Origin: a virus
Strand: one strand, 5' to 3'
IMG/VR virus record: IMGVR_UViG_3300020021_000022
Location: 1 to 42,209 of that record
Length of the DNA: 42,209 nucleotides
Part shown: one piece after another, positions 1 to 42,209 of the stretch
How positions within the stretch are numbered: the stretch's first letter is position 1
Layout of the letters: every line of letters begins with the position of its first letter
Program-made: the position numbers and the translations under genes
The notes under the pieces: model-generated
Database searches by the model: none
What the model was told of the DNA's origin: nothing
What the model saw: the letters and a program-made list of their open reading frames with translations, nothing else

Positions 1-1
1 G

Positions 2-2749
2 ATCCCGAACAACACAGCGACCACCGGGACCTGGGCGACTGACGACCTGACCGTAACCAACGACGGCATCATCATGCCAGTCGGTCACACGCTTCCCCCG
101 AACGGTCAAGGCCTCGCGGGTCCGTACTTCTCGCGGCTCTACACCTGGGTTGGAAACCGGCTCTATTACACCCCACCAGGTCAACCGCAGTACTGGAACA
201 CGGATCCGGCCGTGGGCGATTGGGTCGATGTCGGCACGTGGGGCGAACAAATCATGTGGGTCACCACCCACACGAACGTCCTCATGATCTACAAGGAAAA
301 GTCGATCTGGCGACTCATTGCGGATCCGGTTGGCGGTTCGCTCGAGCAGCTCGAAGACGGCGTGGGCCTCTGCAACGCTTTTGCGATCGCATCGGCAGCC
401 GGGCCGATCGACTACTTCGTCTCCCCGTCCGGACTCCGGCGCTGCAACCTCGACAAGTCGGAAGCATTCGGTGCGGAGATTCTCCCGCTGTTCAACACGC
501 CAATTGTGAACGGCGGGACACCGTTCGAGCCACCCGGGAGCATTCTCGCTGGTCCCAATATCGGCGCTAACTCACTCGATGCCTTTGCAATTTCAGTTGG
601 CTACGCGATGGGCAAGCTGTACCTCTCGTACAGCGAGAACGTCACGAGCGGCGCGAACGCGGTCACTGCGGTTTATTCCGAAGCCACCGGCCGCTGGATG
701 TATCACCGCAACGGCAACACGACCATGCGGTTTTGGGGCTACTACTTCGATGGCGTGCTGATGCTCGGTTTGAGCGGGAATTCCTCCGGCGGCGCCACGG
801 CCACCGGCGTGAATCTCGATGATTTCAGGCTCTTCTACACCGAAGATGAAGCGGTCCCGGGCTCCGGACCTCACGCTCCGATCGAGTGTATCTATCGCAG
901 CCACGCGGAAGACGCTGGCCACCCCGACAACCCGAAGGTCTGGCTCGAAGTGGTCATTGACTGCAAACTCGGTCCCGGGATCGTGGCGACGGTCAAGGGA
1001 GCCTATGACAACTCCGTGGGCATGGGCACGCTCGGCACCATCACCGGTACCGGCTTCCGAAACTCGACCAGCTTCGTACTCGGTACCGACGGTACCGAGG
1101 CGAAGAATATCTCCATCGGCCTCGATGTCTTGAGCACCGCGACGAGCGGTCTGACTGAGATTCACAACGTTTATCTGTACTACTACTTGGAAGCCAGAAA
1201 CGCGCTCGCAGCTTCCACGATTCCGCTCGACCTCGGTTCCGTGCACGTCAAGGAGTGCAAAGAAATCGCGCTCGATATTGCCGCGGCCTCGGCCGTCAAC
1301 TGCAATCTCTATTCCGACCTCCCGGGTAACGCGCTCGCGATTCGGCACACCCCGTCCGTTCTCACTTCCGCCGGGCGCGCACTGCTGAAGTTCCCTTTCG
1401 CGACCACCGAAGGATATCTCTGGCGCCTGGCGCTCACTGCAACCACCACCACCACGTTCCGGCTCTACGGTGCGCGCCTCCTCATGCGGATCATCGGCAC
1501 GTACATCGAGGCGTACGAAGCCGCGGCCGGCTTTGTCTGGGACTCGATGGAAATGACCTACGAATCCGGGCTTACCCACATCCCGCGAAGTTATGCGATA
1601 GCACTCGCAGCCGTCCCGGTTAAAGAGTTTCGCGAGATCTCACTCGAACTCGACACGTTCAACGCGAACGTCACCCTCACATTCCTGACCGATCTCCCGG
1701 GCAACTCCGAGGCATCCCGCTTTACAGCCACGATCAACACCGGAACCGCGGGCCGGCGTATCTTGCGCTTGCCGATGGCGACGGGCCTCACCGCTCCGAT
1801 TGAGGGCCGCATCTGCCGGGTGAAGTTATCCGGGTCAAGCAAGTTCGTTCTTTATGACGGCGGGGTGGAAGTGCTGGCGATCGGAGTCTACATCGAGGCT
1901 TACGAAGCGACCGGCGGCGCCGTGTACGACTCCCGCGAGATCGACTTCGGCAGCGCGAAGCCCAAGGAAGCGCGAGAGATCGAAATCGATTGCCAGACCA
2001 CTGGCAACGTGACCGCGACGCTCTACTGCGATTTGCCCGGGTTCACGATGGCCTCGATCTTTACGGCAACCTTTTCCACCACGGGCCGGCAAAAGATCAA
2101 GCTCCCCACCACGATGAGCACGGCTCCGTTCAATTACCCGATGGGCCGCATGTTCCGGCTCATCATCAGCGGGACCAGCGCGTTCCGGCTGTACAGCGCG
2201 AAGCTCAAAATCCGCGAGTTCGGCACGTATCTCACCGGCGACGAGGCGAGCGCTTCACCCGTGGGTATCTGGGACTCGACGCCGATCGACCTCGACACCG
2301 AACGGATGAAGGAGTTCCGGAAGTTCGAGTTTGATATCCAGACCGACACCGGCGGTACCGCAACCATGAAGGTCTGGACTGATCAACCGAACGGCGCGCT
2401 GACTCTCCAGTTCACGACCACGATTACGACCACCGGCAGCCGGCAGACGGTGAAGATTCCGCTCACCCCGGGTATCCGCGGCCGACTGCTGCAAGTCGAG
2501 ATCTCCGGATCTGGCGTGCGCCTGTTCACGGGACGCATCTGGTACCGACCACTCAACGAACTCAATAAGGCGATGGGTGATTGGAAGTGGGCGCCCTTGC
2601 CCATCGAACCCACACCACCTACCTGGGCCTGGGCTCCGTTCACTGTTCCGCCTACGGAGGCGCAATGGTTTTGGGCCAAGATCCTCTCGATCGAAGGCAC
2701 TGAATCGACCTGGACTTGGATTGACGTGCCATTCGAGGTAACCGGATGA
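2..2749 (+). CDS. Neck/tail-hub-like virion protein with four tandem repeats, 5' partial
   Basis: The reading frame is open to the left edge, so the gene starts upstream; the first ATG inside the window is at 74. The N-terminal third (about residues 1-250 counted from 74) is rich in short beta strands with Trp/Tyr and resembles the propeller-type hub, nozzle or DNA-stabilisation proteins of podoviruses; this is a resemblance by eye, not a firm match. From about base 1228 to 2550 there are four tandem repeats of 105-115 residues. Each has a KE-x(2)-EI strand, a phrase like LYSDLPGN and, in three, an ending like GTYIEAYEA followed by WDS or YDS, suggesting stacked beta-sandwich modules. The last 50 residues are Trp-rich, with four WxW pairs spaced 12-15 residues apart. 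The next gene overlaps the stop by 4 bases. A structural role is likely; the exact one is uncertain. Confidence 0.6.
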   Translation: MPNNTATTGTWATDDLTVTNDGIIMPVGHTLPPNGQGLAGPYFSRLYTWVGNRLYYTPPGQPQYWNTDPAVGDWVDVGTWGEQIMWVTTHTNVLMIYKEKSIWRLIADPVGGSLEQLEDGVGLCNAFAIASAAGPIDYFVSPSGLRRCNLDKSEAFGAEILPLFNTPIVNGGTPFEPPGSILAGPNIGANSLDAFAISVGYAMGKLYLSYSENVTSGANAVTAVYSEATGRWMYHRNGNTTMRFWGYYFDGVLMLGLSGNSSGGATATGVNLDDFRLFYTEDEAVPGSGPHAPIECIYRSHAEDAGHPDNPKVWLEVVIDCKLGPGIVATVKGAYDNSVGMGTLGTITGTGFRNSTSFVLGTDGTEAKNISIGLDVLSTATSGLTEIHNVYLYYYLEARNALAASTIPLDLGSVHVKECKEIALDIAAASAVNCNLYSDLPGNALAIRHTPSVLTSAGRALLKFPFATTEGYLWRLALTATTTTTFRLYGARLLMRIIGTYIEAYEAAAGFVWDSMEMTYESGLTHIPRSYAIALAAVPVKEFREISLELDTFNANVTLTFLTDLPGNSEASRFTATINTGTAGRRILRLPMATGLTAPIEGRICRVKLSGSSKFVLYDGGVEVLAIGVYIEAYEATGGAVYDSREIDFGSAKPKEAREIEIDCQTTGNVTATLYCDLPGFTMASIFTATFSTTGRQKIKLPTTMSTAPFNYPMGRMFRLIISGTSAFRLYSAKLKIREFGTYLTGDEASASPVGIWDSTPIDLDTERMKEFRKFEFDIQTDTGGTATMKVWTDQPNGALTLQFTTTITTTGSRQTVKIPLTPGIRGRLLQVEISGSGVRLFTGRIWYRPLNELNKAMGDWKWAPLPIEPTPPTWAWAPFTVPPTEAQWFWAKILSIEGTESTWTWIDVPFEVTG

Positions 2750-3111
2750 CGAACCGGCAACCCATTCAGCCGGTTGAAGGTTCACTCACAGGCACGGATT
2801 TAACGGCCACGATCAACGATCGCATCCGGCGGATTAACCGCGCTTTCGCGGAGCCAGCGGTTGTTCGCTCCGCGCCTCCTAGCCCAAGCTCGTCCGCGAC
2901 CTGGATCGATGAGATTCCGGCGGGGGTCATGAACGGGACCAACCTTATTTTCACGCTCTCGTTTGCTCCGATCCCGGGCAGCCTGACGCTATTCCTCAAC
3001 ATCGTTCAGTCGTCTCACTTCGACTTCCTTATTAGCGGCGTGACCATCACCTACACGGTCGCGCCGAAAGCGAGAGACGCGAATTATCACGTCGCAAGGT
3101 ACCAGTACTAG
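2746..3111 (+). CDS. Small virion protein with a fibre-type C-terminal domain
   Basis: 121 residues, ATG start overlapping the previous stop by 4 bases (ATGA). The C-terminal 70 residues follow a pattern common in phage fibre and baseplate proteins: an E-x-P-x-G phrase, NG-x-N-x-x-F, SLTLF strands and a final aromatic Y-x-Y. The same pattern forms the C-terminus of the protein at 4117-4713, so the two share a domain. The N-terminal part (about residues 1-45) looks helical or linker-like. The position between a hub-like protein and fibre proteins suggests an adaptor or fibre-attachment role. That role is inferred from context only. Confidence 0.6.
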   Translation: MTNRQPIQPVEGSLTGTDLTATINDRIRRINRAFAEPAVVRSAPPSPSSSATWIDEIPAGVMNGTNLIFTLSFAPIPGSLTLFLNIVQSSHFDFLISGVTITYTVAPKARDANYHVARYQY

Positions 3112-4112
3112 TGCCCCTCTTTGTTCAAACGGTCGCGGGCTCGGCAGTAAATACCGTTCCACCCATGTCCACGGGTGCGTGCACCGTCAGTGTGACTTTC
3201 CCGAGTTCAGTCACCCCGGGCAATACGATCTTTGTTGCCGTCAAGGCGCTCATCAATATCGGGGACAACACCGGACTCGGCGTTGTTGCTACAGGCGCGC
3301 TCGTCGTCACGGACGGTCCAGGCAATACCTACACGCAGCTTTCTGGAATGGGCGGGGGCGTCCAGCTTCAGGCGATCGGGATTTTTTTCGCCAATAACGT
3401 CTTGGGTGGCGCGATAACCATCACCTTTGCGATCGCCATCCCGAACGCCAACCCGCTATTTCCTCTGGATCAAGTACTGGCGATCGTGGCAGCGGAAGTT
3501 CCACCCCTCGGCTCTCCCTCTGTGCATGGTTTTGCTGCCGTGCAAACAACCGTAGGCGCAACCCCAATCAGCATTGTCCTTACGGACAGCCATGGCACTT
3601 CGGTAACGACGGATTACGGACCAACCAGCCAGCAATCCGCGGCCGTGGTCGACCTGGTAGTTGCCGGCACCGACTACTTCGTCAGCGCTTTTACGATTTT
3701 CACGGACAACACCCCGCCCAACATGTTGCCGGGCGGATACGGTACTTATTCATTCATCGATGCACCTTTTGATGGAGGCGTGTATCACGATCTCGCGCTT
3801 TTCATCGCGGCCCCTCCGGCTCCAACGTGCGCGATCGAGCAACGCGGCAACATCGATTACGACCAAATCGCGATCGATGCGCGGCATGGCAACGGTCCCA
3901 GGGTGCAGATGTTCAAGCCCACTGGAACGGGCCGCAATATTGCCACCTTTGACGAGTGCGGGAACACGGTCGATAGCACCGTGAACATTGCCGATGTGGG
4001 TGGAATCGGGGTCAATGGGACTCCGACAATCCTTGTAAACGGAGTGGCTGTCTCTTTTGACGACATCATCGAAATCAATGGGGCTGGCGAATTTTTAGTA
4101 AATGGAGCTTAA
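3111..4112 (+). CDS. Putative tail fibre or host-recognition protein
   Basis: 333 residues with a GTG start that shares one base with the preceding TAG stop. The protein is rich in Thr, Val, Ala and Gly in alternating strands (for example TVSVTFPSSVTPGNTIFVAV near residues 25-45), typical of beta-rich receptor-binding proteins of phages. The last 90 residues (from about PTCAIEQRGN) form a separate segment ending in short beta repeats. No catalytic motif or signal peptide was seen. It sits in a co-directional, near-gapless row of fibre-like genes. The family is not recognised; the structural assignment rests on composition and context. Confidence 0.5.
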   Translation: MPLFVQTVAGSAVNTVPPMSTGACTVSVTFPSSVTPGNTIFVAVKALINIGDNTGLGVVATGALVVTDGPGNTYTQLSGMGGGVQLQAIGIFFANNVLGGAITITFAIAIPNANPLFPLDQVLAIVAAEVPPLGSPSVHGFAAVQTTVGATPISIVLTDSHGTSVTTDYGPTSQQSAAVVDLVVAGTDYFVSAFTIFTDNTPPNMLPGGYGTYSFIDAPFDGGVYHDLALFIAAPPAPTCAIEQRGNIDYDQIAIDARHGNGPRVQMFKPTGTGRNIATFDECGNTVDSTVNIADVGGIGVNGTPTILVNGVAVSFDDIIEINGAGEFLVNGA

Positions 4113-4116
4113 ATAA

Positions 4117-4713
4117 ATGGCTGTAAATTTCAACGACTCTACTCCCGCGGCGCCTGGTGGACATACCAATGTTCAATGGCAAAAAGACTCGATGGGCAAC
4201 GTGAGCGCGAATATCGTGAGCCCTGTTGCCGCATCGGGACCAGCGAACGAAGTACTCGCTACACCAGACGGCTCGACCGGCGCGGTAGGTCTTCGCGCTC
4301 TCGTAGCGGCGGATATTCCTTCTCTCGCTGAGTCGAAAATTACCGGGCTTGTGTCGGACCTCGCGGCAAAGGCTCCGCTCGCCTCGCCCGCTCTCACCGG
4401 CACGCCAACCGCACCCACCGCGGCGCCCGGGACGAACACAACGCAGCTCGCTACCACGGCGTTTGTCACGGCAGCAACCGGGGCAACGGCCGTTTCCTTC
4501 GCGGACAATGAAACTCCTTCGGGCACGGTGAACGGGTCGAATACCGCGTTTGTTTTGGCTCACACCCCTAGCCCCGCAGCGTCTTTGCAATTCTTCGTCA
4601 ATGGCGTGCTGCAAGTCGCCGGCGGGACTGATTACACGCTCGTGACGGCTACAGCCACTTTCGGCAGCGCACCGACCACTGGCGCGGTGCTGACGGCTTT
4701 CTACAGGTACTAA
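4117..4713 (+). CDS. Tail fibre protein with a lambdoid fibre repeat motif
   Basis: 198 residues, ATG start 4 bases after the upstream stop. Residues 94-118 contain the phrase TGTPTAPTAAPGTNTTQ followed by an ATTAFV element, a hallmark of side-tail-fibre repeats in many phages. Before it is a linker-like region with DGSTGAVGLRALVAADIPSL, another phrase common in fibres. The C-terminal 70 residues repeat the domain at the end of the protein encoded at 2746-3111 (NGSNTAF, SLQFFVNGVLQ, final FYRY). It probably forms part of an elongated trimeric fibre. Unlike several neighbours it has no signal peptide. Confidence 0.75.
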   Translation: MAVNFNDSTPAAPGGHTNVQWQKDSMGNVSANIVSPVAASGPANEVLATPDGSTGAVGLRALVAADIPSLAESKITGLVSDLAAKAPLASPALTGTPTAPTAAPGTNTTQLATTAFVTAATGATAVSFADNETPSGTVNGSNTAFVLAHTPSPAASLQFFVNGVLQVAGGTDYTLVTATATFGSAPTTGAVLTAFYRY

Positions 4714-4715
4714 CT

Positions 4716-5327
4716 ATGAAGAACAACAAGACAGAGCTCATCACAGTAGTTTTTCTCACTGCGGTCGGTCTGATGGCCGCAACCGCGGGGCGGATTTCCT
4801 GGACGCAGATCCTTTCGACCGACCGGCACGGGACCGCGGCAAAGGGCCAAAGCTCGGACGGCACCGGCACCAGCGGCAACGTCGCGAAGTTCGACTCGGG
4901 CGGCAACGTGTCGGACGGCGGAGTCGCTGCGTCGACAGTGATCAGCCTCGGAAGCCTCAGCGGGACATCGCCGATCGTCTACAACTCCGGCACCGGGGCT
5001 TTCTCTTGCCCGACGTGCGGGACGGGCAGCGGCAACGTTTCCGCGGTCGCCAACGGGACATCCGCGCTGGGGACGAGCGCGATCACGTCCGGAGCTTGCG
5101 CGAGCGTCGTAACGACCTCAGCGACTGGCGTGGCGACCACTGACAACGTGCAGGCTGATTTCAACGCCGACCCGACGAGCACCACGGGCTACTCGCCAAG
5201 CACCAGCGGGATGCTCACGATCATCAAATATCCGACCACGAACAACGTCAATTTCAAGGTCTGCAATAACACGGCGGCGAGCATCACGCCCGGGGCTGTC
5301 ACTTTGAATTGGAGAGTCGCCCGATGA
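4716..5327 (+). CDS. Fibre-like protein with an N-terminal signal anchor
   Basis: 203 residues, ATG 2 bases after the upstream stop. Residues 8-24 (LITVVFLTAVGLMAATA) form a hydrophobic helix after a charged start, so the protein has a membrane anchor or an uncleaved signal. The rest is a low-complexity Gly/Ser/Thr fibre-type sequence with phrases such as SPIVYNSGTGAFSC and a CPTC pair, similar to those in phage fibre proteins built from report-like repeats. The Cys pair would suit an oxidising compartment. It overlaps the next gene by 4 bases (ATGA). Whether the protein is in the virion or is exported by the infected cell cannot be told from sequence. Confidence 0.6.
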   Translation: MKNNKTELITVVFLTAVGLMAATAGRISWTQILSTDRHGTAAKGQSSDGTGTSGNVAKFDSGGNVSDGGVAASTVISLGSLSGTSPIVYNSGTGAFSCPTCGTGSGNVSAVANGTSALGTSAITSGACASVVTTSATGVATTDNVQADFNADPTSTTGYSPSTSGMLTIIKYPTTNNVNFKVCNNTAASITPGAVTLNWRVAR

Positions 5328-6277
5328 AACTCGCGAAACTGGCTCTCCTGTTATTGGCACTGCCCGCGATCCTGCCGGCGCAACACACTTACTGGCGGCT
5401 CATCACGACGAGTACGAGCAGCTCCTTTGCGATGGTGGGTCAGTGGACAAGCTTTGACAGTGGGAGCAGCACCATATCCACCGCGGGCGGCACTTCCTCT
5501 ACCAGCTCGGGGGCGTTTGGCGCGGCGAGCAACGCTTTCAACGGCACCACGAATTGCTCGACCTTTTGGCAGGCGGGCAACAACGGACTAACAGGGGAGT
5601 GGCTCGAATATCAGTTTGCCTCTCCGGTTTCGATTGACCATTTCGATCTAATTTACGGCTGCAATGGGGGGTATGGTTTGGTGGATTTCTCTTTGCAGTT
5701 CAGCGACAACAATTCGACGTGGACGACGCTCTACACCTACAACGGAGTTTCCTCGGGAGGCGTGGCGCCGTCCACTCAATCCTTCTCGGCAAGCAACGCT
5801 GTACCGACCTCCCCGGCCGTCTGGTGGCGTCTTTCTTTCAATCTCACCAGCGGGTGTGCCGGCATGAGTAGCTTGCTTTTCTACACCGGAGCGAACGCGA
5901 CCGGGTCGACCATCAACATGGCAGCCTTTGCGGCGCTGGCGACGACTTTCGGACCGGGTACCGCGGCAGACTTGGCTATTTCGACTCCGGGGCAGGCATG
6001 GGGCAGCGGGGGCAGTGGAACACGAACCGAAAACTGGACCTATGCGTTTAGCACACCGGTTTCACCCGGATCGATTCAGTTTTCGAACGCGAATATCGGT
6101 GGGTGCACGCAGGTAAACAACCTAGCCACGTCGTACAGTCTCGACAATGTCAGTTACACCACCACGGACACCTTTACCCCCACCTGGTCTGGAACTCAAA
6201 CCAAGACCTTTAACGTGACGGGCGGTCCCGTCGTGCCCAGCACTTCTCAGGCGGGCGCGTTTCTGGTGGGTCCGTAA
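5324..6277 (+). CDS. Secreted-type protein with discoidin (F5/8 type C)-like domains
   Basis: 317 residues from the ATG at 5324, which overlaps the upstream stop; an in-frame TTG 15 bases earlier is less likely. Residues 1-20 are a clear Sec signal peptide (Lys, long Leu/Ala core, cleavage near PAQ). Residues about 60-165 resemble an F5/8 type C carbohydrate-binding domain: an AFNG-type loop, GEWLEYQFASPVSIDHFDLI and SLQFSDNNSTWTTLYTY. A second, weaker copy follows in the C-terminal half (ENWTYAFSTPVS, SYSLDNVSYTT). Such domains bind cell-surface sugars. A role in surface binding fits the fibre gene context, but a signal peptide is odd for a virion protein. Confidence 0.65.
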   Translation: MKLAKLALLLLALPAILPAQHTYWRLITTSTSSSFAMVGQWTSFDSGSSTISTAGGTSSTSSGAFGAASNAFNGTTNCSTFWQAGNNGLTGEWLEYQFASPVSIDHFDLIYGCNGGYGLVDFSLQFSDNNSTWTTLYTYNGVSSGGVAPSTQSFSASNAVPTSPAVWWRLSFNLTSGCAGMSSLLFYTGANATGSTINMAAFAALATTFGPGTAADLAISTPGQAWGSGGSGTRTENWTYAFSTPVSPGSIQFSNANIGGCTQVNNLATSYSLDNVSYTTTDTFTPTWSGTQTKTFNVTGGPVVPSTSQAGAFLVGP

Positions 6278-6375
6278 GCCAAAAATATCCGAGCTGACGT
6301 CCCAAAGGTCGGTTGGTACGTCGGCATCCTCGGTTTCCCACACACCAGGTAATTCGACCAGTCGAAAGACTGGTT
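6278..6375 (+). promoter_or_regulatory. Hairpin with GAAA tetraloop before the GNAT-like gene
   Basis: In this 98-base intergenic stretch a perfect hairpin lies at 6358-6373: CCAGTC, loop GAAA, GACTGG, extended by one A-T pair (6357/6374). It ends 2 bases before the ATG at 6376, so the only purine-rich ribosome binding site candidate is in the loop and stem. It could control translation or be an RNA-processing site. No T-run follows, so it is not a classical terminator. Confidence 0.45.
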
Positions 6376-7260
6376 ATGAGAATTGACCTGGTTGATCCGT
6401 TCCCCCCTTGCTTTCAGCCTCTTGCGTGGGGCTGGCTCGAACCCGTGCGTCATATCGTCTGCGACGACTACTCCCCAAAGTCGATTGGAGAGTTTGTCGA
6501 ATACAGCATTAGGGCGAACGCTCGGGTAATCGGGATCACTGATGACGAGCGCATCGTAGGCGCGGTGACGTTCGAGCAGGCTTCGCCAACAATGGCGATT
6601 ATGCACGTTCTTTTCTCGCCGTATTTTCGAGGCGTGCGGAAGACGGGTATCGCGGCTCGGTTGGCGTGTGGGCGATTGTTTTCGACAACCGGGACGCTGA
6701 AGATCCTCGGATTGATTCCGGAGGATAACCGGCTCGCGATCGCGCTGGCGGTCCGGAGCGGGGCACAGGTAGAAGGCGTGTTGCGAAGTCACACGACGCG
6801 GGGCGGCGAACCGGTGAATGCGGTCGCGGTCGGGATTACGAAAGAGGATTTTGGAAATGGGACTGAGTTTAGGCGGGCAGGCCGGCGGGAGTTCGAATAC
6901 AACCACGGGATCCGGAACGGCAACGGCGAACTCGTCGGGGACATCGGCGGCAACACCGACGTACACGGGCGAGCAGAGCAGCTTGCAATCGATGCTGAGC
7001 CAGGTCTTTTCGAGTCTCTTACCAGCGGCATCCTCGGGCGGGATCTCGCCCAATGTCCAGGCAGTCCAGACGGCGGGAGCGGATCAGATCAACAAGACGG
7101 CGGCAGCATCGGGCGACAAGATGAACCGGTTTCTCGCAAGCCGCGGGTTCGGACAAAGCGGGCAAGTGGGACAAAGCGAGTTGCAAACGGAATTGGGAAG
7201 ACAGGCGGCGCTCGGGGCAAACGCGAGCGCGGCAAGCGGGCTGCAGCTCGCACAAAATAA
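6376..7260 (+). CDS. GNAT-like protein of the phage virion region, long overlapping tail
   Basis: 294 residues from ATG 6376 (MRIDLVDPF). Residues about 1-155 resemble a GNAT-fold protein of the type found beside podoviral internal-protein genes (compare T7 gp13-like proteins). An IVGAVTFEQ strand, HVLFSPYFRGVRKTGIAARL as the motif-A-like segment and later LIPEDNRLAIALAVRSGAQ fit the fold. The acetyl-CoA site is not clear-cut, so enzymatic activity is uncertain. After residue 160 the frame continues for 404 bases over the next gene, which is read in the +2 frame. This tail is basic and low in complexity, and may be a real overlap or merely a frame without a stop. Translation start is preceded by a hairpin. 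Confidence 0.6.
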   Translation: MRIDLVDPFPPCFQPLAWGWLEPVRHIVCDDYSPKSIGEFVEYSIRANARVIGITDDERIVGAVTFEQASPTMAIMHVLFSPYFRGVRKTGIAARLACGRLFSTTGTLKILGLIPEDNRLAIALAVRSGAQVEGVLRSHTTRGGEPVNAVAVGITKEDFGNGTEFRRAGRREFEYNHGIRNGNGELVGDIGGNTDVHGRAEQLAIDAEPGLFESLTSGILGRDLAQCPGSPDGGSGSDQQDGGSIGRQDEPVSRKPRVRTKRASGTKRVANGIGKTGGARGKRERGKRAAARTK

Positions 7261-7456
7261 TACGGCTTTGCAGGACGCTTTGACGTTCGCGTTTCAGAAT
7301 CCGGGCAAGACCGGTACGACCAGCGACACTGGGACCACCTCGCAGCAGACCACGCAACAGAGCGATTCATTCGGCTGGAAGTTTGGCGGGGGTGTTGGTG
7401 GAAGCTTTCCCGGCGCCGGCGGCGCCGGCGCCAACACCTTTGCGCCTGAAGGATAA
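6857..7456 (+). CDS. Putative small internal virion protein, Gly/Ser/Gln-rich
   Basis: 199 residues from ATG 6857, preceded by a GAGG-type ribosome binding site at 6844-6849; an in-frame ATG at 6818 lies inside the upstream coding region and has no such site. The sequence is Gly/Ser/Thr/Gln-rich with a helical central part (ADQINKTAAASGDKMNRFLA) and an SRGFGQSGQ phrase. Similar small proteins sit between neck and ejection-protein genes of podoviruses. The overlapped upstream frame and this frame are both open for 404 bases; this one has the better start and more phage-like composition. Function is inferred from position. Confidence 0.6.
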   Translation: MGLSLGGQAGGSSNTTTGSGTATANSSGTSAATPTYTGEQSSLQSMLSQVFSSLLPAASSGGISPNVQAVQTAGADQINKTAAASGDKMNRFLASRGFGQSGQVGQSELQTELGRQAALGANASAASGLQLAQNNTALQDALTFAFQNPGKTGTTSDTGTTSQQTTQQSDSFGWKFGGGVGGSFPGAGGAGANTFAPEG

Positions 7457-7458
7457 CC

Positions 7459-8916
7459 ATGCCATTCCCAACGATCAGCTATCCGTCCCCGAATAACAGC
7501 AATCCGGCCGGCGATCCGGAAGGGTTCGCGAGCGCCGCGACTAACGCCTACTCGGCGGGGCTGCAACACGCGACCGCTCTCCGGTATGCGGCACAGCAGG
7601 ACCAGAAACAAAAGCAGGATGCCGCTCGACAGGCAAGTCTCGATGATCTGAAGCAGAGAAACGAGTATGCGACGGAGCAGGAGAAGTATCGCAATGCCGG
7701 GGCAACGCCTATGCCTCAATACGATGCTGCTCCTATAAATGGAGTGGACGCCACAGGTAGACCGACGCTGAGGCGGGATCAGTCGGGCGTGCAACTCGAC
7801 CCCAGCCTGCAGGCTGATGATCCGAACCACATCCAGACTGACTCTCACGGGAGAGCGTGGCACTATCCGGACCTCGCAGAGCGCAAGCAGGAAAAAACCA
7901 CTCCGCTCGATGATACGAACAGCTTCGTTCCCACGGGCGATATGGGCAAGGCTCTCGAGGCGGCGGGTTGGCAAAGTGGGCAACGGATCACACCGGCGAA
8001 TCTCCATCTGATGCTCGAGAGCGCGAACGGGGGAAACACCGCGGAGTTCTTCCACACGTCCGATGCGGACGGGGCCACCCACGTCTATGTCCAAGACAAG
8101 AAGAACGGCACCGTAAAGGAAATTGGGAATTTCCCCGATTCCAGCAAAGGCACCGCGGACAAGGCCGACGCGACTCAACTGATACCGGGAATGCTCGGTC
8201 CAAGCGGGGGCCCGCTGCTACTGAACAAGAAGACTGGCGGGGCCGATGAGGTACAGGTCCCGAAGGGTTCCAAGCGCGCCATGACGCCGGGGCAGGAAGC
8301 CGCGGCTGGTCGTTCGGCCGACGCAGCAACGGAACGCAAGGAACGGTATGCCCGCGAAGACGCCGACAAGCTTCTGAAGACTACCCAGCAGATGCAGGAG
8401 AAGCACGACAAATCCTACAACGATGAGCAGGATCAGTGGGAGTTGAAACGGCGCTACGATGCGATCGCTGCAGGCGAAGAAGACACCGCACCCGATCCGA
8501 AGCACCCCGGCCAGGCCATCACCAAAGCCGATGCGGCGGGTTTGTCCAAATCCGCGGCAGTCAGGGCTCTGCAGTTTCAAAAGCAGTCCAAAGAAGTTCG
8601 CAAACAGATGAAGTGGGGTGAATTCGGAGACCAGCAGCAAGCAGCTCCGGCTGCCGCGGCGACTGCAGGACCTGCAGCAGCTCCCGCGCAGCAGACACCT
8701 GCAGCTCCCCCCGCTGCAGCTCCGGCAGCTCCCCCGCCGGCAGCAGCACCCACGGCCAAACCGCTCGCACCCTGGACCGGACTCGCGAAAGCTCCGGCTG
8801 CCGCGGCTCCCGCTCCGGCGGCAGCGTCGAAGCAAACCTATAAAGAAGGGCAGACCGCCACCGGACCAGGCGGCAAGAAACTCGTCTTTAAGGGTGGTCA
8901 GTGGCTACCCCAGTAA
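7459..8916 (+). CDS. Putative internal virion (ejection) protein, coiled coil and Ala/Pro-rich
   Basis: 485 residues, ATG preceded by AAGGATAACC. The N-terminal 90 residues are Gln/Lys/Ala-rich and predicted helical (AAQQDQKQKQDAARQASLDD). The middle holds alternating charged segments, and residues about 390-460 are nearly pure Ala/Pro. The C-terminus ends with TATGPGGKKLVFKGGQWLPQ, a short G-x-x-x-L-x-F-x-x-G-x-W module that I recall at the ends of many phage internal and polyvalent proteins. The stop overlaps the start of the giant protein by 16 bases. Order and composition suit an ejected internal protein. No enzymatic motif was found. Confidence 0.55.
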   Translation: MPFPTISYPSPNNSNPAGDPEGFASAATNAYSAGLQHATALRYAAQQDQKQKQDAARQASLDDLKQRNEYATEQEKYRNAGATPMPQYDAAPINGVDATGRPTLRRDQSGVQLDPSLQADDPNHIQTDSHGRAWHYPDLAERKQEKTTPLDDTNSFVPTGDMGKALEAAGWQSGQRITPANLHLMLESANGGNTAEFFHTSDADGATHVYVQDKKNGTVKEIGNFPDSSKGTADKADATQLIPGMLGPSGGPLLLNKKTGGADEVQVPKGSKRAMTPGQEAAAGRSADAATERKERYAREDADKLLKTTQQMQEKHDKSYNDEQDQWELKRRYDAIAAGEEDTAPDPKHPGQAITKADAAGLSKSAAVRALQFQKQSKEVRKQMKWGEFGDQQQAAPAAAATAGPAAAPAQQTPAAPPAAAPAAPPPAAAPTAKPLAPWTGLAKAPAAAAPAPAAASKQTYKEGQTATGPGGKKLVFKGGQWLPQ

Positions 8917-11900
8917 CCGAGTTACCGCAGGGCTTCACTCTCGACGCCGGACCACAAGCGACACCGCAAACTGAACTGCCGGCAGGGTTCACCGTCGACG
9001 CCGCTCCAGCCTCCGCGCAGCCTCTAGCCGACATGGCTGGCAACCCGCCGTCATTCTGGGACAAGATCACCGCTCCGATCCGCGAAGGTCAGGTTGGCCG
9101 AGCGTTGGGACTCGACACAATCACCGAAGCCGCCAAGAAGCGGGATCCGTCCCTGCAGGACGACCGGCTCCTCCGTGTGGATGAAGCGCTGCCTGCGAAC
9201 GACCAGGGAATCATGCACGGCGCCGCGCAGTTCGCCTCCGGACTGACGACACCCGAGAATGCAGCCATCATGCTGGGCACTTCGGGCCTGGGCGCGTTCG
9301 AGGGAATGCTGGGCAAAGCAGGCCTCAGCAAGCTTGCGAGCCTCGGCTTTTCCGCGCAAATGATTGCTGACGGTATAGCCTCTGGTCCGCAGTTCGCAAA
9401 GCAGGTACAGGCCAAGGATTGGGCCGGCGCACGCGAGACCATGACGAAAGTGGCGCTCTCGGCGTACCTCGCAAAACAGGGCGTGCAACACGCCATGACG
9501 CCGGAAGCTCCCCCCAGTTCATTCCCCGCACCGGAACGCGAGTACTCCTCGACCGGGCAGGAAATCGGCGCACAGCCTGCAGGCTCTGAACTTCCGGCCG
9601 GGTTCAAGCTCGATCCAATTCCGGCGACTCCGGGCCCGGGGATCAAAACGCCGGCGCCCGCTCCGCAGCTCCCGAGTGAGCTACTCCCGCAGCCCGATGA
9701 AGTCGACCAGGCGACCACGCAGGCCGCGCAGCAGTTCGTTACCGCGGCGACGGCGCCACCACCAGAACCCGTAGCACCAGAACCGCAATTGCAGTTAGCA
9801 ATACCACCAATTCAACAGGAGACACCAGATGCAGTTACCGTGGAGCAGCCAGGGCAAGGCGCCCGTCAAGAAGTCCAGCAAGAAAAAACCGCAGCAGGCC
9901 CCACCATCGAGCGGCCTGTTAGCCAACCTCAACAAAGCCAGCCAACGCCCGCCGTCGATGCCGATGCCCAAGGGCCGGTATTAGTAGACCCGGAACTCCA
10001 GAAGTTGCGGGAGGACATTGCCCTGAGTCCGGATCTCATGGGCAAGGGCAAGCTGATCGCGTATGCCAAGCTACCGCCTGAAGTTCAGGCCAAAGTGGAC
10101 CGTCTCGCCGCTGGAATGATGAAACCATCAGCTCCGGAGACTCGAGCTGCGCAGGTTCGCAACGGAACAGCTCCGGCGATCGCGGCGCCGGAACCCGAAC
10201 CGGCAACCGGGCCCGCTTACGGGAAACCGGTGAATGTGGCTGTGCCCGGTGAAGAGACCAGCTATCCGGCACGCTACGGCATCCGTGAACTCGCTGATGT
10301 TCAGCCGTCCCATAACGGGATGACCTTCGAAGCCAACCCACGCTACGAATATCAGAACGACCGCGACTACAAGAACAACCCGGAAATCAGCTCTTTGGTA
10401 GCGGACCGGTCCGGACCGAAATTCGACCCCAACTACGCAGCCAGCGAATCGCCGACCGCAGAGCATGGCGGTCCCGTGATCGACACTCGAGGCAACGTCC
10501 TCGGCGGCAATAGCCGATCCATGACCCTCGGCCGGGTGTACGAATCGAATCCCGCGGCCGTTGAGAAATACAAAACCGCTCTGCGCGATCGCGCTGCCTC
10601 CTATGGACTGACACCGGAGGACATCGATCGCTTCAAACAGCCCGTGATGGTCCGGGAACTCTCCGAGCAACCGAACGAAGCCGGCGCGCAGCGGGCCATC
10701 ACCGATTTCAATAAAAAAGGCGCCGCAGCCCTTGCGCCTGCAGAGCGTGCGATCGCGGACGGCCGGCTGTTGAGCCGCGAGACCGTGCAATCGATCTCCG
10801 CGAAGCTCGAAAACGTGGGTGAGGGTTCGACTCTTGCCCAGGCTATGCAAGGGGACAACGGCGCGCAGATCGTAGACGCTCTGGTGAAAGACGGCGTAAT
10901 TACTCAGCAGGAACGGGGCGGCCTGGTCGACGAGCGCGGGCTGCTGACGGGTGAAGCCAAGGACCGCATCGCGAAAATGTTGGTCGGCCGGATGTTCGAG
11001 TCGCCGGCACAATTTCAGGCGACGCCTCCGGAGCTGCGCAACAAGCTCGAGCGTGTAGCACCCCAGGTATTGAGACTCGAGGGTCGCGCCGGCTGGAGCA
11101 TCACACCACAGGTGCAAGAGGGGTTGGCCCTTCTCGCGGATGTGCGATCGCACGGCGGCCGGAGTCTCGACGATTACCTGAATCAACCGGACCTTGCCGG
11201 CGAACAGAAAGATTACTCTCCGGAGGCGGTAGGGATTGCCAGAACGCTCAATAACGGGCCGCTGAAAGCTGCTCGAGCATTCCGGCAGTTCGCCAATGAT
11301 GAGGCGATTTCCAGAGAGGGCGCGCCGTCGACGTTTTTCGAGCCGCCAACCCGGGGCGAGGCTTTTCAAGCTGCCTTTGGGGACACTCATGGGGAATTCG
11401 CGCAGGATCTGAGCGTACCCTATGACCGATCGAAACCACGTCCTCGAGATGCTGTGTTCGGCCAGGCGCGATGGGAAGTGACACCGGCTCGCCGCGGCCG
11501 GCCGCCCATTCTTCGGTTGAACCGCCAAGCGCTCGATGCTGTCAGCGATGCCATCGGCAGGTCCGCCGGAGGGGCAAAGCTCAAGCCGGAGGGAGCCGGC
11601 TTTTTCGCGGAGCGCATCCGTTCGCTGTCCGAGGACCTCCTTAGCAAGGGCGCGGTCGGGATGGACACGGCTCGTAATCTCTATGGTCTAGCCGGGGCGT
11701 TCGAGTCGGCAGCGGATCCGCAGTCGGGCCTGATCTATCACTTGTCTGACCGTAGCATCCCGCTGTGGCGTCGGGCCCAGATCCTGCGCGAGGAACTGAC
11801 GCACACACGTCAGGGAGAAACATCGCGTAGTCCGGAGAAGGCCGCGGCTGTTCGCACCGCGGTGATGGCTCATCCAGCATTCGCAGCGGCCAGAGCCAAG

Positions 11901-14573
11901 CTCAACGAACATGGTCTTTATGCCGGCGCGTCGGACGAAACCGCCGTGCGGGAAATTACCGCGAAGATTGCGGCCGGAGTCCGCGGCCAGGTAGGGATGT
12001 CTTTAGGTGAGGCGCGGGATCTCATCGACACGTACTACACCGCACTCGCGAAAGAGTTCGACGTTTCGACGGCCGACCGCGTCCTACAATATGCAGACAG
12101 AGAAAGCAGGGGTACAGTCACCGATGCACGACGAAGAATTGAGTCGAGGGATCGAGTCGATGACGGAGGACGAGGAGTTTCGGCCGAAGTTCAGCGACGA
12201 TCACCTGCTGGAACCGGGCCCGTTACAGGCGGGCTTTCAAGCGTGGAGAGAGGGCGGGAAACAGGGCCTGACGAGGTTCCTCCTGGAGCAGGAGGCAAAG
12301 GCCCGGCGGAATTCGCAACAGACGCCGATCGACGGGGAGATGACGCCCTCAAGCGATTCCTAGGCGACGAGACCGGCTCTTCCAAAGTAGGAGCAATCTT
12401 CAAAGCCGACATCAAGGACATGCGCGCCTTGATAGCGAAACGCGAAGCTGCTGCAGAAGCCCTCAAAAAAGCGAAAGCCGATCCGGTTGGCGAAAGAGCC
12501 GGCAACGAACTCGCTGAATACTATCTGGCCGAACGCGATCTGTGGGCGACACGAGTCAACCAGGTGATTGGACGCCTGCGCAGAATGGTAGCGGATACCG
12601 TCGACCAGGAAGCTCTTTCTATTCTGAGAGACTTCACGCACCGACCCAAGTTCGAATTGCCGGCATGGTTGAACGGTACACACCCAGTCCTCAAGGACCT
12701 CGACAAGCCGAAACGCGAAGCTGTAACGAAAAAGCTCGAGCTGTTGCGGCCGTCGATCGAGCGGGCCATGAATCCAACGCCTCGGATGAAGGCGGTTAAC
12801 GACGTTCTTACCCAGATTGCGGAGGCCTCCGGCAAAGAAGCCGAACACCGCGGCATGATACCGAAGGGCCTCGATCCGCAGCGCTACTTCAGCCACTTAC
12901 TCAACCCGAAAGGGGAGGGCGAGGTTGCGCAGTCGCTCGGAGAGCGTATCGGAAAAGCAATGGGCGGCCGGCTTGGGAAGAATTACGCCTTCGCTGCACA
13001 CAGGTCTTATCCCACGGTGCTCGACGCGATCGCGGACAACGTTGTGCCGAAGACGCTCAACGTGTTCGATGCATTCACCATCCACGGCGACAAATTCGCC
13101 ACCTCGCGAGCCACCCACCTGCTGCTGGACCGGCTGCACGATAGTGGCATGGGGATCTGGGACTCCATGAAAGGCGGGGACAAACTTCCGGAGGGTTGGG
13201 TCAAGCTCGCACCGCACTCGACGGAATTCCATAACGAAATTCCGATAACGGATTCAGAGGGAGAACCGCAAGTAGTCAACCAGGCGCTTTGGGTCCATCC
13301 CGCGGTTTCGAAGGCCATGCGCCCGATCACGGATCCCGACTACATGCACGTGGTGAGAGGGTTTACCGGGCTGCGTGGCTGGCAGGCGCTGATGAAACAG
13401 GCGCAGCTCAGCATGTCGATGTTCCACGCTCGAGCGCTCAATATTATGGCATTGGGCAACATGGGGCCAACTGGTTGGGTGAAGGCGCTGCGGGCAGACC
13501 GTTTCAGTCCGACGTTCGAGCGCGGCGAGCGGGACATGGTGATTCACGGGGGAACCAGCCCGATCCAAGGTAAGAGCGTCGAGGCGTACCAGTCGCTTGA
13601 GCCGGGCTCAATTCCGACCTGGACAGAGATTTGGCGGCGCGCACCAGGCCTGCACCAGATGGACACGGCCGCTAAGGCGATCTCAGAACTGACGTTCAAC
13701 AACCTGCAGCGCCGGTTCAAAGTGACCGACTACATGATTCATTCCTCGGAGTGGATGGCGGATCATCCGGACGCCTCGGCCGAAGAAGTCGACACCGCAA
13801 AGCGAAGCATTGCAAAGGAAATCAACGCCGTATACGGCGGCCTGAACTGGGAGCGCTTGGGCATCAACCACGCGACACTCGAGGTTGCGAGAGCAATCAT
13901 GCTGGCGCCCGACTGGACGTTCTCGAACCTGTTCAATGTGAAGTACGCGATGGAAAAGGGAACGCCGGCCGGCAGGCTCGCCCGTGCGTTCTGGCTGAGG
14001 ACGGTTGTCGGTGGATTGATCGCAACGCAGCTCATGAGCTACTTGTTGAGCCGGAAGCCATCGAAGAAACTGACGCAGGTCTACGCCGGAAAAGACAAGA
14101 AGGGCGATGACGTTTATCAAAACATGTTCTTCGCCGGCGCGCCACAAGATGCAACCAGCGTGATCGACAACATCGCGGACTATGGCGCCGTCGTCGGGTT
14201 GTTCCGCACGATGGCAAACAAGACGGCACCCGGGCTGCACGTAGCAATGGATCTCGCGAAGATGGAAGACTTCATGGGACGGCCGATCGTCCAGAAGGGC
14301 ATGCACCCCATCGCCTCGACGGTGCGAGGGGGAATGTACGCCGCGAGGGGCGTTCTCCCTATTCCTTACAGCGTTCAAAACATGACGGACATGCTAATCG
14401 GTCCGGAAGCGAAGAAGTATGCAGCCTGGGAGATCCCGTCGACGCTGATCTCAGGCAATCCACCGCGCCACACGGCACCGAGCGGCCGGCGGATGACAAA
14501 ACACGGGTTAGTCGTGACTCACCCTAAGCCGTTACGCTCCATTTGGGAAGAAATCAAGACCGGAAAGCGTTGA
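8901..14573 (+). CDS. Giant polyvalent/ejection protein with DdrB/ParB-like domain
   Basis: 1890 residues, GTG start overlapping the previous stop. The N-terminus carries short repeats ELPQGFTLDA, ELPAGFTVDA and, near residue 230, ELPAGFKLDP. Residues about 440-640 match the DdrB-like ParB-superfamily domain known from phage and plasmid polyvalent proteins, with GPVIDTRGNVLGGNSRSMTL around residue 530 as the core motif. Around residue 964 is EELTHTRQ, at the place where polyvalent proteins may carry an HExxH metallopeptidase, but the first His is replaced by Glu. The C-terminal 600 residues are helical with one hydrophobic segment near residues 1699-1716. Such proteins are packaged and injected with the DNA, which agrees with the neighbouring genes. 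A second frame is open inside at 12124-12363. Confidence 0.7.
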   Translation: MATPVTELPQGFTLDAGPQATPQTELPAGFTVDAAPASAQPLADMAGNPPSFWDKITAPIREGQVGRALGLDTITEAAKKRDPSLQDDRLLRVDEALPANDQGIMHGAAQFASGLTTPENAAIMLGTSGLGAFEGMLGKAGLSKLASLGFSAQMIADGIASGPQFAKQVQAKDWAGARETMTKVALSAYLAKQGVQHAMTPEAPPSSFPAPEREYSSTGQEIGAQPAGSELPAGFKLDPIPATPGPGIKTPAPAPQLPSELLPQPDEVDQATTQAAQQFVTAATAPPPEPVAPEPQLQLAIPPIQQETPDAVTVEQPGQGARQEVQQEKTAAGPTIERPVSQPQQSQPTPAVDADAQGPVLVDPELQKLREDIALSPDLMGKGKLIAYAKLPPEVQAKVDRLAAGMMKPSAPETRAAQVRNGTAPAIAAPEPEPATGPAYGKPVNVAVPGEETSYPARYGIRELADVQPSHNGMTFEANPRYEYQNDRDYKNNPEISSLVADRSGPKFDPNYAASESPTAEHGGPVIDTRGNVLGGNSRSMTLGRVYESNPAAVEKYKTALRDRAASYGLTPEDIDRFKQPVMVRELSEQPNEAGAQRAITDFNKKGAAALAPAERAIADGRLLSRETVQSISAKLENVGEGSTLAQAMQGDNGAQIVDALVKDGVITQQERGGLVDERGLLTGEAKDRIAKMLVGRMFESPAQFQATPPELRNKLERVAPQVLRLEGRAGWSITPQVQEGLALLADVRSHGGRSLDDYLNQPDLAGEQKDYSPEAVGIARTLNNGPLKAARAFRQFANDEAISREGAPSTFFEPPTRGEAFQAAFGDTHGEFAQDLSVPYDRSKPRPRDAVFGQARWEVTPARRGRPPILRLNRQALDAVSDAIGRSAGGAKLKPEGAGFFAERIRSLSEDLLSKGAVGMDTARNLYGLAGAFESAADPQSGLIYHLSDRSIPLWRRAQILREELTHTRQGETSRSPEKAAAVRTAVMAHPAFAAARAKLNEHGLYAGASDETAVREITAKIAAGVRGQVGMSLGEARDLIDTYYTALAKEFDVSTADRVLQYADRESRGTVTDARRRIESRDRVDDGGRGVSAEVQRRSPAGTGPVTGGLSSVERGRETGPDEVPPGAGGKGPAEFATDADRRGDDALKRFLGDETGSSKVGAIFKADIKDMRALIAKREAAAEALKKAKADPVGERAGNELAEYYLAERDLWATRVNQVIGRLRRMVADTVDQEALSILRDFTHRPKFELPAWLNGTHPVLKDLDKPKREAVTKKLELLRPSIERAMNPTPRMKAVNDVLTQIAEASGKEAEHRGMIPKGLDPQRYFSHLLNPKGEGEVAQSLGERIGKAMGGRLGKNYAFAAHRSYPTVLDAIADNVVPKTLNVFDAFTIHGDKFATSRATHLLLDRLHDSGMGIWDSMKGGDKLPEGWVKLAPHSTEFHNEIPITDSEGEPQVVNQALWVHPAVSKAMRPITDPDYMHVVRGFTGLRGWQALMKQAQLSMSMFHARALNIMALGNMGPTGWVKALRADRFSPTFERGERDMVIHGGTSPIQGKSVEAYQSLEPGSIPTWTEIWRRAPGLHQMDTAAKAISELTFNNLQRRFKVTDYMIHSSEWMADHPDASAEEVDTAKRSIAKEINAVYGGLNWERLGINHATLEVARAIMLAPDWTFSNLFNVKYAMEKGTPAGRLARAFWLRTVVGGLIATQLMSYLLSRKPSKKLTQVYAGKDKKGDDVYQNMFFAGAPQDATSVIDNIADYGAVVGLFRTMANKTAPGLHVAMDLAKMEDFMGRPIVQKGMHPIASTVRGGMYAARGVLPIPYSVQNMTDMLIGPEAKKYAAWEIPSTLISGNPPRHTAPSGRRMTKHGLVVTHPKPLRSIWEEIKTGKR
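12124..12363 (+). CDS. Possible nested gene inside the giant protein gene
   Basis: 79 residues in another frame from that of the host gene (which has its codons starting at 8901). ATG 12124 has a possible ribosome binding site AGGGG at 12108-12112, 11 bases upstream. In this interval the nested frame has mostly G or C at third codon positions (about four in five by hand count) and an acidic, helical product (MHDEELSRGIESMTEDEEF). The host frame here has an even third-position mix and an Arg/Gly-rich linker. This could be an overlapping gene, or a pair of compensating frameshifts. Neither can be settled here. Confidence 0.4.
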   Translation: MHDEELSRGIESMTEDEEFRPKFSDDHLLEPGPLQAGFQAWREGGKQGLTRFLLEQEAKARRNSQQTPIDGEMTPSSDS

Positions 14574-14691
14574 GAGCGGTTGCAGTCGAAATACTCTTTG
14601 AGGAGGGCGGCGCATGTTGCCGCGGGGAGATCCTGGGCTAGGCTGAACCACAGCCGTCATGAAACAAAGCCGCTCCCCTTCTTAAAGGAAA

Positions 14692-14949
14692 ATGCATTTG
14701 CAGACGGACTGGTCAATCATTGTCGGAGTAGGTGGAGCGCTTGCAAACTTGGTGTGGATGCTCGCCACGCTGAAAATTAAAGAGCAGATCAGCCTGAAAC
14801 TGGATGCGCTCAAGGAATGGATGGATCAGCGCTTTGTGAGCACGATAGCCTTCACCGCATACCGGGAGATGGTGGCAATTCAACACGTCGAAGTTGAACG
14901 ACGGCTTACGAAGCTCGAACTGGCTTCTGAGACAGGCGCACACCGGTAG
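14692..14949 (+). CDS. Small membrane protein with coiled coil
   Basis: 85 residues, ATG with a good ribosome binding site (AAGGA at 14685-14689). Residues about 7-27 (WSIIVGVGGALANLVWMLATL) form one membrane helix, followed by a charged, helical segment to the end (RLTKLELASE). Single-span phage proteins with a periplasmic or cytoplasmic coiled coil include holin- and spanin-type proteins, but no diagnostic feature is present. It follows the giant ejection protein after 118 non-coding bases and faces a gene on the other strand that ends 1 base away. Confidence 0.65.
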   Translation: MHLQTDWSIIVGVGGALANLVWMLATLKIKEQISLKLDALKEWMDQRFVSTIAFTAYREMVAIQHVEVERRLTKLELASETGAHR

Positions 14950-15219
14950 TCAGTAATCTGCTTCACCAACAGTGAAAGTGACCGCATCTCCGATCTCAGC
15001 TAGAGCTTGGTAGACCTTTTGCATGTTGTCGATCGCGCCGGGAATCACGCTATCAAAGCGGGCATCGCAACGCGGGCATTCTTTGGGAGTTGAGAACGGC
15101 ATATGGCCGTTCGGCGGGAATTCCATCGCAAGGTCGAGCGTGACCCTTGTGTTGCAGGTACGGCAGAGGATGGTTGCGTAGCGCAAATCCTTTATCGAGA
15201 CCGCTATCTGTTTGTTCAT
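14950..15219 (-). CDS. Zinc-ribbon-like small protein
   Basis: 89 residues from the ATG at 15219, which has GAGGAG 8 bases upstream; an in-frame GTG at 15228 overlaps that site and is less likely. C19-x2-C22 and C48-x2-C51 form a zinc-ribbon pattern (LCRTCNTR and KECPRCDARF). The C-terminal 35 residues are helical. Its function is unknown; small zinc ribbons of this kind are common among phage accessory proteins and may bind nucleic acid or protein. It converges with the membrane-protein gene. Confidence 0.65.
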   Translation of the reverse strand: MNKQIAVSIKDLRYATILCRTCNTRVTLDLAMEFPPNGHMPFSTPKECPRCDARFDSVIPGAIDNMQKVYQALAEIGDAVTFTVGEADY

Positions 15220-15258
15220 CGGCGTCACTCCTCAGTTTTAGCGCGGTAATCTGAAGTG

Positions 15259-15432
15259 ATGGAAACCGCGCTGATTCTAGCCAACCGGCTCATTCAGATA
15301 ATCCGGGAAACCGGAGCCAGTAAAGCCGAGGCGTACTGCGCCTTGGAAGTGGCTCACAAAATTCTGCCTTCCATCACGGACCTGCCGGATAATCCGCCTA
15401 TCCCCGTTTCGGAGGACGCTGCGGTTGGCTAG
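15259..15432 (+). CDS. Very small helical protein
   Basis: 57 residues (METALILANRLIQIIRETG at the start), a single helix-rich domain with a Pro-rich end (LPDNPPIPVSEDAA). The composition is protein-like, with Lys/Glu/Ala helices. The only purines before the ATG are GAAG at 15253-15256, so the start is weakly supported. It overlaps the last 35 bases of the leftward gene that ends at 15398. No family is recognised. Confidence 0.4.
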   Translation: METALILANRLIQIIRETGASKAEAYCALEVAHKILPSITDLPDNPPIPVSEDAAVG

Positions 15433-15565
15433 CTGATTCCGTGGTCTGTTGCTTTGCTATAGAGCGCAACGCGCTGGCAATCTCGGCCAGGCGAACCTCA
15501 ATTTTTGTAAGTGCTTCATAAAGTCGATCGTTTGGATCGATGCCCTTTTCCTGATTGATACTCAC
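15398..15565 (-). CDS. Small helical protein of unknown function
   Basis: 55 residues from GTG 15565, which overlaps the stop of the upstream gene (GTGA) and has AAGGGGAA just before it. Residues about 10-40 form a charged helix (YEALTKIEVRLAEIASALRS), possibly a coiled coil, and the end is basic and Pro-rich (QPQRPPKRG). It forms a two-gene leftward unit with the basic ARWG-type protein upstream. Function unknown; a dimerising partner is a guess. Confidence 0.55.
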   Translation of the reverse strand: MSINQEKGIDPNDRLYEALTKIEVRLAEIASALRSIAKQQTTESASQPQRPPKRG

Positions 15566-15765
15566 GTCTTCCCCTTCTTCACCGCGGGCTTCTTCGGTCC
15601 CCATCTTGCAGCCGCTGCGTTCTTCGCCCTGGCACGGCGCTGCGCATCGGTAAGACCAGCCGAACCGGCCTTACCACCTTGACTGGCGATTTCACTACGT
15701 CGCTCAGGGCTAAGTTTCTTCGCTCTCATCAGAGCCATCTCTGCCGCTGGGTTCTTCTTCGCCAT
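15562..15765 (-). CDS. Small basic ARWG-type protein, probably leaderless
   Basis: 67 residues, Lys/Arg/Ala-rich, with the phrase LSPERRSEIASQGGKAG and later AKNAAAARWGPKKP. Small proteins with a PERR...AARWG pattern are frequent in some soil bacteria and their phages, and a nucleic-acid-binding role is often presumed from the charge. On this strand a TATACT box (15772-15777) ends 6 bases before the ATG, so transcription would start at or next to the start codon; no ribosome binding site precedes it. A related protein is encoded at 21332-21553. Confidence 0.65.
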   Translation of the reverse strand: MAKKNPAAEMALMRAKKLSPERRSEIASQGGKAGSAGLTDAQRRARAKNAAAARWGPKKPAVKKGKT

Positions 15766-15893
15766 AACGAGAGTATATCCTAGCTTGCGCAGGTTAAAAG
15801 ACTCAGCAGATTTCTATTGCAATGCTAGCTTGCGTAGGCTAGAATAGAGGTAGTAAAGAGCAGCAGTCGAAACCCCTTATAGAAAGGCTTCCC
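15766..15893. promoter_or_regulatory. Divergent promoter and operator region
   Basis: Two genes are transcribed away from this 128-base segment. Rightward: TTGCAA (15817-15822), 17 bases, TAGAAT (15840-15845), a good sigma-70 promoter, giving a 5' leader of about 40 bases with AAAGG before the ATG at 15894. Leftward: TATACT (15772-15777, minus strand) with a weak -35. A near-repeat, CTAGCTTGCGCAGG (from 15780) and CTAGCTTGCGTAGG (from 15825), overlaps both promoters. The second copy ends in GCTAG, forming a CTAGC/GCTAG dyad. These may be operator sites for one regulator. Confidence 0.6.
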
Positions 15894-16271
15894 ATGTACT
15901 TTGACATTGACAACCGTTACTCAGAATCCGACTGGCGCGCAGACGCAGTCTACCGCGAAACGCAGGAGCTCGCCCGCGATCGCCGCGACATGGAGGAACT
16001 CACCATCGAGTCGACACCCCGTGAAACCGCCGGCAAGCTCCTGCGAGTTGGGGACTATCTCTCAACAGCAGGATGGTGCGACGGCTCCGGATTCAACGAA
16101 GAATACTTCGACGTGGACCAGACGCGAGCCATTCGTTGCAGCGGCTGCCCCGCGTGTGAAGAAGAGCAGAGGACCTGGGCACCGATCGATGAATACACGG
16201 CTGGTCCTGCGGTCGAGTTCTGCAACGATTCACCCATCACAATTCCTGAGCGGCAAAAGGAGGCCGCATAG
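15894..16271 (+). CDS. Acidic Cys-containing protein, first gene of a small operon
   Basis: 125 residues, ATG with AAAGG 8 bases upstream and a clear sigma-70 promoter 50 bases upstream. The N-terminal half is acidic and charged (YRETQELARDRRDMEELTI). The second half has CDGSG, then CSGCPACEEE, a Cys cluster that could bind zinc. A competing frame starting at 15901 is less likely because of its Ser/Arg-rich, frame-shadow composition. The next gene begins 3 bases after the stop. Family unknown; early or delayed-early expression is inferred from the strong promoter. Confidence 0.65.
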   Translation: MYFDIDNRYSESDWRADAVYRETQELARDRRDMEELTIESTPRETAGKLLRVGDYLSTAGWCDGSGFNEEYFDVDQTRAIRCSGCPACEEEQRTWAPIDEYTAGPAVEFCNDSPITIPERQKEAA

Positions 16272-16273
16272 CC

Positions 16274-16873
16274 ATGTCAGTAATCAGATTTGACGCCAAC
16301 GTGCCGGTTGAGGTCGCGTTGAAGTTCGACGGCGGCAAGCAGGTGAAAAGCCGCATTCCGGAAGCTCCGGACCAGATGATGTACTCGCTCTGCGGTGACG
16401 ACACGATCTACGTCCCACTGCTGGTGGGCGAAAAGATTGCGCAGCTCGGAGTCAAAAAGATGGAGCTGATATCCATCTGCAAACGGCAGCAGGGCAGCAT
16501 GACGAAGTGGGAAGTGAAGCGAGTAGGCGATACGACGACGGCACCGCTCGAGAATGTCGAACAAGTTCAGGCACAGCGGGCGCTTTCGACGCCCGCCGCA
16601 CCTCAGATCAACCGGGTGATTGACCCAAACACAACTCATTCTAACCCGGAGATCGGACACACCATCATCAGCAGGATCATGGCTTCAGCTTTGATAGCAG
16701 CGATCGACGCCACGCAGGAAGCAGAACGCTACGCCCACTCGAAAGGTATTGAGCTGGAGTTCGGTACCGACGACATCCGCGCCATCAGCAACACAGTCTT
16801 CATCGCGCTCAGCAAAGATCCAGGCTTCGGCAAATCGCAGCAGGTCAACACCGGTGCACAAGTATGGCAGTAA
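16274..16873 (+). CDS. Conserved-looking phage protein of unknown function
   Basis: 199 residues, ATG two bases after the upstream stop. Residues 1-90 look like a compact beta-rich domain (VEVALKFDGGKQVKSRIPEA, IYVPLLVGEKIAQLGVKKME). A Pro/Thr linker follows, then a helical C-terminal domain (ALIAAIDATQEAERYAHSKG, DIRAISNTVFIALSKD). The layout, a basic beta domain plus a C-terminal helix domain, would be compatible with a DNA-binding early protein. No diagnostic motif supports this. The next gene overlaps the stop by 10 bases. Confidence 0.6.
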   Translation: MSVIRFDANVPVEVALKFDGGKQVKSRIPEAPDQMMYSLCGDDTIYVPLLVGEKIAQLGVKKMELISICKRQQGSMTKWEVKRVGDTTTAPLENVEQVQAQRALSTPAAPQINRVIDPNTTHSNPEIGHTIISRIMASALIAAIDATQEAERYAHSKGIELEFGTDDIRAISNTVFIALSKDPGFGKSQQVNTGAQVWQ

Positions 16874-17070
16874 ACAAACAGCAGCAGCTCCTTACCCACG
16901 TGCGCGAGGTTGCAGGGCTCAACTTCACTGGTGAGGATGCAGAGCGGATGCTACGGTTGCACCGGCGGGCAGTCCGCAGCGCTCATGTGGTTCCGATCAT
17001 CGGCGGCATCATGACGCTCTGGTTTGCGGTGATGATGGGATTGGGGATCGCCTGGTACTTCACCAAATGA
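16864..17070 (+). CDS. Small single-span membrane protein
   Basis: 68 residues, ATG overlapping the end of the preceding gene by 10 bases. Residues 1-40 are soluble and helical (GEDAERMLRLHRRAVRSAH); residues about 43-65 are one membrane helix (IIGGIMTLWFAVMMGLGIAW). It is followed by an even smaller membrane protein gene whose ATG overlaps its stop. Function unknown; superinfection exclusion or membrane targeting of the preceding protein are possibilities without direct evidence. Confidence 0.6.
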   Translation: MAVNKQQQLLTHVREVAGLNFTGEDAERMLRLHRRAVRSAHVVPIIGGIMTLWFAVMMGLGIAWYFTK

Positions 17071-17165
17071 GCACAGTCGAAAAGGTCGCATGGATTCTCG
17101 CCTTCGTTGTGGTTTGGGGTCTGTACGAGCTGGCTATGGCGATAGGCGTGCAGATTCAGGGCTGA
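17067..17165 (+). CDS. Tiny membrane protein (32 residues)
   Basis: ATG overlaps the previous stop by 4 bases (ATGA), a translational-coupling arrangement. The product MSTVEKVAWILAFVVVWGLY continues to a stop at 17163-17165 and is essentially one membrane helix. It is the last gene before a terminator-like hairpin. Being so short it would be missed by most gene callers. The overlap and the hydrophobic profile support it. Confidence 0.5.
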   Translation: MSTVEKVAWILAFVVVWGLYELAMAIGVQIQG

Positions 17166-17166
17166 C

Positions 17167-17178
17167 TGTCGGATAGCC
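17167..17178 (+). promoter_or_regulatory. Recurrent motif TGTCGGATAGCC, site A
   Basis: Exact copy of a 12-base motif found also at 33453 and 35690, with close variants at 17253 and 40760. It starts one base after the stop codon of the operon above and lies before a terminator-like hairpin. Its role here is unclear: a promoter firing into a terminator would make only a short RNA. Confidence 0.4.
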
Positions 17179-17208
17179 GATTAGTTGTTAGCGTATTGTT
17201 TCCTTTCG

Positions 17209-17249
17209 GCGCGGTTGTGGGCGTCATGTCCCTCGGCCGCGCTTTTTTT
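17209..17249 (+). terminator. Rho-independent terminator of the 15894-17165 operon
   Basis: GCGCGG (17209-17214) pairs with CCGCGC (17237-17242) around a 22-base loop that can form an inner GGG/CCC pair, followed directly by seven T (17243-17249). It separates the small membrane-protein operon from the recombinase gene. Confidence 0.6.
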
Positions 17250-17252
17250 GTT

Positions 17253-17264
17253 TGTCGGATATCC
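17253..17264 (+). promoter_or_regulatory. Motif variant TGTCGGATATCC before the recombinase, site B
   Basis: Variant of the recurrent motif, one base different. It ends 4 bases before the ATG of the recombinase gene, and there is no ribosome binding site between. The geometry is that of a -10 element of a leaderless transcript. The site lies just downstream of the T-run of the terminator. Confidence 0.45.
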
Positions 17265-17268
17265 CCAT

Positions 17269-17862
17269 ATGAGAGCCGCAATCTATGCCCGCGTCAGCAC
17301 CAAGGACGGCCGGCAAGACACTGAGAACCAGCTTGCCCAACTTCGGAAATACGTCGAAGCCTCCGGATGGACCGCGGTAGAGTTCCTCGACCACGAGACC
17401 GGCAAGCATTCGAACCGGGCCGGCTTCCTCGAACTTTTCGCCGCGGCGAGTCGCAAGGAGTTCGATGTGGTCCTGGTCTGGGCGCTCGATCGCTTCAGTC
17501 GCGAGGGTATCGCGGAAACCTTCAACCACGTTTCTCGGCTCGCGAAGTTTGGCGTGAAGTTCGAGAGCCTCACAGAACCGCAGTTCCGGACCACTGACAA
17601 CGCGATGGGCGAACTCATGATGGCGATTGCTGCGTGGATAGCCAAACAGGAACGCGCACGCATCAGCGACCGCACAAGGGCCGGCTTGGCTACAGCGAGG
17701 TCAAAGGGTCGATGCGGCGGCCGTCCGATCGTAGTTTTTCGTCGCGACACGGCAGAAAAGCTGCGAATTGCCGGAAAAAGCTGGAGAGCGATCGGAATCG
17801 AGCTTGGCGTCCCTCAGTCCACGATTCGGCGCGTATTGAAAACACGTTCGAAAAGGGCCTGA
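17269..17862 (+). CDS. Serine recombinase, resolvase/invertase size
   Basis: 197 residues from the ATG at 17269; upstream in-frame codons run through the terminator and are unlikely to be translated. It begins with the resolvase signature IYARVSTKDG: Arg8 and the nucleophile Ser10. VLVWALDRFSREG (residues 68-80) carries the conserved Arg pair, then the long E-helix (KQERARISDRTRAGLATARS) and a C-terminal helix-turn-helix (GKSWRAIGIELGVPQST). All parts of a small serine recombinase are present and intact. Small members usually act as resolvases or DNA invertases rather than phage integrases, which have a large C-terminal part. It may be the integration or dimer-resolution enzyme, or invert a segment; no inverted repeats flanking a fibre gene were seen. 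Confidence 0.85.
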   Translation: MRAAIYARVSTKDGRQDTENQLAQLRKYVEASGWTAVEFLDHETGKHSNRAGFLELFAAASRKEFDVVLVWALDRFSREGIAETFNHVSRLAKFGVKFESLTEPQFRTTDNAMGELMMAIAAWIAKQERARISDRTRAGLATARSKGRCGGRPIVVFRRDTAEKLRIAGKSWRAIGIELGVPQSTIRRVLKTRSKRA

Positions 17863-17874
17863 AAACGGTGTGCC

Positions 17875-17898
17875 AAAAACGTCTGTGGCTTTCAGACG
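17875..17898 (-). terminator. Terminator of the leftward operon
   Basis: Read on the minus strand: CGTCTG, a 7-base loop, CAGACG, then five T (17879-17875). It lies between the convergent recombinase gene and the leftward operon that ends at 18105, at the right place to end leftward transcription. Confidence 0.5.
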
Positions 17899-17946
17899 AC
17901 ACGCTGAAGCAAACAAAACAGGGTAGTTAATCACCATTGGTGTGCC

Positions 17947-17962
17947 ACAAACGGTCGTTTGT
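17947..17962. repeat. Perfect 16-base palindrome, candidate operator
   Basis: ACAAACG GT CGTTTGT, arms of seven bases identical on both strands. The core AAAC-N-GTC-GTTT recurs in both copies of the 41-base repeat nearby, which marks it as a probable protein-binding site. Confidence 0.5.
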
Positions 17963-18057
17963 TGCACGTGGCGTCGATTCGCACTCCACAAACTTTATTT
18001 TGCAATGTGTGGCGAAAAAGCCTCGCCTCGACCGTACTCCGTATAGGGGTAAAGCGC

Positions 18058-18098
18058 GCTCAAACCGTCGTTTTATGTCGCGTTTCCTCGCGCGAGGG
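18058..18098. repeat. 41-base repeat, copy 1
   Basis: 39 of 41 bases match the copy at 18300-18340. The element contains AAACCGTCGTTT at one end and the palindrome CCTCGCGCGAGG at the other. It follows the stop codon of the leftward gene at 18105 by 6 bases. Confidence 0.75.
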
Positions 18099-18104
18099 TG
18101 GATG

Positions 18105-18284
18105 TCAATCCTCCCAACTGCGTTCCTCTTCGATCTGGAATGCTTGCTGGATGGTGTAAACGGTGTCCTCTTCTCCCTTGCGCCACCAGCGGGCTGCATT
18201 AGGGTCGGACTCCCATCCTCGGGCGTACAGGTCATCCGCGCTGAGACCCTCCAGCCCCTCGTCACCGAACACTTCTAGGCTCAT
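18105..18284 (-). CDS. Small acidic protein, last gene of the leftward operon
   Basis: 59 residues from ATG 18284, with GGGAG about 10 bases upstream. Acidic, Trp-rich in the middle (ARGWESDPNAARWWRKGEED) and with a Glu-rich end. Family unknown. It is separated from the upstream gene by the second copy of the 41-base repeat and followed by the first copy, so it forms a cassette bracketed by repeats. Confidence 0.6.
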   Translation of the reverse strand: MSLEVFGDEGLEGLSADDLYARGWESDPNAARWWRKGEEDTVYTIQQAFQIEEERSWED

Positions 18285-18299
18285 GAAAACAAGCTCCCG

Positions 18300-18340
18300 G
18301 CTCAAACTGTCGTTTTGTGTCGCGTTTCCTCGCGCGAGGG
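18300..18340. repeat. 41-base repeat, copy 2
   Basis: Differs from copy 1 at two positions. It abuts the stop codon of the leftward gene at 18341 and contains AAACTGTCGTTT and the palindrome CCTCGCGCGAGG. Both copies therefore lie directly downstream of the stop codons of two consecutive leftward genes. Confidence 0.75.
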
Positions 18341-18517
18341 CTACCGTGCGGCGGCTATCGCGGCGCGGCACGCGATGGCGAGCTGGTCGATCGACCTTCG
18401 CTCTTGTTCGTTGATCCACAAAAGGAATATTATCGTGAAGAACTGGATGATGAACGCGATTCGGGACGCCTTCAGGGACCAGTCTCTCGGATCGGGTTGA
18501 CGATGCGGCGGTCTCAA
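18341..18517 (-). CDS. Small single-span membrane protein
   Basis: 58 residues if started at TTG 18517, which overlaps the TGA of the upstream gene (TTGA). After a polar start (RQPDPRDWSLKAS), residues about 20-35 form a membrane helix (IAFIIQFFTIIFLLWI), followed by a charged C-terminal tail. The start is the weakest part of the call; an upstream start would place it in the wrong frame over the preceding gene. Function unknown. Confidence 0.45.
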   Translation of the reverse strand: MRPPHRQPDPRDWSLKASRIAFIIQFFTIIFLLWINEQERRSIDQLAIACRAAIAAAR

Positions 18518-18789
18518 AATAAGACGCCTTCCTCGTCTGCCATCACCAGCACGTCCGTTGCCTCGATCGTGCAGCCGAACTTCTCGATGCGGGTAGCGCA
18601 CACGTCGACTGGGATGTGTCGCCTTCTCGAAACAACCTGCGCCAGCTTGCGATGTTGGGCTATCGAGAGCGTAGTCAACTGGATGCGGTAAAGCCCAGGT
18701 CCAGCTGGTTTGACGAGCACGGGCTCGTTGCCGAACACTTCGAGCCAGTCGGCGTACATCTTCGCTTGTGGGTGGATGTGGACTCTCAT
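18514..18789 (-). CDS. Unknown small protein of the leftward operon
   Basis: 91 residues from ATG 18789, which overlaps the upstream stop (ATGA) and follows GGGAG by 5 bases. It begins MRVHIHPQAKMYADWLEVFG and is mixed alpha/beta with several short charged segments (QHRKLAQVVSRRRHIPV). Three Cys-poor strands follow. No family is recognised. Coupled translation with its neighbours suggests that it acts with the leftward early proteins. Confidence 0.6.
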   Translation of the reverse strand: MRVHIHPQAKMYADWLEVFGNEPVLVKPAGPGLYRIQLTTLSIAQHRKLAQVVSRRRHIPVDVCATRIEKFGCTIEATDVLVMADEEGVLF

Positions 18790-19046
18790 AGCCGCTCCCG
18801 GGCGCATGCATGAAGCGATGCATTCGTTACGAGCTCGCCGCAGTGGGCGCAGACGGCGAACGAGTGCGCTGTGTCGCCGGGTTCAACATACGGTTCTTTG
18901 GTTTGAAGGAAGCTCCATTTCATAAGCTCGTCCATCGTTGTGTTGCTGGGCCGCTTCCCTTTATGCCACCGGAGGTAATCCGCGATCAGCTCGTCAAAGG
19001 CTTCGTGGAGCACCTGGTGGCGGGCTTTGTGTTCTTCGTTGGTCAT
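18786..19046 (-). CDS. Small protein with a C-terminal zinc-binding motif
   Basis: 86 residues, ATG overlapping the upstream stop (ATGA). Residues 1-55 are helical (HQVLHEAFDELIADYLRWHK). The C-terminal part has FAVCAHCGELVTNASLHACA: C-x2-C followed by His and Cys, a possible C2HC zinc site. Helical domain plus small zinc knuckle is a common design in phage early proteins. No function can be assigned. Confidence 0.6.
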   Translation of the reverse strand: MTNEEHKARHQVLHEAFDELIADYLRWHKGKRPSNTTMDELMKWSFLQTKEPYVEPGDTAHSFAVCAHCGELVTNASLHACARERL

Positions 19047-19357
19047 GAGGCCGCTCCTTTCACCTCGGGCGCTTCGTACGGCTTACCGTCTAACTTCCGG
19101 ATCACCCATTCCGTTTCTTGTTTGGTGAAAATCTCTGCCAGGTACGCCATCGCGTTATCTGGGCTAATGAACTGCCGGGGCGATAGAAGGCCCTTCGTGT
19201 CCGGGTTATTTAAAATCCATTTGTCGATCCTGATTGGAAAGATCTGCACCGAGATCGATCCTGGAACTTTAAGGCCCATGGGATTTAGTTCGCCGCGTGG
19301 TCCGCTGAACTTCGCGTCGTAGAGCAACTTCTGGAGCCTTGGTGTTTGGGTCGTCAT
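19043..19357 (-). CDS. Unknown protein of the leftward operon
   Basis: 104 residues, ATG with a good ribosome binding site (AAAGGAG) and overlapping the upstream stop. The middle has a beta-rich stretch (GLKVPGSISVQIFPIRIDKW) and the C-terminal half a mixed helix (AMAYLAEIFTKQETEWVIRK). No family is recognised and no catalytic residues stand out. It lies between a zinc-ribbon protein and a zinc-knuckle protein in a row of ATGA-coupled genes. Confidence 0.6.
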   Translation of the reverse strand: MTTQTPRLQKLLYDAKFSGPRGELNPMGLKVPGSISVQIFPIRIDKWILNNPDTKGLLSPRQFISPDNAMAYLAEIFTKQETEWVIRKLDGKPYEAPEVKGAAS

Positions 19358-19590
19358 TGTTTTTCTCCTTTATCGATCGTTCCTTTTCTTGGCGGCCTCA
19401 TCAGTGCCGCAAATCCGCACTCACATGTAACGTCGGTTTCGAAGCCGATGTGGATCCCGCCTTCGGAGTGGGCGATATCGGTAAGGCTGTCTCGTCCGCA
19501 GTCCGGACACTTGCCAGCGAGCAGCTCGGCGCGCTCGGTGTTCGTAAGCGCCTGGCTGACGGTCGACTTCACGATCCGTAGCGCGCTCAT
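19354..19590 (-). CDS. Zinc-ribbon protein
   Basis: 78 residues, ATG overlapping the stop of the replication-like gene (ATGA). C28-x2-C31 (KCPDCGRD) and C56-x-C58 (TCECGFA) form a ribbon around a beta hairpin. The N-terminal 25 residues are helical. Such ribbons bind nucleic acids or partner proteins. Its place directly after a putative replication initiator suggests a helper role, which is inference only. Confidence 0.65.
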   Translation of the reverse strand: MSALRIVKSTVSQALTNTERAELLAGKCPDCGRDSLTDIAHSEGGIHIGFETDVTCECGFAALMRPPRKGTIDKGEKQ

Positions 19591-20900
19591 ACGTCCCAGT
19601 CCTCGCCGTACTTCGCTCGCAGCTCGGCTGCGCGTTTTTCCTCCTGCTGCCGGCGTTCTTCCGCTCGCCGCTCGGCCGCGGCCTGCTGGATCGCCTCCTC
19701 TTCACATTCGCGACGCCATTGATCGACCTGGGCTGGCGAATGGAAGAACTGTTCCAACTTGTGAATGAGCAGTCCCACAGGGTTGCTCACAGCGCCACGT
19801 CGGACCTGGGCCAGGATGCCGGGCACTTCCTTGGCGGCCTTGGTGGAGATCTCGAGAGCGGTCGCGCCTCCGCAGTCCTTCAACAGCCGGCGGCACTTCG
19901 ACTCGGTGATTACGCCAAGCGGTCGGAACGCTTCGATAATTCCGATCACGGGTTGGTAATCGCTGAGGGCTTCTTCGTGTGAAGGGTGGGGCGGGGGACT
20001 CGCAGACCCCGGCGCATCACTGGGGGCGCCGGCAGCAGCAGCAGCGGGTGAAAGAACGGATGCGGCTGCTGCGGAGTGAACCTCTTCTGGACTCTCCCTC
20101 TGGTCAATAAGGTTACGCACCAGAGTAGCGGTGTCGCTGTAGTCTTTTCTCTCGGAGTACCTCGCGGTCTTCAGCGTCCGGAGGAACGCAGTACGGTTGT
20201 CGATGATGCGTTTCCAGACAACAGTACGGTAGTCAGCGGCGCGCACCTGGTGCTTCGCCCCATCCGGATTGCCGTTGACGGGGACCGTTATGAGGTCGTC
20301 GTCAGAGCCTAACTGATTGAGAAGAGTAGAGAAACGCCGTAGTACAGCGGGTTCGAGACGCGGGCCTTCGAGCCCCGTCGTGACAACAGTACTCTTGTCG
20401 CGACGCTCCTCTTCGGTGAGTGTTGGCTTGCCTTCGAGGTAGACCGCCATCGAATGCTGGCGACCCGGAACGACGGCCGTCCGAATCAGTTTGTCCGCGA
20501 TGAGATCGAGGACAACGCTCGCGACTCGCTGCTTGCTCATGCCGAGCATTTCGGAGACGCGATCCTGTGTGAGCACCAGGGGCCGGCCCTTGTGGTCGCG
20601 TAAGATCTCGTCGCGATCGTCCGTTACAACCGCATACTCTAAGCAGATTGGCCAACACCAGGAGTATCGCATGTACGTCGAGTACACGCGAATCTTTGGA
20701 CCGTGGATCGGCTTCCAATTCTGGCGCTTGAGCGCGTTCGTCGGCGGACGGTCCATCCGGAATTCCATTAGCTCGGCCGGATACTTCGCCCAAAGGTCGA
20801 TGCCCAACTTCTCGCTGAGTTGATCCGCTCTCCGCTTCGCTGCTGAGTTTTTGCGCGGGTCTGGCTCGCTGCTGTTTGTTTGCTGTTCGTCAACGCCCAA
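19587..20900 (-). CDS. Winged-helix DNA-binding protein, putative replication initiator
   Basis: 437 residues from TTG 20900 with GGGAGA 7 bases upstream. Residues 110-156 form a helix-turn-helix or winged helix: LTQDRVSEMLGMSKQRVASV, then an AVVPGRQHSMAVYL wing. A long polar linker (Ala/Pro/Ser-rich, about residues 275-315) leads to a C-terminal helical domain (about 320-390) and a highly charged coiled coil ending in RAKYGEDWDV. Two-domain DNA-binding proteins with this order often initiate phage replication and load a host helicase, like lambda O-type proteins, but no sequence match is claimed. It is the first gene of a leftward operon of seven genes. Confidence 0.55.
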   Translation of the reverse strand: MGVDEQQTNSSEPDPRKNSAAKRRADQLSEKLGIDLWAKYPAELMEFRMDRPPTNALKRQNWKPIHGPKIRVYSTYMRYSWCWPICLEYAVVTDDRDEILRDHKGRPLVLTQDRVSEMLGMSKQRVASVVLDLIADKLIRTAVVPGRQHSMAVYLEGKPTLTEEERRDKSTVVTTGLEGPRLEPAVLRRFSTLLNQLGSDDDLITVPVNGNPDGAKHQVRAADYRTVVWKRIIDNRTAFLRTLKTARYSERKDYSDTATLVRNLIDQRESPEEVHSAAAASVLSPAAAAAGAPSDAPGSASPPPHPSHEEALSDYQPVIGIIEAFRPLGVITESKCRRLLKDCGGATALEISTKAAKEVPGILAQVRRGAVSNPVGLLIHKLEQFFHSPAQVDQWRRECEEEAIQQAAAERRAEERRQQEEKRAAELRAKYGEDWDV

Positions 20901-21331
20901 GAAAATCTCCCAATCAGAACTGTTTGGAATTGATTTTTTCGCGCGACGTGGGGGATACTACTAAGTGATTGCGGCCAATAGTCATCACCGTAACCACTCT
21001 GTCAACCACCTCGCGCGGTTTTCTCGTCCGGTTGCACTGTGCACCCTAGGAAAGTTTGCAGTGTTATCGGAAGTGTAAAATTCTGAGAGTGTTGGCGGGG
21101 GTCGGATGACAAGTGGCCCTGAAATGGGCACGGGCGTGGATTTTCTGAGGGTTGAGCGCGAAAGCCTCAGCATCAGGGGATCGCGTCCGGCTATGCCCAA
21201 CTTCCGATAACATACACCGTGTAATTCGCTGTGTGTCCGGTGCCGTTCACTTACTCCAACAACTAACTGCGTAAAGTCACTCGCACTTAGTACTAGGAGT
21301 ACTGCTAGTTTGCCGTCACTCGACGGTAGAA
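20901..21331. promoter_or_regulatory. Control region upstream of the leftward operon
   Basis: 431 bases with no gene I can support; an open frame on the minus strand here is poor in protein-like composition. On the minus strand a TATGTT box (around 21210) could serve as -10 for the leftward operon. At 21289-21303 two palindromic AGTACT hexamers are separated by 3 bases, giving an inverted repeat. The same hexamer appears in the other control region at 22430-22434. An origin of replication could lie here, but no iteron series was seen. Confidence 0.45.
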
Positions 21332-21553
21332 TCAACCGGCGCCCTTCAGCGCGTTGGCGCGACGTGTGACCCAAGTGGCGCGCATGGCTGCCGATCGCTG
21401 CTTCGCGGTCGTGCCCTTCCAGCGTTTATTGGCCATCGCAGCGGCTTGCTGTTTTCGCTTCAGCGGGGTGGTCTTTGCCCATCGCACACGTGCCGTGCCG
21501 GCTAGGCGGGCGCTGAGTTCTTCCGGAGTCTCGCTATGAAAGCGCGTGGCCAT
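21332..21553 (-). CDS. Small basic repeat protein, probably leaderless
   Basis: 73 residues from ATG 21553. It is Lys/Arg/Ala-rich with two or three short repeats of the type RRWxKT-T-xxxR-xAA (ARVRWAKTTPLKRKQQAAAM, then NKRWKGTTAKQRSAAMRATW), resembling the ARWG-type protein at 15562-15765. Upstream on this strand is a fine promoter: TTGCGT (21584-21589), 17 bases, TAGAAT (21561-21566), and then 7 bases to the ATG, so the mRNA has no leader. A nucleic-acid-binding role is likely from charge; nothing more can be said. Confidence 0.6.
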   Translation of the reverse strand: MATRFHSETPEELSARLAGTARVRWAKTTPLKRKQQAAAMANKRWKGTTAKQRSAAMRATWVTRRANALKGAG

Positions 21554-21560
21554 GTTGAGT

Positions 21561-21589
21561 ATTCTATGCAGGCATGAGTCAAAACGCAA
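21561..21589 (-). promoter_or_regulatory. Sigma-70-type promoter of a leaderless gene
   Basis: Minus strand: TTGCGT, 17-base spacer, TAGAAT, 7 bases, ATG. Both hexamers are good and the spacing is ideal. The same TTGC...TAGAAT pair drives the operon at 15894. Confidence 0.6.
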
Positions 21590-21603
21590 GGGCAGAAATA
21601 TGG

Positions 21604-22161
21604 CTATTGGACATTGCTCAACAATACTCCCCTTACAGACGGCTCGCTCCACTCTGCAATCCGGCCAGAAAGCTCATCGTGAATTAGCGTGAGGATGCGG
21701 GCTCTATCGGCATCCGCCACCAGGTCAAGCTCGGCCGACAGCACGCGTGTGATGCGCTCGCGAATCAGATCAACGTCGAGGGCTGGCATGAAGCCAGCCT
21801 CGCGCGCCATCGCCTGGCGTACCAGCGGTTCCAGCAGCATCGCCCACATTGCGGAGGGCGCAACGACTCGGCCCATTTCGATAAACTTGCCGCCTTCGTA
21901 TCGCCAAAGGATGACGGTATTGTCAGAGCGGTGTCGGTTGTGGCCTCGCGCCGGCGCTTCGGATCCGGCGAACTCTATGATGAGCGGCACGCGAGGAAAC
22001 GCACCATCGGGCCACAGATCGGATTCAGGGATAGTCGACCCTGGATTCAGCAAGCGACCCTTCCATGTGACGAGCGGCGCACGCGATCGCGGGTCGACGC
22101 GCTGTAGCAGCTTGGCGTAGGTGAGCTGTGAACGCTTCACGCGGGAGATCGGCAGACGCAC
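21604..22161 (-). CDS. Unknown 185-residue protein
   Basis: Start chosen at GTG 22161, with GGGA 6 bases upstream; TTG 22179 is an alternative. The first 40 residues are basic (ISRVKRSQLTYAKLLQRVD). There follow a central beta-rich part (DNTVILWRYEGGKFIEMGRV) and a helical C-terminal region with many acidic residues (IRERITRVLSAELDLVADAD). No known family or active-site motif. A promoter with TTGAAA, 16 bases, CATACT (22186-22213) lies just upstream and is separated from the gene by a short leader. It probably forms its own leftward unit. Confidence 0.6.
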   Translation of the reverse strand: MRLPISRVKRSQLTYAKLLQRVDPRSRAPLVTWKGRLLNPGSTIPESDLWPDGAFPRVPLIIEFAGSEAPARGHNRHRSDNTVILWRYEGGKFIEMGRVVAPSAMWAMLLEPLVRQAMAREAGFMPALDVDLIRERITRVLSAELDLVADADRARILTLIHDELSGRIAEWSEPSVRGVLLSNVQ

Positions 22162-22623
22162 TGTCTTTCCCGGGCCCAACGATCAAGTATGCTGTTCGCG
22201 ATTCAATTTTCAAGTGCTGAGCCCAAATCGAGAGCGGTTTGGTACCGGTGGTTCTGGTACGAAATGCCAATGAAACCGAGGGTTGTTCGCGCCGGGTGTA
22301 ACCATCGGAAAGCCGGCAAACGCCGCTCTTAAAACCGCGAGCGCGTAAGGAGTTTGTAAGGGGATTGACGAGTCAAAAGCAGTTACAAATTTAACATAAG
22401 ATCCGTTTACGGAACCTAGTTCTTAGTAAGTACTTATGACTAATTTGTGGCATTTTGCGCAGGCGCGCACAATCGCCGTGGAAGTATGTTACTCCGAAAA
22501 TCCCTGTAAAATCAAGCAAAAACGCACTCTCGCGAAACGCGGCCGGCTCGCACTGTTCTCGTCGATGTGATCTGATCGTTGACAGGGAGCACGTCCGCTC
22601 CCCGCTCGAAAGGAGTACGACGA
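22162..22623. promoter_or_regulatory. Divergent control region
   Basis: 462 bases between diverging genes without a supportable gene. It contains the leftward promoter at 22186-22213 (TTGAAA, 16 bases, CATACT). At 22423-22443 a dyad has TTAGT and ACTAA arms around AAGTACTT. It is A/T-richer than its surroundings near 22380-22450, as expected for promoter DNA. A purine-rich ribosome binding site (AAAGGAG) precedes the ATG at 22624. Confidence 0.5.
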
Positions 22624-22941
22624 ATGTCTGGTACGAAGAGAGAGACACCACCAACGCCGGCCGGCGGCATGATCGGCGGGAATCCCGATCCCGATACGGT
22701 TGCACTCATGGAAAAGGTAGGGCGCGGGCTATCGCCAACGGTCCGGGTGGACCTGTTGTTGAAAGGGATAATCCAGCGCTTCCATATGGCCCACAAGAAT
22801 GGTGATGAGACGTGGGGCAGGTGCGAGCAAATTGAAACGGCTGCGATCCCAGCGTACATCGCGCAGTGTTTTGAGGGCTTCACCATCACGAGAAATGAAG
22901 GCTCGAAGGGAGCTGGCGCCGGCGGCAGGACCGGCGGGTAA
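22624..22941 (+). CDS. Unknown small protein, Gly-rich ends
   Basis: 105 residues from ATG 22624 with AAAGGAG 8 bases upstream; an in-frame ATG at 22579 lacks a site. The central part is helical (VRVDLLLKGIIQRFHMAHKN) with two Cys, and both ends are Gly/Pro/Thr-rich (TPPTPAGGMIGGNPDPD, and a Gly-rich tail). No family is recognised. It is the first rightward gene after the divergent control region, which would suit an early regulator. Confidence 0.55.
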   Translation: MSGTKRETPPTPAGGMIGGNPDPDTVALMEKVGRGLSPTVRVDLLLKGIIQRFHMAHKNGDETWGRCEQIETAAIPAYIAQCFEGFTITRNEGSKGAGAGGRTGG

Positions 22942-23212
22942 AGAGTTCGACGGCCATTTAGCCGGCGAAGAAGGGAGGGCGCGGACGCTATGTCAGAGCC
23001 GCCCGTTCGCTCGGCCCATTCGGAGCAGGCCGCATCTGGCGGATGTGGCAGAGCGGGCCGATGACGGACGGGCGTACAATGCCAGTAATGCGTTTCTGTT
23101 AAGTGTCAAAATGTTTGGCAGATCAGCCGGCGATGGGTCGGTAGGGTCTGCTGCACCGATAGGTCAAAGGAACCAGCGCGCCGGCGGAACGTTCCTCGGC
23201 GCGCTTCCACTT
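22942..23212. other. Intergenic stretch with a strong hairpin
   Basis: 271 bases with only doubtful reading frames (24 and 13 codons at 22990 and 23061). A strong hairpin lies at 23176-23204: GCGCGCCG and CGGCGCGC arms, enclosing the palindrome GGAACGTTCC. It ends 8 bases before the ATG at 23213. It lacks a T-run, so it may be a translational control or RNA-stability element. Confidence 0.4.
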
Positions 23213-23392
23213 ATGAGCTACTCGATCAGCGACGACGGCGGGTCCATCATGTGCCTGGAATGCGGACGCATCAGCATCCATCCAGCGGACGTGAAGAACC
23301 GGTATTGCCCGCGGTGCCACGTGTTTCACGAGGACGAGGAGTTGTCGTTGCTGGTGAAGACCATCGAGAAGGCGCGCACAGAGTCGGCTTAA
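23213..23392 (+). CDS. Small zinc-ribbon protein
   Basis: 59 residues starting MSYSISDDGGSIMCLECGRI. C14-x2-C17 and C32-x2-C35 (YCPRCHVFHED) give a clear zinc ribbon, followed by an acidic helix. No ribosome binding site precedes the ATG; the strong hairpin just upstream may take part in control. The frame is open further upstream, but that part is basic and low in protein character, so the short form is preferred. Confidence 0.55.
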   Translation: MSYSISDDGGSIMCLECGRISIHPADVKNRYCPRCHVFHEDEELSLLVKTIEKARTESA

Positions 23393-23415
23393 TTAACAGC
23401 CAGGGGCGCGAGAAG

Positions 23416-23664
23416 GTGGGTTTCCCGGTCAGCGGCATACCGCCGGCTGTTGCTCGCGAAATAGGCCAAGTCGGAATCTTGCCGTGTATCAAGCTGCTCG
23501 ATGTTGGCGCGGTCGTGTGGTTGGGCGGCTATCCCTTTCTCGTCACTGGTCACACGACGAAGGACCGTTTGATCGAGCGCATGGCTGAGGAGGGTATCGA
23601 TCCGGAGGGGTTTTCGGAAAACTTCGGGCCGGAGTACTACTATCACACCGTTTCGACCGACTGA
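23416..23664 (+). CDS. Unknown small protein
   Basis: 82 residues from GTG 23416 with AGGGG 10 bases before it. It is beta-rich in the middle (IKLLDVGAVVWLGGYPFLVT) with a His-Thr-Thr turn, then helical and acidic (DRLIERMAEEGIDPEGFSEN), ending in an aromatic run (PEYYYHTVSTD). The look is of a small SH3- or OB-like domain; no family is claimed. It ends 29 bases from a convergent leftward gene, and the palindrome GCGCGATCGCGC (23681-23692) lies between. Confidence 0.5.
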   Translation: MGFPVSGIPPAVAREIGQVGILPCIKLLDVGAVVWLGGYPFLVTGHTTKDRLIERMAEEGIDPEGFSENFGPEYYYHTVSTD

Positions 23665-23693
23665 AACCGCCTGAGGTATTGCGCGATCGCGCA

Positions 23694-24230
23694 CTACGCC
23701 TTATCGAGACTCTCGCGGTGAAACCGCCAGCGTCCACCTGGTGGACACCAAATTCCGCCATTTATAGTCAGCCGTCCCATATCGCGCACCGCGACCTCAT
23801 TGCTCGTGGATTCTTCTCCCGCCGCGATCTCCGTTTCCCAGATTCGGCATTGCTCAAGCAACCAGGTGCGGGCGAGCCCTGACAGTACCGCTTCATCGAG
23901 AGTGAGCCACGGCCACATTATGTCTGTCCACTTCAACGCCGGCTTCTTCTCAGGAGCTGGCAAGGCAAGTTGCGAGGCTTGCGGGACTTTCTCAAAGATG
24001 GCCGTTTCACCGTTGTCCCTCTCAAATGCGTAGCGTTCCACATCTCCAGAATGGAACATCCAGACCAACTGGTTGTTCGCGCTCCGGACTTTTCGCGCTT
24101 CGATGATCCCTTTTTCTGCAAGGGAGTTTGCGGTTCGTTCGCTGATTTTGAGACGGCGCGCTACCGCCTCTTTGTCAATGGCTTCCGGTACCGGCGTAGT
24201 TTCGGCTTGTGGGGTTGGCATGGCTGGCAT
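23694..24230 (-). CDS. MerR/excisionase-like DNA-binding protein
   Basis: 178 residues from ATG 24230 (alternative start ATG 24221); AGGAAGG lies 12 bases upstream. Residues 18-72 resemble the winged-helix domain of MerR or excisionase-type proteins: DKEAVARRLKISERTANSLA, then a basic wing and VWMFHSGDVERYAFERD. The C-terminal 90 residues are helical with Trp (MWPWLTLDEAVLSGLARTWL) and finish with a basic Gly/Trp segment. It may be an excisionase or regulator paired with the LuxR-type gene immediately upstream on the same strand. Confidence 0.6.
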   Translation of the reverse strand: MPAMPTPQAETTPVPEAIDKEAVARRLKISERTANSLAEKGIIEARKVRSANNQLVWMFHSGDVERYAFERDNGETAIFEKVPQASQLALPAPEKKPALKWTDIMWPWLTLDEAVLSGLARTWLLEQCRIWETEIAAGEESTSNEVAVRDMGRLTINGGIWCPPGGRWRFHRESLDKA

Positions 24231-24283
24231 GGCTGGCAGTTTCCTTCCTTGCCAGCCTACCAAACCTTCCTCAAGTGCGCTAT

Positions 24284-24601
24284 TTACGCAGCTTTCGGCA
24301 TCGGTGCCGGCCCGAGGGGCGGATGCAGCGCGGCCATAAGAACGCAACGCGGCCAGGCGCATTCGCAGCCCGACAGGTGCAACATCAGATCCTGCGGCGC
24401 GCCCGTGAAGACAGCAGGATAGAAGAATGCCCATCGGGCGAGCTGGACGCGGTTTGCGAACTTCAGGCCGCGCAGCATATCGCCCACGTTGCGCTTGACG
24501 GTGCTGATCGCGAGTTTCATGCGAAACGCGATTTCCTTGTCGGAGTCTCCTTCGGAAATGTAGGCGAGGGTCTCCCGTTCGCGTGGAGTAAGCATCACCA
24601 T
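24284..24601 (-). CDS. LuxR-type helix-turn-helix regulator
   Basis: 105 residues from ATG 24601 with GGAG 9 bases upstream; GTG 24640 is an alternative. Residues 4-60 are a full LuxR/GerE domain: LTPRERETLAYISEGDSDKE, then IAFRMKLAISTVKRNVGDML and a final helix with ANRVQLARWAFF. There is no receiver or ligand-binding domain, so it is a stand-alone HTH protein like some phage regulators. The 45 residues after the HTH are Cys/Pro-rich. It is divergent from the packaging operon, which begins at 24796. Confidence 0.75.
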   Translation of the reverse strand: MVMLTPRERETLAYISEGDSDKEIAFRMKLAISTVKRNVGDMLRGLKFANRVQLARWAFFYPAVFTGAPQDLMLHLSGCECAWPRCVLMAALHPPLGPAPMPKAA

Positions 24602-24795
24602 GTGGCGGTCGACTCCATCTTTGATCAGGAGTAGTGTCACAACTAAGTGTATGGGAGGAATATGTACGCAGGGAGACGGTTTGAGGGCTAACCGTATCGA
24701 AAGAAGGGTTTCCCAAGCCACCAATAGAGAGTAGAATTCCCCCTTCGTTTTAGACTCTTTCGCCCGCAGGGATGCCGGGCACACGATTGTAGTCG
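24602..24795. promoter_or_regulatory. Divergent region before the packaging operon
   Basis: 194 bases between the LuxR-type gene and the rightward operon. A hairpin GCCCG/CGGGC lies near 24760-24780. No sure promoter was found; on the minus strand a TACACT box (24646-24651) lies before GTG 24640. Confidence 0.35.
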
Positions 24796-25245
24796 ATGAC
24801 AAACAAGGTTCAAGCAATCCCCCTCACGGCCGAAGGTGTGCTCGCACGTCGCGCCAAGATTGACCAATATGGCGAGGTAACGCGCCGGCTCGCTCTCGCT
24901 GAGCCCGATGGGGCACTCGAAGCAGCGCTGAAGGAAGAGATTCAGGGCTGGCACAAAGACGGCGCCGGCGATCAACCCGCGAGCGAACGCGGTTTCGTAT
25001 ACGAGATTCAGTTGAGCGCCAGGCAGAACAAGCGCACGATTGTCGATCGACGGAAAGCGTTCAACATTCTGAAGAGGCGCCTGGGGATCGATGGTTTGAT
25101 TGCTGCGCTCGAGATCCCGCTGGGCATTCTCGACAAGTCTGTTTCGAAATCGGAACAAGAGGCGTTTGTTACCGAGGAGCATTCCGGGCACAGGACCCTG
25201 AAAGTTGTTGCGCTCCACGCCGCGGTCACCACGAAGGCGGTATAG
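24796..25245 (+). CDS. Unknown protein opening the packaging operon
   Basis: 149 residues from ATG 24796, with no clear ribosome binding site. The protein is mixed: a helical charged N-terminus (AIPLTAEGVLARRAKIDQYG), an acidic middle and basic strands (QLSARQNKRTIVDRRKAFNI), with a helical C-terminal part (LIAALEIPLGILDKSVSKSE). It does not resemble a protein I know. It is followed without a gap by two small genes and the terminase genes, so it is probably expressed with them. Confidence 0.6.
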   Translation: MTNKVQAIPLTAEGVLARRAKIDQYGEVTRRLALAEPDGALEAALKEEIQGWHKDGAGDQPASERGFVYEIQLSARQNKRTIVDRRKAFNILKRRLGIDGLIAALEIPLGILDKSVSKSEQEAFVTEEHSGHRTLKVVALHAAVTTKAV

Positions 25246-25320
25246 ATGGACGATTCCTGGTTAAAGGCCTGCATCGTCTTGGTAATCGTGTGCGCCATCA
25301 TCTTCGGGCGGAAGCCGTGA
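25246..25320 (+). CDS. Tiny membrane protein (24 residues)
   Basis: ATG directly follows the stop of the preceding gene. MDDSWLKACIVLVIVCAIIF and a short basic end form one membrane helix. The following gene starts at GTG overlapping its stop. The tight packing supports a real gene, but its small size keeps confidence moderate. Confidence 0.45.
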   Translation: MDDSWLKACIVLVIVCAIIFGRKP

Positions 25321-25571
25321 GCGACCTCGTTTCGCGGATTTACCGGCCGGCGGCCGACAAGTGCTGTGAAGCGTGCTGTTTCGGAAACGGAACACACGCG
25401 GCCTTTTGCACCCACGCACCGCTCGTTATCTTCGTGAGCACCCGCCGCAAGCTTTACGACATCCTGTTCGGTCCGGCCGTGGACGTGACGCCGGCCGACC
25501 GCATCGTCGAGGAGAAATTAGCGGCCGAGTATTGGGAGACGATATCGAGGGTGACGATCCTTGGCTCGTAA
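25317..25571 (+). CDS. Cys-rich small protein
   Basis: 84 residues from GTG 25317, coupled to the tiny upstream gene (GTGA). An N-terminal cluster of Cys (DKCCEACCFGNGTHAAFC) probably binds metal; the rest is alpha/beta with a charged helix (DRIVEEKLAAEYWETI). The stop overlaps the next start by 11 bases. No family is recognised. Confidence 0.55.
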   Translation: MSDLVSRIYRPAADKCCEACCFGNGTHAAFCTHAPLVIFVSTRRKLYDILFGPAVDVTPADRIVEEKLAAEYWETISRVTILGS

Positions 25572-25983
25572 GACCGAGACCAAGCGCCACATCATAGCGG
25601 CCGGCGTCGTGTCGGGCCAATCCACCGAAGATATCGCCAGGTCCGCGGGTTGCTCGGTGCGCCAGGTCCAGCGGATCGCGAGCGACATGGGGACGCAGCT
25701 CCTGATCACCGAAGCCTTCGCGCCTCACACCAAGAAGCTGGCGAAGCTTGCAACCCGGGTGCTGTACGTCATTGAAAAGGCGTTGCTCGCTCACAAGGAC
25801 GACAACGCGGACCACGCGACCAGGCTCAAAGCGGTGGAGCGGTATGGCGACGTCCTCGCGATGGCGCAAGGTAAGGCTCCGGAGACCACGGCCGAAGTGA
25901 AGACCCAGTTCACCTGGGAAGAGTTTCAAATCCTCTATCAATCCAGGAGAACTAATATTGAAACCGATCCGCCTCAGTCGTAA
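25561..25983 (+). CDS. Putative terminase small subunit
   Basis: 140 residues from TTG 25561, with GAGGG 9 bases upstream. Residues 19-42 are a helix-turn-helix (GQSTEDIARSAGCSVRQVQR). The rest is helical and charged (KLATRVLYVIEKALLAHKDD), in a layout common to small terminase subunits: an N-terminal DNA-binding domain and helices for oligomerisation. The large subunit gene lies 600 bases downstream, with a sigma-factor gene in between. The role is to recognise the packaging site and activate the large subunit. Confidence 0.6.
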   Translation: MARKTETKRHIIAAGVVSGQSTEDIARSAGCSVRQVQRIASDMGTQLLITEAFAPHTKKLAKLATRVLYVIEKALLAHKDDNADHATRLKAVERYGDVLAMAQGKAPETTAEVKTQFTWEEFQILYQSRRTNIETDPPQS

Positions 25984-26572
25984 AGCTTGGGGGAAGCGAG
26001 CAGTTAAAGCCCGGGAGAAGCTGGTCGCGGACCATACACCGAGGGTGAAGCAGATCGCGGAGCAGGTGCACCGCACCCTGACACATGTCGACCCGGAAGA
26101 CCTGGAGCAAGCCGGCTTCATCGGCTTGATGGAGGCCGCGGACCGGCACCAGCCCGGTAAAGGCAGCTTCGAGGCGTTCTCATTCTTCAGAATCCGTGGG
26201 GCCATGATCGACGCGCACAAGCGAAGCGCCTACCGCGACGATACCCATGCCTCGCTCGAAGAAACCATGGTCATCGACGGCCGCGGCGATAGTTATCCAC
26301 TGCCGAGGTTCACCCCGATCGACAACCGCCCGCTCGCTGACGCGATGGCAGCCAGGCGGGAGCAGGCGCGATTACTCAACGAAGCAGTCAACGAACTCGA
26401 ACCGGATGAGCGGCTGGTGTTCGTCGCTACGCTTCAAGGGATCGCACTTCTCACGACCGCTCAGAAGTGCGGGCACACAGTAGCTTGGGCACGGGCGAAG
26501 CTCGCTTCGGCGCGGTTGCAGCTGGGCGCCAAGGTGCACATGTGGGGCCTCGGATTAGACAAGACAGCATAG
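25958..26572 (+). CDS. Sigma-70-family factor encoded by the phage
   Basis: 204 residues from TTG 25958 with AGGAG 8 bases upstream, overlapping the previous gene by 26 bases. Region 2 is clear at residues 43-88: DPEDLEQAGFIGLMEAADRH, then PGKGSFEAFSFFRIRGAMID, which matches the FliA/SigB-type core-binding and -10-recognition segment. Residues about 139-195 look like region 4 (NELEPDERLVFVATLQGIAL and a final helix), but are less typical. Region 3 is short. It probably directs RNA polymerase to phage late promoters. Its place between the terminase genes is unusual. Confidence 0.8.
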   Translation: MKPIRLSRKAWGKRAVKAREKLVADHTPRVKQIAEQVHRTLTHVDPEDLEQAGFIGLMEAADRHQPGKGSFEAFSFFRIRGAMIDAHKRSAYRDDTHASLEETMVIDGRGDSYPLPRFTPIDNRPLADAMAARREQARLLNEAVNELEPDERLVFVATLQGIALLTTAQKCGHTVAWARAKLASARLQLGAKVHMWGLGLDKTA

Positions 26573-26594
26573 TACCCGTCGAAAAACCGGATGA

Positions 26595-28295
26595 ATGCAT
26601 CCGCTGGAGATCTCTCCGAACTTTCAAACTCACGAGCAGTTCTGTAATCACTCGCTAGTCGTCCAGAACAAGCAGGGTGTGAACGTTCCGATGTTCCTCG
26701 GACCGGCTCAAAAGAAGCTTGACGAGATTGTTCAACGATGCCAGAACAGGGGAAAACCTATCCGCATCGTGGTTCCGAAGGCTCGCCAGGTGTGGATCAG
26801 CGTTGGCGTTGCCGCGCAGTTCTTTCACGGCACAGCGTTCTTAGCGGGCCAGCACACGATGGTCTTGGCAAATGACGAAACGACTTCTCTCAATTTGATG
26901 TCGCATTATCAGCGATTCGCTGATAACTACAAACCATTCGCAAATACAATCCGCCTGGAGGCGTTGGCGGATGCCGGCAACACGACCACCTCTATCGCGT
27001 GGACGAACGAATCCTGGATCAAATGCCACACGACGCGCAACCTCAGCATCGGGCGCTCTTTCTCTCTGCGTCGCGTCCACTTCTCGGAAGCTGCTTACTA
27101 CGCGGACCTCAAGACCACCATGGCGGCGGTTATGGCTGCCGTTCCAGACGACAAAGACACCATGGTCGTGGTCGAGTCCACGGCGAACGGGGTTGGGAAC
27201 GAGTTCCACAGGCTTTGCCTGTCGGCCGCGGCGGGCGATAGCGAATGGGAATTATTCTTCTTTGCCTGGTGGGAACATCCCGAATACACCAGGCCCTTGA
27301 GCGATCCAGGGAAATTCCAAGCCACGTTATCCGGCGAGGAAAAGGAGATGATGCGTCAGTACAATCTGACGCTCGAGCAGCTGCACTGGAGGCGTTGGTG
27401 TATCGCGAACAAGCTCAACGGCGACTCCACGTTGTTCAAGCAGGAATACCCTTCGAACTTCGAAGAGGCTTTTCTCAGCTCCGGACGGCCGCGGTTCAGC
27501 CACGCGCACATCAACAAGATGCCCCTGATTCATGACGCGATCGTGGGCGGCCTCGAGGAGGACACGTTTGCAGGAACCACGCGGATCCGGTTCTTCCCTC
27601 GGGAGAAGGGCGAACTCAAGCTATTCAGGAAGCCAGACCCGGGGAAGACGTACCTCATTGGCGCTGACTCGTCGGAAGGGATCGACGCCAATGAAGGTAA
27701 GGGCGAAGCCGATCCGGATTACTCCGTCGCCGTCGTCCGCGAGCGCGAGACAGGCGATCAGGCCGCAACCCTACGTGCGAGGATTGAACCGGCAGAGTTC
27801 GGACGCTATCTCGCGCTCCTTGGGAAATTCTACAACATGGCGTGCGTTGTGCCGGAGATCAACAACACGGGGATCGCCACCGTCGACGCCATATTAATAG
27901 CGGGTTACCCACCGGGGTTGATATACCATCGCATGTCTTCGAGCCCGGACGATGACCCCAAGACCCGGCCGGATAAGATGGGCTGGCGAACGACCACCAT
28001 CACCAGGCCGCAGCTCATTTCCTGGTATGACGCGGCAATTCGGGAGATGTCGATCTTTATCCGCGATCCGATTGTTGCGCAAGAGTGTCGGACGTTCGTC
28101 ATTAAACCGAACGGGAAATCGGAGCACTCGCAGAGCTGTCACGATGACTGCGTGATTGCGGATGCGCTCACTGTGGTGGGCATCATGCAGATGCCGAAGC
28201 CCAAGGCACCGGTTGATATCACCAGGCCGGCTGTTTCGTACTACGGTCGCGGCGGGCAGCCCGAGGGACGCGGGTCTACGACGCGGTTTCGTTAA
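26595..28295 (+). CDS. terL: Terminase large subunit
   Basis: 566 residues. The ATPase half has a deviant Walker A (VPKARQVWISVG, residues 60-71), Walker B at VHFSEAA (161-167) and the coupling motif ESTANG (194-199). The nuclease half has the acidic residues in YLIGADSSEGID, in VVPEINNTG and in SCHDDCVIADALTV. All main parts are present, so the protein is probably active in ATP-driven DNA packaging and cutting. Start ATG 26595 has no strong ribosome binding site. The gene is the last of the operon that starts at 24796. Confidence 0.9.
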   Translation: MHPLEISPNFQTHEQFCNHSLVVQNKQGVNVPMFLGPAQKKLDEIVQRCQNRGKPIRIVVPKARQVWISVGVAAQFFHGTAFLAGQHTMVLANDETTSLNLMSHYQRFADNYKPFANTIRLEALADAGNTTTSIAWTNESWIKCHTTRNLSIGRSFSLRRVHFSEAAYYADLKTTMAAVMAAVPDDKDTMVVVESTANGVGNEFHRLCLSAAAGDSEWELFFFAWWEHPEYTRPLSDPGKFQATLSGEEKEMMRQYNLTLEQLHWRRWCIANKLNGDSTLFKQEYPSNFEEAFLSSGRPRFSHAHINKMPLIHDAIVGGLEEDTFAGTTRIRFFPREKGELKLFRKPDPGKTYLIGADSSEGIDANEGKGEADPDYSVAVVRERETGDQAATLRARIEPAEFGRYLALLGKFYNMACVVPEINNTGIATVDAILIAGYPPGLIYHRMSSSPDDDPKTRPDKMGWRTTTITRPQLISWYDAAIREMSIFIRDPIVAQECRTFVIKPNGKSEHSQSCHDDCVIADALTVVGIMQMPKPKAPVDITRPAVSYYGRGGQPEGRGSTTRFR

Positions 28296-28299
28296 CGAA

Positions 28300-28331
28300 A
28301 AGGGCGAGACCCGCGCGCAGGCCTCGCCCTT
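28300..28331. terminator. Hairpin after the terminase gene
   Basis: AAGGGCGAG and CTCGCCCTT pair perfectly around a 14-base GC-rich loop, 4 bases after the terminase stop. On the minus strand a TTTT run follows, while on the plus strand only TT does. It may act as a terminator or as an RNA-stabilising structure before the lysis genes. The remaining 160 bases to 28491 hold nothing I can support. Confidence 0.4.
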
Positions 28332-28491
28332 ACTGGATCGCCAGCGCGCCCGGTTCTTCGCTACCTTCTCCGGGTTCTTTGGGGTTGTTCCGTTGCTCCA
28401 TGGAACGCCGGCGGCCACCTCCCCCGAGATTTACCACCGGCGCCCATTTCGACACAGCCAAAGTAGCACGCCAGCGTCGAAAGACACCTGT

Positions 28492-28791
28492 ATGAACTTT
28501 GCCTTCCTCCTTTCCCTTGTGAAACAGTACATGCCCCTCGCCCTTATCGGTGTGCACGCAGCAGCCAGCGTGCCGGCTGCCAGCAACACGGACAAGCGCA
28601 CCACCGTAATCGGGACAATCGTCGGTGTGACCGATGCGGTTGCAGCAGCTTCCGGCGATACTATGATTGAAGGCGTCGGGCTCATTGTCGACCTGACAGC
28701 CACGATCATCAACAGGCTGACGGCCAAAACCGCTGCCACGGGATCGACCACGGCGCCGGCGTCGGTAACCGTTCAGGTGGTTGCAGCGTGA
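28492..28791 (+). CDS. Putative holin-like membrane protein
   Basis: 99 residues from ATG 28492. Hydrophobic segments at residues 3-26 (FAFLLSLVKQYMPLALIGVH) and in two later stretches (VIGTIVGVTDAVAAASGD, IEGVGLIVDLTATIINRL) suggest up to three membrane spans with few charges, as in class I holins. The C-terminus is Thr/Ala/Val-rich. Upstream frame-open codons are not protein-like. Its place before a peptidoglycan-active enzyme supports a lysis role. Holin function is inferred. Confidence 0.5.
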   Translation: MNFAFLLSLVKQYMPLALIGVHAAASVPAASNTDKRTTVIGTIVGVTDAVAAASGDTMIEGVGLIVDLTATIINRLTAKTAATGSTTAPASVTVQVVAA

Positions 28792-29024
28792 CCATCCACA
28801 ACGTAACCCGGGAGAAGTTCGACGCAGCCAAGGCGGAGCTCGCGACTAAGGCCGCGGTCACAAGCTCGGCAGATGGTCTCATGGGCTCGATCTCAGGACA
28901 CGGCGTTGTCGCGGAGTACACGTACAACTCAGCCGTCAACGTGTTGTTCGCCAACGTGACGCACAAGCCGTTCTTTCTTTCGCAGGCCTCCATCGAGGCT
29001 CAGATTCAAAAGGAGTTCGTTTAA
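28788..29024 (+). CDS. Unknown small protein in the lysis region
   Basis: 78 residues from GTG 28788, overlapping the previous stop (GTGA). A helical N-terminus (REKFDAAKAELATKAAVTSS) and a beta-rich end (VVAEYTYNSAVNVLFANVTH). It has no membrane helix. No family known. It is followed by a membrane protein gene with one base overlap. Confidence 0.6.
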   Translation: MTIHNVTREKFDAAKAELATKAAVTSSADGLMGSISGHGVVAEYTYNSAVNVLFANVTHKPFFLSQASIEAQIQKEFV

Positions 29025-29338
29025 TGGGCAACGCAAAGGGTCAGATCAGCGCTCCCGTGCTGGTGGTCGCGGCCGCGGTGGGCCTCCTTTATCTGGGAGG
29101 CGAAGCGATCAAGAATCACGTGGTCTTACCGACAGTCCACTTTGTCGAGAAGGTGTTTCACCACAAGAAGAAGCCGACCCCGGTACCGGCGCCGGCGCGC
29201 ATCGCCAACTGTAGCGGAGGCGTGATTTTCGACGGTGCTACCGGGACTATCCTCAAATGCCTCGAATTCGACGGGCCTGCGAACGAGCCAGTCGGCGCGG
29301 TCGGTCCAGTCGGTCCAGTCGGAGTTCTGAAACCGTGA
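29024..29338 (+). CDS. Single-span membrane protein with Gly/Pro/Val repeat
   Basis: 104 residues, ATG sharing a base with the previous stop (TAATG). Residues 9-28 (SAPVLVVAAAVGLLYLGGEA) are a membrane helix, followed by a basic stretch (KVFHHKKKPTPVPAP), then two Cys with a Gly-rich strand and a short repeat VGAVGPVGPVG. The topology could be spanin- or anchor-like. Function unknown. Confidence 0.55.
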   Translation: MGNAKGQISAPVLVVAAAVGLLYLGGEAIKNHVVLPTVHFVEKVFHHKKKPTPVPAPARIANCSGGVIFDGATGTILKCLEFDGPANEPVGAVGPVGPVGVLKP

Positions 29339-29436
29339 TAGAAGTCGGGCCGAATCTCAGCCAGCTGCTGCAAACTATCGCAATCTGCGCGGCCTTCTGC
29401 GCTTACTTGTACTTCCGCTTCCGGGACGCCAGATAA
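29335..29436 (+). CDS. Tiny membrane protein (33 residues)
   Basis: GTG 29335 overlaps the previous stop (GTGA), and its own TAA overlaps the next ATG (TAATG). The product is MIEVGPNLSQLLQTIAICAA and FCAYLYFRFRDAR, one membrane helix with a basic end. Both overlaps and the lysis context support it. It could be a holin regulator or small spanin. Confidence 0.5.
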   Translation: MIEVGPNLSQLLQTIAICAAFCAYLYFRFRDAR

Positions 29437-29825
29437 TGTGGACCTACAGCCAGCGGCGCGGCACGCTTTTCCACGACGGCAACCTGATCGGAACCGGTTA
29501 CGCCGGCGGCAACATCCCGCCCGCCTTCGACGCCTCCGCGGTGAATAACCCGGCTCGCGAGCGCGAGCACAACTTCGGGCCGCTCCCTTGCGGCGAATAC
29601 CAGATCGGGCCGGCTCACACTGAGCCACGCCTGGGACCGATCGCCATGCGCCTGTTCCCGCACGACGACAATCTGATGTGGGGACGCTCTGGTTTCTTTA
29701 TTCACGCGGATTCAATCGCCCACCCGGGAAAAGCCTCCGAAGGCTGCATCGTGATGCCCGAGGCTGTTCGATTGGCGCTGAAAGCGAGCAACGATCGAAC
29801 ACTGACCGTGATCGCGGGCGAATAG
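29436..29825 (+). CDS. L,D-transpeptidase-like (Tlde1/YkuD-type) peptidoglycan enzyme
   Basis: 129 residues. The pattern WTYSQRRGTLFHDGN, GYAGG, FGPLPCGEYQIG, GRSGFFIHADS (His90) and SEGCIVM (Cys104) is that of the L,D-transpeptidase fold of the Tlde1 (DUF2778-like) type. In T6SS effectors this domain cuts or exchanges peptides in peptidoglycan. The catalytic His and Cys in S-x-G-C are present. There is no signal peptide, so it would need a holin or membrane damage to reach the wall, as an endolysin does. In this position it is the best candidate for the lysis enzyme. No other lysozyme- or amidase-like gene was found. Confidence 0.7.
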   Translation: MWTYSQRRGTLFHDGNLIGTGYAGGNIPPAFDASAVNNPAREREHNFGPLPCGEYQIGPAHTEPRLGPIAMRLFPHDDNLMWGRSGFFIHADSIAHPGKASEGCIVMPEAVRLALKASNDRTLTVIAGE

Positions 29826-29831
29826 CCCTAT

Positions 29832-30002
29832 GTGGCCATTCACATCAAGAAATCCCATAAGGGGCTCCTTCACAAGAAGCTGGGCGTAGCGCAGGGTTCC
29901 CCCATCCCTTCGGGCAAACTCTCCGAAGCTCTCGGCAGCAAATCCGAGTCGCTCCGGAGGGAAGCCCAGTTCGCGGAAAACGCGAAGAAGTGGAAGCACT
30001 AA
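29832..30002 (+). CDS. Small conserved phage protein before the portal
   Basis: 56 residues from GTG 29832: MAIHIKKSHKGLLHKKLGVA, then a linker and a basic helical end (REAQFAENAKKWKH). I recognise the pattern H-K-G-LLH-K-LGV-xxGxPI from many phages, where it sits near the portal gene. The function is not known. The stop is directly followed by the portal ATG. Confidence 0.7.
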   Translation: MAIHIKKSHKGLLHKKLGVAQGSPIPSGKLSEALGSKSESLRREAQFAENAKKWKH

Positions 30003-32228
30003 ATGCAGGATCAGGACCAGGACGCGCTCGAAGATAAGAAGCAGCAGGACTTCCAGCTGAAGTGGCCGGCCGCCGAACTCTCGAGAGTCGCGAACCGGAT
30101 TCAGCAGGACTACCGCTCCGCTCTCGCGGATCATAACCGGCGCATCCAAATGTGGCGGGAGTACTACCGGCGTTGGCGCGCCAAGGTCAACATGCCGGCC
30201 GAGGGCGAAGAGAGCTCGAGCAACGTCCCGGTTCCTTACATTCGCTGGAACATCTTCACCAAATGGGCAAAGGAAATGGATGCCCTATTCGGTGATGACG
30301 CGGAGATTGTGGCAGTTCCCACCGGACCGTCTGACTTCAAGCGCGACAAGAAGATCTCGCGTTACATGACCTGGCGGATCTTCTCCTACATGAAGCTGAC
30401 GAACCCGTTCTGCGTGTTCGTGCTTCGCAAGCTGCTGTTCGGCCGAAGCGTTGCGTATTCACCCTGGTTGCGCGACACCTTCGATGTCGACGGGCACGAT
30501 GTCGTTGACTACGAGGGGCCTCAGTTTACCCCGTTGTGGCCGGATGACTTCATCGTGCCCTGCGAAGAAGTCGACACTCTGCATGAGTTCAGCTTCGTTA
30601 TTAGAAAGTACCGCATTTCACCGGACGCGCTCCTGCAAGGCGAGGAGGAAGGCCGCTACCAGGGGATTACCAAGAACTGGACCAGGATCCTCAACATGGC
30701 CCAGCACGGCATCCAACGCGAGAGCGAGGGTGACGAGATTAAGCGCGAGAAGGACGAAGCGGAAGGGCTGATGTACGAGCGCCCGCTGAGTTCTGGCGAG
30801 TCCGTGCTGGTCCTCGAATGGTACGGCAAATGGCGGCCGCTCAAGGGCAAGAACTCCGACGCTTCCGAGTGGGACTTCAAAAAGCGCCAGATGCGGCAGA
30901 AGGACTTTGTAATCCGCTACCTCTGGGACCTTCACCTGGTGATTGGCATCCAGGATCTTGCGCAGCTCTACCCGACCAAAAAGAACAAACGACCGTTCGT
31001 TGAAAGCTCAATGATCAAGGACGGTTCGTACTGGTCCCCGGGCATGGCGGAAATGCTCATCGACCTCGAAGACGAACTCCGGACCAACCACAACCAGGCG
31101 ACCGAGGCGGGGCAGCTCGCCATCAACCCGCCACTGGGCTACCGCCCGGCGTCCGGTTTCAATCCCGAAACCTTCAAAGTGTCGCCCGGGATATCAATCC
31201 CCCTGGACAACCCGGCAACGGACATCGTTCAGCTCAAAATCGGCGCCAACATGGACATCGCGAGCTGGAAGGAGCAAGCCGTTCTTGCATACGGCGAAAA
31301 GCTCACCGGCATGAGCGATTTGCAGATGGGCCGGCAAAGCGATCGCCCGAACGCACCGCGCACCGCACAGCAGACGGTTTCACTCCTAGAGGAAGGCAAC
31401 GTTCGCATCTCGCTGGATATAAAGGTTCTCCGCGAGGACATGAGCGTGGTCTTGTCCCACTTCTGGGATATGGAGTATATCTTCTCGCCCGAGGAGCTGT
31501 TCTTCAGGGTCACCGAGGAGGATGCAGACGGCGCTTTCGGAACGAAGGACGGCGGCGCGTTCCTTACCGCGGAAGACCGCGACGGCCGCTACGACTTCCG
31601 GCTGCAGTTCGCCAACAGCCTCTACTCTCGCGAAGCGGAAAAAGAGAAGACTCTGGCGCGCTACCAGCTCGACCTCCAGAATCCTCTGATCACGCAGAAC
31701 CCGCTCGACCCGACATTCCAAGCGCTCTGGGAAGTGACGCGCCAGGCGCACGAAGCTCTGGGCGATCCGGACTTTGAGGCGATTGTCCCGAGGCCTCCGG
31801 CTCCCGACGCGCCAGTTGATCCGAAACAGGAATGGATTAAGTTCCTACACGGTGAGGGCGACGAGGTTCACGTCAATCCGATGGACAATGATTTGTTGCA
31901 CATGACCCGGCACATGAAAGACCTCAAGCTCGCTGAAACCGATCCGGAGCACGCGGACAAGGATGCGATGCAGGGGCTTATCGTCCACTACCACGACCAC
32001 ATCATTCAGCTTCAGCAGAAGAAGATTCAGCAAGCCATCATGGAATCGGTTGTGCAGTCGGCGGGGCAACTCGCGCAGCAAGGGCCGCCGGCGGCTGCTG
32101 GGGCGGGACCGGGATCTCTCCCGAAGGGTTTGTTCGGCGGAACGCAACAGACGCAACCGGCCGGCAATCCCGAAGCCGCGGGGCCGCAAATCTATTCCGG
32201 ACACCCTGAAGGGATGCACCAGGCATGA
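30003..32228 (+). CDS. Portal protein
   Basis: 741 residues. A charged helical N-terminus (RIQQDYRSALADHNRRIQMW) is followed by VPVPYIRWNIFTKWAKEMDA, typical of large podoviral portals. The wing/stem region has KLLFGRSVAYSPWLRD. The C-terminal third holds the crown-like helical part with Gln/Pro/Gly-rich end (QQGPPAAAGAGPGSLPKGLF). It forms the ring at the capsid vertex through which DNA enters and leaves, and docks the terminase. The size fits a P22-type portal better than the shorter HK97 type. Confidence 0.8.
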   Translation: MQDQDQDALEDKKQQDFQLKWPAAELSRVANRIQQDYRSALADHNRRIQMWREYYRRWRAKVNMPAEGEESSSNVPVPYIRWNIFTKWAKEMDALFGDDAEIVAVPTGPSDFKRDKKISRYMTWRIFSYMKLTNPFCVFVLRKLLFGRSVAYSPWLRDTFDVDGHDVVDYEGPQFTPLWPDDFIVPCEEVDTLHEFSFVIRKYRISPDALLQGEEEGRYQGITKNWTRILNMAQHGIQRESEGDEIKREKDEAEGLMYERPLSSGESVLVLEWYGKWRPLKGKNSDASEWDFKKRQMRQKDFVIRYLWDLHLVIGIQDLAQLYPTKKNKRPFVESSMIKDGSYWSPGMAEMLIDLEDELRTNHNQATEAGQLAINPPLGYRPASGFNPETFKVSPGISIPLDNPATDIVQLKIGANMDIASWKEQAVLAYGEKLTGMSDLQMGRQSDRPNAPRTAQQTVSLLEEGNVRISLDIKVLREDMSVVLSHFWDMEYIFSPEELFFRVTEEDADGAFGTKDGGAFLTAEDRDGRYDFRLQFANSLYSREAEKEKTLARYQLDLQNPLITQNPLDPTFQALWEVTRQAHEALGDPDFEAIVPRPPAPDAPVDPKQEWIKFLHGEGDEVHVNPMDNDLLHMTRHMKDLKLAETDPEHADKDAMQGLIVHYHDHIIQLQQKKIQQAIMESVVQSAGQLAQQGPPAAAGAGPGSLPKGLFGGTQQTQPAGNPEAAGPQIYSGHPEGMHQA

Positions 32229-32473
32229 CCGCAAAGCTTTTGACCGTGGACCGCACAGACGCGGTGGATCGTGGGGAGTTTCAACGGATGATCGAGTCCG
32301 AACTCTTCTTGAGCATCCAGTCGCGCATTTACGCAGAGATGAAACGCGCTCAGGACGCCTGTATCAGTTCGGACTCGGGGTTAAAGGTTAGACGAGCACA
32401 AGGCGCCGTGGCAGCGTTGCGCACGGCCCTGGAACTACCAGCACAGATGCTGGCAGAGATGACGAAGCGTTAA
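32225..32473 (+). CDS. Small helical protein after the portal
   Basis: 82 residues, ATG overlapping the portal stop (ATGA). It is all helical (MIESELFLSIQSRIYAEMKR, LRTALELPAQMLAEMTKR) with one Cys. Proteins of this kind follow portals in several phages, possibly as assembly helpers. It converges with the inverted gene ending at 32470, overlapping by 4 bases. Confidence 0.6.
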   Translation: MTAKLLTVDRTDAVDRGEFQRMIESELFLSIQSRIYAEMKRAQDACISSDSGLKVRRAQGAVAALRTALELPAQMLAEMTKR

Positions 32474-33093
32474 GCAGCGGCGGGCGCGGTGCCCTGTTTG
32501 GCGTTCTGGATCAGTTGAGCCAGCGCAAGATTCTGGGCCGCTTGACTGTTAGCTAATCCGACGATGGCCGTTACCATCTCGCCCATGGCGCCAGTGAACT
32601 GGAGAGTCAGATTATTCATGGTGGTCATGATTGAAGCGGTAGATCCCAGCGCATCGTTGACTGGAGCCTGCCCAGTGATATCGTTACCCGCTCCCCGGGT
32701 GACCGGGTTCATCTGATCGGTCCACATGCCATCCGCTGCCATATCGGCTACCTTGCGGGATGCGGCGCGTTCAGAAACGACATCGTTGGCCGCGTCGATG
32801 TGGATCTTGTCTGAGACCTTAATCCCGTTTTGAAGGGCCTGGATAGTAAGGTTGTTAAGAGCGCCCAGATTCGACTGGAGCGTTGCGGCCGACTGCTCGA
32901 AGATGCGTTGATTCTGGCGGATGCCTTCGAGGTCGGGATGTTGGTAGGCATCGTACGTCCGTTTCCGGTTCGATCCCCAATTGTTCGCCATATCAGAATC
33001 GCGGAACGCATTGTCCTGGCTCTGATTTTCGAAATCTTCCTGGGTGTCCTGGACCCTTGAGTCCGGGGGAATGTTGTTGTTTCCGTCTCCCAT
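32470..33093 (-). CDS. Inverted virion-region gene, Asn/Gln-rich helical protein
   Basis: 207 residues, ATG with AAAGGAG upstream. It begins with polar, Asn-rich sequence (MGDGNNNIPPDSRVQDTQED), continues with long helices (GIRQNQRIFEQSAATLQSNL, AAQNLALAQLIQNAKQG) and a central Met/Ala-rich helix with membrane-like character (TASIMTTMNNLTLQFTGAMG). It resembles phage structural or internal proteins. Being on the opposite strand inside the late region, it must have its own promoter, probably between 33402 and 33467, with the gene at 33105-33401. Confidence 0.6.
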   Translation of the reverse strand: MGDGNNNIPPDSRVQDTQEDFENQSQDNAFRDSDMANNWGSNRKRTYDAYQHPDLEGIRQNQRIFEQSAATLQSNLGALNNLTIQALQNGIKVSDKIHIDAANDVVSERAASRKVADMAADGMWTDQMNPVTRGAGNDITGQAPVNDALGSTASIMTTMNNLTLQFTGAMGEMVTAIVGLANSQAAQNLALAQLIQNAKQGTAPAAA

Positions 33094-33104
33094 AACTTTC
33101 TCCT

Positions 33105-33401
33105 TTATGCGGCAGCAACCGGGACGGGGTTCGCCGGGTCCTGACCGAGAGTATTGAGCTTGTCGACTTCTCCCTGTAGGGCCGCGGCAGATTCCACGGA
33201 CAGGCCACCGGCGTCGATGAGCGATTGAATTCGGGCAGCGATCTTATCGGTCGCGGCATCGAACTCTGTAATCAGGGCGGCAACTTTGGGGTCAACCATA
33301 ACGTTTCCTTCTTTCTCCAATGCAACATCAAGGGCTTGTGTCATGGACAGCAACCGCGTTTGAACCCTGTGTTGAAGCAGCAGCAGCTCCATCTTCGTCA
33401 T
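33105..33401 (-). CDS. Inverted small helical protein with two possible starts
   Basis: 98 residues from ATG 33401 (GAGGGAACGTTATG) or 64 from ATG 33299 (AAGGAAACGTTATG). Both starts are in frame, and each has a near-identical ribosome-binding-site plus start module. The long form adds a helical segment (TKMELLLLQHRVQTRLLSMT). The common part is helical (DPKVAALITEFDAATDKIAA) and ends in an Ala/Pro/Val tail. Two products from one frame would suit a pair such as a scaffold or holin/antiholin. The gene is leftward, before the 32470-33093 gene. Confidence 0.55.
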   Translation of the reverse strand: MTKMELLLLQHRVQTRLLSMTQALDVALEKEGNVMVDPKVAALITEFDAATDKIAARIQSLIDAGGLSVESAAALQGEVDKLNTLGQDPANPVPVAAA

Positions 33402-33467
33402 AACGTTCCCTCGCTCGTTCAACTCTAGACCTTCGCAAGAGCAATAGATAGCTGTCGGATAGCCGTT
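33402..33467. promoter_or_regulatory. Divergent promoter region with site C of the motif
   Basis: 66 bases between the leftward gene pair and the rightward late genes. TGTCGGATAGCC (33453-33464) ends 3 bases before ATG 33468, with no ribosome binding site, as expected for a -10 region of a leaderless transcript. A short copy GATAGC precedes it at 33447-33452. No certain leftward promoter was found. Confidence 0.5.
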
Positions 33468-33803
33468 ATGACTGGCGTGGTTGTGACGGTTCGGTGTAAC
33501 TGGTGCTCGATCGAGAAACCCGAGTTCCTCGTTCACCGGCTCGGGAGCGGGCAAGTCATTTGTGACTACTGTCTCGATTGGCACTGCACAACGCTTGATT
33601 GGCTTGGCGGTGGAGCGATTCCCCGCACCTGCCAAATCTGCCGGACACCCTGGGAGCTGACAAGCCCTCGCGACATCGCAGCCAAGATCTACGTCGTCCC
33701 GAAGGACGGCATCTACCAGCTCCTCTGTGAAGCGTGCGTTCGCCCTTACACCGCGAAACGCACCGACCTCTACGGCAATACCGAGTACTCCAAAGCAGCC
33801 TAA
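33468..33803 (+). CDS. Zinc-finger protein with four CxxC pairs
   Basis: 111 residues, ATG 33468. CxxC pairs: C10/C13 (RCNWC), C32/C35 (VICDYC), C55/C58 (TCQICRT) and a fourth near residues 88-91 (LLCEAC), enough for two zinc ribbons. Charged linkers lie between. The start has no ribosome binding site and is close to the recurrent motif, which points to a leaderless mRNA. It is the first gene of the rightward head operon, which could make it a late regulator. Family not recognised. Confidence 0.6.
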   Translation: MTGVVVTVRCNWCSIEKPEFLVHRLGSGQVICDYCLDWHCTTLDWLGGGAIPRTCQICRTPWELTSPRDIAAKIYVVPKDGIYQLLCEACVRPYTAKRTDLYGNTEYSKAA

Positions 33804-34577
33804 ATGGACCCCATCACCGTTACGAACACTCCCCCGGCAACACCGGCGGTGGCCACCCCACCGGCGGCAGTGCCAGCAGTAGTTGACAACTCATCGGAGC
33901 TTGCAGCGCTCAAGGCGGAAATCGCTGAGAATAAGCGCGCCACCGAGTTCTGGTACGACAAAGCCACCAGGCAGGCGCCGGCGCCGGCGGCCGTGGCTGA
34001 ACCCGAACCCGAGGATGACACCGACCTCCTGGACCTGATTTCTACGCAAGGCGCCAAGGGCTTCGATGCCTTCATGCGCAAGCGTGGCTATGCGAGCAGA
34101 GCCGAAGTTGAGCAGGCGGTTAACAGCAAGGCGGCGCAGCTCTCGGCCGAAGCGGACCTGATAGGGCGATTCCCTGACCTCCGCGACAAGTCATCCGTGT
34201 TCTTCACCGCAACGGCGCAAGCCTACGGCGAGCTGAAACGCCAAGGCGTTCCGGAAGCGCTGGCCATGAGCCTCGCAGCCGAACGAGCGGAACTCGCTGG
34301 CTACAAGGGCGGCACGATCAAGACCGCGACCCAGAAAACCGCGGACGCTAAGGCTGACAAAGAAGCCACGCGGCTCGCTCGGATCAAGGCGCAAGGCGCC
34401 GATCGCCCGGCTCGGGCCACCGATCAGGACGAAGAGGACGACGACGAGCTAAACGCTCAGGAGCTGCATATCTGCGAAGCCATGGGGATCACTCCCGAGG
34501 CTTACAAGGCACGCGCTCAAAAGGGCGTCCAGATGGGCATGAAACAGATGCCGACTCGCACAAAGAAGGCGGCATAA
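33804..34577 (+). CDS. Putative scaffolding protein
   Basis: 257 residues, ATG directly after the upstream stop. Pro/Ala/Thr-rich start, then helical segments (SSELAALKAEIAENKRATEF), acidic patches (EPEPEDDTDLLDLI, DQDEEDDDELNAQE) and a basic C-terminus (MKQMPTRTKKAA). High charge, helices and a basic tail next to capsid genes suit a scaffold that binds the coat protein through its C-terminus. No protease is seen nearby, so scaffold release without cleavage is possible. Identification by features, not by homology. Confidence 0.6.
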   Translation: MDPITVTNTPPATPAVATPPAAVPAVVDNSSELAALKAEIAENKRATEFWYDKATRQAPAPAAVAEPEPEDDTDLLDLISTQGAKGFDAFMRKRGYASRAEVEQAVNSKAAQLSAEADLIGRFPDLRDKSSVFFTATAQAYGELKRQGVPEALAMSLAAERAELAGYKGGTIKTATQKTADAKADKEATRLARIKAQGADRPARATDQDEEDDDELNAQELHICEAMGITPEAYKARAQKGVQMGMKQMPTRTKKAA

Positions 34578-34580
34578 CCA

Positions 34581-35483
34581 ATGGGACGATCTACCAACAC
34601 TCCACCGAAACTACCGCTCTCCGATCCCGCGGAAGTCGCTAATCAGCGCATCCTCGCGGCTCGCCAAGAGCGAATCATCCAGAAAGAAGTTGAGGACTCG
34701 ATCGACCTCGGCCTCGACCTGAAGGAAGCACCCGCGGAAACCGCCGGGGAACTACTCCGCGACGAATGGGACAAGAAAGCATTCGGAGATCTGCGAACCA
34801 CGACCCGCGTGGTCTACGGTCCGGACCCGGTTGTGAGCAACTGTCCCCAGTTCCACGAACGTCTGGAAAAGTATGGCTTGGACGCTACCGCGCAAGGGTT
34901 CTACGACCTCATCATGCAACGCGGTGAGCTCGCAGCTCCGGACCCGATCATGCGCAAAGGGCTCCGCAGCTCCATCGCGAAGTTCGGGAAGGAGGCGACC
35001 GCAAAGGCGTTCCAGGAACGCATCCTCAGAATCCCGCAGCGGACGATTGAAATCGATCTCGACACCGAACTCGATCCGCTCCTCATGAACCCCATGCGGG
35101 CTGCGGTCGAGCGTTACGGCCGTCCCGGTTTTTCGGTGAAGTTCCTATCCATTCGTTGTAACGACGTGCTCGGGCTGCGTGGTTACGAGATCACCAAGGA
35201 CGAAAACGGCGATGTGGTCAAAATCGGCACGCTCGTCATGGGGCAGATTCCCACCGCGATGGCGGAGCGGCGCCGGCTGCACTGGGCCAATGAAAGCCGG
35301 GAGCAGCTAGCGGAACAGGAAAACAGTTTCTACGATTCGGCTGAACGAGAAATCAGATCCGAGGGCGGGCGTGGTCTCGGCGCCTCGTTACTGAAACGTG
35401 GCGAAGGCACCACCGCGGACCCCGCTCTGAACGACGATTACACCGGCGACACCCGGGCCACGGGTATCTCGATCGGCAGATAA
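34581..35483 (+). CDS. Unknown protein of the head operon
   Basis: 300 residues. The first 80 residues are charged and helical (NQRILAARQERIIQKEVEDS). A mixed domain follows, with beta strands around PGFSVKFLSIRCNDVLGLRG and helices around SSIAKFGKEATAKAFQERIL. The C-terminal part is acidic/basic and Gly-rich. It lies between scaffold-like and decoration genes, suggesting a head-assembly or accessory role. Function unknown. Confidence 0.6.
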   Translation: MGRSTNTPPKLPLSDPAEVANQRILAARQERIIQKEVEDSIDLGLDLKEAPAETAGELLRDEWDKKAFGDLRTTTRVVYGPDPVVSNCPQFHERLEKYGLDATAQGFYDLIMQRGELAAPDPIMRKGLRSSIAKFGKEATAKAFQERILRIPQRTIEIDLDTELDPLLMNPMRAAVERYGRPGFSVKFLSIRCNDVLGLRGYEITKDENGDVVKIGTLVMGQIPTAMAERRRLHWANESREQLAEQENSFYDSAEREIRSEGGRGLGASLLKRGEGTTADPALNDDYTGDTRATGISIGR

Positions 35484-35687
35484 GTGGAACTCCGGCCGGG
35501 CGCGCACCTTATCCATAACAGTGCTGCGGTCGAGTTGCTCTACCTCGAACCGGCCGTAGACGACAAAGAGATTCAGTTCTGGTGGGTCAAGTTGATCTTC
35601 GTGGCGGAGGCGCAAACGGAGCTGCGCGCCTTCCACCGCGGACGCACGTACCGAGGGATTCACGGATTAGCTTCGTTTTCGTTCTGA
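35484..35687 (+). CDS. Small protein before the decoration gene
   Basis: 67 residues from GTG 35484, next to the upstream stop. Beta-rich with Trp (DDKEIQFWWVKLIFVAEAQT) and a basic C-terminus. No family is recognised. It ends 2 bases before site D of the recurrent motif. Confidence 0.55.
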   Translation: MELRPGAHLIHNSAAVELLYLEPAVDDKEIQFWWVKLIFVAEAQTELRAFHRGRTYRGIHGLASFSF

Positions 35688-35689
35688 CC

Positions 35690-35701
35690 TGTCGGATAGC
35701 C
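35690..35701 (+). promoter_or_regulatory. Recurrent motif TGTCGGATAGCC, site D, before decoration and capsid genes
   Basis: Exact copy. It is followed by AAGGAGG (35705-35711) and GGGG-ATTT-CCCC (35710-35721), a short hairpin. The GTG of the decoration gene is at 35730, so here a leader of about 20 bases with a ribosome binding site exists. The hairpin could shorten the effective spacing to the start. Confidence 0.5.
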
Positions 35702-35729
35702 CCCAAGGAGGGGATTTCCCCAAATTTAA

Positions 35730-36293
35730 GTGGCTAACCCAAATAACCTTTTCGGATTCCGTCCGTTGAACCGCGATAGCGGCGGACCCTTTTTCAGTCG
35801 CGAGTACGGCAAGCCGGCATCGGACACCGTGGCGATCTTCATGAATGACCTGGTGCTCAAGGCCGCGCTCAGCGTTGCTTCTCCCACCGGGCTCGGTAAC
35901 CCGGTCCCCGGTTGCAAGAGCGCGCAGGCCGCGACTCCGGGCACTTCGCTCTACCAGGGATCCTCCATCAATTTCGGCGCGGCTTCCACGCTCACCACGC
36001 ACCTGGTTGTCGACTCGATCGACACCACCTTTATTGCTCAGGTGGATGGTGCTTTGGCTGTGACCACCGCCTCGCATGTCGGCAAGAACGCGAACGTCGC
36101 AATCGGTACCGGAAACGCGCTCACCAAACAGAGCACCTTCGGTGTCGCCAACGGCTCGATCGCGACCACGGCCGGCCTCGATCTGAGAATCCTTCGCGTG
36201 TGCAACATCAGCCCGAACGCTGAAGGCGCCAACGCGATCGTTGAAGTCACGATTCTCAAGAGCGAATTTGCTCAGGGCAGCGCCGGCGTATAG
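35730..36293 (+). CDS. Capsid decoration (structural cement) protein
   Basis: 187 residues from GTG 35730. MANPNNLFGFRPLNRDSGGP, a following YGKPASDTVAIFMNDLVLKA and later CKSAQAATPGTS and DGALAVTTASHVG are typical of the cement or decoration proteins encoded just before the major capsid gene in many phages. The protein is beta-rich, as expected for a jelly-roll or similar fold that trimerises on the capsid surface. Confidence 0.8.
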   Translation: MANPNNLFGFRPLNRDSGGPFFSREYGKPASDTVAIFMNDLVLKAALSVASPTGLGNPVPGCKSAQAATPGTSLYQGSSINFGAASTLTTHLVVDSIDTTFIAQVDGALAVTTASHVGKNANVAIGTGNALTKQSTFGVANGSIATTAGLDLRILRVCNISPNAEGANAIVEVTILKSEFAQGSAGV

Positions 36294-36323
36294 CCAGCAC
36301 AGGAACAGGACCAGGACCAAGAA

Positions 36324-37244
36324 ATGTACATCAGACAGAGTTTTCCAGACCTTAACCTCGCGAGCATGTTGCCCGCGATCGATGAGGTAGTGATGGCCAA
36401 GTACACCCGCTTTCCCGATCAGTACAGCGAGGTTTTCCGCATGGAGACCTCCTCGCGCTCGATCGAGCAGACCACCGAGGTAACCGGTTTCGGCCAATTC
36501 AGTGTGGTCCCCGAAAACGACAAGACCGTCTATGACGATCCGCTACCCGGGTTCAACAAGACTTACATCCCCGCGCAGTATTCGCTTGGCTTCAAGGTCT
36601 CGCGCATTGCGCAGGACGATGACAAGTTCGGCGTGGTCCGCAAGCTCGCAAGTGAGCTTGGCAAAAGTGCCAAAGAGACTAAAGAGGTAACGTGCGCCTC
36701 GGTGTTCAACACCGGTTTCACGTCAGCCACTGGTCCCGATGGCAAAACACTCTTTGCCGTGGATCACCCGTTAGTCGGCGGCGGAGTGCAAACCAATCGG
36801 CTTGCATTCGCCACCGATCCCGATGTTACTTCGATCCAACTGGCGCTCACCACCATGCGTCAGACTGTCGACCACCGCGGCAAGAAGCTGCGCATCCCGC
36901 CTCGGAAGATGATCGTGCCTTCGCAGCTCGAATTCATCACGGCCGAATTGCTCGGCGGCAACGATCGTAGCGACACTTCGAACCGCGCTATCAACAGCTT
37001 TAAGCGTCGTTCCGGTATGCCTTCCTTCGAAAGTTGGATGGTGTGGGACTACTTAACCGACCCGGGCGCATGGTTCATCCAGGCGGAAAAAGAAGACACG
37101 GAACTGCGTCACTACGACCGCGAATCCTTTAACACGGTGCACGATGTCGAATTTGAAAGTCGCTCCGTAAAGACCGCCGGCTGGATGCGTTTTTCTGTCG
37201 GTTACAACGGCTTCTACGGCATCCTGGGCGTCCCTTCGAGCTAA
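36324..37244 (+). CDS. Major capsid protein
   Basis: 306 residues. It has the N-arm MYIRQSFPDLNLASMLPAID, an E-loop-like region (VVPENDKTVYDDPLPGFNKT) and the DHPLVGG phrase common in gpT-like or HK97-fold capsid proteins. It ends with GWMRFSVGYNGFYGILGVPS. Its length, its position after the decoration gene and its sequence features all support the call. Confidence 0.85.
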   Translation: MYIRQSFPDLNLASMLPAIDEVVMAKYTRFPDQYSEVFRMETSSRSIEQTTEVTGFGQFSVVPENDKTVYDDPLPGFNKTYIPAQYSLGFKVSRIAQDDDKFGVVRKLASELGKSAKETKEVTCASVFNTGFTSATGPDGKTLFAVDHPLVGGGVQTNRLAFATDPDVTSIQLALTTMRQTVDHRGKKLRIPPRKMIVPSQLEFITAELLGGNDRSDTSNRAINSFKRRSGMPSFESWMVWDYLTDPGAWFIQAEKEDTELRHYDRESFNTVHDVEFESRSVKTAGWMRFSVGYNGFYGILGVPSS

Positions 37245-37246
37245 CC

Positions 37247-37693
37247 ATGAGACGACTCCGACGCGGTTTCTCCAGCGTGATCGGCATCAGAGCAGAGACC
37301 TACGTTGACTCGTTTCTTGTCAACGCTGCCGACATCACGACCTCGCACAGCGCGCCCCTCGCGCTTGTCGCGGCTCCCGGGTTAAACAAAGCAATCCAGC
37401 TCACCCGGGCTATCGTCCAATTCCGCTACGGTACGGTGCAGTTCACCGGCGGCGGCGCGCTGTCCTTTGTCTATCACGGTGCAACCGTCAATCTGTTGAG
37501 CGGCACGGTAGCCGCTGCCACGATTCAGGCCGCGGCGAATGCCGTTGTCTCGCCTGGTGCGCAGGCAGCAGCCCTTGTGCTGACTCCCAATGTCGGTATC
37601 GACTGGTTGGCCGCAACCGCGGATTTCGCGGCCGGCGACTCGACGGCCGTGCTGACTCTCTTCTACACGGTGTACGAGCTGAAGCAGAACTAA
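37247..37693 (+). CDS. Unknown beta-rich virion protein
   Basis: 148 residues, ATG 3 bases after the capsid stop. The sequence alternates short Val/Ala/Thr strands (VQFRYGTVQFTGGGALSFVY) and Ala-rich stretches. Probably a head or neck completion protein by position. No family recognised. Confidence 0.55.
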   Translation: MRRLRRGFSSVIGIRAETYVDSFLVNAADITTSHSAPLALVAAPGLNKAIQLTRAIVQFRYGTVQFTGGGALSFVYHGATVNLLSGTVAAATIQAAANAVVSPGAQAAALVLTPNVGIDWLAATADFAAGDSTAVLTLFYTVYELKQN

Positions 37694-37694
37694 C

Positions 37695-38060
37695 ATGAGC
37701 GCAGTCCAGAAGACCATCCCCGTGTTGATCGCCTCCGGCACAGCACTATCGAACGGTGCGCTTCTCGGTGACCATGTTCTCGTTGGAATCCAGATGTCCG
37801 CGGCTTGGTCCGCGGCATCCCTCACCTTTCAAATTTCGTATGACCTCGGCGCGTCGTTTCATGATTTGTACGACGACTCCGGATCAGAAGTAACGCTCGC
37901 TCCCGCGGCTCCCGCGGGCAAGTACTTGCAGATTTCGCCCGATCCGTTCGGCGGAATCGTGCTCCTCAAGGTTCGCAGCGGCACAACCGGCACGCCGGTT
38001 AACCAGGCCGCGGACCGCAACTTGATTCTCACAACGCGCAAACTGTTCCCGATCAGGTAG
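37695..38060 (+). CDS. Unknown small beta-rich virion protein
   Basis: 121 residues, one base after the upstream stop. Patterns such as LGDHVLVGIQMSAAWSAASL, FQISYDLGASFHDLYDDSGS and a C-terminal LILTTRKLFPIR are like single-domain beta-sandwich proteins at phage necks or fibres. No enzymatic motif. Function unknown. Confidence 0.55.
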   Translation: MSAVQKTIPVLIASGTALSNGALLGDHVLVGIQMSAAWSAASLTFQISYDLGASFHDLYDDSGSEVTLAPAAPAGKYLQISPDPFGGIVLLKVRSGTTGTPVNQAADRNLILTTRKLFPIR

Positions 38061-38067
38061 ATACTTA

Positions 38068-39189
38068 ATGAAGAACATTTCCTTTGCGCTGGCAGCTCTG
38101 CTGACCAGCGCTTTTCTTTTTCCTGCCAACGCGCAGGTGTTCACGAACGCGACCAGGCTGAGGGGGAAAAACGTCTGCCCCACGGCTCCCACAAATGGGC
38201 AGGCCTTGGTGTGGAATTCAACCACCGGTTGTTGGGCGCCAGCCACGCCTAGCGGTGGAAGCGGTGCGTCGCCGGCGGGCAGCGATGGGGACGTACAGGT
38301 GAAGGCTGGAGCGGCGCTAGCGGCAGCCCCGATGAACTGCACTGGGGCAAGCTGCAAGATCGGGAGTACGGCACCTACGGGCCTTCCTAGCGGAAGTCTG
38401 GCGATGGAGGGTGCGTCCTATATGGCCAGCGGCAAGGTGTTCGTCAATGCTTCGGATACCGACCCCGCGGATTACACCGCTGCCAAGTCAGGAATCACGG
38501 TAGTAAATCAGGCGGGCGACGAGGTTATTAGAATCTGGGGAACAATGCCAGACGCCAGCGATGCCGGAGGCCTACCTTGTGGAACGTACTTCAATTGCAT
38601 GAACTTATATATTGGCTGGCACGCAGGATTTGGCCAGCCAGCGAACAACACAGAGGCAGGCTATCGAAACATGGGAATTGGAATTCAGGTGCTCAATGCC
38701 ATCACCAGTGGATTCGATAACTTTGGAATTGGGACTCAAGCTTTGTACAACCTCACCGAGGGTTCAGATAACCAGGCATATGGCTACCAAGTGCTTTATT
38801 CCGTGACTACCGGCCAAAGAAACACGGGTAACGGCAACTCTGCGCTGAAAGAAGCTACCGGAGATTCGAACACAGCAATGGGAGCCGCTGCCGGGCAGCA
38901 TGTAGCCGCAGGCAGCAACAACACTTTCCTGGGAGCGGATGCCGATGCATCAGGTTGCGGCTCTTGTCAAAACTCTGCCGGAATTGGTGCCAATGCTTCG
39001 GTTACTGTGAGCAATCGGATGGTCTTTGGCGACAGTAATGTGACAGATGTTTTTTTGGGATCGGAAACCGCCTTAGCCAAGGTTCACGCTGGCGGCGGTA
39101 CCGCTACGAAGCTCGCCTGCTGGAAGTCGGACGGAAAAACTCTAGGCTGGGCCACGATGACAGCGGGCGATATTTCCGCCTGCAACTAG
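38068..39189 (+). CDS. Signal-peptide-bearing adhesin/fibre with head repeats
   Basis: 373 residues. Residues 1-23 are a Sec signal peptide (KNISFALAALLTSAFLFPANAQ). Phage fibre phrases follow (NGQALVWNSTTGCWAP). Residues about 180-330 hold successive repeats of the type G-x-G-x-x-x-A-L with N-x-G (GIGTQALYNLTEGSDNQAYG, NTGNGNSALKEATGDSNTAM), like the beta-roll head of trimeric autotransporter adhesins. Several Cys are present (ADASGCGSCQNSAG). The C-terminus (KLACWKSDGKTLGWATMTAG) resembles ends of fibres. A secreted or surface-bound trimer is likely. Confidence 0.65.
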   Translation: MKNISFALAALLTSAFLFPANAQVFTNATRLRGKNVCPTAPTNGQALVWNSTTGCWAPATPSGGSGASPAGSDGDVQVKAGAALAAAPMNCTGASCKIGSTAPTGLPSGSLAMEGASYMASGKVFVNASDTDPADYTAAKSGITVVNQAGDEVIRIWGTMPDASDAGGLPCGTYFNCMNLYIGWHAGFGQPANNTEAGYRNMGIGIQVLNAITSGFDNFGIGTQALYNLTEGSDNQAYGYQVLYSVTTGQRNTGNGNSALKEATGDSNTAMGAAAGQHVAAGSNNTFLGADADASGCGSCQNSAGIGANASVTVSNRMVFGDSNVTDVFLGSETALAKVHAGGGTATKLACWKSDGKTLGWATMTAGDISACN

Positions 39190-39208
39190 GCACGCATTTC
39201 AAGCCATC

Positions 39209-40750
39209 ATGCTGCGTCTCATCCTCTTCGCGCTCCTCGCGCTCTTACCCTGCGTTGCGGAAGACCTGTACATCGGGCAGTCTTCAGCGGGCACGGGCGA
39301 CGGTTCAAATTGCAGCAACCAGCTGCCCTACACGTTCTTTAACAGCTCGGGAAACTGGGGCGCCGGCGCCGGCAAGATCAGCGCCGGGGATACTGTACAT
39401 ATTTGCAGTATCGTGACCGGCGGCCTCAACACAACGCTCTTGACGTTCCAGGGGAGCGGCTCAGCCGGAAACCCTGTAACCCTCCTCTTTGAAACAGATG
39501 CTGACTTGACGTCGCCGGCATGGGGCACGGGCGGGGCGATCGCGTGCACCGGCCAAAATTACATCACGATCGATGGTGGAACCAACGGCAAAATCGAGAA
39601 CACAGCGAACGGTACGCTACTCGCAAATCAGGTCGACTCACGGGCCGTCAACAGCGTAGGCTGTAGCAACCTTACGGTCCAGCATCTGACCGTCAGTAAT
39701 TTCTATTTGCGCGAGGAGGACAATACGACGGATGCCACGGACGCGGATTGCATTGCCGCGGACAGCTCCGACAACGTTCTCTTTACACACAACACCGTCG
39801 ACCACTGCCGCATCGGGCTCGCATTCACCAATTCAGCGGTTTCAACGACGCACTCTAACTTTGAGGCAAGCTTCAACACGCTCACGTTCGTTGAGCACGG
39901 GATGACGATCGCGGCCGGCTCAACCGGGGCTATCATCTCCGGCGTAAGTATTCACGACAACGATTTAGGCGGCGGGGCCTACCTTTGGGACTCGGGCTCG
40001 CCCAATATCTGGCACCACGACCCCATCCACATGTTCAGCCAGGCGTCCGGTTCCAGTGTGAATAGCGTTCAAATTTACAACAACTACTTCCACGGCGTCT
40101 GGAGTCGAGACTCCGGCTACGGCGGCACTCACATCACGGCTGAGATTTTTCTTGAACAGCTTGGTTCAGGTACAACGATCTTCAACAATATTTTCGACCT
40201 CACCCAAGGCACCGTGCTGAATCAGCCCGCAAACGGCGATGTGTTCTGCAAGGGTTCGGGGTCCGACAATTGTCGGGTCTATAACAACACCTTCGTGGAT
40301 GTAAGCGACTTCTCGGAGGGGTTTCAGTGCTCGTCAAACTCTGGCCATGACGTCCGCAACAACATTTTCTACAACACGGACGGGTTCTATGCACCCTCGG
40401 GCTGCACAATCGCGGCGTCGGACAATAACGATTTTTACCTGACGACCACATGGACGAACAACGGATCTTCGTTCAACAGCCTCTCCGGCTGGCAAACCGC
40501 AAGCGGGCTGGATGGTAATAGCATCGCTGCCTCTCCGCTTCTCAACCTGACTTCGTACCTGCTCGGTGCGGGATCCCCAGCGATCGCGATGGCGGCCAAC
40601 CTTACGTCGTTGAGCATCTCCCACCTTGGTACGGATAAGTCAGGCGTTTCCCGTCCTTCCTCCGGCCCTTGGGACGCAGGAGCGTACCAGGCTGTCCCGG
40701 CGTCAACCTCATCTTTCTATTCAGGAACGCTCAAGGGTTTTAGGAAGTAA
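39209..40750 (+). CDS. Signal-peptide-bearing right-handed beta-helix protein, tailspike-like
   Basis: 513 residues. Residues 1-17 are a short signal peptide (MLRLILFALLALLPCVAE). The rest has many parallel-beta-helix rungs: YITIDGGTNGKIENTANGTL, DNVLFTHNTVDHCRIGLAFT, SVQIYNNYFHGVWSRDSGYG, CRVYNNTFVDVSDFSEGFQC. This is the PbH1 or pectate-lyase-like fold used by phage tailspikes that bind or cut polysaccharides. No catalytic residues can be fixed from sequence alone. The C-terminal 40 residues are a short separate tail. Confidence 0.7.
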   Translation: MLRLILFALLALLPCVAEDLYIGQSSAGTGDGSNCSNQLPYTFFNSSGNWGAGAGKISAGDTVHICSIVTGGLNTTLLTFQGSGSAGNPVTLLFETDADLTSPAWGTGGAIACTGQNYITIDGGTNGKIENTANGTLLANQVDSRAVNSVGCSNLTVQHLTVSNFYLREEDNTTDATDADCIAADSSDNVLFTHNTVDHCRIGLAFTNSAVSTTHSNFEASFNTLTFVEHGMTIAAGSTGAIISGVSIHDNDLGGGAYLWDSGSPNIWHHDPIHMFSQASGSSVNSVQIYNNYFHGVWSRDSGYGGTHITAEIFLEQLGSGTTIFNNIFDLTQGTVLNQPANGDVFCKGSGSDNCRVYNNTFVDVSDFSEGFQCSSNSGHDVRNNIFYNTDGFYAPSGCTIAASDNNDFYLTTTWTNNGSSFNSLSGWQTASGLDGNSIAASPLLNLTSYLLGAGSPAIAMAANLTSLSISHLGTDKSGVSRPSSGPWDAGAYQAVPASTSSFYSGTLKGFRK

Positions 40751-40759
40751 GCGGCTGCT

Positions 40760-40771
40760 TGTCGAATAGCG
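40760..40771 (+). promoter_or_regulatory. Motif variant TGTCGAATAGCG, site E
   Basis: Variant with two differences in the 12 bases. It ends 4 bases before GTG 40776, the same geometry as sites B and C. A GAGG lies too close to the start (2 bases) to be a typical ribosome binding site. Confidence 0.4.
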
Positions 40772-40775
40772 AGGT

Positions 40776-41000
40776 GTGAAGCGTCTCATCGTCCTCGCCC
40801 TATTTCTCGCGCCTCTTCTCGGCGCGCAGGCCGTCATAACCCCGCACCTCGAAGGTATCGAGAGTCGGTACCCCTGCTGGTCAACCCAACGCCATAGGTG
40901 GGTCTGGTGCATCGTGAGCACCTCCGGCACCTGGACGGGCATTTTTGGAAGTTCGACGTGGACCGCGATCGCAGGAGTTAAAACGTGGAATCAACTGTAA
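40776..41000 (+). CDS. Small secreted-type protein
   Basis: 74 residues from GTG 40776. Residues 1-19 are a signal peptide (MKRLIVLALFLAPLLGAQA). The mature part is about 55 residues, Trp- and Ser-rich with two Cys (YPCWSTQRHRWVWCIVSTSG), probably a disulfide-bonded mini-domain. It overlaps the next gene by 16 bases. No family is recognised. Confidence 0.55.
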   Translation: MKRLIVLALFLAPLLGAQAVITPHLEGIESRYPCWSTQRHRWVWCIVSTSGTWTGIFGSSTWTAIAGVKTWNQL

Positions 41001-42187
41001 GACGAGCTTTACTACTGGTCGCGGTGTGCGCTTCTCTCGCCTCCGGACAGATCACTTTGTCAACAATCAATGCCGGCGATGCTGTCGTTTCGGTTTCACT
41101 CCCGGCGTTCAACGCCAATTTCGCGGCGCTGAATAGCAAGCAGATCATCGGAACCGGGGTACCAAGCAGCGGCCTTTGCACCATTGTTAGCGTGGGCTTC
41201 ACCTTCCACCGCTCCGATGCCGGCGCGGCGAATTCCTCGCTGTATCTCTGCGTCAAAAACACCGGCTCTACCTACGCCTGGGAAGGTCCCTTTTCCCAAA
41301 CCGGAGCGACTGGCGCGACTGGCGCGGCTGGCTCCGCGGGCGCAACTGGGGCAACCGGAGCCACGGGAGCCGGCGTAACCGTGACCACGAAGGGCGACCT
41401 CCAGGGGTTCTCGAGCACGTTCGCTCGCTTTCCCGTGGGAACAGATGGGCAGGTGGTGACGGCCGACTCCACGCAAGCGCTCGGGATCAAGTGGGCGACA
41501 CCTGGGGGCGGGACCATCCCACTCACCACGAAGGGCGATATATTCGGGTTTTCCACTCTTGGGGCGCGCCTTCCAGTCGGTACAGACGGTCAAACGATCG
41601 TTGCCGACTCAACGCAAGCGCTCGGGATCAAGTGGGCAACGCCGGCGGCCTCTGTTCTCACCACAAAGGGCGATCTTCAGGCGTTCTCAACCCTGGTTGC
41701 TCGCTTTCCAGTCGGAAGCAACGGGCAGGTAGTGACGGCCGATTCGACGCAGGCGCTCGGTGTCAAATGGGCCACACCAACCGCGGGAGCCACCACTTCC
41801 GGCGCGGCTAACATCGTGTGGGTGGCAGACGGCGCCGGCGGACTCACACCGACCGATTGCACCTGGGGCGGTACCGGGCAACCGCTTACGTGCGTTGGCG
41901 GCTTCGCTTCGAGCGGTCCCTTCCAGGCGGGCGGGCTGCATCAAAGTGCGGCGAGTCTGGCGACACCCGGGTCGGGCAGTCTGACGATGGTGTGGGACAC
42001 AGACCACGCCGACCGCTTGACCTATAAGGATTCGGCTAGCGTGCTCCATGCGGTTTCGGGTTCAGTCGCGGTCCCTGGCAGCTCCTCGGCGGCGTGCTCT
42101 CCCGGGCAATGGTCGGATGATTCCGGATTCCACTACGCGTGTGTGGCCACGAACACGTGGGTGCGCGTTGCGATGGCGACCTGGTAG
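40985..42187 (+). CDS. Collagen-like tail fibre with three fibre repeats and a signal peptide
   Basis: 400 residues. Residues 1-22 form a signal peptide (RRALLLVAVCASLASGQ). A beta-rich domain (25-100) is followed by a Gly-x-y stretch at about 105-128 (GATGATGAAGSAGATGATG), then three near-identical phage-fibre repeats of 37-40 residues starting TTKGD (134-173, 181-220, 226-265), with FPVGTDGQVVTADSTQALGI and KWATP. The C-terminal part has several Cys. Collagen-like and TTKGD repeats are typical of fibre shafts. The signal peptide makes it atypical. Confidence 0.75.
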   Translation: MESTVRRALLLVAVCASLASGQITLSTINAGDAVVSVSLPAFNANFAALNSKQIIGTGVPSSGLCTIVSVGFTFHRSDAGAANSSLYLCVKNTGSTYAWEGPFSQTGATGATGAAGSAGATGATGATGAGVTVTTKGDLQGFSSTFARFPVGTDGQVVTADSTQALGIKWATPGGGTIPLTTKGDIFGFSTLGARLPVGTDGQTIVADSTQALGIKWATPAASVLTTKGDLQAFSTLVARFPVGSNGQVVTADSTQALGVKWATPTAGATTSGAANIVWVADGAGGLTPTDCTWGGTGQPLTCVGGFASSGPFQAGGLHQSAASLATPGSGSLTMVWDTDHADRLTYKDSASVLHAVSGSVAVPGSSSAACSPGQWSDDSGFHYACVATNTWVRVAMATW

Positions 42188-42199
42188 GCAACTCACTTC

Positions 42200-42209
42200 A
42201 TGAAAAAAC
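42200..42209 (+). CDS. Start of a further gene, 3' partial
   Basis: The last bases read ATG AAA AAA C, 13 bases after the stop of the preceding gene. Met-Lys-Lys would again begin a signal peptide, but three codons are too few for a call. Confidence 0.25.

Follow-up and report, generated by a model that had tools for sequence, protein, structure and literature searches.

A variable slot of fibre-type proteins with predicted export signals between capsid and tail-adaptor genes in Bryobacterales phages

For tailed phages, the accepted site of fibre folding and assembly is the reducing cytoplasm. Export of a phage protein toward the host envelope is known from phage T5, in which Llp, a small exported lipoprotein, blocks the receptor and acts at the host envelope. 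The proteins described here would likewise be directed toward the envelope, but they are large fibres, almost all of them without a lipobox. Ordinary podovirus tailspikes and tail fibres resemble them in domain types, gene neighbourhood and modular N- and C-termini, but are made without signal peptides, and signal-less fibres with TTKGD repeats elsewhere have few Cys: among 11 TTKGD-repeat proteins counted in unrelated phages, the nine signal-less ones contain 0–5 Cys, and the two with signal peptides (from L106 and L105) contain 16 or more.

The nearest precedent is found in HTVC023P-type pelagiphages, which, together with pelagimyophages, encode curli (type VIII secretion), with proposed roles in superinfection defence and "sibling capture" (PMC9599517). 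In phage Melnitz, which also carries curli, no clumping was seen, and the authors proposed that the curli pores serve in the control of lysis (PMC9004378). The HTVC023P-type phages belong to the same capsid lineage as the clade analysed here, their capsids matching those of this clade, and in both cases phage-encoded fibres would be exported from the infected cell; here, however, collagen, beta-helix, CBM and discoidin fibres lie in a slot between capsid and adaptor genes, and no curli module was seen among the exported proteins. HTVC023P is also the only one of 12 distant relatives from other hosts with signal-peptide genes after the capsid gene, namely gp45 and gp46, which have even Cys numbers (4 and 2). 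These two genes of the cultured pelagiphage (L118, 15442–17517) are annotated only as hypothetical.

Two bacterial cases are also comparable. WceF of Pantoea stewartii has a tailspike fold, modifies the matrix and carries an export signal (PMC7949094), but its gene is bacterial, the signal is of the Tat type and the matrix on which it acts is the host's own. The Bryobacterales proteins of L120 and L121 share the signal peptide and the glycan-binding CBM5_12, with collagen-like repeats in other members, but have no phage neighbourhood and lack the NKM linker module. In the open-licence literature we found no report of exported or signal-peptide fibres in Acidobacteriota phages.

Genes with signal peptides in the window and in related phages

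The window, that is, the whole stretch of DNA that was analysed, is a linear virus record, 42,209 bases long. Signal peptides were scored by a home-made rule (not SignalP), which has one known type of false positive, the second head gene (MQNKALRRN...). The features of the window on which the argument depends are the following.

2..2749, + strand: large tail protein (GYxREKLQIL family), C-terminal part, 5′ end missing (comparison with relatives)
4117..4713, + strand: tail fibre gene without signal peptide, 0 Cys, internal contrast (signal-peptide score)
4716..5327, + strand: predicted exported fibre-type protein of the left block, 4 mature Cys (signal-peptide score, blastp)
5324..6277, + strand: predicted exported F5/8-type-C (discoidin) protein, 4 mature Cys (domain scan, signal-peptide score)
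36324..37244, + strand: major capsid protein, left anchor of the slot (Pfam/PHROG matches; 55 viral relatives)
37247..37693, + strand: small gene after the capsid gene, kept in close relatives (blastp to relatives)
37695..38060, + strand: second small gene after the capsid gene (blastp to relatives)
38068..39189, + strand: predicted exported fibre, SNA-LRGK N-terminal module, head repeats, 10 mature Cys (signal-peptide score, PHROG)
39209..40750, + strand: predicted exported beta-helix-type protein, choice-of-anchor-Q domain, 10 mature Cys (domain scan)
40776..41000, + strand: small predicted exported protein, 74 aa, 2 mature Cys (ORF, sequence)
40985..42187, + strand: predicted exported collagen-like/TTKGD-repeat fibre, phage tail-protein C-terminus, 6 mature Cys (Pfam, PHROG)
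42200..42209, + strand: frame ATG AAA AAA C, truncated, three codons only (ORF list)

As an earlier note on this DNA had claimed, the genes at 38068, 39209, 40776 and 40985 each open with a signal peptide of the Sec type, made up of a charged n-region, then a hydrophobic core, and a cleavage site with small residues. The ORF list and signal-peptide scoring give the N-termini as MKNISFALAALLTSAFLFPANA before QVF for 38068 (373 aa), MLRLILFALLALLPCVA before EDL for 39209 (513 aa), MKRLIVLALFLAPLLGAQA before VIT for 40776, which has a GTG start, and MESTVRRALLLVAVCASLASG before QIT for 40985 (400 aa), which also starts with GTG. The fibre elements ascribed to all four are found in three. Residues 188–294 of 38068, which has a homologue with a signal peptide in L003, match tail-spike/virion PHROGs; 39209 contains NNxF-type repeats and a choice-of-anchor-Q match above the cut-off; and 40985 has three TTKGD repeats in its sequence, a weak collagen match under the Pfam cut-off and a C-terminus that matches the phage tail protein phrog_17312. 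The 74-aa product of 40776 gave no family match and is too short for a fibre. A phmmer search of 39209 against PDB sequences gave no matches, and single-sequence AlphaFold models were too poor for use (mean pLDDT 31.7 for 39209 and 38.9 for 5324).

In the left block, 4716 and 5324 also carry Sec-type signal peptides, which brings the genes of this kind to six, the number given in the earlier note. The first has stretches homologous to signal-peptide fibres of L021 and L042, and the ATG of the second overlaps its stop codon (ATGA). The fibre-type genes 3111 and 4117 lack a signal peptide, so that in the window the trait belongs to a subset of the fibre-type genes. No signal-type start is seen in the tail protein (915 aa) that the left edge cuts, its true N-terminus being missing from the record.

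The capsid protein is common to 55 viral loci, at 50–87% identity, and to a prophage integrated in a chromosome of Bryobacterales (Acidobacteriota). The gene order in the relatives is capsid, two small genes, a variable slot with the exported fibres, adaptors (of the MTWG, MQLS and MDVAN types), large tail protein, second fibre block and giant protein. Since the window contains neither the adaptor genes nor the start of the tail protein, its two "blocks" are both sides of the tail module, cut by the ends of the record; the "second block" of the earlier note is partly an artefact of this cut. A 1890-aa protein with a ddrB-like ParB domain (8901–14573) is also conserved in the clade.

Slot contents were counted by hand in 37 deduplicated relatives with both slot borders. 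At least one signal-peptide gene is present in 28 of the 37, corresponding to 28 of 31 filled slots, while six slots contain no fibre-size gene and three (L007, L019 and L050) contain signal-less genes only, a result that counts against the explanation preferred below. Over the 4 kb that precede the capsid end, the same score picked out none of 204 head genes. Because no upstream head gene scores and the trait recurs across the clade, the signal peptides are not due to chance. The description of the trait as system-wide therefore applies to the clade, but in the window to a subset of genes. Three further clade members, found independently, fit the same pattern (L147 and L161 complete, L160 truncated at the 5′ end), and their fibres have six mature Cys each.

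The content of the slot changes rapidly, with 35 clusters among 48 proteins, and a scan of whole 38068 and 39209 against viral contigs found no relatives, which also indicates fast turnover. In L019 (rel. 675) and L050 (rel. 663) there are natural signal-less versions that begin exactly at the mature CPQGY module. A fibre family located between the adaptor genes occurs with and without a signal peptide (L053 6179–8596, L066 6735–9002, L076 12637–14739), with 11 Cys, an odd number, in the signal-less copy.

The capsid gene also occurs on five bacterial contigs, of which four come from Bryobacterales or Bryobacteraceae MAGs. The remaining one carries the label Streptosporangiaceae; its locus, L057, is very similar to the viral locus L008. 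On a 100 kb Bryobacterales contig, genes for a T6SS, an outer-membrane efflux protein, fumarase and cytochrome oxidase are found on both sides of the phage, which indicates that these phages integrate in a diderm. A serine recombinase at 17263–17862 (Resolvase E 5.9e-36) is consistent with a temperate phage.

Start codons and the GKCGAATA element

A conserved element precedes many genes of the clade. The first base of GKCGAATA lies exactly 15 bases before an ATG or GTG in 60 of its 115 plus-strand occurrences, compared with an average of 0.2 for scrambled 8-mers; the 7-base gap to the start codon is fixed, and a pyrimidine is present at −1 in 53 of the 60. It is found in clade loci such as L013 (rel. 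1022), L030 (rel. 1079) and L012 (rel. 1001), and also before unrelated genes (portal, adaptor and tail protein). In front of the MANPNN gene it lies at a distance of 33–35 bases, with a Shine-Dalgarno sequence in between. No −35 signal was found at GKCGAATA sites, and there was no enrichment before starts in 182 kb of one host genome or in the more distant members G010, G012, G014 and G015. In the window, the element and its possible partner are as follows.

40761..40768, + strand: GTCGAATA element (GKCGAATA type), 15 bases from its first base to the first base of the start codon (motif search)
25958..26572, + strand: sigma-70 region 2 protein, directly upstream of the terminase gene (domain scan)

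By its sequence context the element looks like a promoter giving leaderless mRNAs, and the sigma-70 region 2 protein, which 14 of 15 related records have as well, the prophage contig among them, is a candidate for its reader.

The element precedes 19 of 54 signal-peptide starts and none of 189 downstream in-frame starts. Shine-Dalgarno-like strings of at least four bases are also rarer downstream (28 of 189, compared with 17 of 54 at the signal-peptide starts). The pattern that the earlier note had named as refuting its proposal, conserved starts with strong ribosome binding sites downstream of the signal segment, was looked for, and the element was at none of the 189. Misannotation of the starts was rejected on these counts.

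Cleavage sites, cysteine parity and domain content

The n-region charge, hydrophobic core and small residues at −3/−1 are those of signal peptidase I substrates. In 34 of 55 cases the small-residue site is followed by Gln, a residue that the scoring itself favours. A lipobox with Cys at +1 gave only two chance-like matches in 56 sequences, none of them in the window, and lipoproteins of the Llp type were ruled out.

Proteins that fold in an oxidising space are expected to have their cysteines in pairs. Among signal-peptide proteins that are complete and have 150 aa or more, the Cys number of the mature part is even in 41, odd in three and zero in four. Related sequences are not independent, and the test was guarded against this by taking one representative per sequence cluster, which gave an even:odd ratio of 31:2 (p = 6.5e-8). 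The non-signal genes of the same loci gave 94:108 and 27:33, and the signal-less fibre-type genes of the same genomes 5:11. The even-Cys bias against controls of about 1:1 indirectly supports folding of the mature part outside the cytoplasm, and we regard export and disulphide folding of the slot fibres as well supported by these sequence comparisons. DsbA-like Thioredoxin_4 proteins, putative oxidases, are present in all eight host-order genomes; VKOR was found in only two of the eight, which counts against our explanation.

Scans of 56 exported proteins revealed CBM5_12, pectate-lyase/RHGA-type and other beta-helices, collagen repeats, F5/8 type C and GDSL domains, together with many tail-fibre PHROG matches, so that both fibre-type domains and homology to tail proteins are present. 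Of the domains that might make a polysaccharide depolymerase, a possibility raised in the earlier note, beta-helix and RHGA-type pectate-lyase matches are in some relatives and GDSL is in one, the window having choice-of-anchor-Q only. The slot fibres depart from the usual virion-fibre form, which is synthesised without an export signal. No curli family (CsgG/CsgF pore, CsgA/B repeats) was detected in Pfam/NCBIfam scans of the exported proteins, and a curli module was rejected. A recurrent N-terminal module, signal peptide-NKM-CBM, is found among viral contigs only in this clade. Bryobacterales chromosomes encode signal-peptide collagen/CBM5_12 proteins outside a phage context, but the matches cover the CBM part alone (profile positions from 48 on), without the signal-NKM-CBM architecture; a host origin of the NKM module was rejected on this ground.

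Clade-wide conservation, the start-codon evidence and the strong even-Cys bias support the suggestion of the earlier note that the phage exports adhesins.

Possible roles of the slot proteins

We propose, with a probability of about 0.7, that this clade of podovirus-like Bryobacterales phages carries, between its capsid and tail-adaptor genes, a cassette of changing content whose products are fibre/adhesin-type proteins exported by Sec. These sticky fibre proteins would probably have their place of action outside the infected cell and not be attached to virions in its cytoplasm. The sequences show the signal peptides, their true starts, their conservation across the clade, the paired Cys and the contrast to signal-less fibres; the late time of expression, the passage through Sec, the cleavage, the disulphide-bonded folding, the release and the role outside the cell are our interpretation. 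The slot proteins would be expressed together with the late genes, as their position suggests, and each would be targeted to Sec and then cut by signal peptidase I. The mature protein would fold in the periplasm with disulphide bonds and would then reach the outside by lysis or host secretion. There its domains (glycan-binding, beta-helix, GDSL-like or collagen-like) may act on the matrix and on the surfaces of the host or of neighbours; the protein might stick to the matrix or loosen it, capture neighbours, or occupy receptors that are left on debris. Two further observations count against this explanation: no outer-membrane export route was identified for the slot fibres, and tail-protein C-termini and head repeats are typical of virion proteins. 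Given export, we assign roughly three chances in five to a free or surface-bound accessory adhesin or enzyme as the final role, about three in ten to virion docking after lysis and about one in ten to something else.

These features of virion proteins could also mean that the products are receptor-binding virion fibres, which are exported to the periplasm for disulphide formation and trimerization and docked on tails when lysis mixes the compartments. We consider this a tentative alternative, less probable than the accessory role. It agrees with the position inside the morphogenesis cluster, with the match of the 40985 C-terminus to phage tail proteins and with the conserved N-terminal modules and variable C-termini; moreover, in L109, which has the same synteny, the slot is filled by a signal-less fibre, and one fibre family, with a shared N-terminal region of about 230–295 aa, has a signal peptide in L053 and L076 but none in L028. 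However, no single N-terminal anchor is common to all, the second block has separate signal-less fibre candidates, and CBM5_12 and choice-of-anchor-Q fit free exported proteins equally well. The broader claim that Acidobacteriota tailed phages export receptor-binding fibres, form periplasmic disulphides and complete their tails only at or after lysis, outside the cytoplasm, seems to us unlikely. Of the same order is the probability that the genes are captured host adhesins carried as cargo (morons), altering the surface of the lysogen or infected cell with no service to virion release or adsorption. The prophage state, the rapid turnover of the slot and the signal-peptide collagen/CBM5_12 proteins of host-order chromosomes would suit cargo of this kind, but the host matches only the CBM part of an architecture confined to this phage clade, and the fixed place in the late cluster speaks for a phage function.

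Shielding of the receptor, in which the fibres would occupy the receptor that the phage itself uses, on the producing cell or on debris, and so prevent superinfection or wasteful re-adsorption, is improbable. In its favour are the tail-protein-like C-termini of exported proteins, but a decoy of the same specificity should share a domain with a signal-less fibre of its genome, and in within-genome comparison no signal-peptide fibre does so. Most improbable of all is that the signal peptides are a start-codon artefact, with the true starts downstream, or uncleaved hydrophobic anchors. The heuristic scoring and the want of a clear Shine-Dalgarno sequence in some genes leave room for it, but the confinement of GKCGAATA to the signal-peptide starts, the coupling to upstream genes seen in 5324, the Gln after small-residue sites (with the scoring bias given above) and the even-Cys bias of the mature parts all argue against it.

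A whole soil-phage clade has fibre-type proteins with predicted export signals and paired Cys inside its structural cluster. The combination of a signal peptide and an even Cys count provides a search rule for exported fibres in phage genomes. If virions were finished outside the cytoplasm, this would be new. If free release is true, these phages would set free a sticky or matrix-active arsenal at lysis, which bears on the ecology of biofilms and soil aggregates.
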